A DNA stretch of 64,000 bases from assembly GCF_021155765.1 (NCBI RefSeq), contig NC_060118.1, positions 5,890,001 to 5,954,000 of the forward strand. The letters are read 5' to 3'. This document shows, in pieces, positions 1 through 64,000 of this stretch. The notes under the pieces are model-generated. The model ran no database searches and was not told the origin of the DNA. It saw only the letters and a program-made list of their open reading frames with translations. The position numbers and the translations under genes are program-made. The stretch's first letter is position 1; each line of letters begins with the position of its first letter. The DNA comes from Diprion similis. Taxonomy: Eukaryota > Arthropoda > Insecta > Hymenoptera > Diprionidae.

Positions 1-150
1 ACCCATTTGTACAAAAATGCAGCTATATCTCGAATATTGTTAATTCCTTACAGACCTATTTTGACTGGACTATAAGTGCACCTCGCATCAACGGCATCAG
101 GCAGAAGGACTCATAACGATGCGAGGAGAGTATAGCCACGATTGCTTAGG

Positions 151-154
<4 letters not shown>

Positions 155-181
<27 letters not shown>
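155..181 (+). repeat. Poly-G homopolymer, 27 bases
   Basis: An uninterrupted run of 27 G sits between ordinary sequence. It could be a real G-tract able to form quadruplex, or a sequencing or assembly artefact. Confidence 0.9.
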
Positions 182-1271
182 CGAGTCCGAGTGTCTTGTC
201 TCAAAAGAGATACGCGTACTGATGCGTACTACGAGGCGATGAGAAGAGGATAGAGATTTAGCCGTCTCAGCTTCTCCGCCTTTGCTTGCGCTGCACTCCG
301 ATTCGTCTGAACTCGGCCTGCAGTCGTCATAACAAAATATGAGTTGCATTGGTGTAATTTGGAAAGGTGTGTGTATCTGTAAGGTTATTGATAGAAAAAA
401 AAAATATTAACCAGTTTTTAACAGGTATATGGAAAAAGTTCGGACCACCGATTTTATTTAAGCCCTGCAGCTGATTTGAAAATTATAAGGTAGAAGTTTG
501 TTCTCTTCGCAGGTGATTTCGGAACCTCAATTATTAAGGAATCGGAATTTGAACTTCTTCGACGAAACGCCTTAGCAGTAATAGCTCATTGGCACATTTG
601 AAGAGGTGATTTGGAAAATCGTATAATACATATAAAAAGGTTTTTGTACTGTGAAAATTCTTATCCAACTTCCTGTCAAATATTTATACCTAATATGAAT
701 GTGAAATGGTACGAGGAAATGTTATTCATTCTCGAAGCAGGTATGCGTAAAGGTATGATATATATTTAAAACTATGTTTTCCAAAATTAAAACAGATATT
801 ATAGCCGAATTTTGTGGTTTGGATTCTCACAAAGCGAAATAATTTCTAAGTAAACAAGAAAAATTATCATGATAATAATCGTGACAGTAATAATTTTAAT
901 AATACTAATAATAATAGTGATGACGTCGTACTAGAATGTATAGAGAATAAATCGTAACTAGTATTTTCTCACGCTAATAACGAACTTATTTCCACATTTT
1001 TATAGCAGTAATTCGTAAAGCTAAAAAACAATAGATATCTCCAACAATAGTTTAAGTATACCACATTGCTAGCTGAACATCGAAATAGTATGCACATCAA
1101 AATGAGATTTTCAAGCCTGCCGCAGGTATTATTACACATATCATTATACACAGGTATGCATAGAGGTATGACTGATATTCTCTCATTCTTAGCAGTCATA
1201 ATAACTAACGATGAGTTGGAATGGATTGTCATTCGGATTGTGGCAGCGGTCACCACGCCGAAACTCTTCGA

Positions 1272-1294
1272 CCCCCCCCCCCCCCCCCCCCCCC
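1272..1294 (+). repeat. Poly-C homopolymer, 23 bases
   Basis: An uninterrupted run of 23 C lies 1.1 kb downstream of the poly-G run. It breaks otherwise ordinary sequence, and its length may be unreliable in the assembly. Confidence 0.9.
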
Positions 1295-3021
1295 TACAAA
1301 ACTCGTTAGCAACCGGTGGCGCATCCTCAAGGACGAAAATGGCAATGCCAACTACATATTTACAAACATCTGCATGTCAATCGGACGAAGGATGATATAC
1401 CGGGAGATTATCTTGAAACGGAATGATCTGTACATACGTTGGCCATACTTCGCTGTTCCGAGCCGCGCTTACACTGCTGCCAACCTTAATATTGCTAACA
1501 ATAAATCCCTAGGGGTCCAATCGTAACGGAAAGTGAAGTCTAATACGTTAGAAATTAAATTGGGGATTAAATGCTAGCTTTTAAAGTATAAGAAGATGAA
1601 TTTTAAGACCGAGATTTTTGTGGAATGATACTGAAATTTTAGAATTCAGCACTTTCATTCGTAGAAGAATCGGTATGAAAGTAAGCGAATCGATGTTGGC
1701 ACGGCATGAGAATTTGCGGAAAAGGAACGAATTGATTCGCAGTTGTTACGAAACAAGAATTTCTATTAATCAGCTAAGAATACCGTAGATACAAGGATCT
1801 TAAAAGACAGGTTAAAGTTCGTCACGATATTACAAAGTAGTACGAAAAACAATCGAGATAAGGATGTTATATATAGTCTGCCTTTACGAATCCTGTTAAA
1901 TGCCACTAATTTTGGCTCTAATAATCAGAATTATGCCTCGTTGGTCGAAAAAAATCATGTATAGCGTAATCCCACGTGCAGTGTCAAACATATATAATAT
2001 ATACAAAAAAAAGTTTTTGCTTTACGCAATAATAATTAGGATTGCGGAAACTGTATTCTATATGAACATTTCGCAAACTGCTATAGAGACTACAGTTTTA
2101 ATTGACAACAATGGTTTACAAATACCGGCATTCCGTAGGGAATTGTCGACACAAGGTTGGTTGAGCCAGCTAAATTCATTCACATTGCCAACGCAAATCA
2201 CCGTGCGGCTTGAAAAGAATCTCCGGTAGTAAACGTAGAATTCGTGGAGACGTCTCATCTTTGACGCTAATCATCGTTCTTTAATGTGTGGGATGTGTGG
2301 TTACTGATATTGTCATTATTAACATTCCACAGGGTGAGATGAATTTTTCAAGACGAAATATTACTTACGTTCAAAATTGGAAATAACACCTAAATAAGGT
2401 GAAAAATTTGTGATTCTGGCTTTTTGTTGTTGTATAAAATGATGTTATTTACCTTCCCTCCGTATGTGTTGTTTTTTTGTTTTGTTTTGTTTTTTTTATC
2501 CAAATCCAGACTGGAATAGGGCACCTTACGTCGATTCCAATGTCATCACCTGACGCACTTTCAAAAGTGAATCACACACACTTTTTCTCACAATGATATC
2601 ACACGATAATGAAAAACCTATTTGAGTTTATATTTTTCTACGTTTTATTTTGAATTAAATTCTCAGTCTCTTCTACTGTATGTATATAGCCTTGCTTCTT
2701 TTCCCTTTTTTTTTTTTTTTTTTTTTCCAACTTTCTAGTTTTCACGCCGTCGCGATCTGTTGACACCGTTTTAAACAAGGCAGAATAAAAAAAAGAAGGA
2801 GAAAATTCGAAGAAGGAGAGTATAAGAGAGAGAATGAAAACAAAATATATGTTTATACAGGTACATACGTATTTATTTGAAATTTTGGCACACACTATTT
2901 ACAGGAAATCAACGTAAACCTGTGCCGCAGAACGCGTGCACGCGTCACAATAATTTTAAATAATGAAACACGTTCGATTGAAGACAACAACTATAATTGT
3001 AAATTCGTAAGAACTGGATAG

Positions 3022-3264
3022 TTACGCGAACCACGCGCAGTTTTCGAGTTCGTCTCGTGCTTCCTTACGTTGCCTTAGCGCGGCTTCGGTGGACCTTTGC
3101 CTTTCGGCTTTACGCTTACTACCTCTTCTCGGACTGGTGCTGCTAGTCGTCGTCGTCGTCTTCCATTCCGACCCATTCCAAACCCTCTCCTCAACGCTCA
3201 GCTCCGCCCCCTCATCCCGCCGACACCGCCGGCAGCCCTTCCTTTCCCTTCCCTTCGACGACGG
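3022..3264 (-). CDS. Possible terminal exon of an unidentified gene
   Basis: A minus-strand frame stays open for 80 codons and ends at TAA (3022-3024). Its last part is highly charged, with a Lys/Arg-rich stretch followed by an Arg-Gln-Arg-Lys and Asp-Glu-Leu-Glu rich segment that ends in Cys-Ala-Trp-Phe-Ala. It looks more like a helical protein tail than a random frame. It is closed upstream by an in-frame TAG at 3265-3267, which could be an acceptor AG but lacks a good pyrimidine tract. The region is GC-rich and contains a (GAC)n-like run coding polythreonine. I do not recognise the family and found no other exon, so a 5' UTR or CpG-rich promoter is an alternative. Confidence 0.28.
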   Translation of the reverse strand, partial: PSSKGRERKGCRRCRRDEGAELSVEERVWNGSEWKTTTTTSSTSPRRGSKRKAERQRSTEAALRQRKEARDELENCAWFA

Positions 3265-3267
3265 CTA

Positions 3268-4172
3268 GTTTCTCACGACGTAACTGAACGACTTCCCCCA
3301 CCTGCTATCTCTTGTCGACCGCTGAGCCTCATCGTCAGAAACTTTCGCTCGCCCCCTTCCCTCTGCTGCCAAGCCTTGGCCCAGCGAGAAACGATTAGGG
3401 TTCGGAAGGCTGTTGGGAACTAACCGCACTATCTTTGGATTAATTCTCGAACTTAAACCTTACCAATTGATAAGTTGGAACACTTTTCGAACGCTGTTTG
3501 TAACTACATTATTTTTAATCTTCGACAGCTTACAATTAGACGGTGTTCGACGCGTCCCGGTGCGAAGATCTTGATTCTTGCTTCATTGTTAGTCACCCTG
3601 TAGTAGCTGGATCAGCACATCTCTGTGCAGTCGATAGATTTCTTGTCTTCAATAGAGCCATACATTTGTTTACTTCCATATGTCTCACACAATTTCTGTC
3701 AAAACAAGCCTTTCGATATGTATTTGATTCCTGGAAACGTGTCTAAGACATTGGGTGTTTGACAACACACTTTAAATTTTATGCACTGCTTGTGTGAACG
3801 ATTTGCCAAATATCGGTCGATGGTGCGTTCGAAATGTTGATAAGATGAATTGTTTACCTGCAATCGTTGATTGATCAGCGAACTATACCCTCTGTTGGTA
3901 ACAATTTCCCAGAAGTTCCCTAGAAGTAAAACAGAGCTCACCAAGAAAGAGACAGAAAGCTCTACAAGTGCTGCCAACATTAAAACGAACCAATGAGGTC
4001 CGGATGTCACAGGTTACCAACCAAACAGCTGACCTAGATGACAGACTGGTAAAATGGCGTTTTGTTGTTGAAGTTGAGTCCACGCTACTGACTTACACGC
4101 CGTGAGCTGCTGTGAATTGTGATCATACGACAACCTTTTTCAATGACCGGTTGAATAAAGAATTTTCATACA
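3268..4172. other. Intergenic, upstream of MFAP1
   Basis: No supported gene. The last 100-150 bases probably contain the MFAP1 promoter and 5' leader. Minus-strand frames at 3699-4083 show no recognisable domain and are taken as chance. Confidence 0.4.
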
Positions 4173-6304
4173 ATGATGGATTATTTTGTGACTAATAACT
4201 CATTGGCACCAGCACCTATGGGCATACAGAGTACCGCGGGTGCAGTGCCAGTTAAAAATGACAAAGGTGAGCTAATTATCTATTATGTGGGAGACCTGTT
4301 TACTGTACTCCCTATAACTTGTATACGTTTCAAAGCTCACATTATTATGCAATTTTCAACTATAATGTTTTGTACAATTGAAGATATGCATTCAATTTTC
4401 GTTCAACATTTTCAGGCGAATTGTCGATGAAAAAGGTTAAGGTCCATCGTTATGTGTCTGGTAAACGTCCCGATTATGCGCCAATGGCGAGTTCGGATGA
4501 AGAGTCCGAGGATGAAGATTTCATGGATAAACGAACACTCAAACCTCTCGAGGAATCGGAGACTGTAACTGATATCCCTGTTCAGTCACATGGTAAGCTG
4601 AGGGACGAGGATGATCCTAGGCTGCGGCGTTTAACTAGAGTCGAGAAGCACAAGGAGGTCGATACAGAAATTCGTGTTGAAAGGCATCGGCACATCCACG
4701 AACCTGAGGTATTGGAAACTGAGCCTGAGCGAACGCGCGAAAGGATAAAATTGGAGAGCTCAGATTCCTCGGAGGATGAAGATTTGTCCGATTCTGAAAT
4801 TGAAAGACGTCGAGACGCGTTGAAGCAGCGAGTTTTATCCAAAAAAGAAGCTGACCAGGAGTTGTTTCACGAAGAAGATGAGGAGAAGCTCCGAAGCAAC
4901 AGCTCCGAAGACAGCTCAGAGTACGAAGAATATACCGATTCTGAGGAAGAAACTGGGCCTAGATTAAAACCTGTTTTCGTCAGGAAAAAAGATAGGATTA
5001 CTGTTATGGAGAAAGAGAAGGAAGCTATGAAACAAAAGCAGGCTGAAATAGATGCCAAGAAAATGGCAGAGGAAAGAAAGAGGCAGACATTGCGGGTAAA
5101 TCCTTTTGAAAATTGATATTCAATCTTGAATCCTTTATAAATATGTTTTCACTTCTTATAAAGGAACGATAAACTTTGTATGTTCTGTTCGTTTCATGCT
5201 CACCAACTATAAGTTTCACTCACTAAATTTTCGTCCCAGTAGAAATATTAAACAATTGAGTTTGACTAGACTACATACTTTGAAAATTGTTAATCTTTCG
5301 GCTGATGTTGATTTTGATTATTTTTAGATGGTAGAAGATGCTATACGAAAAGAAACCCAAACTGGCAAGACTATGGTAGATCAGGAAGGAAACATTAACG
5401 ATGTTTGCACCGAAGATGAGAACGACGAAGTTGAATATGAGGCATGGAAGCTACGCGAGTTGAAGAGAGTAAAACGAGACAGAGAGGAACGAGAACAGTA
5501 CGTAAACTCAAGAATATTTTGCACTCAAATCGTTCTTTTACAGATTTCTATAAGAATACGTGTAAAAATAAATTGAAAAGGCTATATTGCTAAAAAATTT
5601 CTAGCAAAAGGAACACAGAAACGTCTGGGTTTCCAAAAAGTCCAACTAGCAATAAGGTTGAATTCAGTAACATTAACGTGACAAAACATTCATAAAGAAG
5701 TACTATTTTGCAATGGTCAGATGACTTTAAAGAAGTTGATTTTGCGAAATACAAGCATGTCTCACTTCATTACAGTTTAATGAATTTCCGACAGTTCCAA
5801 AGTTGGGATTTTTTTTCTAAAAATGCATCATGTAATTCAGCTCAACTCTTTATTTTTCTATCCAACAGATTGGAAAAGGAACGGTTGGAGATAGAGCGAC
5901 TTCGCAATATGACAGAAGAAGAGCGTCGTCAGGAACTGCGCCTGAACCCAAAATTGGTAACAAACAAAGCAGCAAAAGGAAAGTACAAGTTTTTGCAGAA
6001 GTATTATCATCGCGGTGCATTCTATTTGGACAAAGATGATACAATTTTCAAACGAGATTTCTCTGGTGCAACGTTGGAAGATCATTTTGACAAAACTATA
6101 TTGCCGAAAGTAATGCAAGTGAAAAACTTTGGGCGTAGCGGAAGAACCAAGTACACACATTTGGTAGATCAAGACACGACGCAGTTTGATTCACCATGGA
6201 TTTCTGAGACTGCTCAAAACTTGAAATTCCACAATAATCAAGCTGCTGGAATGAAGCAAGTTTTTGATAAACCATCGCTAAAAAAACGAGAGAATGAAAA
6301 TTGA
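4173..6304 (+). CDS. Mfap1: MFAP1, spliceosomal B-complex protein (4 exons)
   Basis: Microfibrillar-associated protein 1 is, despite its name, a nuclear pre-mRNA splicing factor associated with the tri-snRNP/B complex. Exons are 4173-4266, 4416-5095, 5328-5497 and 5869-6304, joined by GT-AG introns with consistent phase. They give 459 residues; the human protein has about 439. Residues near 18-60 carry [17 protein letters not shown] and [12 protein letters not shown], the family's N-terminal signature. An acidic Ser/Glu-rich middle follows (with [10 protein letters not shown] and [12 protein letters not shown]), then a charged helical region ([18 protein letters not shown]). The near-invariant C-terminal block includes [16 protein letters not shown] and [20 protein letters not shown]. 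The start ATG at 4173 is followed by a second Met. No disruption is visible. The gene converges on Dicer-2. Confidence 0.96.
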
Positions 6305-8441
6305 TGTCGTACAGGATGAATTGTGTCTTGAAAATTTTGGGAAATGAGACGAGGAACATGTGCAAATGTTCAGTCTCACTTTACCTGTTGCAGACAACTT
6401 CGTTTGAGTCTGAAATTGAGGAACCCATTACAGAAAGGAAGAAATGACTTATTCATAACTCGGGTTATTTTTGTATAACTGATATCAATTTTACTCCTCA
6501 ATTCATTCAATATAAAAATTTGACAATAACATATTTCTGGTTCATATTTAAAGCCCCAGTTATACATCATAATTCTGGGTGAAAGGTAAGTTGTGGTAAA
6601 AAGGCATAGAATACATATAATGGCATTTTTCTTTTGAAGTAAAAATTACCCCCAAAATAACTTTCACCTCAAAAATTACGAGCTAATAAATTTGTGACTT
6701 CAAATTAGGTTGGCGTAAACCTTACTAATGATACATTGGTCACTAATAACTAGTCTGCATGTGTACATACAAAAGTCGATCGTGGCTCTGAGTATAGACG
6801 TAATTCAGTACAGGAATGCCTACAATGTAATCGTAGGAAATTAACACCTGCGTTAGGCTAACAGAACGAATAGATATCTAATAGCTTTAATCAATAATGA
6901 TAGCATCTTCACGTATACGATTAATATCTTGAACATGTATTATTTTTAGTTTAAATTTTTTTAGATAACTTCAACTGTATAGTTGAAAAAAATAAAAAAG
7001 CTTTTTGCTGCACAGAAGTTTCAATTGATATTACACAAAGATTCAACAAGCCAAGAGAAATGCTGGAATTTTTCCGATTTGGAGAGTTATTGTTCGAATA
7101 ATTTGAAAATTTCATGTCGACAGCAGATTGACAATAACAATTTATGACAATTTTTCTTGAAACCATAGTTGAAACTAAAAAAAAATCTGTCTTATTGATC
7201 TAAATGCATAATTTTGAAAACACATTTATTTACTTAGTTTTTTCAGGCATAAAGCTGTTTAGAAATAAATTCAAACAATTAATTGAAAGTTATTGATATA
7301 CAATTGATATTACACAAAGATTCAACAAGCCAAGAGAAATGCTGGAATTTTTCCGATTTGGAGAGTTATTGTTCGAATAATTTGAAAATTTCATGTCGAC
7401 AGCAGATTGACAATAACAATTTATGACAATTTTTCTTGAAACCATAGTTGAAACTAAAAAAACATCTGTCTTATTGATCTAAATGCATAATTTTGAAAAC
7501 ACATTTATTTACTTAGTTTTTTCAGGCATAAAGCTGTTTAGAAATAAATTCAAACAATTAATTGAAAGTTTTTAAATAAATCTATTTTTGAATTTGAATA
7601 TATGAAGTTCATTGACTACTTTCCGTATGTAAAACGATCATTATTACCGTTAAATAAATCTAATAGGTAAAATTGAAATTTTCAGTAGTACGCATATCTG
7701 TAGTATACTAAAGAAACAAATGTTAAACATTGTCGCATAGTAACGTTGTAACGGCTTGCACTGTTACAGGTTTTGAAGAAAAAATAATCAAACTTAGTGG
7801 TTCACTAAATATAACGATAAATTCAAGCGGGAATCGCCGAACTGAATACAAATGACGAAAGTTCGAATAAAGTTCGATCTTCCTCACACAATACCTACTA
7901 GGTGTAAGAAAAAAAATTCTATACATGATACAGGAAAAATTGCACAATTTAATAGGTCATGCTTTGCGTTATTATTTAATGCGATTGATTCTTTAATTAC
8001 CTAGTCATTTTTAATAAATCTGAATTAGTATGACTGTTCTTTTTAGAAGTTACAAACAAAAGTATAAAATCTGTAATTAACATTATTTGATTTCTATCTA
8101 CGATTATTTAATATGTTCCACTTTGTAGGTGTCTACGTATTTATGATTAATGAAACTTTTAAATTATACGGATATTTCGATTCATCATAAATACCATAAT
8201 GCCGTTGCATAGACACACTTGGTCCTACATCTTTTGGGACATAATTTCTTTTTTCTGTTATGCTTTCTCTTCAATCTTATGCTTCTTTTCTTTCGTCTCT
8301 TATACATTCATGCATCAAATGTTACTTGGGAAGCATGCGGATAAGCAATCTACATGCACACTACATATTCCTGAATAAATACAAATAAAAAGGGGTTGAA
8401 AATTACTTCAAATAAGGCATGTTGTTCCGCGTCACTATGCA
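6305..8441. other. Convergent intergenic region between MFAP1 and Dcr-2
   Basis: AT-rich sequence holding the 3' UTRs of the two converging genes. A plus-strand AATAAA lies near 6686. Apart from the tandem duplication at 7022-7570, I see no gene or element. Confidence 0.5.
7022..7570. repeat. Tandem duplication, 279-bp unit, two copies
   Basis: Copy 1 is 7022-7300 and copy 2 is 7301-7570, at an offset of 279 bases. Both begin CAATTGATATTACACAAAG and run through the same AT-rich text to AATTGAAAGTT. The only differences I noticed are one A/C change inside the A-run before ATCTGTC and a slightly different tail. Near-identity in noncoding DNA implies a recent event. Confidence 0.95.
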
Positions 8442-11400
8442 TTACCTGCGTCTTAGCTCTTTCAAAGCTTGTTTGGCAGCTGCACATTTAGCTTCTTTTG
8501 TATTACTTCCAAATCCATAAATCATTTTCTTTTTATTACCACAAAGCGTTACCTCAAGTGGCACCATAATCGTATCCTTATTATCAAGGAGAGTTGCAGG
8601 GCTGAGAAGAGCATTAATTTGAGTTAAATTAAAAGATTCAATGCAGGTGAACACATAATATTAATCAAATCGTACTCACAAAAATTTCGGGTGAGCACCT
8701 TGAGTCTCGTATAACATTCGAACAGGTTGCTTTGGAACATTTTTACTGAATATATCTGTAGAGAAATTTTATTTCAATGGTAATCAATGCTACTTTGTGT
8801 TAGTAAAATAACTTGTTTCAAATTGAAGCAGCAATTTTTTCACGCACCAATTTCGTGGTGCATGAAGGCATAAAATATTTCCCAAACTTTCGTCAACGAT
8901 TTACCACTGTCTAGGTAAATGGCTCCAGCCAATGCCTCAAAAATATCACCCAAAACTTTGGGTACGCTAACAAATTCGGCCATACTGTGTCTAGTTTCTT
9001 CCAATAAAACGTACAATAGCTGTAAAAATATACACGCGTAAAATATTAAACGACATTATAAAGAAAATCCGCCATAAAATGAACTAGTGTTTACATATAT
9101 TAGGTTTTCGTGAAAAGTTTGATCTTTGAATAACAATTTATAATCCAACTTACTATTAATACTAACCAAGTTATACTATACCTTGATTTAGAAATATCAA
9201 TAGCATCACACAGTAAAAAATGATCAAAAATGAAACATTTTTACTGCCAGCTTTTCATTGTTATCAACTGAAAATTTGGTATTATAGGAATAGATTGAAA
9301 AAAAAATAAATAAAAATAATTGCCAGTTCTTCGGAAAATTTATTAATTTGGGAATCCGATAACGCAAGCATGTAAAAGGGAACAATTTCCAAGTAATTTA
9401 CGATGAATACCTCATCATCTATTGCATGCTCTCTTTGTTCTTGAAATGCGACAAATCTGTCGACCATATCAATAAGCAGTGGAGAATATGCCAAGAGATA
9501 TGTGTGTAATCCGTATCGAACCGCCAGGCAAGCGAAAGTGATGTTATTAACCAGTGCTGATCTGAGATCTGTAAGTTGCCCAGGTGACAGATTGTCAAAA
9601 TTTTCGAAGATATACGCAGTGATGAGGAAGTCTAAAAATGAAATGAAAAAAATTCAGTATCACACCATTGACAAAAAAAAGATTTATAATGTGATCTTAT
9701 TTATTAACGAGAGACATAATAACAACTCAATAAATCAGTACGACTTTAATTAGTTAGTAATGGTAGTTTAAAATATTGTTTAATCAATGAAACTACCGCG
9801 TGATAGAACATTATTTTTCTCACCTAATATTGCATCTCCCAAAAATTCCAGCCTCTCATAAGAGGCTGTTATAACATTGGGTGAGTAAGAGGAATGGCTA
9901 AAGGCCTGTAAAAATGATACGGATTTGAGATTGTGTGACGAATTGGATTGTGATATAAAAGGTTTATAACAAATTGTAATAAATCGAACAGAATTCAATA
10001 TTTACGAGAAATTTTTTCTGTAATTATTAAGATTAAGAAATAAATATCACAGTCAATTCATCACCTGCAATAGAAAGCCTCGATTTTGAAACTTGTATCC
10101 TATTCTTTCTTCAAGTGTGCTTGCCCATGTCATGTGAATATTGGGGTTTCCATCGCCTATAAGTGGGTTTTTGGGCTTCTCAACTAATACGATATTGATA
10201 GGAATTTCGCGTGGTATAATTTGGAACCACTGCAGAAGTTTTGCAGCACCTTCAATGCCCGTGCTCTGTAAATTAAACTTTTAAAGCTCGCATGTCTTGA
10301 ATCATTTTTAGCTAAGTTACGCAAACTCAAGTATTAAATTGTATGCATAAGTTGTACAGTTGACAATTTTTTAATATTTCATAACTCAATACTAATCTTA
10401 TCAACCTACCATGATTTCAAAACTAATCTTATAAAATTTTTCAATATTTTTATCGAGATGTTATGCTTTTATGCGAGATGGAGGAAAAGTTGGAAACTCT
10501 TACCTGCAAATATACTCCGATAAGAGCCTCCACGCAATCCGCGACTGTCTTATCAGACACGGTTTGCACGCACAAAAAATGTTCTAACCCAGATTGAGCG
10601 TCTCCACCTTCCCATCCACAAACTTTTTCTTGAATCTCCTGTATAGTGTTACTACTTAGATACCCAGACAATTGTTCTTCTTTCGATATCTTCAAGTTGT
10701 ATAAAATGTTTGGCGATACCTTAGCAAAAATTTTAAACAGAATGGTAATCAATTTAATTCAACGAATTTTGATATTATGATTTATAATTGTTTCTCTAAT
10801 TGTACGATCAAAACCTCTACTTCTCTCTAAATTTTCGCCACATAGTATGTGAGAACAATTTTAAAATACAGTAGTGCACTTTAAATAAATGAGTATGATG
10901 ATAAAGCACATTGAAGCAAATTCCGAATGAATATTTACAAATAATTTGCATACCTCTGCACGCAACAGTATCCCCTGCAACTTTCTCTGTACCGAATAAG
11001 CCGGCACAATAAAATTACTCGTAGGTGTAAATTCCTCAACCTTGATCATGCCAGGTAATTTTTTACAGAAGCCAGCGTAATAAAGATTACGATTACCAAT
11101 TATTTTTCCTTTAATCGAAGTGAGATGACCCTCGGGAAAATTGGGAAACGTGTCCGTCAAAAACAATGATGTAAAAAATTTTAGGAATGAATCTCCAAGC
11201 GTTTCGAGAATTTCCAAATTTATCACGTCGTGCGACATTTTTGCAGTCAATGCCTGTAAAATTGATAGAAAACTTTCATCAGGCTTCTGTATCAATAATA
11301 CATTTATATGTATGAAACTTTTTGAATGCGAACACTCACTTCCATTATAGAAACTTGATCAGGACCATTTTGTGTAGTTTGGAAGAGCAATTTTATTTTT

Positions 11401-14400
11401 GGCACTTCTACGTTTGGTTTACTCATATGATTTCGAGCCTTGATGTTGTTTCTCTAAAAACAGATACAATTCATATAATAATTATGTGATACAATCAGTG
11501 AAATGGTACTTTATCCCATATCTTTACCAGAATATCGCTATCTTCTTGAGACGAAGATGACATGAAACGTTCGTAGTAATCTATGTCGATTAACTGAATG
11601 TTGTCAATATTTCGCTCGATATCTTGGGGCTCTTGGCTCTTGGTCCATGAATACAGTTTCGACTCCGAATCCAACACTAGTAGAAAAAAAAAAAAAAAAT
11701 TATAAAATACATATATAATACAACTGGATGAGGATTCAAGTGATTCTTCTAATATAAAACCTGTGTTCATTGATTTTCTGCTTACTCAAATCATCGCAAG
11801 AATCATTCTTACCATCAAATTCAGGTCCCGTTAATTCAGGCCTTGATTGCACAGTTTCGGGCAGCAAATCATCAGAGTATGCGTCAGGTGAAGGTTCGTT
11901 AACTTCGTTGTTTACTATGTCCTCCGAGACTCTGAAATCCTTCCATTTTTGCTTAGCAGCCAATTCGGGCAATCCCAACTTGGTATCGGCTTGAATGGTT
12001 ACTCTTAATTGGTCAGCAACCAATAATTGCGAAATCCTATGAATAATGGACGGCAGGGTGGTCGCCTTGAGCCAATACAAAGAAGGGAACTCGAACCTGA
12101 CGCACAACTCTGGTACCAAATGTTCTTCGAAATCCTCAGACAAATCAGCTCGCTTTCGTTTACTTAATCCAGCACTGGACCCCCTTTGGGAAGTAAGGAT
12201 CCAAATGTGTTCAACTTAGAATTCAAGATAACGATTTTATCCGAGTACAATAATGACTCACCGTGGTCTGATACAATTTAGTTTTGTCGAAATGGCTTTA
12301 ACTTCAAGCAGAGGCTGTCGCCCTTCTTCAATTACAAGATCGTGCTTGCTTTTAAAGTAGTGCACATATGAGTAATAGTCAGGTGTGGGAAAACTCGACT
12401 CGGCAAATCTGTCCTCACAAATTTGGGTAACTATGTATACATTTGCTGATCTATAGCTTGGCCTAACTAAAGCAAGTTCATAATCCACATTTCTCACACA
12501 GATTGGTTTCTCCGGCTTTATGGGGTCTATTCTGTCATGCGACACAACAGTTTCCCAGTTTATCTCCCATTTATGGTCAACTAAGAAAAGTAAAGCCCAA
12601 GCATACATCAGAGAAGTGATTAATTTTTGAGACGCGTGTTCTAATCAGAGATAACTAAAAATCGTATTACCTGGTACAATCAAGAAACTGTTGTCTAAGT
12701 TATCTTTGTCGAACACCATGAAGGGCTTTATAATTGGCATTATTTCTGTAAAAATCATTGTGTGAAAACATCTCAGCTTTCCTATTTCTTCGGTAGTCAA
12801 TTGCAGTTTGGCGTGATTCACTTCGACGTCGACATTCACCTCCCCAACATTGAGAAATATCGAAAACGCTGACAGCTGTGATGGAAATTTTTTTCCTTAG
12901 AACCTTGTCTTTTTTACAGATTAGATTTGTACATACCTTTGGCATTCTCTTTGTTGATAAAATAGCATATCCAGCGCGGTCTGATAAAAGATTGTAAAAT
13001 ACTAAGCGCCGGTTATCCTGAGGCACACTGTAAATTGGTTTGATATTCAATATGTGAAGGTACAGGTCCTGGTCAGGCATGGGAAAAGCTGAGTAGAGAC
13101 ATTCGGGATACTGTAAATAAATTTTTTAAGTCAAGCGTACAAGTAAATTTCTTTCCGTCGCTGTATTCAATGATAAAACTTTTGCAGTGTTTTGACATTT
13201 TTACATACTATGAGTTCATGTAGCCGTTTCCTGGCCTCCGTTCCTGGTTGTGATAGCGCTGTTTTTTCTTCGTCTATCCATAGCGGAAACAGGTAGTCAA
13301 CGTCCTCTAAAATCAGATCAACTGTCACAGGCAACAAGTTGTCTGTTAATTCACCGATTTGGTGCAATTCTTTACAGCAATTCAAGGCAGCCGAGCGTTT
13401 GGCGAGCTTTATATTCGGCATAGGATCTCCGAGAATAACTCTTTTCAAGGGGGATAATATCGGCATTTGTAAGCTGACCTGCAGAGTCATACAGACTAAT
13501 TAGTAAAAGTATTGGTTATAAGATATTAATCTATTATGTATACCATAAAATACCTGGAATTTTGGATCAGCAGTATCTGAAGACAGTTTCCTTAATTTCC
13601 ACGTTGGAGTTAGAGAAACGAAGTGTGAATTTCCCAATGTAGAGCAATAACGATTCACCAAATTTATTGCACTTGTTCCAGTGACAACGCTAATTTCGTT
13701 ATTAGTATTTGTGACGGCATAAGGTTCGATTTCAGTAGTGTATAAATCTTGGTCCAATGTTTCGGCAGTTGGTTCGGTACGGAATTGCGATTTACCAACT
13801 AGAAACTGACAATGTAAATTGAGATATTATCACACCAATTATAATTTGCATAAATAAAGTTTATACATACCTGTTCCAACTTCTGTTCAATTAATTTGAA
13901 GTTTGCATATTTTGGTCCAAATTGACCATCATTGCTGGGAACTAACATCACATATTTACTCGTTGCATGACGTGCTCGCCCTTTACTTTGGATATACGAT
14001 CTAATGTCCATTGGCAAATTGTATCGAACAACCAAAGTACAGTCTGGAACATCGACTCCTTCCTCTATAACGTCTGTCGCTATGATGCAGTTCGCTTGAC
14101 CATTTTTAAATCTTGAAAATTATTACATTTTGTTTCAATATTTCATTTACTTTCACAAGTGTTAAATTATTTTTGTTCAGAAGAGTTTGGTGTTCGATTC
14201 ATTTGATTACAACAGGAACTTTGCATAAATTTACACTGTAACAAGTAAGTTGAACTCGATCATGCTAATATTGGATAATCATACTGGACTTAATTATTTG
14301 ACTTACTTGTGTAAAACCTCTTTATTCCATTTCCTCTGACAGAGAGATTCTCTGGCGCTGTTGTAAGGATTAGTTGAAAACCCGACCATAAATTCGGCAA

Positions 14401-17400
14401 GTAAAAATTTATAATCCTCATTTGTATTGTGCAATCTCTGAAACGAACATTGTGGAACAAGTTAAAGCTGTGCTACCCAACACAATAACTGATTGCTGTG
14501 TAAAATAGAAAACGAATCAGCATATTTACCTTCAGTACATGGTACAACACTTTGGCTGAGAATCGTCGTTGGACAAAAACAAGGCAACAAAATCTTTGCG
14601 AATCCAATTTCTGCCTATTGAAATCTAGGAAAACTTTGAACAGTTTCAGAACTTGATCAGATGAAAATCTATAATAGTCGAAAAGGTAGTGATGAATAAT
14701 TAGAGTTGTGAATATTATTGTCAAAAGTACGATATAGGGTTCTAAGACGAGAGCTTAATGTCAAACTTTCATTAATCAATTTTACCTATTTTTCTTGCAA
14801 ATCGAAGTATTGGATTAACAATTTAAACTCTAGAATTAATGGGGTACGTACGAGTAGACAGCTGAAAAAATGGGTAAATTTTGGCAATTTATAACTTCAC
14901 AACCAATAATTCAATTCAATCAGGGTGTATTCTCTTCAAACAAATATAGCCTGTGCTTCGTTTACACTTTGCGTTATGCAAATCGATTAATAGAAATCAT
15001 TGTGTGGATAATCAGGTCAACCATTACACTGAGTGACATGTTTTGCGGTGCCCACAATTTATAAAAAACGGTTCAAATGATTTACTTTAAATTTAGAGAC
15101 AGTATTCTTTGATAGTTTATCTTCTTTGCCAAGATTCGATTCTTTTTTTTTTCAATAAAATAGCGATCGTTTGCAGTCGAAATTTGATTTTGGATCAAAA
15201 AAATTACCATCTTTTTAATTTAAGTAACAATAAAAAAAAATATAATTAAAGAAAAATGGGATCGTGGCAAAAACAGTACACTGGCTAAGAATACTGTCTC
15301 CAAATTTGAAGTAAATAGGTTGAGCCTGTGTAGAGATGTCGTAAGGAATGCAAAATATGTCTCCAACCAAGATGAACAAAAAAATAAAATACGTAAATGA
15401 AGCTGGATGTATATACATTTGAACAAAGCAAACCCGATTCTCATTGAATAATGGATTATCGACACCTGAATACCAAAAATTCGCCAACTTTTCAACCGTT
15501 TACTTATTTATAGACTAGTCGGTAAACTTTTGAATGTCTTCAAAATTTTCATTCGTATTTTCACACTTAATACTGTTAGTTAAGCATGATATTTTGCAAA
15601 AATGTAAACAAAATTTCAAACTGACATCAGGCCCTCGCCTTGCAAATTACTTTGTCACCCACTTCATTATCTGCTCATTTGATTCGTAACCATCCATTTC
15701 ATCCTCAAGTATTTTCCTTACACTGGTCAAAACTGTTATCAGGTAATCAATTACTAAAACAGTTTGCTGAAATTAATATTCTTGAGTTATAAATTCAGGA
15801 AAACTCGTTGCCTCTTAGTTTTTTAAAACAATTCACTATCAATAATAATTACATTTAATTACCAATACGCATAGCAGTATTCTCACAGATACATAATATC
15901 ACTACTCAACAATTGGACAACTGATGCATACCTGATTATTAATAGATTTTTTAATGTATTCAAGTTGTATGGTATGTAAGAGTGCTGCTTTGCTTCCGCC
16001 ATATATACCTAAAATATAAAATTCGATGTGCATTATTGAGTGTGATCAGGATGTAAGGGCTTAGAATAGAACAATAGATGTGAAAGATAGAATTAAAAAC
16101 TACAAGAATTTTTACCCATCAATTTTAAGTGTTCTTCAAGATCACTCAAAACATTTTGAAATTTATTCGATTTGCTCGTAGGTTTGAAAACATTGTCACT
16201 TTTATTAACCATCTCAAAATCACTATTTATTTCTACTACTTTTAGGATCTCCCTTGCTTGTATTAGTAGTGCCATTGTCGATTCTAGTGCCATCAGCCTT
16301 AACGGTGGACTGAACTTGACTATAGATTCTACAGGATTTGTAGCATAGCCTTTAACGCCAACCAATGATTCAACAGCGATAATTTTTCCATGAAACGTAG
16401 TTTCCAAATCCTTTAAAAATACACTTATAAAACATGAAGGATAAAATAAAACCAGAAATAGTAGGTTTATGTAACTAATTCTGATTACGTACAGTTATTG
16501 CCTCGTCAAGCTTTGTGACTTTGATATTGCCATTCAGAAGAGTCGCCGTTAGGCCCAAGACTCTTGGTTGTTCATCCTTTGGGCAATCCTGAAAACGTTG
16601 CATTATCAAACGCATCGGATGGTCATTCACAGCTCTGTGACACTCATCGAAAATCATCAGATTTAATTGGCTCAATGATATATAGCCATGATTCAATATA
16701 TCAAGGAATATTTGAGAAGTCATAACGAGGACCTGGAAATCGGTTACAAGTAAATATATTTCGATGTCAGTATCAATATAGTAATTTTAGATACCGACAT
16801 GTTAATAAGTATATAAAATCATCTTGAATTCGATTGAGATAACTTTTTTAATCAATTGCAGGGTCCTTGCGTTAAGGAAGTTCACATAGAAAACACCTTT
16901 GAGTAACATACTGAGATCACTCTCAAAACCATTGCAGATGGCAAAACAGTGATCAAGTGTTCTTAAGCAATGAATTTTTTGAAGAAAAAAAAGTTGGAGA
17001 TTTATTGTGCATAGATTTGAACTTTATTGTGTTTTCCATGTGCTGCAAATAATGGAGAAAATGATAGAAAATATCTGAATGCTGCTTACAACTTAAATTT
17101 TCTAATTATTGAGATATTCATTGCGAATTATCACAAAAGTTTTAGAATCAATTGATGACAAGTGAAATACTTTATTTATACTAGTTGCATTATCGAGTTT
17201 AAAGAAATATTGATAATATTTATATTGATTAATACCTGATAATCCTCCAATTCTTGTAACCATTTATCTCTGGTCCAAAAATCAACCTGCATTTCACCTG
17301 TGTAACTGCTACAATTTAAGTGGGTATGTCTTTGTAAGTATCTTAGTTGCTGATCGGCCAAAGCAATAGTATTAACTGCAAAAATTGTTCTTTTACCTCC

Positions 17401-17981
17401 ATCTCTGTAAGACCTGAAAAAAAAGTAAACAATCATCGAATTATTAGCATGCTTGATCCCTAGAAAATAAATTAAGTGAATCCGTAAATAAGTAAAAAGA
17501 ACACATAAAATATAAGTTAATTGTATTATAAAATATTTAAGGATTCATTTCATTACTAAACAGTCATGCTAAACTCTGTGAATCATCAAAGATTTGTACA
17601 CAGATTTGGACTTATAAACTAACATATGTACCATAATGCAGTGACGAGTAGAATTAAAATAGAAAATTTAAACTACAAAAGTACATGTCATAATTTGAAT
17701 AGTATTTCTGAATTAGATATAGCTTTGTATTATTGAAAACGAGGTCTAACCAGGACTGGCTAATCTAGAATAAGAACTGGTTAGAGGAATCGGAGACATA
17801 TAACACATTGAAAAAATGATTACTTGATCACATCGCCGCTTAATTTTTTTATGACCATGACAGCAATGTATGTCTTTCCCGCCCCTGTTGGCAGGTATAT
17901 GATACTGTTGTACTGGACGGCTCTCTCATACAGATCGATTTGATATGGCCTGGCCGCAAAGTCTTCGACTGGCCGTACCAT
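8442..17981 (-). CDS. Dcr-2: Dicer-2 endoribonuclease (25 exons)
   Basis: Dicer-2 cuts long dsRNA into siRNAs and hands them to Argonaute-2 in antiviral and transposon-directed RNAi in the cytoplasm. The spliced model has 1638 residues (Drosophila Dcr-2: 1722). Domains in order: helicase with Walker A LPTGAGKT (30-37), DECH (141-144), LTATLL, and motif VI QSKGRAR (486-492); Dicer-dimer domain (about 530-640); platform/PAZ (about 760-985); RNase IIIa with E1177, E1180, D1184, D1324 and E1327; RNase IIIb with E1419, E1422, D1426, D1528 and E1531; and a C-terminal dsRBD (about 1570-1638) with YGFGSN. All catalytic acids are present in both RNase III domains. Residues match Dcr-2 better than Dcr-1 (for example GKRxxFxxNTxxLAxQQ and LTDLRSALVNN). 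Insect Dcr-1 is also longer. The start is the only ATG upstream of Walker A in exon 1. Confidence 0.93.
8442..17981 (-). other. Dcr-2: Exon map of Dcr-2
   Basis: Exons in transcript order, each bounded by GT and AG on the minus strand and phase-consistent (total 4917 bases, divisible by 3): 17981-17824, 17413-17236, 16732-16493, 16410-16116, 16008-15932, 15766-15651, 14668-14530, 14437-14307, 14111-13871, 13805-13554, 13478-13209, 13110-12937, 12875-12671, 12580-12262, 12183-11786, 11676-11528, 11453-11340, 11286-10954, 10719-10504, 10265-10065, 9905-9824, 9631-9411, 9019-8848, 8755-8680, 8601-8442. Stop is TAA at 8442-8444. The largest intron (14669-15650, 982 bases) shows no gene or element. 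The least certain edges are the exon 3 donor, where two overlapping GT sites exist (ACT/GTACGT chosen), and the exon 22 donor. Confidence 0.85.
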
Positions 17982-20029
17982 GATGCTGAGGAAAAATAAA
18001 TATTCAAGATTAAATACTAGTTTAATAATACCAATGTTGTTATCAGTCTGAAACGTGAATTCATGGGTGGGATTGATAGAAAATTAACTAACAAAATCTG
18101 CTGAAAACATCAGACTTTTTATTTTTCATGTTACTTATCTTCGAAAGGAGTAACTACTGTTATAAACCGTTAGATTAGTTATTGATTATGAGTTCGGTAA
18201 TATTAGATTTGAAATTATTGTTAAAACCTCAGTTTCCTTTTGTTCTGTTGAGACGGATAACCAAGAGGGCTGAATGATTTTTAAAAAAAGATAGTCCAAT
18301 CTACTTTACAGGTTAGGTTAGATTTTAGTGTTGCAAAACGACTAGTGAAACCATAAATAGATACAAAAACAAATTCATCACTTCTATGAGAGGAATTTGT
18401 CAACTACAGGGCATATTACCGAGAACAGTTACACAATTTAATTTTCGGAAAACGTTTCCTTACGATTTGGGAAGTGCTATCGGAGAATAAAACACGGGGA
18501 GTCCCAGGTACTGCTTCTTCACGATGGACTGACAACTCGCCGGTAGTCTATACTAAGTATTTCTGGATCGCGCAGTGCTCAAAAAATTTCTAAAGCCGGC
18601 TAGCTTTGACGTATACCAAAGTGCCCTAAACATAGTGTATGGCGTGTAGAGATTAAGGTTTTCCATGGACGTATAGTATGGACTGTGCTTAGGCCGGTAG
18701 AATTTGACCGGCTGGTAGAAAGAGATAGCGACCGGTGGAGGTCAATCTCCGTCTAACAAATTCATAGGGACCCAAATAAGTGACGTGGAATCGGGTGAGG
18801 ATATTGATAGATGCAGGATCCTCGATCAATAATTTTGTGACCCGTGACCGAAATTGACGGCATTTTTTCTTTATGCAACATATTAATTATTGTGAGTTTC
18901 AAAATTTTAAAACTTCAAATTTGTATAGAAACTCAATCTTCTTTGTGAACATTGAGAATTATTTGGGATAAAATAAAAATCTCCATAAATTACAATTTAA
19001 AAATATTGGTATATCTGTTTTTTTTTTTTTTTTACTCGAAAATGTTAGAGAACTTTGATTAACGGATCTCAAATTGTTTCTTGGCCATTGATGATTGTTA
19101 TAATTCTGGGGCATCGGGGGGATCTTGTATCTATTACGTCCCTGGCGCGCTCTACGCAGCAATCGACACAGCCAATAAATTTCCTAGAAAAAGACAGCAA
19201 TTGAACTCCACCTCGTGCCCTCTTTGTCTAACTCTAGTGGACACTTTTCGAAGGCTTTTATGTTGGGATCGCGCAATCTATACTATACGTCGATGGGGTT
19301 TTCAATCGGAAAAGCGTCCGCCAAGAAGCAGCAAATTGCGGTTCAATAAGTCACCAAAATGGCGCTAGTAAGCAATAAGGGCTTAATCTGAACTTGGCCA
19401 TTATAAATGAAATGAAGTATATGAAAGGGAAGTAGCAGAATAGAGAAGTAGTTATAATTACTAGATTAGTTGATAGAAGTATCTTAAATGCTTGCAAATG
19501 CATCAATGTCAACTGCTGAGCAATGAAATGAAAATGTACTCATATAACCTAAAAGCTTGCCACGATACGTTGTCGTATGGAGTCTGGAGGTACAGTGGCT
19601 CAAGTAGACGGCGTAAAAGCAAAAGTATCGAACTCTCCACAAAATATGTGTTGGTAAAATTTTTCTTTTGGATGATTTTTTGATTAAAAATTTTATTAAA
19701 AATTCTACTCTTTGAACAAACATTTCAATCCTAAATTTAAAATTTTTTAGCGATATATTTAATAAATGGAAAAAATAACTTTATTTAATTGGGACTTGAA
19801 AATATTATTTATACCCGACTCAAGCATAAAGTTAACTTTTTTGATCGGAAAAGCAGGACAAAAATGGCATATTTTTCCCGCTTAACTTTTTTCCCTCTTT
19901 TGCGGGAACAGAGTGACACTTTATTCCCGCTAATCTCGATCCACGAATAATTACACGATAGAATATGATAACGGTGACGATGACGATGATGATAATGATA
20001 ATGATGATGAAAAAAGAATATTCTTAAGT
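17982..20029. other. Intergenic, upstream of Dcr-2
   Basis: Presumed Dcr-2 promoter and 5' leader at the left end. No gene is supported elsewhere. The frame at 19081-19368 has no recognisable domain. A GAT/GAC-type microsatellite occupies about 19972-20010. Otherwise I see nothing. Confidence 0.45.
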
Positions 20030-21880
20030 AGAGGCTTCGACTGTGGCCCTGGACCCACTCCGTGAATAGACTCGAATGTTACTTTTAGAAATGAAGGATG
20101 GAGGACGTGGAACGATTTGTGGGAGAAATTCTTAAACACAAAAAAGTAAAAAAAATATGTAATACATACATGGGGTCTAAAGAGTTTAAGTTAAAGTAAC
20201 AGATTGCAATTGCAATGAAGTATTTTTTGAAATCTTGGAAAGGTATCCAGAATTCACCGTCATCGTGAATCTTCATGTGTAGCTCTTTTCTGACGCAATC
20301 GGGAACAGATTCCCACTCATCGGACCTGCCAAGGTATTAGAATAATGTAAGTCCTCAATAAAATACTGCAGCCATTGAGTTTCATTTGTACAATTCATGT
20401 TTAAATGTCCTCAACGGGATTTAAACAGCCTTCCTTATCGCTTTAAGGGCCATTCCATTCAACCTCATCATCAAACGGATCTCTCAACCTTCAACAACTC
20501 AGTGCCATTGTGCATGCTGACTTTTGTTACCCCGCTACATAACAGTTGTGAAAAAATGTAAGTATTCAATAAAGGTTTTCTGTAGAATTTCCGTGTATAC
20601 AATTTTCGAAGGCACTACTTGAAATCCCTGTGAAATTCATGAGAGCGTCGAGGGCAAGCATGAGATGAAATTTCATCAGTTGGGAGGAACTATTTTGTTT
20701 ATATTTTACAGTGTTATAAAAAAATTATAAGTCTCCGTAAATAAAATAATTGCGAGTAAATTAAAATCTTAGTGCAAACATCTTCCTCTGAACTGAATTC
20801 ATTAAATATCTTTTCTTCTCCCTGATTGGTACCACCTTCCGGAAACCGTGGAGAACCAATCAGGGGGTGTTTCCGGTTTATATATTTTCTTTAATTAGAA
20901 CTTACATAGTATGTTTCATTTTTCTGATTGGTTCTATCCTCCTGAAATAGTAGGGAACCAATCATGGGGTTCTTCCGGTCAGTTCCAAAATTCTAACGGA
21001 GAACTCCGTTCAACAGTCTTCACTTTATTTCAGTTCTTCGATCTGACAGTATTTCTCTTCAGTTTTTCAATTTGAACTGACTTCCAGCTAAGCACGCAGA
21101 GCACCAGAGAGAGGTAAGTGACTTTCAATTTGAAATTAGCGTTCATCTCAGGTAATCGTCTAGCATAGCATTCTCTTTCTGATAAATTTATGTGATGAGT
21201 TGAGGTTTTCATACGTAATTGATAGCCAGACTCAATCCGTCTCATAACAAATTCGATCTTACAGTTATGACTGTTCAGTAATTCATTATTCACTGTCACG
21301 GCACCAATGAGTACGATCTACTGATCCTTTAGTAAACGGTCAAATGATATGTCATCTATTGAAATGGTTTCAGATATACCATCAGTTAAATCTGCTGCAG
21401 CCTGGGACTGAAATTCTTCATTCAAAGTATCCCAAGAATTAAATATCTTATTGTAAGCTTTTACTAGTAACGCGATCCTCAATTCATTGTTTTTAGCCGA
21501 ATGTACACATTTCAATTTTCCAGACTTCATTAGCATGTAATCATCTATTACGATATCGATCCATCTACCGTACTGCCAAAATCTATAAGTTATGTGAAAG
21601 AGGATAATCAGGATAGATATTCTTTGCCACTGTTAGACAATTCAGATAATAGTTCAGCTTTATTGGTCTGATCGATTTTCTAATATCACCTGAAATGAAA
21701 TATTCCAGCGTAATCTCCTTCTTCAAAGCTTCGATCCGTCGGAACAATTTGACGTAATAGTTCTGGATTCATCGCCAAACTTGAAATACTTGAGAGCAAC
21801 CAACAATCTTTAAACTCACTCTGATTTACATCGAATCGTAAAAATCTGTCAACAAACATTTTCAGCTTGTTGTCAATATC
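20030..21880 (-). pseudogene. Calpain pseudogene, partial duplicate of the downstream calpain
   Basis: Four calpain exons are recognisable by comparison with the calpain at 25238-30179. Exon A (21880-21690) is 191 bases, as in the intact gene, and keeps the Cys active-site motif (FKDCWLLSSIS). Exon B (21582 to about 21294) is open until an in-frame TAG at 21318-21320, before the equivalent splice donor. The exon C remnant (about 20545-20445) lost the catalytic His segment, has a one-base frameshift, and reads TAA where the intact gene has Trp in its NGPWSD block. The exon D remnant (20325 to about 20030) starts with DEWESVP, then drifts out of frame near the EWV motif and loses its end. N-terminal exons, the rest of domain III and the EF-hands are absent. 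Two stops and at least two frameshifts make translation to a protease impossible. Confidence 0.85.
20815..20985. repeat. Two imperfect hairpins with inverted CCAAT boxes
   Basis: Two related segments of about 55 bases lie near 20820-20876 and 20925-20980. Each has the arms TGATTGGT and ACCAATCA flanking a short spacer, followed by GGGG and TTCCGGT. They lie between the remnants of the calpain pseudogene. Inverted CCAAT motifs can bind NF-Y, but no promoter role is shown. Confidence 0.6.
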
Positions 21881-24800
21881 CTGGAAAGAAATTATACAAA
21901 CAATATCATAAGTACGGTAAAAAGGTGCGGATTTGCCCTGATTTGGTGCTCAAGTCCCTTGTGAGATCATTGCAAAACAATCGATTCAACCAATGTGCAA
22001 CTAGTATTACGTTATAGGCTCACCAATCGTCATTTCAAATCGTAATATGCACATGATGTCAAGAGCTAGGAACCAGAAGGGCGTAATCAAGGGAGGATGA
22101 TGTTACACTTTTCTGGCAAGAAGTGTTGGCCACTTTTTTCATTTTTAAAATTTCACTTCGGCCAGAAAGGCATGAAAACATTTTGTAATCTTCACGGGTT
22201 ACGCTCTTTTGGTAGAAAGTGTTCCCGATTTTACACGTTTTTCCAAATTCATTTTGACTTAAAGAGTGTAACCAAACTTTAGCTGATATCGCTCCGTTTC
22301 CCCTAAGATATGACAGTGAGTTCAAATTCCTACAAATCCATTTTGTAATTTCAAAACAAAAGTTTTACTGTCAAGATGGTCCTCCTATATCGATATTTTC
22401 ATTTTTAATTCAGTCGTTTCGTGATCATTTTTTAGTAATTGATAGTTGGTATCCAGCGTTGGGTAGTGAATACTATTTCCGAAAAAAAAACTACGGCCTC
22501 CCAACTTTTGTTTTTCAGATCTTTTTTGTATTGGAACTGTTAAGTAGTTGTCTAATGGTGTGTGAAAGTTGATGGTAAATAGTTTTTATCGAATTCCAAA
22601 ATCAAAACACTGTTAGGTTTTCCAAAAGTTTACTAGACTTGAAACAAATTATCACTTGAGATATCCCAAAAACCAAGAAAAAAATCGTTTTTACAGGCAC
22701 TACAATTTTTCTTATCATCTTTGATTCAAGTATTTACTACCAAACGCTGAGAGTCGACCATCATTGACTTGTTTTGCATTATCAATTTTTTTGATGGGTG
22801 AAGGAAAAAAGCCCCACTAAAATACTAATTGTTCTCCATCAATTACTTCGATATCTTCGTCTTGTGGTCTGACAGCCTTTTTCAATGTTGATTGACTCGG
22901 TGAAAAGTTGCGAGAAAGGTGCTGTAAACCGTAGAAGATAGCCGGAATGTTTTATTGGCGATTCAATTACATTTGTGGTGATTCACCTTAGTACAAATGG
23001 AAACCAATAGAAAGAGATGAAACTGGATTGACGGATTCATGCAGACTTATATCGTGGCTCTGTTTGTACAGAAATAAATGTTTAGCAATTCAATAGCTCT
23101 AGACGTATTAAACCATATTTTGAATGAATCTAAATTTTCACGAAAGAATTCAATAGGAATGGCCAGACACGAAAATCCAGATGGAAATTGCAGTACAATT
23201 CAAACATAAAGAAATGGAAAAAAACTGAATCCATAAATACGCATTCAAAATAATGAAACGGTTGAATCAGATTGATTTGTGTTTGATGCGTTCCATTTTC
23301 GTATAAAATTTGGATTGATAGACATAAAAAAGAATACGTTCGAAAACTTTCAATCTTTTTTAATTCACCGCGATGGTTTGATTAGCCCTAATTGCAAGTT
23401 ATGCTTCAGCCCAATCGCATAACGTTCACACAGGGTGAAATGCACCCTAACTACAAAAAAGTGATGCCTGGCTTCGACGATGACTTCTAAACGTATTTAA
23501 AAAATAAAAAATTGAAATATTAAAAAAAAAAAACGGCAATGTTAAGGTACTAGGAGACTTTACGACGATTTTGAAAAATATGTGGGGTGATATGCACTCT
23601 CAGAGACCAATTAGGGTTCAACAAGTCTTGCAAAATTAGTGTCAATTAGGTTTTAATATTTTAAACAGTTTTATACTTTGCAGACATCATTTCGAATCTA
23701 AAGTAGAACTTGAAGGAAACATGATTCTCAGAAAAGGCTTGTAGTGTACCTATCGATTGAAACTTGCCATAACACATAAATTGAGTTGAACGTCGAATAG
23801 ATTCGTAGTTGAATTCTTGACAGAAGACTACGCATTGTCTTACAAAAATAACATGATACGACGCGTTTAATAGGTATGTACATACATTAATTGTGAATTC
23901 TGATCGATCATATCTTGACCGTATTGGGATTGTCACTTTGCAATGTGTCGTCTGGTGGAAAAAAATCAAACTAATGCAACCAGTCTGAAAGCTAACCGTT
24001 GATCGTGTTTTTTCGCATGTGGATATTAGAACAGGTATATTATCGATTGCAATGCCAAAAATCACGATTTGCCTGCATTAAAATTAAAAACTTGGGTTAT
24101 GTGAGCTTAAAATGGCGCCGACAGCGAAGATCTGACGTCATGTGGACATTTTCCAACACGCGCCACGCTCCTTTTTCACATCCTTACACAATTTTGTGAG
24201 TGAAGAAGTTTGCTCTTCGCCCCTACCCCTTGGTAGAAAGTTGAAATAATTTTTTACTCATGCCACTTGGAGGATTTGAATTGCAAGTTGAAAAAAGATG
24301 CTAAACGAATGAGAATAATACTTGCTTCGACGTTGTGTCTCAATTTTCAAGAATCTAAAATACATAGTTAGGAACAAAACTGTTCAACTCAACATGGTCC
24401 AAAGTTTCTATGTCATATTTAACCCATTCAAAATGACCGATCTAATATGGTGGATAAACAAAAGCAAGAAGAAGAAAAATGTTGAAACAATTCTGTGAAA
24501 TTTTTTGTTGTGTATTAAATTTTTGTAAATATTGTCATTCGGATTTTCACGGTGGATTAACAGAAAATGTTTTTTTTCATGGAATACTACAAATGTCGAC
24601 TATTTGTTTATATGTGCTATTTTTGCAATGATTAAATGAATAAATTTGCTTTTTTTTGTCGACCAAGAAATATTTCAGGAAACATGTGGAACCAAAAAAC
24701 TCGGCGTAGTTACCAATACCGTAGTCTAATAAATAAAAAGCTGCAAATAAAGGTGGGATGCTAAGCGTCCCAGCGTAAATTAAAGGGTTAAAGGAACGCG

Positions 24801-25237
24801 CAACGGTAATAGAAACGAAGGAACGCGTCTTTTTCGAACGTCCTGTTTTCTCAACATCTTGAAGCGGAAGGTCGATAACCCGATAGATTCACAAAATAAA
24901 AATTCCAAATATTCTCGTTTTTCTCATAACGTTTCATCTACAACCCTGAGGGGACTTCGTCTCAAGGTTCAATAAACGATCTAACTGAACTAATATGAAA
25001 ATAAAACTGTTAATGAAACTTTTATGATCACGCTGTTTGTTAGTTTCTCAATTTGACAGTCGCTTATCATTTTCTGACCGCACTGGGTGTTTAACTTTAC
25101 ACCTTTCAAAACACTGATTGTTCGTAATCATTTTATTTGAAGCAATAACAAATATTTTCTATAGAAGCTTATGGAAATTACAAGTTAGACAATCATTAGA
25201 AAACTGTAAAGCGTTTTAATTCACAACATTGAATAGA
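21881..25237. other. Intergenic between calpain pseudogene and calpain
   Basis: No gene is supported. A diverged tandem repeat lies at about 22103-22290: GTTAC.CT.TT.TGG.A..AAGTGTT recurs after 96-97 bases. The 134-codon minus-strand frame at 23661-24065 has no domain I recognise and no convincing splice partners. The rest is AT-rich unique-looking sequence. Confidence 0.45.
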
Positions 25238-28200
25238 TCAAAGTCCAAACGTAGTTGATTTGGTGCTCGTCCCATCCAGATCCTTTCCAAACGAATCTAA
25301 AAATCCAAATTCTCTGTGAGATCAAAGTAAAACAATAAATCTCAACCAACATGCAAGAACAATCAAACATGCTTACCAATCATCGTTTTCATTTGTAATA
25401 CACACATGACGTAATCCCCGAACGTAATTTTACCAACATTGCTTTCGTAGAGACGCACGAGCTTCGTCAGCGTGAGATTATTCAAAGTGTATCCGGCACT
25501 TTTCACAGCTTTCCTCAATTTGAACGTCCCAAAGTGACCATCGCCGTTTGGGTCATATTTCTTGAATATTGTCTATGGATCAAACGATTATTCCAATAAG
25601 AGTGAAAAAAAAATATTGAAGAGATCGAGGAATCGTCTATTCGAAGAAGAGAAATTCTCACCCTCCAGTTTCCAATGTCATTCCAAAGTACTAGGTACTC
25701 TCTGAATCCAATTTTACCGGAGTCAAGCTTATCCAGCATACTCACCACGCTGCGACATTGATACTCACTGAAATCTTTGTTTAATACAAATTTAGTTAAT
25801 AATGTTACCACGCAGCTCGATGGAGTTACATTGTACATCAGTTGATTCAAATGAAATAAAATTTTAAGCGCTAATACATCTATGCTGACATGATTGATAT
25901 GTTCAGTACAGTGGAGTGGACATTTTGAACATTATGTATTTCATACTCTATAAATTTTGACAGACTGATAGGAATATTTTGTTATTGGATATTATATTTC
26001 CAAGCAGGATTCAGGGAAACTCTATTCAACAGACAATTAGTTACAATACAAGTAACAGTTAAGTGAAACAATTTTTCAGCAACACTTTTATCTCTACTGA
26101 TCGAATAATACGAACCTTCTCCAAAGTCTTTCTGCAATACTTCCTTCAAATCTTTCCAGCCAACCTCAAACTCGCCATTCGCATATTTTTCAAAATTCGT
26201 TAATTTTTGTTTGTTATCATTGTAATCCATCGACAACTGAGCTTTCGACAAACCACGTACCTTAAAAACAGATTTCATTACCAATTTTTCAAATCAACTT
26301 TCTGGATTCAGTTATTCTACGATAATTTCCTCATTCCTTAAACGACCACGTTCACATCTGATGACTTTACTCGGATTGCAATTAATCGTGTAATTATTTG
26401 AATGACACAGTAAAATTTTCGTTTACCGAATGACTATTCTCCACGCAATGACCGATTTGCTCGTCCCACTCTCTGTAACGAAAATGTGTTCAATATAATG
26501 CACCGAATTTATTAACTTCATACAATTGGCTGTTATCAATAATATTTTAATAATACTTATGACATATGTTAATCGAGTATAACTTACTCCATATTGGTCA
26601 GATTTTCAGAAAAGACTCTAAGCAAGAATTTCGCTTCCTTATCTATCGAATGAAGAATTGGTGTGATACAGTAATCCCCAGGTGGTAATTCTACCCGACA
26701 GCCGAAACTTCGTGAATCTGCCCAAGATTTTTTACTGCTAATGAATATTGCTTCCCGTGATTCAAAAAAATTACTGTCCAATGGCTTCGGTAATTCGTGA
26801 GGTTTTTCCATCTGTTAAAAAAATTTTAACAACGAAGTCAGTTTTTGCTCCGTCAAATTTTTCCTCATCCCACATGTTCTGATTGATCTTGCTTTTAATA
26901 GTATACTCCTATGATAGTCAGAGATTGCAAACTAGAAACTTACGCGATAGATCCGAAATTTATAATCCAGCATTGTGGAATGATTTTTGTTAACCCTCTG
27001 ATCTTTCTGCATAAGTGATACTATCACTGTGCAGGTATCACTTCCCTGGTCCGGCTGTCCCAAAGTTATATGGTACTGTAGATTCTGTACGGGTCTCACT
27101 ACAAATTGTATTTCAAAATTCGGAGACAAAGAAATATAGAGCATATTTAGAATTTGTTAAAAGAAAAACATTGAAAACTGTTAGTCAAAGATTTTTGCAC
27201 ATGCGGCAAATAGAAAATGTATTTTCTTTTGATTTCCTTACATAAGCCCATGCTATTGCTCAGCGTATGAGTTTCCATAAAGTTAATCCAGTCGTGTAGA
27301 ATATCCGATTCGTCATCGCTATCATGTCCAGCTGTGACGCCACGCACCCACTCCCCATCAAAAGTACCCATTTTCCATGTACGTTTGCCATCCTTGTTCA
27401 AAGGATCCGAGTTAAAATAACAAGTCGATACATAATTGAAATGATTTTGAAAATCTTCGAAAGTCATCCAGAATTCACCGTCAGTGTCGGCGTCAACCTT
27501 AACCCCCAGTTCTTCTTTCACGTTATCAGGAACGGATTTCCACTCTTCCGAACTATAGGATCATCAGCCTGGTTTATATTTGGGGGAAATAATTTTTATT
27601 TCAAGGTTGTCACTTTTTTCATAACCTTACTTGTCACTCCACGGGCCATTCCATTCAATCTCGTCACCGAACGGGTCTTTTAGTCTCAACAGCCGAACTC
27701 CGTTGTATTTCAAGACTTTCGTGATAGCGTAAGCATGACTCGCCTTCAAGCCGTTCGTAGCTTCCCACGGCTGTAAGTAATTGTTTGAAACAGGATAACG
27801 TTATCCTTTTTTAGATTCTACTTTTCAAAAAGTAGAAACAACTTCCAGTTTTCAAGTGAATTATTAAGCATTCTATAAAATGCTATTATACAGATAAGTA
27901 AAAAATGTGTTATAGGCATGCTTGTCGAATTTTTTATAAATGGGAAAAATCAAAAATTTCGTCTGTAATTTGACATACAGCGAAGTAACGAAACTCAAAA
28001 CAGTTTCGAATTTTTCGGACTGAAATTCCAGATTCATTACCCTTTGTTTCTACATTTTTTCGTCGTAGTCGAGCACAATACGTTTCGTAATAAACTCCAA
28101 AGATTAGTTTCGTATTATTGATACAGCTGAATGTATAATCACTTACTGTTCCACCTGATATGAGTGCATGATTTTTTCCCGTGTCTTCGAGCATACTATC

Positions 28201-30179
28201 AAATATTCCATTGGAAACGTAAAATGCGGCGGCAGATATAATACCTCCGGTAAGATCTTCCATAGCTTCATTCGGAGATCCCGCATTCAGAGCTCCCCAT
28301 GATTCATAAAGCTTGGCGTAAGCTTTTATGAGCAATGCGCTCCAGAATTCGTTTTTATCGCCCGATTTTACACATATTAATTTTCCTCTTTTCGTTGGCA
28401 GGAAATCATCTATAACGACGTCCACCCATCTTCCGCAGTACCAAAATCTAAGTAAACGGATTACGATCAACTGCTGGTTTATACTGAGAACCATTTCATT
28501 GTGTATAATTGTTAAAAAATGTGTATTTTTACAATAAAGGTTTGAATGTTGTTGAAATCACAAAAAAATAAATAAAAATCTACTAAACGTGTAAATTTTC
28601 TGATTACAGCAACGAAGTTGAATCTGTTTGTTCTATTAACTACGTTCTTTCAGTTGAACAAAGCCTTGAAATCAATTTCTTTTTGCATCAACATCAAATT
28701 ATTACAAGAGTTGTAAAGAAATTGAGCACGATTTTATCTGCACTATACCGTGTGTGCATAAAGAAAGTGCAAACGTTATGCGCGTACGTTAAGTCGTTTG
28801 AATTTTATTGGTCGACGCAATACCAATCACGAGTGTCGGAGAATGTCCCTAACCTTAACCCGCAGCTAACGGTGGGCTCCTAGGGATATTTTATGACTGT
28901 CGCGATTGGTATTGCGTTGGCTGCTCAGTTAGGCGGTAACTGCCAGCCAATAATATTCGAAAGACTTGACGCACGCGCATAAGCTGCGCACTCGCGTATT
29001 TTTACCAGCTGTGGATGTTTTTGAAAATTTAGGCATTAACACAACTTTTTCGTATGGCTGTTTTAGAATTTCTTTCACTTATAACATATTTCAATTTATT
29101 TATATAGAATTAAATTGATTAAAACATAAAAAATTCAGTGTTTTGTTTTATCATGGAATTGAATTTTTATTTTCCAAAATAATTACCACTTTTGGAACAA
29201 TCACTATTGTACTAATTTTTATCTGGAATTACTATATTTCAAGAATACAACGGTAACTTTTCAGGTAAAAATATTCAAAATTACGTGATTCATGAATTTT
29301 CTTCAAACAGATGTTTTTTTTTTTTTTTTAACTAATTTAAATTATATAAATATATATGGGGCCTATTCTCCTTCAAAGGACATGTATTAATCTCAATTAG
29401 ATTATTTTGGTGTAAGAAAATATTCAATACCGTCTACACCAAACACATGTGAACGACTCCGGATGTGGAACACCCAGCGTGCTCTTTATCTAATTTCTCA
29501 TACCTAATTGCGGTAGCCTAATTTCGTGCGTTCTGCAAGTTTGGTCGCTATTTATGTTACACATTTTTGAAAAAACTTAATACCATCCTCTGTTTGAACA
29601 ATACCGGAAGACAAAATTTACCTAAAATGAAATATTCCAGCATAATCTCGTTCTTCAAAGCTTTGATCCTCCGGCACGACTCGATGGAACATATCTCGGT
29701 GCATCGCTAAATTAGAAATACTTGATAGAACCCAACAATCACCGAACTTCCCCTGCTGAATATCGAATCGTGAAAATCCATCCACAAACAGTTTTGGATG
29801 ATCAACTATATCCTGGGAAGAAATACACACATCTTGATTCATACTTGCGTTTGGCGCGGTGGAGTCTTCAATATTATGTAAATAAAAGGGATTTTAAAAG
29901 CAAAATCGAGATGCTTGATGGTTTGCAATATTTCTTCTCTATTTCAACAAACGTCATTTATCCATCACAGTTATTAATTCTCACCTTCGGGCGTAGCCAC
30001 GTCACTCCTTGAACGATCTTATTTTCTGCATACCAGGCATAGATCGAATCTGGTCTTGAAAATGTCGTGTCTTCGAACAATTCTCCAGTACGCGCTCGTC
30101 TTGCTAACCACTTTTGTTTCAGTTGATAAAAATCCTGCACATCCCCTCTCGGTCTGAGGCCAGACCCGAGTTCTCCTAA
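25238..30179 (-). CDS. Calpain-type cysteine protease with penta-EF-hand domain (N terminus not found)
   Basis: Ca2+-regulated cytosolic cysteine protease of the classical CalpA/CalpB type. Twelve exons give 691 residues in one frame (classical calpains are about 700-715), starting inside the VQDFYQLK region of the protease core. The core has QQGKFGDCW (Cys91 of this model, oxyanion Gln85) and KASHAYAI (His241). The third catalytic position, normally in RNPWG, reads KDPFG (Asp261). Domain III carries GEWVRGV and [13 protein letters not shown]. The C-terminal penta-EF-hand part includes [18 protein letters not shown] and [11 protein letters not shown]. The end is short, with stop TGA at 25238-25240. 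No frameshift or internal stop is present, unlike the copy at 20030-21880. At least one 5' exon is missing from the model. Asn-to-Asp makes full activity uncertain. Confidence 0.9.
25238..30179 (-). other. Exon map of the calpain gene
   Basis: Exons in transcript order: 30179-29985 (acceptor inferred), 29812-29622, 28447-28147, 27770-27631, 27552-27242, 27098-26944, 26811-26588, 26472-26427, 26260-26116, 25774-25662, 25572-25377, 25296-25238. They total 2076 bases, divisible by 3, with matching phases. The exon 9 donor (GTTCGT) is weak and was chosen because it joins in frame to the Cys-Arg-Ser helix of the next exon. The exon 6 acceptor is likewise the best of two candidates. The intron 28448-29621 carries the fold-back element. 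Confidence 0.78.
28765..28995. mobile_element. Fold-back/MITE-like hairpin in a calpain intron
   Basis: Two long imperfect inverted arms face each other. The left arm is about 28768-28832 and the right arm about 28898-28988. Shared blocks on the left strand are TTATGCGCGT.CGT.AAGTC, TTTGAAT/TTCGAAT, ATTATTGG and CGCAATACCAATC. The right arm has an extra segment of about 20 bases. The spacer of about 65 bases has no coding potential. This form matches nonautonomous fold-back or MITE elements, but I could not identify a family or a clear target-site duplication. Confidence 0.6.
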
Positions 30180-32859
30180 CTACCAAAAGCCAAACGTGAC
30201 CGCCATTTAATATCAATTCCTTGGAAGCCAGCCTAGCTGTGCTATTCGATTATTAAAGTATTGAAGTACGAGTTTTTAAATTGTTTTTAAATACCATACT
30301 TTTTACTTTACCCAACAAATTTCCTCGAAATCGTAAATTTTGTATTACAAATAGAATTTTGACTTCAAAAGATCACCGTTTCGTTGAAAAAAGTCTGATC
30401 GTGACAACAAGGATAATCAATTCAAGAATATCGTTATAACTCTGAAAGCATCAAGTATCGTGAGGACCAAAAAACATGTCACGGATCGAAACGGTTGACG
30501 TTATTGTCAATACTAATACTCCGATACTTTGAATACTGGTTTCTAAAAAAATTGTAAATGAAGCTTGATATACATATTTTGGAATGAAACAAAACCCCAT
30601 TTAATTGAATGATAGGATGTGTTGTTTCAAATTTCCAAAATTCATTCACTTCTCCAGCCATCCCCGTAATTATGTGAGTATTTCTCATCAAATTCCAAAA
30701 TGTCAGTCAAGGTTTTATCAAAATCATTTATACTCAGAAAAACAATCCTTGTGGCAAAAATCGGAAGTTTTATTAAATAAGGTGTTTTTGAAAGTAATGG
30801 TCTTCCATATATCTGTTTATAACATGTAAAAAAAATTAATTAAATCAGGGAAAACTTCTTTTGTCTTGCCATTTTTTTTTTCGCTACATTTCTGTTCAAA
30901 ATTTAAAAAAAAAACATGCTACATAAGCTGAAGAAAAACAATCACCAAGTTCGAACGATAATCTCATATGAAGACATCAAGATATGATGTTGCATGAATC
31001 ATTCCCTCATACAATCGTCATCCCCCTCACTCTTATAGGTATATAATTAGGGAATGACGAATTCGAATAATAGCCACAGAAAATACTGACACATTACCTC
31101 AATTTGGTGATAATTTGAACCAAGTGCTATTTTTGCACAAGCTTTTTTCAGTGTAAAAAACCGCTACACATGCATATTAGGAATGTTGCCAGATTTCAAA
31201 AACTTGAAACCGCGTTCACAAATCTCATCTGATGCGATATTAAATCGTATATTCGTAACACGGTGAGGGAATGATTTTATTTTGCGGGACATATATTTAG
31301 AATTGATTATCCATTTTATATATTTGTCAGAGTGCAATAAAAGCTTTGACATACAATTAACACTCATTTTCGAATGGCTGAGCAATATTAAATCAAGAAA
31401 AATATTGTTACATTTGAGATAGGCTGCTTTTTTATTATTGTTTTCAGACCAAGGGACCAGGGAAGGGAATTTTGTCTTTGACGATATCTCGATTTTTGTT
31501 TTTAATAATCTTAGTGTCAATAAATTTCAAAAGAATTTAAATTTCGGAATTTAATGAGAAATACTCATGTATGTTGACCAACAGGTAATACGGTCGAAAA
31601 ATAGGAACTTAATTTGAAAAACCTTGAAAATTTTGTCTGGTGAGTAGTGGGCATAAGCATTCCCGGAATTTATGATACCAGAAGAAAAGCAAAGTGGCAG
31701 TCCAGGCAAGGTGCAATTCCTGTAATTGAAAAGATGTGGAATGACCGCTGAATCCTCGTAATACTGCTAATTCTGATTTCCATTCTACGAAAACTTAAAA
31801 AAAAATTTTGTCAGTTCAGTTATTTAAAAGTGAACGTGACTCACCTTTTTCGAAACTCCTTATTGGGTTCACCAACATTGCAAATGGCCGTGTGAACAGA
31901 CGACGAAGACATCGACATGATTGATGGATTCATTTCGAGAATTGCTGCGTCGAAAAACTACGGTAAAATATTAAACTTAGGTATGAATCGGCCTTCGTGA
32001 AATTTGGGATCAACCAAACCAATTTGTTGAAAAATGTGCGAACTTTTTCACAGAGACGCTTCAACGACTTTGGTAGTAAATGCGTAACTGGTACTTATAT
32101 AGTCACGCAGTTAGATGGTTTGGGCTATCAGATTTCTTTGGGGAAAAAACAGGAAACTGCTACACCGCAACACCGCAATTCTATCGCAATTCAAGACCTT
32201 ATAAGGCCTAATTAATAAGCGTATTGTTCAGATACTCGAATCAACTTTAATTAACGCCACGCAAAATTGCATTTTCGTACTATAATTGAGTTGCTTATCA
32301 TTACATTGATTAAGATTTGCACACGGTCAAGTTCACTTATGAAGTCACTGACGGAAAAGGCGTATTTCGAATTAAATTAAAATTATTCATATACGTCCGT
32401 AAAAAAAATTATTTCGAATGATGAAACTTCGCAAAGTGTATACATAAAATTTTAAACATTGTCCAGAACATTCACCACGTTGACAACGAGTTAATCACCA
32501 TCACGACTATGGTCATCAGCGGTTGATCGATTTTCGTCTGTTGTCGACGAGGAAATTGATCAGCCCGTAAAGCGTATTAGCATGATCTCCGATTCTACAC
32601 ATGTCATGTATCTAGTCGTATAATTAGCACCAATTGCGATATTTGTTTCACCTATCGTCACCGGAACTTCAAAGGCTAACGTAGTCATTCGTATTGATTG
32701 AGAAAGATTAGGTTTAAGCACTCGTCTAACAATTTGACTAATCTCGCGCAATTTAAGCGTCGATACCATACGCAAGTGGGGTTTATAAGTACGACTTAAG
32801 ATCAGAGCTCGTGCTATTCATCATCAAGTCGTGTATTTCCTTCGTATTAGGAACTCTGA
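30180..32859. other. Intergenic between calpain and odorant receptor
   Basis: No complete gene is supported. The missing calpain 5' exon(s) should lie here; one candidate is at 31845-31933. Frames at 31164-31520 (-), 31997-32215 (+) and 32560-32775 (-) encode nothing I recognise. The right end presumably includes the receptor promoter. Confidence 0.4.
31845..31933 (-). CDS. Candidate first exon, possibly of the calpain
   Basis: An ATG-initiated minus-strand frame of 29 codons, Ser-rich at its start, runs without a stop into a strong splice donor (AAAAG/GTGAGTC) in phase 2. It lies 1.67 kb upstream of the first recognised calpain exon, on the same strand. The phase does not join directly to that exon (which starts in phase 0), so an intermediate exon would be required. 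A possible acceptor (TTTTCAATTACAG) lies near 31720. It may equally belong to nothing. Confidence 0.25.
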
Positions 32860-34752
32860 ATGCGTTCAGCCTTAATGTCACGCTCAAAAAAAATCAAAAT
32901 TTATTCTGAACTCATGGCAAAAACGTTCAAGTACATTCGCTGGAGTGGACATTGGTTTGCTACCGGTGATCTCGACGCAAACAACCCCAAGCTTTTAAGT
33001 TTCGAATTTGTCAGGTCAGTTATTCTCACTCTGACAATACCTTTACAGGTGATCCCATGCATCATTGACTTGGTATTGAAAATACCGGATATGCCAAAGG
33101 TAACTTGAATAGAGAAATAATACGTTAAGAATTTGTGATAATAAAATCATGAGGTTTGACGCTTACTTGTAACCGTGGTCAATAACTTTTAGGTGATCAT
33201 GAATGCTATCAGCACTCTTTATGGCATTCAGGCATTCTGCAGAGTCATTTTCGTTGGCGTAATGAGAAAAAATATTTGGAATATTTTCAAAGAATTTGAC
33301 AATTTTCAAGTTCCCGCGCCGTTTTGTCTGCTCCATTATCAGGTAGTACTTTCGGAATAAGAGTTTTTAGTATCGATCTTCGCAAACTACAAATATAAAC
33401 ACATGTCTCCAAATAATCGACAGAATGCGGCCTCAAAGGCCTTCAAAACTTCGAACAGAGTATTTATGGCAATATTCTTCGGAGCACACTTGACAGGATG
33501 CTTATTTACTGTGGCACCATTCGTTATGTCGTACGAGGCACGAATCCAAAAACTTAGGTCATTGACATGGAACGGAACAATACCTCAGGTTCTGATATAC
33601 GAAGCGTGGTATCCTTTCGATATATCTGGATTTCCGGTTTACCAGGTAAACTAATAATAAACTCATGAAGCTTTTGCAAATTTTCTTTCTGTTTCTAATC
33701 ATTGCGATCATATCTTGTGCAGGATAATATGAACTTGACCAATACTTATATTCCATTACAGCTCACTATAATGTTCCAAGCATTTTGTGGCTCCGTTTGG
33801 ATCAACATGACTTCAACTTCGGATGTTATCTTTCTTGCAATTATTATTCGTGAAGCGGAGGAATTCAATGTGTTACATAATATGCTTGCCATACTTTCCA
33901 ATGTAGACTCGCACAGAGTAAAAGAGCAGTCTGCACAGACAATTAGGAATAACCTCATTAGACATCCCAGTTACACTGAGCGGTCCGAGGATGTAAACAT
34001 TTTGTTGAATTCCTGGATTAAGCACCATCAACTCGTACTCCGGTAAGATATATAGACGTTTTTTGAACGTTAAATATACATATGGGCTATACTTAACAGT
34101 GATAAGATTAGACGAGTTAACCTGAATTGTCAGCAGAAATTGCTAACTGTTTTACAGTATTCTAACAGAAATAAGGAAAACGTTTTCCGTTTTCGTCTTC
34201 ATTGTGGTCGGATGCAACGCGTTGTCTTTGGTTCTGTTGGCGTACATTGGAGCTACGGTAATATTCTCTATGTTTATGAAAAAATTTCTTATAATCATTG
34301 AGTAACTCAATGATACGAATGTTTCATTACAGATCAAAGACGTGACTGCACTACTTTCGATGATCAGTTTTTTGTTTGTCGTTACGGCACAATTATTCAG
34401 CTTTTCTTGGTACTCGATGAAACTGACAACGAAAGCCGAAGAAATGTCTCAGGAATTACTTAGGATTAATTGGTGGGAAGCTCCTGTTTCCTATCAAATG
34501 TCTTCGAAATTCATATCATTACGAGCATTGAAAAATGTTTCGATATCTGGAATGGGATACTTCGATTTGAATTTGGAAATGTTTTTGTCGGTTAGTTGTA
34601 TTGGTAAATTTATGGCCCGAGTCTAAGGTTTTATTCAGCCTATTGATGTAAAAGTGTATTGTGTTAAGTGTGTTAATTACTTTATTTTTCAGATTCTTAA
34701 AAGTGCCTTATCGTATTTCATGGTTCTAATTCATTTAACAATTGATGAATAA
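32860..34752 (+). CDS. Insect odorant receptor, 7tm_6 family (7 exons)
   Basis: Ligand-binding subunit of the insect odorant-gated cation channel, which works with the co-receptor Orco in olfactory neuron membranes. Exons are 32860-33099, 33193-33342, 33424-33645, 33723-34042, 34158-34257, 34333-34590 and 34693-34752. They are phase-consistent and give 449 residues and TAA. Several hydrophobic segments are visible (for example around VFMAIFFGAHLTGCLFTV, VFVFIVVGCNALSLVLLAYIG and LLSMISFLFVVTAQLFSFSW). The C-terminal exons read DLNLEMFLS/ILKSALSYFMVL, the family's most conserved signature, with the typical intron just before ILKS. No disruption is visible. The exon 3 acceptor (AATCGACAG) has a poor pyrimidine tract. 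A better-looking acceptor at 33369-33370 is out of phase, so this junction is the weakest point. Confidence 0.9.
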
Positions 34753-35581
34753 GTCACGTCAGATTCCGGGAAACAACAAAATATAGGTACAGGGTACTGT
34801 TCGTATGTGACAATTAATGGTGGAATTAACCTGTATAAAAAAGAGCACACTTTTTTTGCAGATTCCTCAGTTGCCGACGAATGGAAAGATAGAATATTGG
34901 TCAACAACCAATCGCGTGCGAAACGTCGGTAACGTACCATCGTAATAGTGAAATCGAAAAATCGAGAAAATCTCGCACAAGAAATATGTACGCCGAAAAT
35001 ATACAATGGAAAAATAAATATCAATCAAATACCCGAATATGTATCGTTTATATTTACCTGAATATATCAAACCTTTTACAGGCGATAGCAGCATCTCTAA
35101 GATGCTCAATTTATTTTTTCATGGTTTTTTACAAAGTCAACTTTGAACTGCAAATATTTTGGAAGAATTTTGAACCATTTCATTTTTATTCCAATCTTGT
35201 CAAGAATGTTTCAATGCGGAGGTTCTTCAGTTTGTTGGGCAATTCTAAAATTATGAATTAAAAAAATTCGATGTCTCAAGTTTTTAGGATATCCGAAAAA
35301 TTCTGATACATTTTTCTCTTTGATAGAAGCACGTTGAAGATATGTAGAAAGCTGAACCTATTTGGTGAGTTTTTCCCAAGATTTGGAAGCGGAAATTGGG
35401 TTATAAGTGAGGAAAATTAGGCAGATGCTTGAATGGATATAAAAATAAAAAATGAAAATGAATTTCTGCGCTACCTTCGTCAACGACTTGATCACTTTGT
35501 AGTTTTTAAGAGCCATAGTGCTTATAAGTCTGGCCAGTCTATAAAAATTTTTGCTTAAAAGTGAAGCTAACATGCTTGTAT
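34753..35581. other. Intergenic between odorant receptor and satellite fragment
   Basis: AT-rich sequence with no recognisable gene, second receptor copy or element. Confidence 0.5.
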
Positions 35582-35735
35582 TTGCGGTCAAAATTTGAAC
35601 GATTTTTGATGCTGCTAGAATAGATTCCCTGATGTACTATGTCGACGCAATTTTGCAAGAGAAATCGATTGAGCAATCTAGACTCGTTGCAAGCTACATA
35701 TTGAAAGAAACGGCCGAAAATATGAAATTTGCAAC
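35582..35735 (+). repeat. Detached, diverged satellite monomer fragment
   Basis: About 154 bases match the first half of the 304-bp satellite unit in the same orientation. Shared landmarks in order are the TTTG.....AAATTT start, GTACTATGTCGACGCAATTT, TTGCAAGAGAAATCGATTGA, CGTTGCAAG and CGGCCGAAAA. It is more diverged than any array monomer and is separated from the array by about 470 bases of other sequence. Confidence 0.8.
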
Positions 35736-36205
35736 AGGTTGTTAAGAGAGGTGGAAAAAGGTAATAACGAATTTACAGCTGGGAAGTTTCGTTTCAGTTC
35801 AGTTTCAGTATATTTATTACGCCTTAATCGTAGTACAAGTGTTAAGGTGTCAGTGTACAATACGTAAACGAATTAGTAAATAATGATAAAGTACATAAAA
35901 AAAATATATAAAATAATTGAACATTACATGACAAAGATAGCTATTATCTTAGGATGAAGAAGTACAATCAATGCACCCTCACAGGATACGATATGTATGC
36001 CATTGCATTGTTACATGTAATCTGGACTATAATAAATCATGAAGACCTTTCTGCGTGTTTTCTTTAGACTTCCACCACAACTGTAGGTCACTATTTACAA
36101 GTCTCCTCTGCGTTGCTCAGGAGCCGATTCATCAAGGTCAGGTTCTATAAATCGATTCCAAGTCGGAGAAATTATCGTCTCGGAGAAGTCAGGCCGTTTG
36201 GATGT
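35736..36205. other. Unique-looking spacer between satellite fragment and array
   Basis: About 470 bases unlike the satellite unit. I see no open frame of note. It may be an insertion, or simply the flank at an old array edge. Confidence 0.5.
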
Positions 36206-36812
36206 TTGATAAAAATTTCGACGGTTCAAGAGATGCTGTAATCAAATCGTTAAAAAACTAGATGGGTGTAATTTTGCGAGAGAAATCGACTGAGCGCAGT
36301 CCCAATACGCTGAAAGCGATAGCTGATAAGTAACAGCCGAAAAATTGAAAAATTTCGTGGTCATTTCTCGGCTGTTGGTCCTACGATGTTTTTCATGTGT
36401 TTTCTGGGTTTCTGCGCGTCTGATTGGTGTATATCGCGTCATACGAATCGATCGACAAAAATAAAATTTTTTAGCCTAAAATAATCCAAGGCTAACCCCT
36501 TGGCAATTTTGGTGAAAATTTCGAAGACTTTGGAACGTGCTGCAATTATTTCTCTGGGGCACTATTCCGACGTGATTTTGCAAGAGAAATCGATTGATCG
36601 CAGTCCCGATACGCTGCGAGCGATAGTTAGGAAGTTGCAGCCAAAAAACTGCAGATTTTCATCGTCATTTCTCTGCTGCTGATCCTACAATATTTTTCAT
36701 GTGTTTTCTGAGTTCCTGGGCGTCAAATTAGTCTGAAAAACGTCATACGGATCGATTCGCAGACAAACGATTTTTCGGCCAGAAAAAATACAAGGCTAAC
36801 CCCTTTGCATTT
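36206..36812 (+). repeat. Two diverged edge monomers of the 304-bp satellite
   Basis: Monomer 1 (36206-36508) and monomer 2 (36509-36812) keep the unit length but differ from the array consensus at many sites. Monomer 1 is far more diverged than monomer 2; for example, GAAATCGACTGAGCGCAGTC replaces the consensus GGAATCGATTAACCGCAGTC. Both share GTGTTTTCTG, CGTCATACG and the CCAAGGCTAACCCC junction where present. Such decay at an array edge is the usual pattern for satellites. Confidence 0.93.
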
Positions 36813-39800
36813 TTGGCGAAAATTTCGACGACTTCGAAAAGTGCTGCAATAAGTTCTTTAGGGTACTATTTCGACGTGATTTTGCGAGAGGAATCGATTA
36901 ACCGCAGTCCCGATACGCTGCGAGCAACGCCTGCAAAGTTACAGCCGAAAAACTGCAGATTTTCATCGTCATTTCTCTGCTGCTGGTCCCAGGCTATTTT
37001 TAATGTGTTTTCTGAGTTCCTGGGCCTCGAATTAGTCTAAAAAGCGTCATACGGATCGATTCCCAGACAAAAGATTTTTCGGCCAAAAAAAATCCAAGGC
37101 TAACCCCTTTGCATTTTTGGCGAAAATTTCGTCGACTTCGAAAAGTGCTGCAATTAATTCTTTAGGGTACTATTTCGAAGTGATTTTGCGAGAGGAATCG
37201 ATTAACCGCAGTCCCGATACGCTGCGAGCAGCGCCTGCAAAGTTACAGCCGAAAAACTGCAGATTTTCATCGTCATCTCTCTGCTGCTGGTCCCAGGCTA
37301 TTTTTAATGTGTTTTCTGAGTTCCTGGGCCTCAAATTAGTCTAAAAAGCGTCATACGGATCGATTCCCAGACAAAAGATTTTTCGGCCAAAAAAAATCCA
37401 AGGCTAACCCCTTTGCATTTTTGGCGAAAATTTCGACGACTTCGAAAAGTGCTGCAATTAATTCTTTAGGGTACTATTTCGACGTGATTTTGCGAGAGGA
37501 ATCGATTAACCGCAGTCCCGATACGCTGCGAGCAACGCCTGCAAAGTTACAGCCGAAAAACTGCAGATTTTCATCGTCATTTCTCTGCTGCTGGTCCCAG
37601 GCTATTTTTAATGTGTTTTCTGAGTTCCTGGGCCTCAAATTAGTCTAAAAAGCGTCATACGGATCGATTCCCAGACAAAAGATTTTTCGGCCAAAAAAAA
37701 TCCAAGGCTAACCCCTTTGCATTTTTGGCGAAAATTTCGACGACTTCGAAAAGTGCTGCAATTAATTCTTTAGGGTACTATTTCGACGTGATTTTGCGAG
37801 AGGAATCGATTAACCGCAGTCCCGATACGCTGCGAGCAACGCCTGCAAAGTTACAGCCGAAAAACTGCAGATTTTCATCGTCATTTCTCTGCTACTGGTC
37901 CCAGGCTATTTTTAATGTGTTTTCTGAGTTCCTGGGCCTCGAATTAGTCTAAAAAGCGTCATACGGATCGATTCCCAGACAAAAGATTTTTCGGCCAAAA
38001 AAAATCCAAGGCTAACCCCTTTGCATTTTTGATGAAAATTTCGACGACTTCGAAAAGTGCTGCAATTAATTCTTTAGGGTACTATTTCGACGTGATTTTG
38101 CGAGAGGAATCGATTAACCGCAGTCCCGATACGCTGCGAGCAACGCCTGCAAAGTTACAGCCGAAAAACTGCAGATTTTCATCGTCATTTCTCTGCTGCT
38201 GGTCCCAGGCTATTTTTAATGTGTTTTCTGAGTTCCTGGGCCCCGAATTAGTCTAAAAAGCGTCATACGGATCGATTCCCAGACAGAAGATTTTTCGGCC
38301 AAAAAAAATCCAAGGCTAACCCCTTTGCATTTTTGGCGAAAATTTCGACGACTTCGAAAAGTGCTGCAATTAATTCTTTAGGGTACTATTTCGACGTGAT
38401 TTTGCGAGAGGAATCGATTAACCGCAGTCCCGATACGCTGCGAGCAACGCCTACAAAGTTACAGCCGAAAAACTGCAGATTTTCATCGTCATTTCTCTGC
38501 TGCTGGTCCCAGGCTATTTTTAATGTGTTTTCTGAGTTCCTGGGCCTCGAATTAGTCTAAAAAGCGTCATACGGATCGATTCCCGGACAAAAGATTTTTC
38601 GGCCAAAAAAAATCCAAGGCTACCCCCTTTGCATTTTTGGCGAAAATTTCGACGACTTCGAAAAGTGCTGCAATTAATTCTTTAGGGTACTATTTCGACG
38701 TGATTTTGCGAGAGGAATCGATTAACCGCAGTCCCGATACGCTGCGAGCAACGCCTGCAAAGTTACAGCCGAAAAACTGCAGATTTTCATCGTCATTTCT
38801 CTGCTGCTGGTCCCAGGCTATTTTTAGTGTGTTTTCTGAGTTCCTGGGCCCCGAATTAGTCTAAAAAGCGTCATACGGATCGATTCCCAGACAAAAGATT
38901 TTTCGGCCAAAAAAAATCCAAGGCTAACCCCTTTGCATTTTTGGCGAAAATTTCGACGACTTCGAAAAGTGCTGCAATTAATTCTTTAGGGTACTATTTC
39001 GACGTGATTTTGCGAGAGGAATCGATTAACCGCAGTCCCGATACGCTGCGAGCAACGCCTGCAAAGTTACAGCCGAAAAACTGCAGATTTTCATCGTCAT
39101 TTCTCTGCTGCTGGTCCCAGGCTATTTTTAATGTGTTTTCTGAGTTCCTGGGCCTCGAATTAGTCTAAAAAGCGTCATACGGATCGATTCCCAGACAAAA
39201 GATTTTTCGGCCAAAAAAAATCCAAGGCTAACCCCTTTGCATTTTTGGCGAAAATTTCGACGACTTCGAAAAGTGCTGCAATTAATTCTTTAGGGTACTA
39301 TTTCGACGTGATTTTGCGAGAGGAATCGATTAACCGCAGTCCCGATACGCTGCGAGCAACGCCTGCAAAGTTACAGCCGAAAAACTGCAGATTTTCATCG
39401 TCATTTCTCTGCTGCTGGTCCCAGGCTATTTTTAATGTGTTTTCTGAGTTCCTGGGCCTCGAATTAGTCTAAAAAGCGTCATACGGATCGATTCCCAGAC
39501 AAAAGATTTTTCGGCCAAAAAAAATCCGAGGCTAACCCCTTTGCATTTTTGGCGAAAATTTCGACGACTTCGAAAAGTGCTGCAATTAATTCTTTAGGGT
39601 ACTATTTCGACGTGATTTTGCGAGAGGAATCGATTAACCGCAGTCCCGATACGCTGCGAGCAACGCCTGCAAAGTTACAGCCGAAAAACTGCAGATTTTC
39701 ATCGTCATTTCTCTGCTGCTGGTCCCAGGCTATTTTTAGTGTGTTTTCTGAGTTCCTGGGCCCCGAATTAGTCTAAAAAGCGTCATACGGATCGATTCCC

Positions 39801-41981
39801 AGACAAAAGATTTTTCGGCCAAAAAAAAATCCAAGGCTAACCCCTTTGCATTTTTGGCGAAAATTTCGACGACTTCGAAAAGTGCTGCAATTAATTCTTT
39901 AGGGTACTATTTCGACGTGATTTTGCGAGAGGAATCGATTAACCGCAGTCCCGATACGCTGCGAGCAACGCCTGCAAAGTTACAGCCGAAAAACTGCAGA
40001 TTTTCATCGTCATTTCTCTGCTGCTGGTCCCAGGCTATTTTTAATGTGTTTTCTGAGTTCCTGGGCCTCGAATTAGTCTAGAAAGCGTCATACGGATCGA
40101 TTCCCAGACAAAAGATTTTTCGGCCAAAAAAAATCCAAGGCTAACCCCTTTGCATTTTTGGCGAAAATTTCGACGACTTCGAAAAGTGCTGCAATTAATT
40201 CTTTAGGGTACTATTTCGACGTGATTTTGCGAGAGGAATCGATTAACCGCAGTCCCGATACGCTGCGAGCAACGCCTGCAAAGTTACAGACGAAAAACTG
40301 CAGATTTTCATCGTCATTTCTCTGCTGCTGGTCCCAGGCTATTTTTATTGTGTTTTCTGAGTTCCTGGGCCTCAAATTAGTCTAGAAAGCGTCATACGGA
40401 TCGATTCCCAGACAAAAGATTTTTCGGCCAAAAAAAATCCAAGGCTAACCCCTTTGCATTTTTGGCGAAAATTTCGACGACTTCGAAAAGTGCTGCAATT
40501 AATTCTTTAGGGTACTATTTCGACGTGATTTTGCGAGAGGAATCGATTAACCGCAGTCCCGATACGCTGCGAGCAACGCCTGCAAAGTTACAGCCGAAAA
40601 ACTGCAGATTTTCATCGTCATTTCTCTGCTGCTGGTCCCAGGCTATTTTTAGTGTGTTTTCTGAGTTCCTGGGCCCCGAATTAGTCTAAAAAGCGTCATA
40701 CGGATCGATTCCCAGACAAAAGATTTTTCGGCCAAAAAAAATCCAAGGCTAACCCCTTTGCATTTTTGGCGAAAATTTCGACGACTTCGAAAAGTGCTGC
40801 AATTAATTCTTTAGGGTACTATTTCGACGTGATTTTGCGAGAGGAATCGATTAACCGCAGTCCCGATACGCTGCGAGCAACGCCTGCAAAGTTACAGCCG
40901 AAAAACTGCAGATTTTCATCGTCATTTCTCTGCTGCTGGTCCGAGGCTATTTTTAATGTGTTTTCTGAGTTCCTGGGCCTCGAATTAGTCTAGAAAGCGT
41001 CATACGGATTGATTCCCAGACAAAAGATTTTTCGGCCAAAAAAAATCCAAGGCTAACCCCTTTGCATTTTTGGCGAAAATTTCGACGACTTCGAAAAGTG
41101 CTGCAATTAATTCTTTAGGGTACTATTTCGACGTGATTTTGCGAGAGGAATCGATTAACCGCAGTCCCGATACGCTGCGAGCAACGCCTGCAAAGTTACA
41201 GCCGAAAAACTGCAGATTTTCATCGTCATTTCTCTGCTGCTGGTCCCAGGCTATTTTTAATGTGTTTTCTGAGTTCCTGGGCCTCGAATTAGTCTAAAAA
41301 GCGTCATACGGATCGATTCCCAGACAAAAGATTTTTCGGCCAAAAAAAATCCAAGGCTAACCCCTTTGCATTTTTGGCGAAAATTTCGACGACTTCGAAA
41401 AGTGCTGCAATTAATTCTTTAGGGTACTATTTCGACGTGATTTTGCGAGAGGAATCGATTAACCGCAGTCCCGATACGCTGCGAGCAACGCCTGCAAAGT
41501 TACAGCCGAAAAACTGCAGATTTTCATCGTCATTTCTCTGCTGCTGGTCCCAGGCTATTTTTAATGTGTTTTCAGAGTTCCTGGGCCTCGAATTAGTCTA
41601 AAAAGCGTAATACGGATCGATTCCCGGACAAAATATTTTTCGGCCAAAAAAAATCCAAGGCTAACCCCTTTGCATTTTTGGCGAAAATTTCGACGACTTC
41701 GAAAAGTGCTGCAATTAATTCTTTAGGGTACTATTTCGACGTGATTTTGCGAGAGGAATCGATTAACCGCAGTCCCGATACGCTGCGAGCAACGCCTGCA
41801 AAGTTACAGCCGAAAAACTGCAGATTTTCATCGTCATTTCTCTGCTGCTGGTCCCAGGCTATTTTTAATGTGTTTTCTGAGTTCCTGGGCCTCGAATTAG
41901 TCTAAAAAGCGTCATACGGATCGATTCCCAGACAAAAGATTTTTCGGCCAAAAAAAATCCAAGGCTAACCCCTTTGCATTT

Positions 41982-43197
41982 TTGGCGAAAATTTCGACGA
42001 CTTCGAAAAGTGCTGCAATTAATTCTTTAGGGTACTATTTCGACGTGATTTTGCGAGAGGAATCGATTAACCGCAGTCCCGATACGCTGCGAGCAACGCC
42101 TGCAAAGTTACAGCCGAAAAACTGCAGATTTTCATCGTCATTTCTCTGCTGCTGGTCCCAGGCTATTTTTAATGTGTTTTCTGAGTTCCTGGGCTCCGAA
42201 TTAGTCTAGAAAGCGTCATACGGATCGATTCCCAGACAAAAGATTTTTCGGCCAAAAAAAATCCAAGGCTAACCCCTTTGCATTTTTGGCGAAAATTTCG
42301 ACGACTTCGAAAAGTGCTGCAATTAATTCTTTAGGGTACTATTTCGACGTGATTTTTCCAGAGGAATCGATTAACCGCAGTCCCGATACGCTGCGAGCAA
42401 CGCCTGCAAAGTTACAGCCGAAAAACTGCAGATTTTCATCGTCATTTCTCTGCTGCTGGTCCCAGGCTATTTTTAATGTGTTTTCTGAGTTCCTGGGCCT
42501 CGAATTAGTCTAAAAAGCGTAATACGGATCGATTCCCGGACAAAAGATTTTTCGGCCAAAAAAAATCCAAGGCTAACCCCTTTGCATTTTTGGCGAAAAT
42601 TTCGACGACTTCGAAAAGTGCTGCAATTAATTCTTTAGGGTACTATTTCGACGTGATTTTGCGAGAGGAATCGATTAACCGCAGTCCCGATACGCTGCGA
42701 GCAACGCCTGCAAAGTTACAGCCGAAAAACTGCAGATTTTCATCGTCATTTCTCTGCTGCTGGTCCCAGGCTATTTTTAATGTGTTTTCTGAGTTCCTGG
42801 GCTCCGAATTAGTCTAGAAAGCGTCATACGGATCGATTCCCAGACAAAAGATTTTTCGGCCAAAAAAAATCCAAGGCTAACCCCTTTGCATTTTTGGCGA
42901 AAATTTCGACGACTTCGAAAAGTGCTGCAATTAATTCTTTAGGGTACTATTTCGACGTGATTTTTCCAGAGGAATCGATTAACCGCAGTCCCGATACGCT
43001 GCGAGCAACGCCTGCAAAGTTACAGCCGAAAAACTGCAGATTTTTATCGTCATTTCTCTGCTGCTGGTCCCAGGCTATTTTTAATGTGTTTTCTGAGTTC
43101 CTGGGCCTCGAATTAGTCTAAAAAGCGTAATACGGATCGATTCCCGGACAAAAGATTTTTCGGCCAAAAAAAATCCAAGGCTAACCCCTTTGCATTT
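41982..43197 (+). repeat. Dimeric higher-order unit (608 bp) present twice
   Basis: Units at 41982 and 42590 share GGGCTCCGAA plus TCTAGAAAGCG. Units at 42286 and 42894 share GATTTTTCCAGAGG plus GCGTAATACGG. The pair therefore repeats at 608 bases. The second dimer has picked up a TTTTTATCG variant in its second half. A related pair recurs at 46542 and 46846. Confidence 0.85.
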
Positions 43198-46100
43198 TTG
43201 GCGAAAATTTCGACGACTTCGAAAAGTGCTGCAATTAATTCTTTAGGGTACTATTTCGACGTGATTTTGCAAGAGGAATCGATTAACCGCAGTCCCGATA
43301 CGCTGCGAGCAACGCCTGCAAAGTTACAGCCGAAAAACTGCAGATTTTCATCGTCATTTCTCTGCTGCTGGTCCCAGGCTATTTTTATTGTGTTTTCTGA
43401 GTTCCTGGGCCTCGAATTAGTCTAGAAAGCGTCATACGGATCGATTCCCAGACAAAAGATTTTTCGGCCAAAAAAAATCCAAGGCTAACCCCTTTGCATT
43501 TTTGGCGAAAATTTCGACGACTTCGAAAAGTGCTGCAATTATTTCTTTAGGGTACTATTTCGACGTGATTTCGCGAGAGGAATCGATTAACCGCAGTCCC
43601 GATACGCTGCGAGCAACGCCTGCAAAGTTACAGCCGAAAAACTGCAGATTTTCATCGTCATTTCTCTGCTGCTGGTCCCAGGCTATTTTTAATGTGTTTT
43701 CTGAGTTCCTGGGCCTCGAATTAGTCTAAAAAGCGTAATACGGATCGATTCCCGGACAAAAGATTTTTCGGCCAAAAAAAATCCAAGGCTAACCCCTTTG
43801 CATTTTTGGCGAAAATTTCGACGACTTCGAAAAGTGCTGCAATTAATTCTTTAGGGTACTATTTCGACGTGATTTTGCGAGAGGAATCGATTAACCGCAG
43901 TCCCGATACGCTGCGAGCAACGCCTGCAAAGTTACAGCCGAAAAACTGCAGATTTTCATCGTCATTTCTCTGCTGCTGGTCCCAGGCTATTTTTATTGTG
44001 TTTTCTGAGTTCCTGGGCCTCGAATTAGTCTAAAAAGCGTCATACGGATCGATTCCCAGACAAAAGATTTTTCGGCCAAAAAAAATCCAAGGCTAACCCC
44101 TTTGCATTTTTGGCGAAAATTTCGACGACTTCGAAAAGTGCTGCAATTAATTCTTTAGGGTACTATTTCGACGTGATTTTGCGAGAGGAATCGATTAACC
44201 GCAGTCCCGATACGCTGCGAGCAACGCCTGCAAAGTTACAGCCGAAAAACTGCAGATTTTCATCGTCATTTCTCTGCTGCTGGTCCCAGGCTATTTTTAA
44301 TGTGTTTTCTGAGTTCCTGGGCCTCGAATTAGTCTAAAAAGCGTCATACGGATCGATTCCCAGACAAAAGATTTTTCAGCCAAAAAAAATCCAAGGCTAA
44401 CCCCTTTGCATTTTTGGCGAAAATTTCGACGACTTCGAAAAGTGCTGCAATTAATTCTTTAGGGTACTATTTCGACGTGATTTTGCGAGAGGAATCGATT
44501 AACCGCAGTCCCGATACGCTGCGAGCAACGCCTGCAAAGTTACAGCCGAAAAACTGCAGATTTTCATCGTCATTTCTCTGCTGCTGGTCCCAGGCTATTT
44601 TTAATGTGTTTTCTGAGTTCCTGGGCCTCGAATTAGTCTAAAAAGCGTAATACGGATCGATTCCCGGACAAAAGATTTTTCGGCCAAAAAAAATCCAAGG
44701 CTAACCCCTTTGCATTTTTGGCGAAAATTTCGACGACTTCGAAAAGTGCTGCAATTAATTCTTTAGGGTACTATTTCGACGTGATTTTGCCAGAGGAATC
44801 GACTAACCGCAGTCCCGATACGCTGCGAGCAACGCCTGCAAAGTTACAGCCGAAAAACTGCAGATTTTCATCGTCATTTCTCTGCTGCTGGTCCCAGGCT
44901 ATTTTTAATGTGTTTTCTGAGTTCCTGGGCCTCGAATTAGTCTAAAAAGCGTCATACGGATCGATTCCCAGACAAAAGATTTTTCGGCCAAAAAAAATCC
45001 AAGGCTAACCCCTTTGCATTTTTGGCGAAAATTTCGACGACTTCGAAAAGTGCTGCAATTAATTCTTTTGGGTACTATTTCGACGTGATTTTGCGAGAGG
45101 AATCGATTAACCGCAGTCCCGATACGCTGCGAGCAACGCCTGCAAAGTTACAGCCGAAAAACTGCAGATTTTCATCGTCATTTCTCTGCTGCTGGTCCCA
45201 GGCTATTTTTAATGTGTTTTCTGAGTTCCTGGGCCTCGAATTAGTCTAGAAAGCGTCATACGGATCGATTCCCAGACAAAAGATTTTTCGGCCAAAAAAA
45301 ATCCAAGGCTAACCCCTTTGCATTTTTGGCGAAAATTTCGACGACTTCGAAAAGTGCTGCAATTAATTCTTTAGGGTACTATTTCGACGTGATTTTGCGA
45401 GAGGAATCGATTAACCGCAGTCCCGATACGCTGCGAGCAACGCCTGCAAAGTTACAGCCGAAAAACTGCAGATTTTCATCGTCATTTCTCTGCTGCTGGT
45501 CCCAGGCTATTTTTAATGTGTTTTCTGAGTTCCTGGGCCCCGAATTAGTCTAAAAAGCGTCATACGGATCGATTCCCAGACAAAAGATTTTTCGGCCAAA
45601 AAAAATCCAAGGCTAACCCCTTTGCATTTTTGGCGAAAATTTCGACGACTTCGAAAAGTGCTGCAATTAATTCTTTAGGGTACTATTTCGACGTGATTTT
45701 GCGAGAGGAATCGATTAACCGCAGTCCCGATACGCTGCGAGCAACGCCTGCAAAGTTACAGCCGAAAAACTGCAGATTTTCATCGTCATTTCTCTGCTGC
45801 TGGTCCCAGGCTATTTTTATTGTGTTTTCTGAGTTCCTGGGCCTCGAATTAGTCTAGAAAGCGTCATACGGATCGATTCCCGGACAAAAGATTTTTCGGC
45901 CAAAAAAAATCCAAGGCTAACCCCTTTGCATTTTTGGCGAAAATTTCGACGACTTCGAAAAGTGCTGCAATTAATTCTTTAGGGAACTATTTCGACGTGA
46001 TTTTGCGAGAGGAATCGATTAACCGCAGTCCCGATACGCTGCGAGCAACGCCTGCAAAGTTACAGCCGAAAAACTGCAGATTTTCATCGTCATTTCTCTG

Positions 46101-47149
46101 CTGCTGGTCCCAGGCTATTTTTATTGTGTTTTCTGAGTTCCTGGGCCTCGAATTAGTCTAGAAAGCGTCATACGGATCGATTCCCAGACAAAAGATTTTT
46201 CGGCCAAAAAAAATCCAAGGCTAACCCCTTTGCATTTTTGGCGAAAATTTCGACGACTTCGAAAAGTGCTGCAATTAATTCTTTAGGGTACTATTTCGAC
46301 GTGATTTTGCCAGAGGAATCGATTAACCGCAGTCCCGATACGCTGCGAGCAACGCCTGCAAAGTTACAGCCGAAAAACTGCAGATTTTCATCGTCATTTC
46401 TCTGCTGCTGGTCCCAGGCTATTTTTAATGTGTTTTCTGAGTTCCTGGGCCTCGAATTAGTCTAAAAAGCGTAATACGGATCGATTCCCGGACAAAAGAT
46501 TTTTCGGCCAAAAAAAATCCAAGGCTAACCCCTTTGCATTTTTGGCGAAAATTTCGACGACTTCGAAAAGTGCTGCAATTAATTCTTTAGGGTACTATTT
46601 CGACGTGATTTTGCGAGAGGAATCGATTAACCGCAGTCCCGATACGCTGCGAGCAACGCCTGCAAAGTTACAGCCGAAAAACTGCAGATTTTCATCGTCA
46701 TTTCTCTGCTGCTGGTCCCAGGCTATTTTTAATGTGTTTTCTGAGTTCCTGGGCTCCGAATTAGTCTAGAAAGCGTCATACGGATCGATTCCCAGACAAA
46801 AGATTTTTCGGCCAAAAAAAATCCAAGGCTAACCCCTTTGCATTTTTGGCGAAAATTTCGACGACTTCGAAAAGTGCTGCAATTAATTCTTTAGGGTACT
46901 ATTTCGACGTGATTTTTTCAGAGGAATCGATTAACCGCAGTCCCGATACGCTGCGAGCAACGCCTGCAAAGTTACAGCCGAAAAACTGCAGATTTTTATC
47001 GTCATTTCTCTGCTGCTGGTCCCAGGCTATTTTTAATGTGTTTTCTGAGTTCCTGGGCCTCGAATTAGTCTAAAAAGCGTAATACGGATCGATTCCCGGA
47101 CAAAAGATTTTTCGGCCAAAAAAAATCCAAGGCTAACCCCTTTGCATTT

Positions 47150-49581
47150 TTGGCGAAAATTTCGACGACTTCGAAAAGTGCTGCAATTATTTCTTTAGGG
47201 TACTATTTCGACGTGATTTCGCGAGAGGAATCGATTAACCGCAGTCCCGATACGCTGCGAGCAACGCCTGCAAAGTTACAGCCGAAAAACTGCAGATTTT
47301 CATCGTCATTTCTCTGCTGCTGGTCCCAGGCTATTTTTAATGTGTTTTCTGAGTTCCTGGGCCTCGAATTAGTCTAAAAAGCGTAATACGGATCGATTCC
47401 CGTACAAAAGATTTTTCGGCCAAAAAAAATCCAAGGCTAACCCCTTTGCATTTTTGGCGAAAATTTCGACGACTTCGAAAAGTGCTGCAATTATTTCTTT
47501 AGGGTACTATTTCGACGTGATTTCGCGAGAGGAATCGATTAACCGCAGTCCCGATACGCTGCGAGCAACGCCTGCAAAGTTACAGCCGAAAAACTGCAGA
47601 TTTTCATCGTCATTTCTCTGCTGCTGGTCCCAGGCTATTTTTAATGTGTTTTCTGAGTTCCTGGGCCTCGAATTAGTCTAAAAAGCGTAATACGGATCGA
47701 TTCCCGGACAAAAGATTTTTCGGCCAAAAAAAATCCAAGGCTAACCCCTTTGCATTTTTGGCGAAAATTTCGACGACTTCGAAAAGTGCTGCAATTAATT
47801 CTTTAGGGTACTATTTCGACGTGATTTTGCGAGAGGAATCGATTAACCGCAGTCCCGATACGCTGCGAGCAACGCCTGCAAAGTTACAGCCGAAAAACTG
47901 CAGATTTTCATCGTCATTTCTCTGCTGCTGGTCCCAGGCTATTTTTAATGTGTTTTCTGAGTTCCTGGGCCTCGAATTAGTCTAGAAAGCGTCATACGGA
48001 TCGATTCCCAGACAAAAGATTTTTCGGCCAAAAAAAATCCAAGGCTAACCCCTTTGCATTTTTGGCGAAAATTTCGACGACTTCGAAAAGTGCTGCAATT
48101 ATTTCTTTAGGGTACTATTTCGACGTGATTTCGCGAGAGGAATCGATTAACCGCAGTCCCGATACGCTGCGAGCAACGCCTGCAAAGTTACAGCCGAAAA
48201 ACTGCAGATTTTCATCGTCATTTCTCTGCTGCTGGTCCCAGGCTATTTTTAATGTGTTTTCTGAGTTCCTGGGCCTCGAATTAGTCTAAAAAGCGTAATA
48301 CGGATCGATTCCCGGACAAAAGATTTTTCGGCCAAAAAAAATCCAAGGCTAACCCCTTTGCATTTTTGGCGAAAATTTCGACGACTTCGAAAAGTGCTGC
48401 AATTAATTCTTTAGGGTACTATTTCGACGTGATTTTGCGAGAGGAATCGATTAACCGCAGTCCCGATACGCTGCGAGCAACGCCTGCAAAGTTACAGCCG
48501 AAAAACTGCAGATTTTCATCGTCATTTCTCTGCTGCTGGTCCCAGGCTATTTTTAATGTGTTTTCTGAGTTCCTGGGCCTCGAATTAGTCTAAAAAGCGT
48601 CATACGGATCGATTCCCAGACAAAAGATTTTTCAGCCAAAAAAAATCCAAGGCTAACCCCTTTGCATTTTTGGCGAAAATTTCGACGACTTCGAAAAGTG
48701 CTGCAATTAATTCTTTAGGGTACTATTTCGACGTGATTTTGCGAGAGGAATCGATTAACCGCAGTCCCGATACGCTGCGAGCAACGCCTGCAAAGTTACA
48801 GCCGAAAAACTGCAGATTTTCATCGTCATTTCTCTGCTGCTGGTCCCAGGCTATTTTTAATGTGTTTTCTGAGTTCCTGGGCCTCGAATTAGTCTAAAAA
48901 GCGTAATACGGATCGATTCCCGGACAAAAGATTTTTCGGCCAAAAAAAATCCAAGGCTAACCCCTTTGCATTTTTGGCGAAAATTTCGACGACTTCGAAA
49001 AGTGCTGCAATTAATTCTTTAGGGTACTATTTCGACGTGATTTTGCCAGAGGAATCGACTAACCGCAGTCCCGATACGCTGCGAGCAACGCCTGCAAAGT
49101 TACAGCCGAAAAACTGCAGATTTTTATCGTCATTTCTCTGCTGCTGGTCCCAGGCTATTTTTAATGTGTTTTCTGAGTTCCTGGGCCTCGAATTAGTCTA
49201 AAAAGCGTAATACGGATCGATTCCCGGACAAAAGATTTTTCGGCCAAAAAAAATCCAAGGCTAACCCCTTTGCATTTTTGGCGAAAATTTCGACGACTTC
49301 GAAAAGTGCTGCAATTATTTCTTTAGGGTACTATTTCGACGTGATTTCGCGAGAGGAATCGATTAACCGCAGTCCCGATACGCTGCGAGCAACGCCTGCA
49401 AAGTTACAGCCGAAAAACTGCAGATTTTCATCGTCATTTCTCTGCTGCTGGTCCCAGGCTATTTTTAATGTGTTTTCTGAGTTCCTGGGCCTCGAATTAG
49501 TCTAAAAAGCGTAATACGGATCGATTCCCGGACAAAAGATTTTTCGGCCAAAAAAAATCCAAGGCTAACCCCTTTGCATTT
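47150..49581 (+). repeat. 8-monomer higher-order repeat, copy 1 (2432 bp)
   Basis: The variant order in this block matches 49582-52013. Diagnostic states are the TTATTTCTTTAGG + GATTTCGCGAGAGG units, a TCTAGAAAGCG unit, a TTTTTCAGCC variant (near 48631), and a unit with GATTTTGCCAGAGG, GACTAACCG and TTTTTATCG (48974). One noticed difference is CCCGTACAAAAG at about 47399-47410 against CCCGGACAAAAG in copy 2. Confidence 0.88.
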
Positions 49582-52013
49582 TTGGCGAAAATTTCGACGA
49601 CTTCGAAAAGTGCTGCAATTATTTCTTTAGGGTACTATTTCGACGTGATTTCGCGAGAGGAATCGATTAACCGCAGTCCCGATACGCTGCGAGCAACGCC
49701 TGCAAAGTTACAGCCGAAAAACTGCAGATTTTCATCGTCATTTCTCTGCTGCTGGTCCCAGGCTATTTTTAATGTGTTTTCTGAGTTCCTGGGCCTCGAA
49801 TTAGTCTAAAAAGCGTAATACGGATCGATTCCCGGACAAAAGATTTTTCGGCCAAAAAAAATCCAAGGCTAACCCCTTTGCATTTTTGGCGAAAATTTCG
49901 ACGACTTCGAAAAGTGCTGCAATTATTTCTTTAGGGTACTATTTCGACGTGATTTCGCGAGAGGAATCGATTAACCGCAGTCCCGATACGCTGCGAGCAA
50001 CGCCTGCAAAGTTACAGCCGAAAAACTGCAGATTTTCATCGTCATTTCTCTGCTGCTGGTCCCAGGCTATTTTTAATGTGTTTTCTGAGTTCCTGGGCCT
50101 CGAATTAGTCTAAAAAGCGTAATACGGATCGATTCCCGGACAAAAGATTTTTCGGCCAAAAAAAATCCAAGGCTAACCCCTTTGCATTTTTGGCGAAAAT
50201 TTCGACGACTTCGAAAAGTGCTGCAATTAATTCTTTAGGGTACTATTTCGACGTGATTTTGCGAGAGGAATCGATTAACCGCAGTCCCGATACGCTGCGA
50301 GCAACGCCTGCAAAGTTACAGCCGAAAAACTGCAGATTTTCATCGTCATTTCTCTGCTGCTGGTCCCAGGCTATTTTTAATGTGTTTTCTGAGTTCCTGG
50401 GCCTCGAATTAGTCTAGAAAGCGTCATACGGATCGATTCCCAGACAAAAGATTTTTCGGCCAAAAAAAATCCAAGGCTAACCCCTTTGCATTTTTGGCGA
50501 AAATTTCGACGACTTCGAAAAGTGCTGCAATTATTTCTTTAGGGTACTATTTCGACGTGATTTCGCGAGAGGAATCGATTAACCGCAGTCCCGATACGCT
50601 GCGAGCAACGCCTGCAAAGTTACAGCCGAAAAACTGCAGATTTTCATCGTCATTTCTCTGCTGCTGGTCCCAGGCTATTTTTAATGTGTTTTCTGAGTTC
50701 CTGGGCCTCGAATTAGTCTAAAAAGCGTAATACGGATCGATTCCCGGACAAAAGATTTTTCGGCCAAAAAAAATCCAAGGCTAACCCCTTTGCATTTTTG
50801 GCGAAAATTTCGACGACTTCGAAAAGTGCTGCAATTAATTCTTTAGGGTACTATTTCGACGTGATTTTGCGAGAGGAATCGATTAACCGCAGTCCCGATA
50901 CGCTGCGAGCAACGCCTGCAAAGTTACAGCCGAAAAACTGCAGATTTTCATCGTCATTTCTCTGCTGCTGGTCCCAGGCTATTTTTAATGTGTTTTCTGA
51001 GTTCCTGGGCCTCGAATTAGTCTAAAAAGCGTCATACGGATCGATTCCCAGACAAAAGATTTTTCAGCCAAAAAAAATCCAAGGCTAACCCCTTTGCATT
51101 TTTGGCGAAAATTTCGACGACTTCGAAAAGTGCTGCAATTAATTCTTTAGGGTACTATTTCGACGTGATTTTGCGAGAGGAATCGATTAACCGCAGTCCC
51201 GATACGCTGCGAGCAACGCCTGCAAAGTTACAGCCGAAAAACTGCAGATTTTCATCGTCATTTCTCTGCTGCTGGTCCCAGGCTATTTTTAATGTGTTTT
51301 CTGAGTTCCTGGGCCTCGAATTAGTCTAAAAAGCGTAATACGGATCGATTCCCGGACAAAAGATTTTTCGGCCAAAAAAAATCCAAGGCTAACCCCTTTG
51401 CATTTTTGGCGAAAATTTCGACGACTTCGAAAAGTGCTGCAATTAATTCTTTAGGGTACTATTTCGACGTGATTTTGCCAGAGGAATCGACTAACCGCAG
51501 TCCCGATACGCTGCGAGCAACGCCTGCAAAGTTACAGCCGAAAAACTGCAGATTTTTATCGTCATTTCTCTGCTGCTGGTCCCAGGCTATTTTTAATGTG
51601 TTTTCTGAGTTCCTGGGCCTCGAATTAGTCTAAAAAGCGTAATACGGATCGATTCCCGGACAAAAGATTTTTCGGCCAAAAAAAATCCAAGGCTAACCCC
51701 TTTGCATTTTTGGCGAAAATTTCGACGACTTCGAAAAGTGCTGCAATTATTTCTTTAGGGTACTATTTCGACGTGATTTCGCGAGAGGAATCGATTAACC
51801 GCAGTCCCGATACGCTGCGAGCAACGCCTGCAAAGTTACAGCCGAAAAACTGCAGATTTTCATCGTCATTTCTCTGCTGCTGGTCCCAGGCTATTTTTAA
51901 TGTGTTTTCTGAGTTCCTGGGCCTCGAATTAGTCTAAAAAGCGTAATACGGATCGATTCCCGGACAAAAGATTTTTCGGCCAAAAAAAATCCAAGGCTAA
52001 CCCCTTTGCATTT
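49582..52013 (+). repeat. 8-monomer higher-order repeat, copy 2 (2432 bp)
   Basis: Tandem copy of 47150-49581 at an offset of exactly 8 x 304 bases; the TTTTTCAGCC marker recurs near 51063 and the GACTAACCG unit at 51406. The same order starts a third time at 52014-52621, then stops matching at 52622. Confidence 0.88.
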
Positions 52014-54723
52014 TTGGCGAAAATTTCGACGACTTCGAAAAGTGCTGCAATTATTTCTTTAGGGTACTATTTCGACGTGATTTCGCGAGAGGAATCGATT
52101 AACCGCAGTCCCGATACGCTGCGAGCAACGCCTGCAAAGTTACAGCCGAAAAACTGCAGATTTTCATCGTCATTTCTCTGCTGCTGGTCCCAGGCTATTT
52201 TTAATGTGTTTTCTGAGTTCCTGGGCCTCGAATTAGTCTAAAAAGCGTAATACGGATCGATTCCCGGACAAAAGATTTTTCGGCCAAAAAAAATCCAAGG
52301 CTAACCCCTTTGCATTTTTGGCGAAAATTTCGACGACTTCGAAAAGTGCTGCAATTATTTCTTTAGGGTACTATTTCGACGTGATTTCGCGAGAGGAATC
52401 GATTAACCGCAGTCCCGATACGCTGCGAGCAACGCCTGCAAAGTTACAGCCGAAAAACTGCAGATTTTCATCGTCATTTCTCTGCTGCTGGTCCCAGGCT
52501 ATTTTTAATGTGTTTTCTGAGTTCCTGGGCCTCGAATTAGTCTAAAAAGCGTAATACGGATCGATTCCCGGACAAAAGATTTTTCGGCCAAAAAAAATCC
52601 AAGGCTAACCCCTTTGCATTTTTGGCGAAAATTTCGACGACTTCGAAAAGTGCTGCAATTATTTCTTTAGGGTACTATTTCGACGTGATTTCGCGAGAGG
52701 AATCGATTAACCGCAGTCCCGATACGCTGCGAGCAACGCCTGCAAAGTTACAGCCGAAAAACTGCAGATTTTCATCGTCATTTCTCTGCTGCTGGTCCCA
52801 GGCTATTTTTAATGTGTTTTCTGAGTTCCTGGGCCTCGAATTAGTCTAAAAAGCGTAATACGGATCGATTCCCGGACAAAAGATTTTTCGGCCAAAAAAA
52901 ATCCAAGGCTAACCCCTTTGCATTTTTGGCGAAAATTTCGACGACTTCGAAAAGTGCTGCAATTAATTCTTTAGGGTACTATTTCGACGTGATTTTGCCA
53001 GAGGAATCGATTAACCGCAGTCCCGATACGCTGCGAGCAACGCCTGCACAGTTACAGCCGAAAAACTGCAGATTTTCATCGTCATTTCTCTGCTGCTGGT
53101 CCCAGGCTATTTTTAATGTGTTTTCTGAGTTCCTGGGCCTCGAATTAGTCTAAAAAGCGTCATACGGATCGATTCCCAGACAAAAGATTTTTCGGCCAAA
53201 AAAAATCCAAGGCTAACCCCTTTGCATTTTTGGCGAAAATTTCGACGACTTCGAAAAGTGCTGCAATTAATTCTTTTGGGTACTATTTCGACGTGATTTT
53301 GCGAGAGGAATCGATTAACCGCAGTCCCGATACGCTGCGAGCAACGCCTGCAAAGTTACAGCCGAAAAACTGCAGATTTTCATCGTCATTTCTCTGCTGC
53401 TGGTCCCAGGCTATTTTTAATGTGTTTTCTGAGTTCCTGGGCCTCGAATTAGTCTAAAAAGCGTCATACGGATCGATTCCCAGACAAAAGATTTTTCGGC
53501 CAAAAAAAATCCAAGGCTAACCCCTTTGCATTTTTGGCCAAAATTTCGACGACTTCGAAAAGTGCTGCAATTAATTCTTTAGGGTACTATTTCGACGTGA
53601 TTTTGCGAGAGGAATCGATTAACCGCAGTCCCGATACGCTGCGAGCAACGCCTGCAAAGTTACAGCCGAAAAACTGCAGATTTTCATCGTCATTTCTCTG
53701 CTGCTGGTCCCAGGCTATTTTTAATGTGTTTTCTGAGTTCCTGGGCCTCGAATTAGTCTAGAAAGCGTCATACGGATCGATTCCCAGACAAAAGATTTTT
53801 CGGCCAAAAAAAATCCAAGGCTAACCCCTTTGCATTTTTGGCGAAAATTTCGACGACTTCGAAAAGTGCTGCAATTAATTCTTTAGGGTACTATTTCGAC
53901 GTGATTTTGCGAGAGGAATCGATTAACCGCAGTCCCGATACGCTGCGAGCAACGCCTGCAAAGTTACAGCCGAAAAACTGCAGATTTTCATCGTCATTTC
54001 TCTGCTGCTGGTCCCAGGCTATTTTTAATGTGTTTTCTGAGTTCCTGGGCCCCGAATTAGTCTAAAAAGCGTCATACGGATCGATTCCCAGACAAAAGAT
54101 TTTTCGGCCAAAAAAAATCCAAGGCTAACCCCTTTGCATTTTTGGCGAAAATTTCGACGACTTCGAAAAGTGCTGCAATTAATTCTTTAGGGTACTATTT
54201 CGACGTGATTTTGCGAGAGGAATCGATTAACCGCAGTCCCGATACGCTGCGAGCAACGCCTGCAAAGTTACAGCCGAAAAACTGCAGATTTTCATCGTCA
54301 TTTCTCTGCTGCTGGTCCCAGGCTATTTTTAATGTGTTTTCTGAGTTCCTGGGCCTCGAATTAGTCTAAAAAGCGTAATACGGATCGATTCCCGGACAAA
54401 AGATTTTTCGGCCAAAAAAAATCCAAGGCTAACCCCTTTGCATTTTTGGCGAAAATTTCGACGACTTCGAAAAGTGCTGCAATTAATTCTTTAGGGTACT
54501 ATTTCGACGTGATTTTGCGAGAGGAATCGATTAACCGCAGTCCCGATACGCTGCGAGCAACGCCTGCAAAGTTACAGCCGAAAAACTGCAGATTTTCATC
54601 GTCATTTCTCTGCTGCTGGTCCCAGGCTATTTTTATTGTGTTTTCTGAGTTCCTGGGCCTCGAATTAGTCTAGAAAGCGTCATACGGATCGATTCCCGGA
54701 CAAAAGATTTTTCGGCCAAAAAT

Positions 54724-57700
54724 AATCCAAGGCTAACCCCTTTGCATTTTTGGCGAAAATTTCGACGACTTCGAAAAGTGCTGCAATTAATTCTTTAGGG
54801 TACTATTTCGACGTGATTTTGCGAGAGGAATCGATTAACCGCAGTCCCGATACGCTGCGAGCAACGCCTGCAAAGTTACAGCCGAAAAACTGCAGATTTT
54901 CATCGTCATTTCTCTGCTGCTGGTCCCAGGCTATTTTTATTGTGTTTTCTGAGTTCCTGGGCCTCGAATTAGTCTAAAAAGCGTCATACGGATCGATTCC
55001 CAGACAAAAGATTTTTCGGCCAAAAAAAATCCAAGGCTAACCCCTTTGCATTTTTGGCGAAAATTTCGACGACTTCGAAAAGTGCTGCAATTAATTCTTT
55101 AGGGTACTATTTCGACGTGATTTTGCGAGAGGAATCGATTAACCGCAGTCCCGATACGCTGCGAGCAACGCCTGCAAAGTTACAGCCGAAAAACTGCAGA
55201 TTTTCATCGTCATTTCTCTGCTGCTGGTCCCAGGCTATTTTTAATGTGTTTTCTGAGTTCCTGGGCCTCGAATTAGTCTAAAAAGCGTAATACGGATCGA
55301 TTCCCGGACAAAAGATTTTTCGGCCAAAAAAAATCCAAGGCTAACCCCTTTGCATTTTTGGCGAAAATTTCGACGACTTCGAAAAGTGCTGCAATTAATT
55401 CTTTAGGGTACTATTTCGACGTGATTTTGCGAGAGGAATCGATTAACCGCAGTCCCGATACGCTGCGAGCAACGCCTGCAAAGTTACAGCCGAAAAACTG
55501 CAGATTTTCATCGTCATTTCTCTGCTGCTGGTCCCAGGCTATTTTTAATGTGTTTTCTGAGTTCCTGGGCCTCGAATTAGTCTAGAAAGCGTCATACGGA
55601 TCGATTCCCAGACAAAAGATTTTTCGGCCAAAAAAAATCCAAGGCTAACCCCTTTGCATTTTTGGCGAAAATTTCGACGACTTCGAAAAGTGCTGCAATT
55701 AATTCTTTAGGGTACTATTTCGACGTGATTTTGCGAGAGGAATCGATTAACCGCAGTCCCGATACGCTGCGAGCAACGCCTGCAAAGTGACAGCCGAAAA
55801 ACTGCAGATTTTCATCGTCATTTCTCTGCTGCTGGTCCCAGGCTATTTTTAATGTGTTTTCTGAGTTCCTGGGCCCCGAATTAGTCTAAAGAGCGTCATA
55901 CGGATCGATTCCCAGACAAAAGATTTTTCGGCCAAAAAAAATCCAAGGCTAACCCCTTTGCATTTTTGGCGAAAATTTCGACGACTTCGAAAAGTGCTGC
56001 AATTAATTCTTTAGGGTACTATTTCGACGTGATTTTGCGAGAGGAATCGATTAACCGCAGTCTCGATACGCTGCGAGCAACGCCTGCAAAGTTACAGCCG
56101 AAAAACTGCAGATTTTCATCGTCATTTCTCTGCTGCTGGTCCCAGGCTATTTTTAATGTGTTTTCTGAGTTCCTGGGCCTCGAATTAGTCTAGAAAGCGT
56201 CATACGGATCGATTCCCAGACAAAAGATTTTTCGGCCAAAAAAAATCCAAGGCTAACCCCTTTGCATTTCTGGCGAAAATTTCGACGACTTCGAAAAGTG
56301 CTGCAATTAATTCTTTAGGGTACTATTTCGACGTGATTTTGCGAGAGGAATCGATTAACCGCAGTCCCGATACGCTGCGAGCAACGCCTGCAAAGTTACA
56401 GCCGAAAAACTGCAGATTTTCATCGTCATTTCTCTGCTGCTGGTCCCAGGCTATTTTTATTGTGTTTTCTGAGTTCCTGGGCCTCGAATTAGTCTAGAAA
56501 GCGTCATACGGATCGATTCCCAGACAAAAGATTTTTCGGCCAAAAAAAATCCAAGGCTAACCCCTTTGCATTTTTGGCGAAAATTTCGACGACTTCGAAA
56601 AGTGCTGCAATTAATTCTTTAGGGTACTATTTCGACGTGATTTTGCGAGAGGAATCGATTACCCGCAGTCCCGATACGCTGCGAGCAACGCCTGCAAAGT
56701 TACAGCCGAAAAACTGCAGATTTTCATCGTCATTTCTCTGCTGCTGGTCCCAGGCTATTTTTATTGTGTTTTCTGAGTTCCTGGGCCTCGAATTAGTCTA
56801 GAAAGCGTCATACGGATCGATTCCCAGACAAAAGATTTTTCGGCCAAAAAAAATCCAAGGCTAACCCCTTTGCATTTTTGGCGAAAATTTCGACGACTTC
56901 GAAAAGTGCTGCAATTAATTCTTTAGGGTACTATTTCGACGTGATTTTGCCAGAGGAATCGATTAACCGCAGTCCCGATACGCTGCGAGCAACGCCTGCA
57001 AAGTTACAGCCGAAAAACTGCAGATTTTCATCGTCATTTCTCTGCTGCTGGTCCCAGGCTATTTTTAATGTGTTTTCTGAGTTCCTGGGCCTCGAATTAG
57101 TCTAAAAAGCGTCATACGGATCGATTCCCAGACAAAAGATTTTTCGGCCAAAAAAAATCCAAGGCTAACCCCTTTGCATTTTTGGCGAAAATTTCGACGA
57201 CTTCGAAAAGTGCTGCAATTATTTCTTTAGGGTACTATTTCGACGTGATTTCGCGAGAGGAATCGATTAACCGCAGTCCCGATACGCTGCGAGCAACGCC
57301 TGCAAAGTTACAGCCGAAAAACTGCAGATTTTCATCGTCATTTCTCTGCTGCTGGTCCCAGGCTATTTTTAATGTGTTTTCTGAGTTCCTGGGCCTCGAA
57401 TTAGTCTAAAAAGCGTAATACGGATCGATTCCCGGACAAAAGATTTTTCGGCCAAAAAAAATCCAAGGCTAACCCCTTTGCATTTTTGGCGAAAATTTCG
57501 ACGACTTCGAAAAGTGCTGCAATTAATTCTTTAGGGTACTATTTCGACGTGATTTTGCGAGAGGAATCGATTAACCGCAGTCCCGATACGCTGCGAGCAA
57601 CGCCTGCAAAGTTACAGCCGAAAAACTGCAGATTTTCATCGTCATTTCTCTGCTGCTGGTCCCAGGCTATTTTTATTGTGTTTTCTGAGTTCCTGGGCCT

Positions 57701-59891
57701 CGAATTAGTCTAAAAAGCGTCATACGGATCGATTCCCAGACAAAAGATTTTTCGGCCAATAAAAATCCAAGGCTAACCCCTTTGCATTTTTGGCGAAAAT
57801 TTCGACGACTTCGAAAAGTGCTGCAATTAATTCTTTAGGGTACTATTTCGACGTGATTTTGCGAGAGGAATCGATTAACCGCAGTCCCGATACGCTGCGA
57901 GCAACGCCTGCAAAGTTACAGCCGAAAAACTGCAGATTTTCATCGTCATTTCTCTGCTGCTGGTCCCAGGCTATTTTTAATGTGTTTTCTGAGTTCCTGG
58001 GCCTCGAATTAGTCTAAAAAGCGTAATACGGATCGATTCCCGGACAAAAGATTTTTCGGCCAAAAAAAATCCAAGGCTAACCCCTTTGCATTTTTGGCGA
58101 AAATTTCGACGACTTCGAAAAGTGCTGCAATTAATTCTTTAGGGTACTATTTCGACGTGATTTTGCGAGAGGAATCGATTAACCGCAGTCCCGATACGCT
58201 GCGAGCAACGCCTGCAAAGTTACAGCCGAAAAACTGCAGATTTTCATCGTCATTTCTCTGCTGCTGGTCCCAGGCTATTTTTAATGTGTTTTCTGAGTTC
58301 CTGGGCCTCGAATTAGTCTAGAAAGCGTCATACGGATCGATTCCCAGACAAAAGATTTTTCGGCCAAAAAAAATCCAAGGCTAACCCCTTTGCATTTTTG
58401 GCGAAAATTTCGACGACTTCGAAAAGTGCTGCAATTAATTCTTTAGGGTACTATTTCGACGTGATTTTGCGAGAGGAATCGATTAACCGCAGTCCCGATA
58501 CGCTGCGAGCAACGCCTGCAAAGTGACAGCCGAAAAACTGCAGATTTTCATCGTCATTTCTCTGCTGCTGGTCCCAGGCTATTTTTAATGTGTTTTCTGA
58601 GTTCCTGGGCCCCGAATTAGTCTAAAGAGCGTCATACGGATCGATTCCCAGACAAAAGATTTTTCGGCCAAAAAAAATCCAAGGCTAACCCCTTTGCATT
58701 TTTGGCGAAAATTTCGACGACTTCGAAAAGTGCTGCAATTAATTCTTTAGGGTACTATTTCGACGTGATTTTGCGAGAGGAATCGATTAACCGCAGTCCC
58801 GATACGCTGCGAGCAACGCCTGCAAAGTTACAGCCGAAAAACTGCAGATTTTCATCGTCATTTCTCTGCTGCTGGTCCCAGGCTATTTTTAATGTGTTTT
58901 CTGAGTTCCTGGGCCTCGAATTAGTCTAGAAAGCGTCATACGGATCGATTCCCAGACAAAAGATTTTTCGGCCAAAAAAAATCCAAGGCTAACCCCTTTG
59001 CATTTTTGGCGAAAATTTCGACGACTTCGAAAAGTGCTGCAATTAATTCTTTAGGGTACTATTTCGACGTGATTTTGCGAGAGGAATCGATTAACCGCAG
59101 TCCCGATACGCTGCGAGCAACGCCTGCAAAGTTACAGCCGAAAAACTGCAGATTTTCATCGTCATTTCTCTGCTGCTGGTCCCAGGCTATTTTTATTGTG
59201 TTTTCTGAGTTCCTGGGCCTCGAATTAGTCTAGAAAGCGTCATACGGATCGATTCCCAGACAAAAGATTTTTCGGCCAAAAAAAATCCAAGGCTAACCCC
59301 TTTGCATTTTTGGCGAAAATTTCGACGACTTCGAAAAGTGCTGCAATTATTTCTTTAGGGTACTATTTCGACGTGATTTCGCGAGAGGAATCGATTAACC
59401 GCAGTCCCGATACGCTGCGAGCAACGCCTGCAAAGTTACAGCCGAAAAACTGCAGATTTTCATCGTCATTTCTCTGCTGCTGGTCCCAGGCTATTTTTAA
59501 TGTGTTTTCTGAGTTCCTGGGCCTCGAATTAGTCTAAAAAGCGTAATACGGATCGATTCCCGGACAAAAGATTTTTCGGCCAAAAAAAATCCAAGGCTAA
59601 CCCCTTTGCATTTTTGGCGAAAATTTCGACGACTTCGAAAAGTGCTGCAATTAATTCTTTAGGGTACTATTTCGACGTGATTTTGCGAGAGGAATCGATT
59701 AACCGCAGTCCCGATACGCTGCGAGCAACGCCTGCAAAGTTACAGCCGAAAAACTGCAGATTTTCATCGTCATTTCTCTGCTGCTGGTCCCAGGCTATTT
59801 TTAATGTGTTTTCTGAGTTCCTGGGCCTCGAATTAGTCTAAAAAGCGTAATACGGATCGATTCCCGGACAAAAGATTTTTCGGCCAAAAAA
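54724..59891 (+). repeat. 17-monomer higher-order repeat, copy A (5168 bp)
   Basis: Every diagnostic variant in this block recurs 5168 bases downstream. Examples: AAAGTGACAGCC at 55787 and 58523, a TCTCGATACG unit (55966), a TTTCTGGCG unit (56270), ATTACCCGCAG (56574) and CCAATAAAAA (57760). The left limit is set by a T in the A-tract (54723) that is absent from the equivalent site at 59891. Inside the block, a shorter run of units recurs after 9 monomers, so the block itself was built by earlier duplication. Confidence 0.92.
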
Positions 59892-62800
59892 AATCCAAGG
59901 CTAACCCCTTTGCATTTTTGGCGAAAATTTCGACGACTTCGAAAAGTGCTGCAATTAATTCTTTAGGGTACTATTTCGACGTGATTTTGCGAGAGGAATC
60001 GATTAACCGCAGTCCCGATACGCTGCGAGCAACGCCTGCAAAGTTACAGCCGAAAAACTGCAGATTTTCATCGTCATTTCTCTGCTGCTGGTCCCAGGCT
60101 ATTTTTATTGTGTTTTCTGAGTTCCTGGGCCTCGAATTAGTCTAAAAAGCGTCATACGGATCGATTCCCAGACAAAAGATTTTTCGGCCAAAAAAAATCC
60201 AAGGCTAACCCCTTTGCATTTTTGGCGAAAATTTCGACGACTTCGAAAAGTGCTGCAATTAATTCTTTAGGGTACTATTTCGACGTGATTTTGCGAGAGG
60301 AATCGATTAACCGCAGTCCCGATACGCTGCGAGCAACGCCTGCAAAGTTACAGCCGAAAAACTGCAGATTTTCATCGTCATTTCTCTGCTGCTGGTCCCA
60401 GGCTATTTTTAATGTGTTTTCTGAGTTCCTGGGCCTCGAATTAGTCTAAAAAGCGTAATACGGATCGATTCCCGGACAAAAGATTTTTCGGCCAAAAAAA
60501 ATCCAAGGCTAACCCCTTTGCATTTTTGGCGAAAATTTCGACGACTTCGAAAAGTGCTGCAATTAATTCTTTAGGGTACTATTTCGACGTGATTTTGCGA
60601 GAGGAATCGATTAACCGCAGTCCCGATACGCTGCGAGCAACGCCTGCAAAGTTACAGCCGAAAAACTGCAGATTTTCATCGTCATTTCTCTGCTGCTGGT
60701 CCCAGGCTATTTTTAATGTGTTTTCTGAGTTCCTGGGCCTCGAATTAGTCTAGAAAGCGTCATACGGATCGATTCCCAGACAAAAGATTTTTCGGCCAAA
60801 AAAAATCCAAGGCTAACCCCTTTGCATTTTTGGCGAAAATTTCGACGACTTCGAAAAGTGCTGCAATTAATTCTTTAGGGTACTATTTCGACGTGATTTT
60901 GCGAGAGGAATCGATTAACCGCAGTCCCGATACGCTGCGAGCAACGCCTGCAAAGTGACAGCCGAAAAACTGCAGATTTTCATCGTCATTTCTCTGCTGC
61001 TGGTCCCAGGCTATTTTTAATGTGTTTTCTGAGTTCCTGGGCCCCGAATTAGTCTAAAGAGCGTCATACGGATCGATTCCCAGACAAAAGATTTTTCGGC
61101 CAAAAAAAATCCAAGGCTAACCCCTTTGCATTTTTGGCGAAAATTTCGACGACTTCGAAAAGTGCTGCAATTAATTCTTTAGGGTACTATTTCGACGTGA
61201 TTTTGCGAGAGGAATCGATTAACCGCAGTCTCGATACGCTGCGAGCAACGCCTGCAAAGTTACAGCCGAAAAACTGCAGATTTTCATCGTCATTTCTCTG
61301 CTGCTGGTCCCAGGCTATTTTTAATGTGTTTTCTGAGTTCCTGGGCCTCGAATTAGTCTAGAAAGCGTCATACGGATCGATTCCCAGACAAAAGATTTTT
61401 CGGCCAAAAAAAATCCAAGGCTAACCCCTTTGCATTTCTGGCGAAAATTTCGACGACTTCGAAAAGTGCTGCAATTAATTCTTTAGGGTACTATTTCGAC
61501 GTGATTTTGCGAGAGGAATCGATTAACCGCAGTCCCGATACGCTGCGAGCAACGCCTGCAAAGTTACAGCCGAAAAACTGCAGATTTTCATCGTCATTTC
61601 TCTGCTGCTGGTCCCAGGCTATTTTTATTGTGTTTTCTGAGTTCCTGGGCCTCGAATTAGTCTAGAAAGCGTCATACGGATCGATTCCCAGACAAAAGAT
61701 TTTTCGGCCAAAAAAAATCCAAGGCTAACCCCTTTGCATTTTTGGCGAAAATTTCGACGACTTCGAAAAGTGCTGCAATTAATTCTTTAGGGTACTATTT
61801 CGACGTGATTTTGCGAGAGGAATCGATTACCCGCAGTCCCGATACGCTGCGAGCAACGCCTGCAAAGTTACAGCCGAAAAACTGCAGATTTTCATCGTCA
61901 TTTCTCTGCTGCTGGTCCCAGGCTATTTTTATTGTGTTTTCTGAGTTCCTGGGCCTCGAATTAGTCTAGAAAGCGTCATACGGATCGATTCCCAGACAAA
62001 AGATTTTTCGGCCAAAAAAAATCCAAGGCTAACCCCTTTGCATTTTTGGCGAAAATTTCGACGACTTCGAAAAGTGCTGCAATTAATTCTTTAGGGTACT
62101 ATTTCGACGTGATTTTGCCAGAGGAATCGATTAACCGCAGTCCCGATACGCTGCGAGCAACGCCTGCAAAGTTACAGCCGAAAAACTGCAGATTTTCATC
62201 GTCATTTCTCTGCTGCTGGTCCCAGGCTATTTTTAATGTGTTTTCTGAGTTCCTGGGCCTCGAATTAGTCTAAAAAGCGTCATACGGATCGATTCCCAGA
62301 CAAAAGATTTTTCGGCCAAAAAAAATCCAAGGCTAACCCCTTTGCATTTTTGGCGAAAATTTCGACGACTTCGAAAAGTGCTGCAATTATTTCTTTAGGG
62401 TACTATTTCGACGTGATTTCGCGAGAGGAATCGATTAACCGCAGTCCCGATACGCTGCGAGCAACGCCTGCAAAGTTACAGCCGAAAAACTGCAGATTTT
62501 CATCGTCATTTCTCTGCTGCTGGTCCCAGGCTATTTTTAATGTGTTTTCTGAGTTCCTGGGCCTCGAATTAGTCTAAAAAGCGTAATACGGATCGATTCC
62601 CGGACAAAAGATTTTTCGGCCAAAAAAAATCCAAGGCTAACCCCTTTGCATTTTTGGCGAAAATTTCGACGACTTCGAAAAGTGCTGCAATTAATTCTTT
62701 AGGGTACTATTTCGACGTGATTTTGCGAGAGGAATCGATTAACCGCAGTCCCGATACGCTGCGAGCAACGCCTGCAAAGTTACAGCCGAAAAACTGCAGA

Positions 62801-64000
62801 TTTTCATCGTCATTTCTCTGCTGCTGGTCCCAGGCTATTTTTATTGTGTTTTCTGAGTTCCTGGGCCTCGAATTAGTCTAAAAAGCGTCATACGGATCGA
62901 TTCCCAGACAAAAGATTTTTCGGCCAATAAAAATCCAAGGCTAACCCCTTTGCATTTTTGGCGAAAATTTCGACGACTTCGAAAAGTGCTGCAATTAATT
63001 CTTTAGGGTACTATTTCGACGTGATTTTGCGAGAGGAATCGATTAACCGCAGTCCCGATACGCTGCGAGCAACGCCTGCAAAGTTACAGCCGAAAAACTG
63101 CAGATTTTCATCGTCATTTCTCTGCTGCTGGTCCCAGGCTATTTTTAATGTGTTTTCTGAGTTCCTGGGCCTCGAATTAGTCTAAAAAGCGTAATACGGA
63201 TCGATTCCCGGACAAAAGATTTTTCGGCCAAAAAAAATCCAAGGCTAACCCCTTTGCATTTTTGGCGAAAATTTCGACGACTTCGAAAAGTGCTGCAATT
63301 AATTCTTTAGGGTACTATTTCGACGTGATTTTGCGAGAGGAATCGATTAACCGCAGTCCCGATACGCTGCGAGCAACGCCTGCAAAGTTACAGCCGAAAA
63401 ACTGCAGATTTTCATCGTCATTTCTCTGCTGCTGGTCCCAGGCTATTTTTAATGTGTTTTCTGAGTTCCTGGGCCTCGAATTAGTCTAGAAAGCGTCATA
63501 CGGATCGATTCCCAGACAAAAGATTTTTCGGCCAAAAAAAATCCAAGGCTAACCCCTTTGCATTTTTGGCGAAAATTTCGACGACTTCGAAAAGTGCTGC
63601 AATTAATTCTTTAGGGTACTATTTCGACGTGATTTTGCGAGAGGAATCGATTAACCGCAGTCCCGATACGCTGCGAGCAACGCCTGCAAAGTGACAGCCG
63701 AAAAACTGCAGATTTTCATCGTCATTTCTCTGCTGCTGGTCCCAGGCTATTTTTAATGTGTTTTCTGAGTTCCTGGGCCCCGAATTAGTCTAAAGAGCGT
63801 CATACGGATCGATTCCCAGACAAAAGATTTTTCGGCCAAAAAAAATCCAAGGCTAACCCCTTTGCATTTTTGGCGAAAATTTCGACGACTTCGAAAAGTG
63901 CTGCAATTAATTCTTTAGGGTACTATTTCGACGTGATTTTGCGAGAGGAATCGATTAACCGCAGTCCCGATACGCTGCGAGCAACGCCTGCAAAGTTACA
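59892..64000 (+). repeat. 17-monomer higher-order repeat, copy B (cut by window end)
   Basis: Matches 54724-58832 at an offset of 17 x 304 bases. Markers are AAAGTGACAGCC at 60955 and 63691, TCTCGATACG at 61134, TTTCTGGCG at 61438, ATTACCCGCAG at 61742 and CCAATAAAAA at 62928. I saw no difference at any marker I compared. If complete, it would end about 1.06 kb past the window. Confidence 0.92.

Follow-up and report, generated by a model that had tools for sequence, protein, structure and literature searches.

Tandem arrays of short monomers can duplicate many of these monomers at once, and a 304-bp satellite array on contig C14 of a 269-Mb assembly (60 contigs) raises the question of what such a duplication represents. 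Here a block of 17 monomers recurs at an offset of 5168 bp, and it could be a recent segmental duplication, the repeating unit of an established higher-order repeat (HOR) array, or an error of assembly. The spread of variants through satellites and the beginnings of HORs are usually studied in megabase centromeres. The C14 case offers a complete 38-kb array with both of its edges, a sister array of the same monomer type on another contig and a block that has just duplicated for the first time, all within assembled gene-bearing sequence, so that the succession of steps is directly readable and testable in other individuals. The stretch analysed (the window) comprises 64,000 nucleotides, C14:5890001-5954000; positions past 64000 belong to the same contig with the numbering carried on, 60 kb having been added rightward.

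The 17-monomer block is present in two exact copies

At an offset of 5168 bp (17 × 304), window positions 54724-58832 and 59892-64000 are identical, with 0 mismatches over the 4,109 bp that fit in the window, and the nearest mismatch leftward lies at position 54723. When the downstream contig was included, the exact run at this offset extended from 54724 to 60107 (5,384 bp), a length over which ~78 mismatches would be expected at the mean pairwise monomer divergence of 1.45%. Past 60107 mismatches are frequent, the first being at 60108 versus 65276. The block is therefore present as two copies (Table 1), and comparison with the 60 kb of contig to the right of the window detected no third copy downstream. 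Every one of the 37 variant sites found in the 17 units is repeated in copy two, and 28 of these repeats fall inside the window.

Within 54724-64000, identity is 1.000 at offset 5168, compared with 0.9867-0.9930 at the other multiples of 304 (28 offsets, up to 8816). The sole exception to this range is offset 7904 (5168 + 2736), where identity reaches 0.9985 because of an internal 9-unit repeat. When the order of the 122 interior units was shuffled 1,000 times, the longest exact self-match never exceeded 1,519 bp, against the 5,384 bp observed. A stretch of 216 bp is common to 54724-54939, 59892-60107 and 65060-65275, and the in-register arrangement of the copies means that the exchange itself may have taken place anywhere within it.

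An earlier reading of the window made from its letters (the sequence-only reading) had proposed a recent segmental amplification of 17 units, and the exact run, the 37 recurring variants and the shuffles support this. Its left junction at 54723/54724 coincides with the nearest leftward mismatch, with none from 54724 to 58832. The nine or more variants that it had seen recurring at 5168 proved an undercount, and the comparison that it had suggested, identity at 5168 against other multiples of 304, came out as it had anticipated. Its expectation that the block extends past the window holds for the final 1,059 bp of the second copy, but not for a third copy. Its placement of 54724-64000 at the right end of the array was mistaken, since the array reaches 74416 (C14:5964416).

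The block is itself a doubled older repeat

The block is made up of a 9-mer and an 8-mer (Table 1). The 8-mer half corresponds to units 1-6 and 9 of the 9-mer, without units 7 and 8 and with one extra unit; across the seven units aligned by eye from the unit list, three variants (301AT, 124CT and 27TC) differ between the halves. In the lag profile, identical units show peaks at 17, 9 and 8, and further duplications of seven, eight and nine units are found elsewhere in the array. There is no single stable block length: lags of 7, 8, 9 and 17 occur side by side, and 17 is the sum of 9 and 8. An older repeat of 8-9 units has recently been doubled to give the 17-mer.

Exact self-repeats longer than those in all 200 shuffles were also detected in four of six other arrays (C12, C7:3.27, C13:3.85 and C13:1.38), the last of them passing barely (2,023 versus 2,007 bp). 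In the C9 and C5 arrays the order of units was no more repetitive than in 200 shuffles. The long self-repeats in four of the six indicate that the duplication process is not peculiar to the C14 locus, though it is strongest there.

Table 1. Coordinates of the C14 array, the 17-unit block and other duplications (window numbering, carried on past 64000)
Feature	Position	Strand	Remarks
Decayed satellite monomer, left edge	36194..36481	+	74% identity to array consensus
Left outermost full monomer, older type	36483..36786	+	7/7 O states; 87.2% identity to consensus
Interior W-type array	36787..64000	+	304-bp monomers; on to 73875 (C14:5963875), 122 full units
8-unit (2,432-bp) duplication	46998..50229	+	3,232 bp matching at +2432, 1 mismatch; 2,826 bp exact from 47404
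17-unit block, copy 1	54724..59891	+	5,168 bp; 9-mer 54724-57459 and 8-mer 57460-59891
8-mer half of block	57460..59891	+	From unit list
17-unit block, copy 2	59892..64000	+	Cut by window; real end 65059 (C14:5955059), then 216 bp more identical
9-unit duplication	64672-67099		2,428 bp, 0 mismatches
7-unit duplication	68379-70019		1,641 bp, 1 mismatch

The array is layered and lies in gene-bearing sequence

TRF reports one 304-bp array from 36271 to the end of the window (91.2 copies, 98% matches, 0% indels); with the downstream contig it amounts to 126 satellite matches and ~38 kb overall. Monomers fall into two types, W (the C14 array's own) and O (the genome-wide one), whose consensus sequences differ at seven sites (49, 85, 116, 143, 204, 216 and 240). 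There are 124 full units in the C14 array: 118 carry all seven W states, four have six W states and a third base at the remaining diagnostic site, and two carry seven O states. These last two are the first and last full units of the array (36483 and 73876), and the W boundaries on both sides hold the 304-bp register. Identity to the consensus is 87.2% and 90.8% for the edge units and 68-82% for the decayed units outside them. The two edge units have 11 further states in common, of which other units in the C14 array carry at most four; these states were picked because both edge units have them, such that the 11/11 there holds by construction and is no test. We read this as a layered structure in which the W interior is enclosed on each side first by an older unit and then by a decayed edge.

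The 304-bp repeat is a satellite DNA, forming a long head-to-tail non-coding array and occurring at many places in the genome. A protein-coding repeat was rejected, since no frame in the array interior stays free of stops for more than 109 aa and 304 is not a multiple of 3. There was no Rfam match at the gathering score within the window, and tRNA genes in the window were considered and ruled out. The first 608 bases of the block, used as query against 50,697 phage records, gave no match at E 1e-5, and a dimeric monomer of 2 × 152 bp was dismissed on self-identity of at most 0.33 at internal lags 20 to 152. A literature search found no mention of this 304-bp satellite, which is no proof of its being unpublished.

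To the left of the array lie exon-sized frames of MFAP1, Dicer and calpain; the Dicer frames contain PAZ, Dicer dimerisation and RNase III domains, and one of them has Dcr-1 as its best PDB match. To the right, porphobilinogen deaminase begins ~6.5 kb past the array, followed farther on by BRO1-like, glyoxalase, LRR, HBB helicase domain, odorant receptor (7tm_6) and Plus-3 domain matches, of which BRO1 and LRR score under Pfam's cut-off. The location of the array is gene-bearing and not plainly centromeric. Elsewhere in the window, positions 7022-7570 hold a 279-bp tandem duplication (two copies, 99% matches), and a run of 27 G at 155-181 is possibly a weak point of sequencing or assembly.

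The W monomer is found in one other array

A search in which 38 of 1,413 candidates were scored places the 304-bp satellite on at least nine contigs (C1, C5, C7, C8, C9, C11, C12, C13 and C14), a lower bound. Parts of ten arrays were compared: the C14 array, eight O arrays with 387 full units and the array at C13:1.38 Mb. Six of the eight O arrays have exactly the same consensus, from which the remaining two depart by two or three further changes. An exact 43-base O pattern has 5,661 copies in the genome and matches 287 times in the O arrays, against their 387 full units; by extrapolation, the O family would amount to ~7,600 units or 2.3 Mb, ~0.9% of the assembly. The corresponding 43-base W pattern (W at 116 and 143; exact copies only) occurs 182 times. 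Its 107 forward copies equal the 107 counted in the C14 array, and its 75 reverse copies all lie in C13:1380982-1405372, the sole other W-type array found with this exact two-site pattern. The C8 array holds, at its edge (L026:1207-2117; C8:15169207-15170117), three diverged units with 312-bp spacing and 81.5-83.6% identity; these are perhaps an older relative of the family.

The consensus sequences of the two W arrays are identical at 304/304 sites, and their variants are largely their own: 67 kinds were observed in the C14 array and 39 in the C13:1.38 Mb array, with four common to both, and a single unit sequence is shared. One shared kind, 97TC, appears 18 times in the C14 array and four times in the other, and some exchange or parallel change between the W arrays is possible. 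Another type, 262A+279G, has 35 copies in the genome by an exact 30-base pattern, all of them in the C14 array. When each unit was compared with its nearest relatives, 0/122 C14 units were closer to units elsewhere (106 closer at home, 16 ties), as were 0/81 units of the C13:1.38 Mb array (49 at home, 32 ties); for the eight O arrays, 31/387 units were closer to a unit in another array. By this test the W arrays look isolated since their common founder.

Three units in the edge regions of the C13:1.38 Mb array are O at 116 and 143 but have the W base at most of the diagnostic sites, a pattern that stepwise assembly of W in that array would be expected to leave. No such intermediates were found among the 124 full units of the C14 array. 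A 308-bp variant of the unit also recurs along part of the C13 array. The polarity of the W changes was read from 18 other old units (<92% identity, ten arrays), mostly at array edges and with the two C14 edge units left out. The W base is present in 8/18 of these at site 85, 7/18 at 143, 2/14 at 49 and 2/12 at 240, whereas no old unit has it at 116, 204 or 216; at site 116, 13/17 have a third base. From these units, W is clearly derived at 204 and probably derived at 216, 49 and 240. At 116 W is unlike the old units, but O is mostly unlike them as well, and sites 85 and 143 could have had either state ancestrally.

On these sequences the best reading is that a founder type would have taken over an old satellite locus in register and then been amplified locally by unequal homologous exchange. 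The lineage to which the C13:1.38 Mb array belongs may have seeded the C14 array, both direction and age being inferred. A fuller account, held tentatively and at slightly less than an even chance, is that W has its origin in the C13:1.38 Mb array, from which it jumped to C14:5.93 Mb, displacing the interior of the old locus there in perfect 304-bp register and sparing older units only at the two edges; the two arrays would since have been isolated, each with duplications of its own, while the bulk of the family stayed nearly alike across chromosomes. If this is true, the takeover of a satellite by a single founder would be recorded here naturally and in datable form, with local homogenisation outpacing exchange between chromosomes. 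The duplication of the 17-mer is ordinary satellite evolution, and the main interest lies rather in the takeover of a locus by one monomer type known from one other array. A shared transposon flank carrying the arrays was rejected, as six flank pieces gave no blastn match between different flanks; those of the two W arrays likewise have no mutual match, with C13 pieces of only ~2 kb each.

Origin of the duplication

We consider it very likely that, in this non-coding 304-bp array, misaligned copies underwent homologous exchange in register and that a segment of 17 monomers was thereby duplicated, a single time and very recently, having itself come from an earlier duplication of 8-9 monomers. 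According to this model, duplication of an 8-9-monomer block would have given the 17-mer its own 9 + 8 make-up. Misaligned copies would subsequently have exchanged homologously in register, doubling the 17 monomers by unequal crossing-over or by break-induced or slippage copying, routes that sequence alone cannot separate. End joining would seldom preserve register. The shift spans whole units without indels, and the possible exchange point sits within 216 bp of identity; both features suggest unequal exchange or copying by homology, and it is from register and identity that we infer a homologous mechanism. The 17-mer itself probably carries no selected function. Perfect identity fits an older duplication followed by gene conversion as well as it fits a recent one. 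With an insect mutation rate of ~3e-9 per site per generation, the absence of differences over 5,384 bp bounds the age of the duplication to less than ~100,000 generations at 95%, unless conversion erased differences.

Identity over 5,384 bp is also what a false duplication would give, were a single 17-unit segment assembled twice, for example where overlapping haplotype contigs had been joined within the repeat. However, the same array holds older duplications with a few differences (1 mismatch over 3,232 bp at lag 8; three variants between the 9-mer and the 8-mer). These slightly diverged duplications suggest that the duplication process at the locus is real, and no N bases occur in the window or in loci L001-L028; we regard an assembly artefact, the main doubt about the duplication, as improbable. 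Rolling-circle amplification of an excised 17-unit circle, instead of unequal chromatid exchange, would likewise preserve register and yield identical copies if the circle were reinserted by homology, and satellite circles are among the findings reported for Tribolium freemani (PMC13081366). This route requires more steps and would tend to produce more than the two copies observed, which makes it an unlikely origin of the block.

The sequence-only reading had also compared the block with the HORs of alpha satellite. The comparison stands for block identity, in that the copies have 0 mismatches over 5,384 bp while monomers differ by 1.45% on average, and part of the array shows a periodicity of 8-9 units, as it might if the 17-mer were the repeating unit of a functional (centromeric) domain. 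It fails in other respects: there are exactly two copies, diverging from 60108/65276, monomers are ~1.5% apart, and the basic period is 9 + 8 and not 17. Monomers of alpha satellite differ by tens of percent. A centromeric role is further opposed by the small size of the array (~38 kb), by gene fragments <8 kb away on both sides, by the presence of several similar arrays on some single contigs and by a consensus without a CENP-B box (the best site on either strand has two mismatches to the motif); such a domain is very unlikely indeed. As a higher-order repeat the 17-mer is incipient, a young two-copy segmental duplication and not an alpha-satellite-like HOR array.

Comparison with other satellites

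The in-register duplication favoured here has partial likenesses in systems described elsewhere. In the account of primate alpha-satellite HORs with layered symmetry (PMC8099727), near-identical multi-monomer duplications and older divergent edge monomers resemble those of C14; unlike the arrays treated there, C14 has two block copies, 304-bp monomers ~1.5% apart, a length of ~38 kb, an intergenic position and a consensus lacking the CENP-B box. The euchromatic complex satellites 1.688 and Rsp-like of Drosophila, in what PMC7919458 relates of them, also form many arrays and include a new type inserting into existing ones at new places. In contrast, the C14 newcomer is a variant of the same satellite that fills the interior in register, and the likeness drawn here is one of organisation. 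The euchromatin-dispersed satellites and the dimeric HORs of Tribolium (PMC5844308, PMC10218199) are alike in having repeats near genes and HOR variants that differ between chromosomes. The dispersed copies covered by those sources are mainly single or in short arrays, compared with 122 homogeneous units in C14, and the likeness again concerns organisation.

Three minor observations concern other parts of the assembly. Contig C1 begins with TTAGG repeats, and a COX1-COX2 pair reads open under the invertebrate mitochondrial code. Together with the odorant receptor, these two mark the genome as that of an insect. A COX1-like fragment with five TGA codons at C7:8182164-8182700, on an 11-Mb contig, is perhaps a nuclear copy of mitochondrial DNA.
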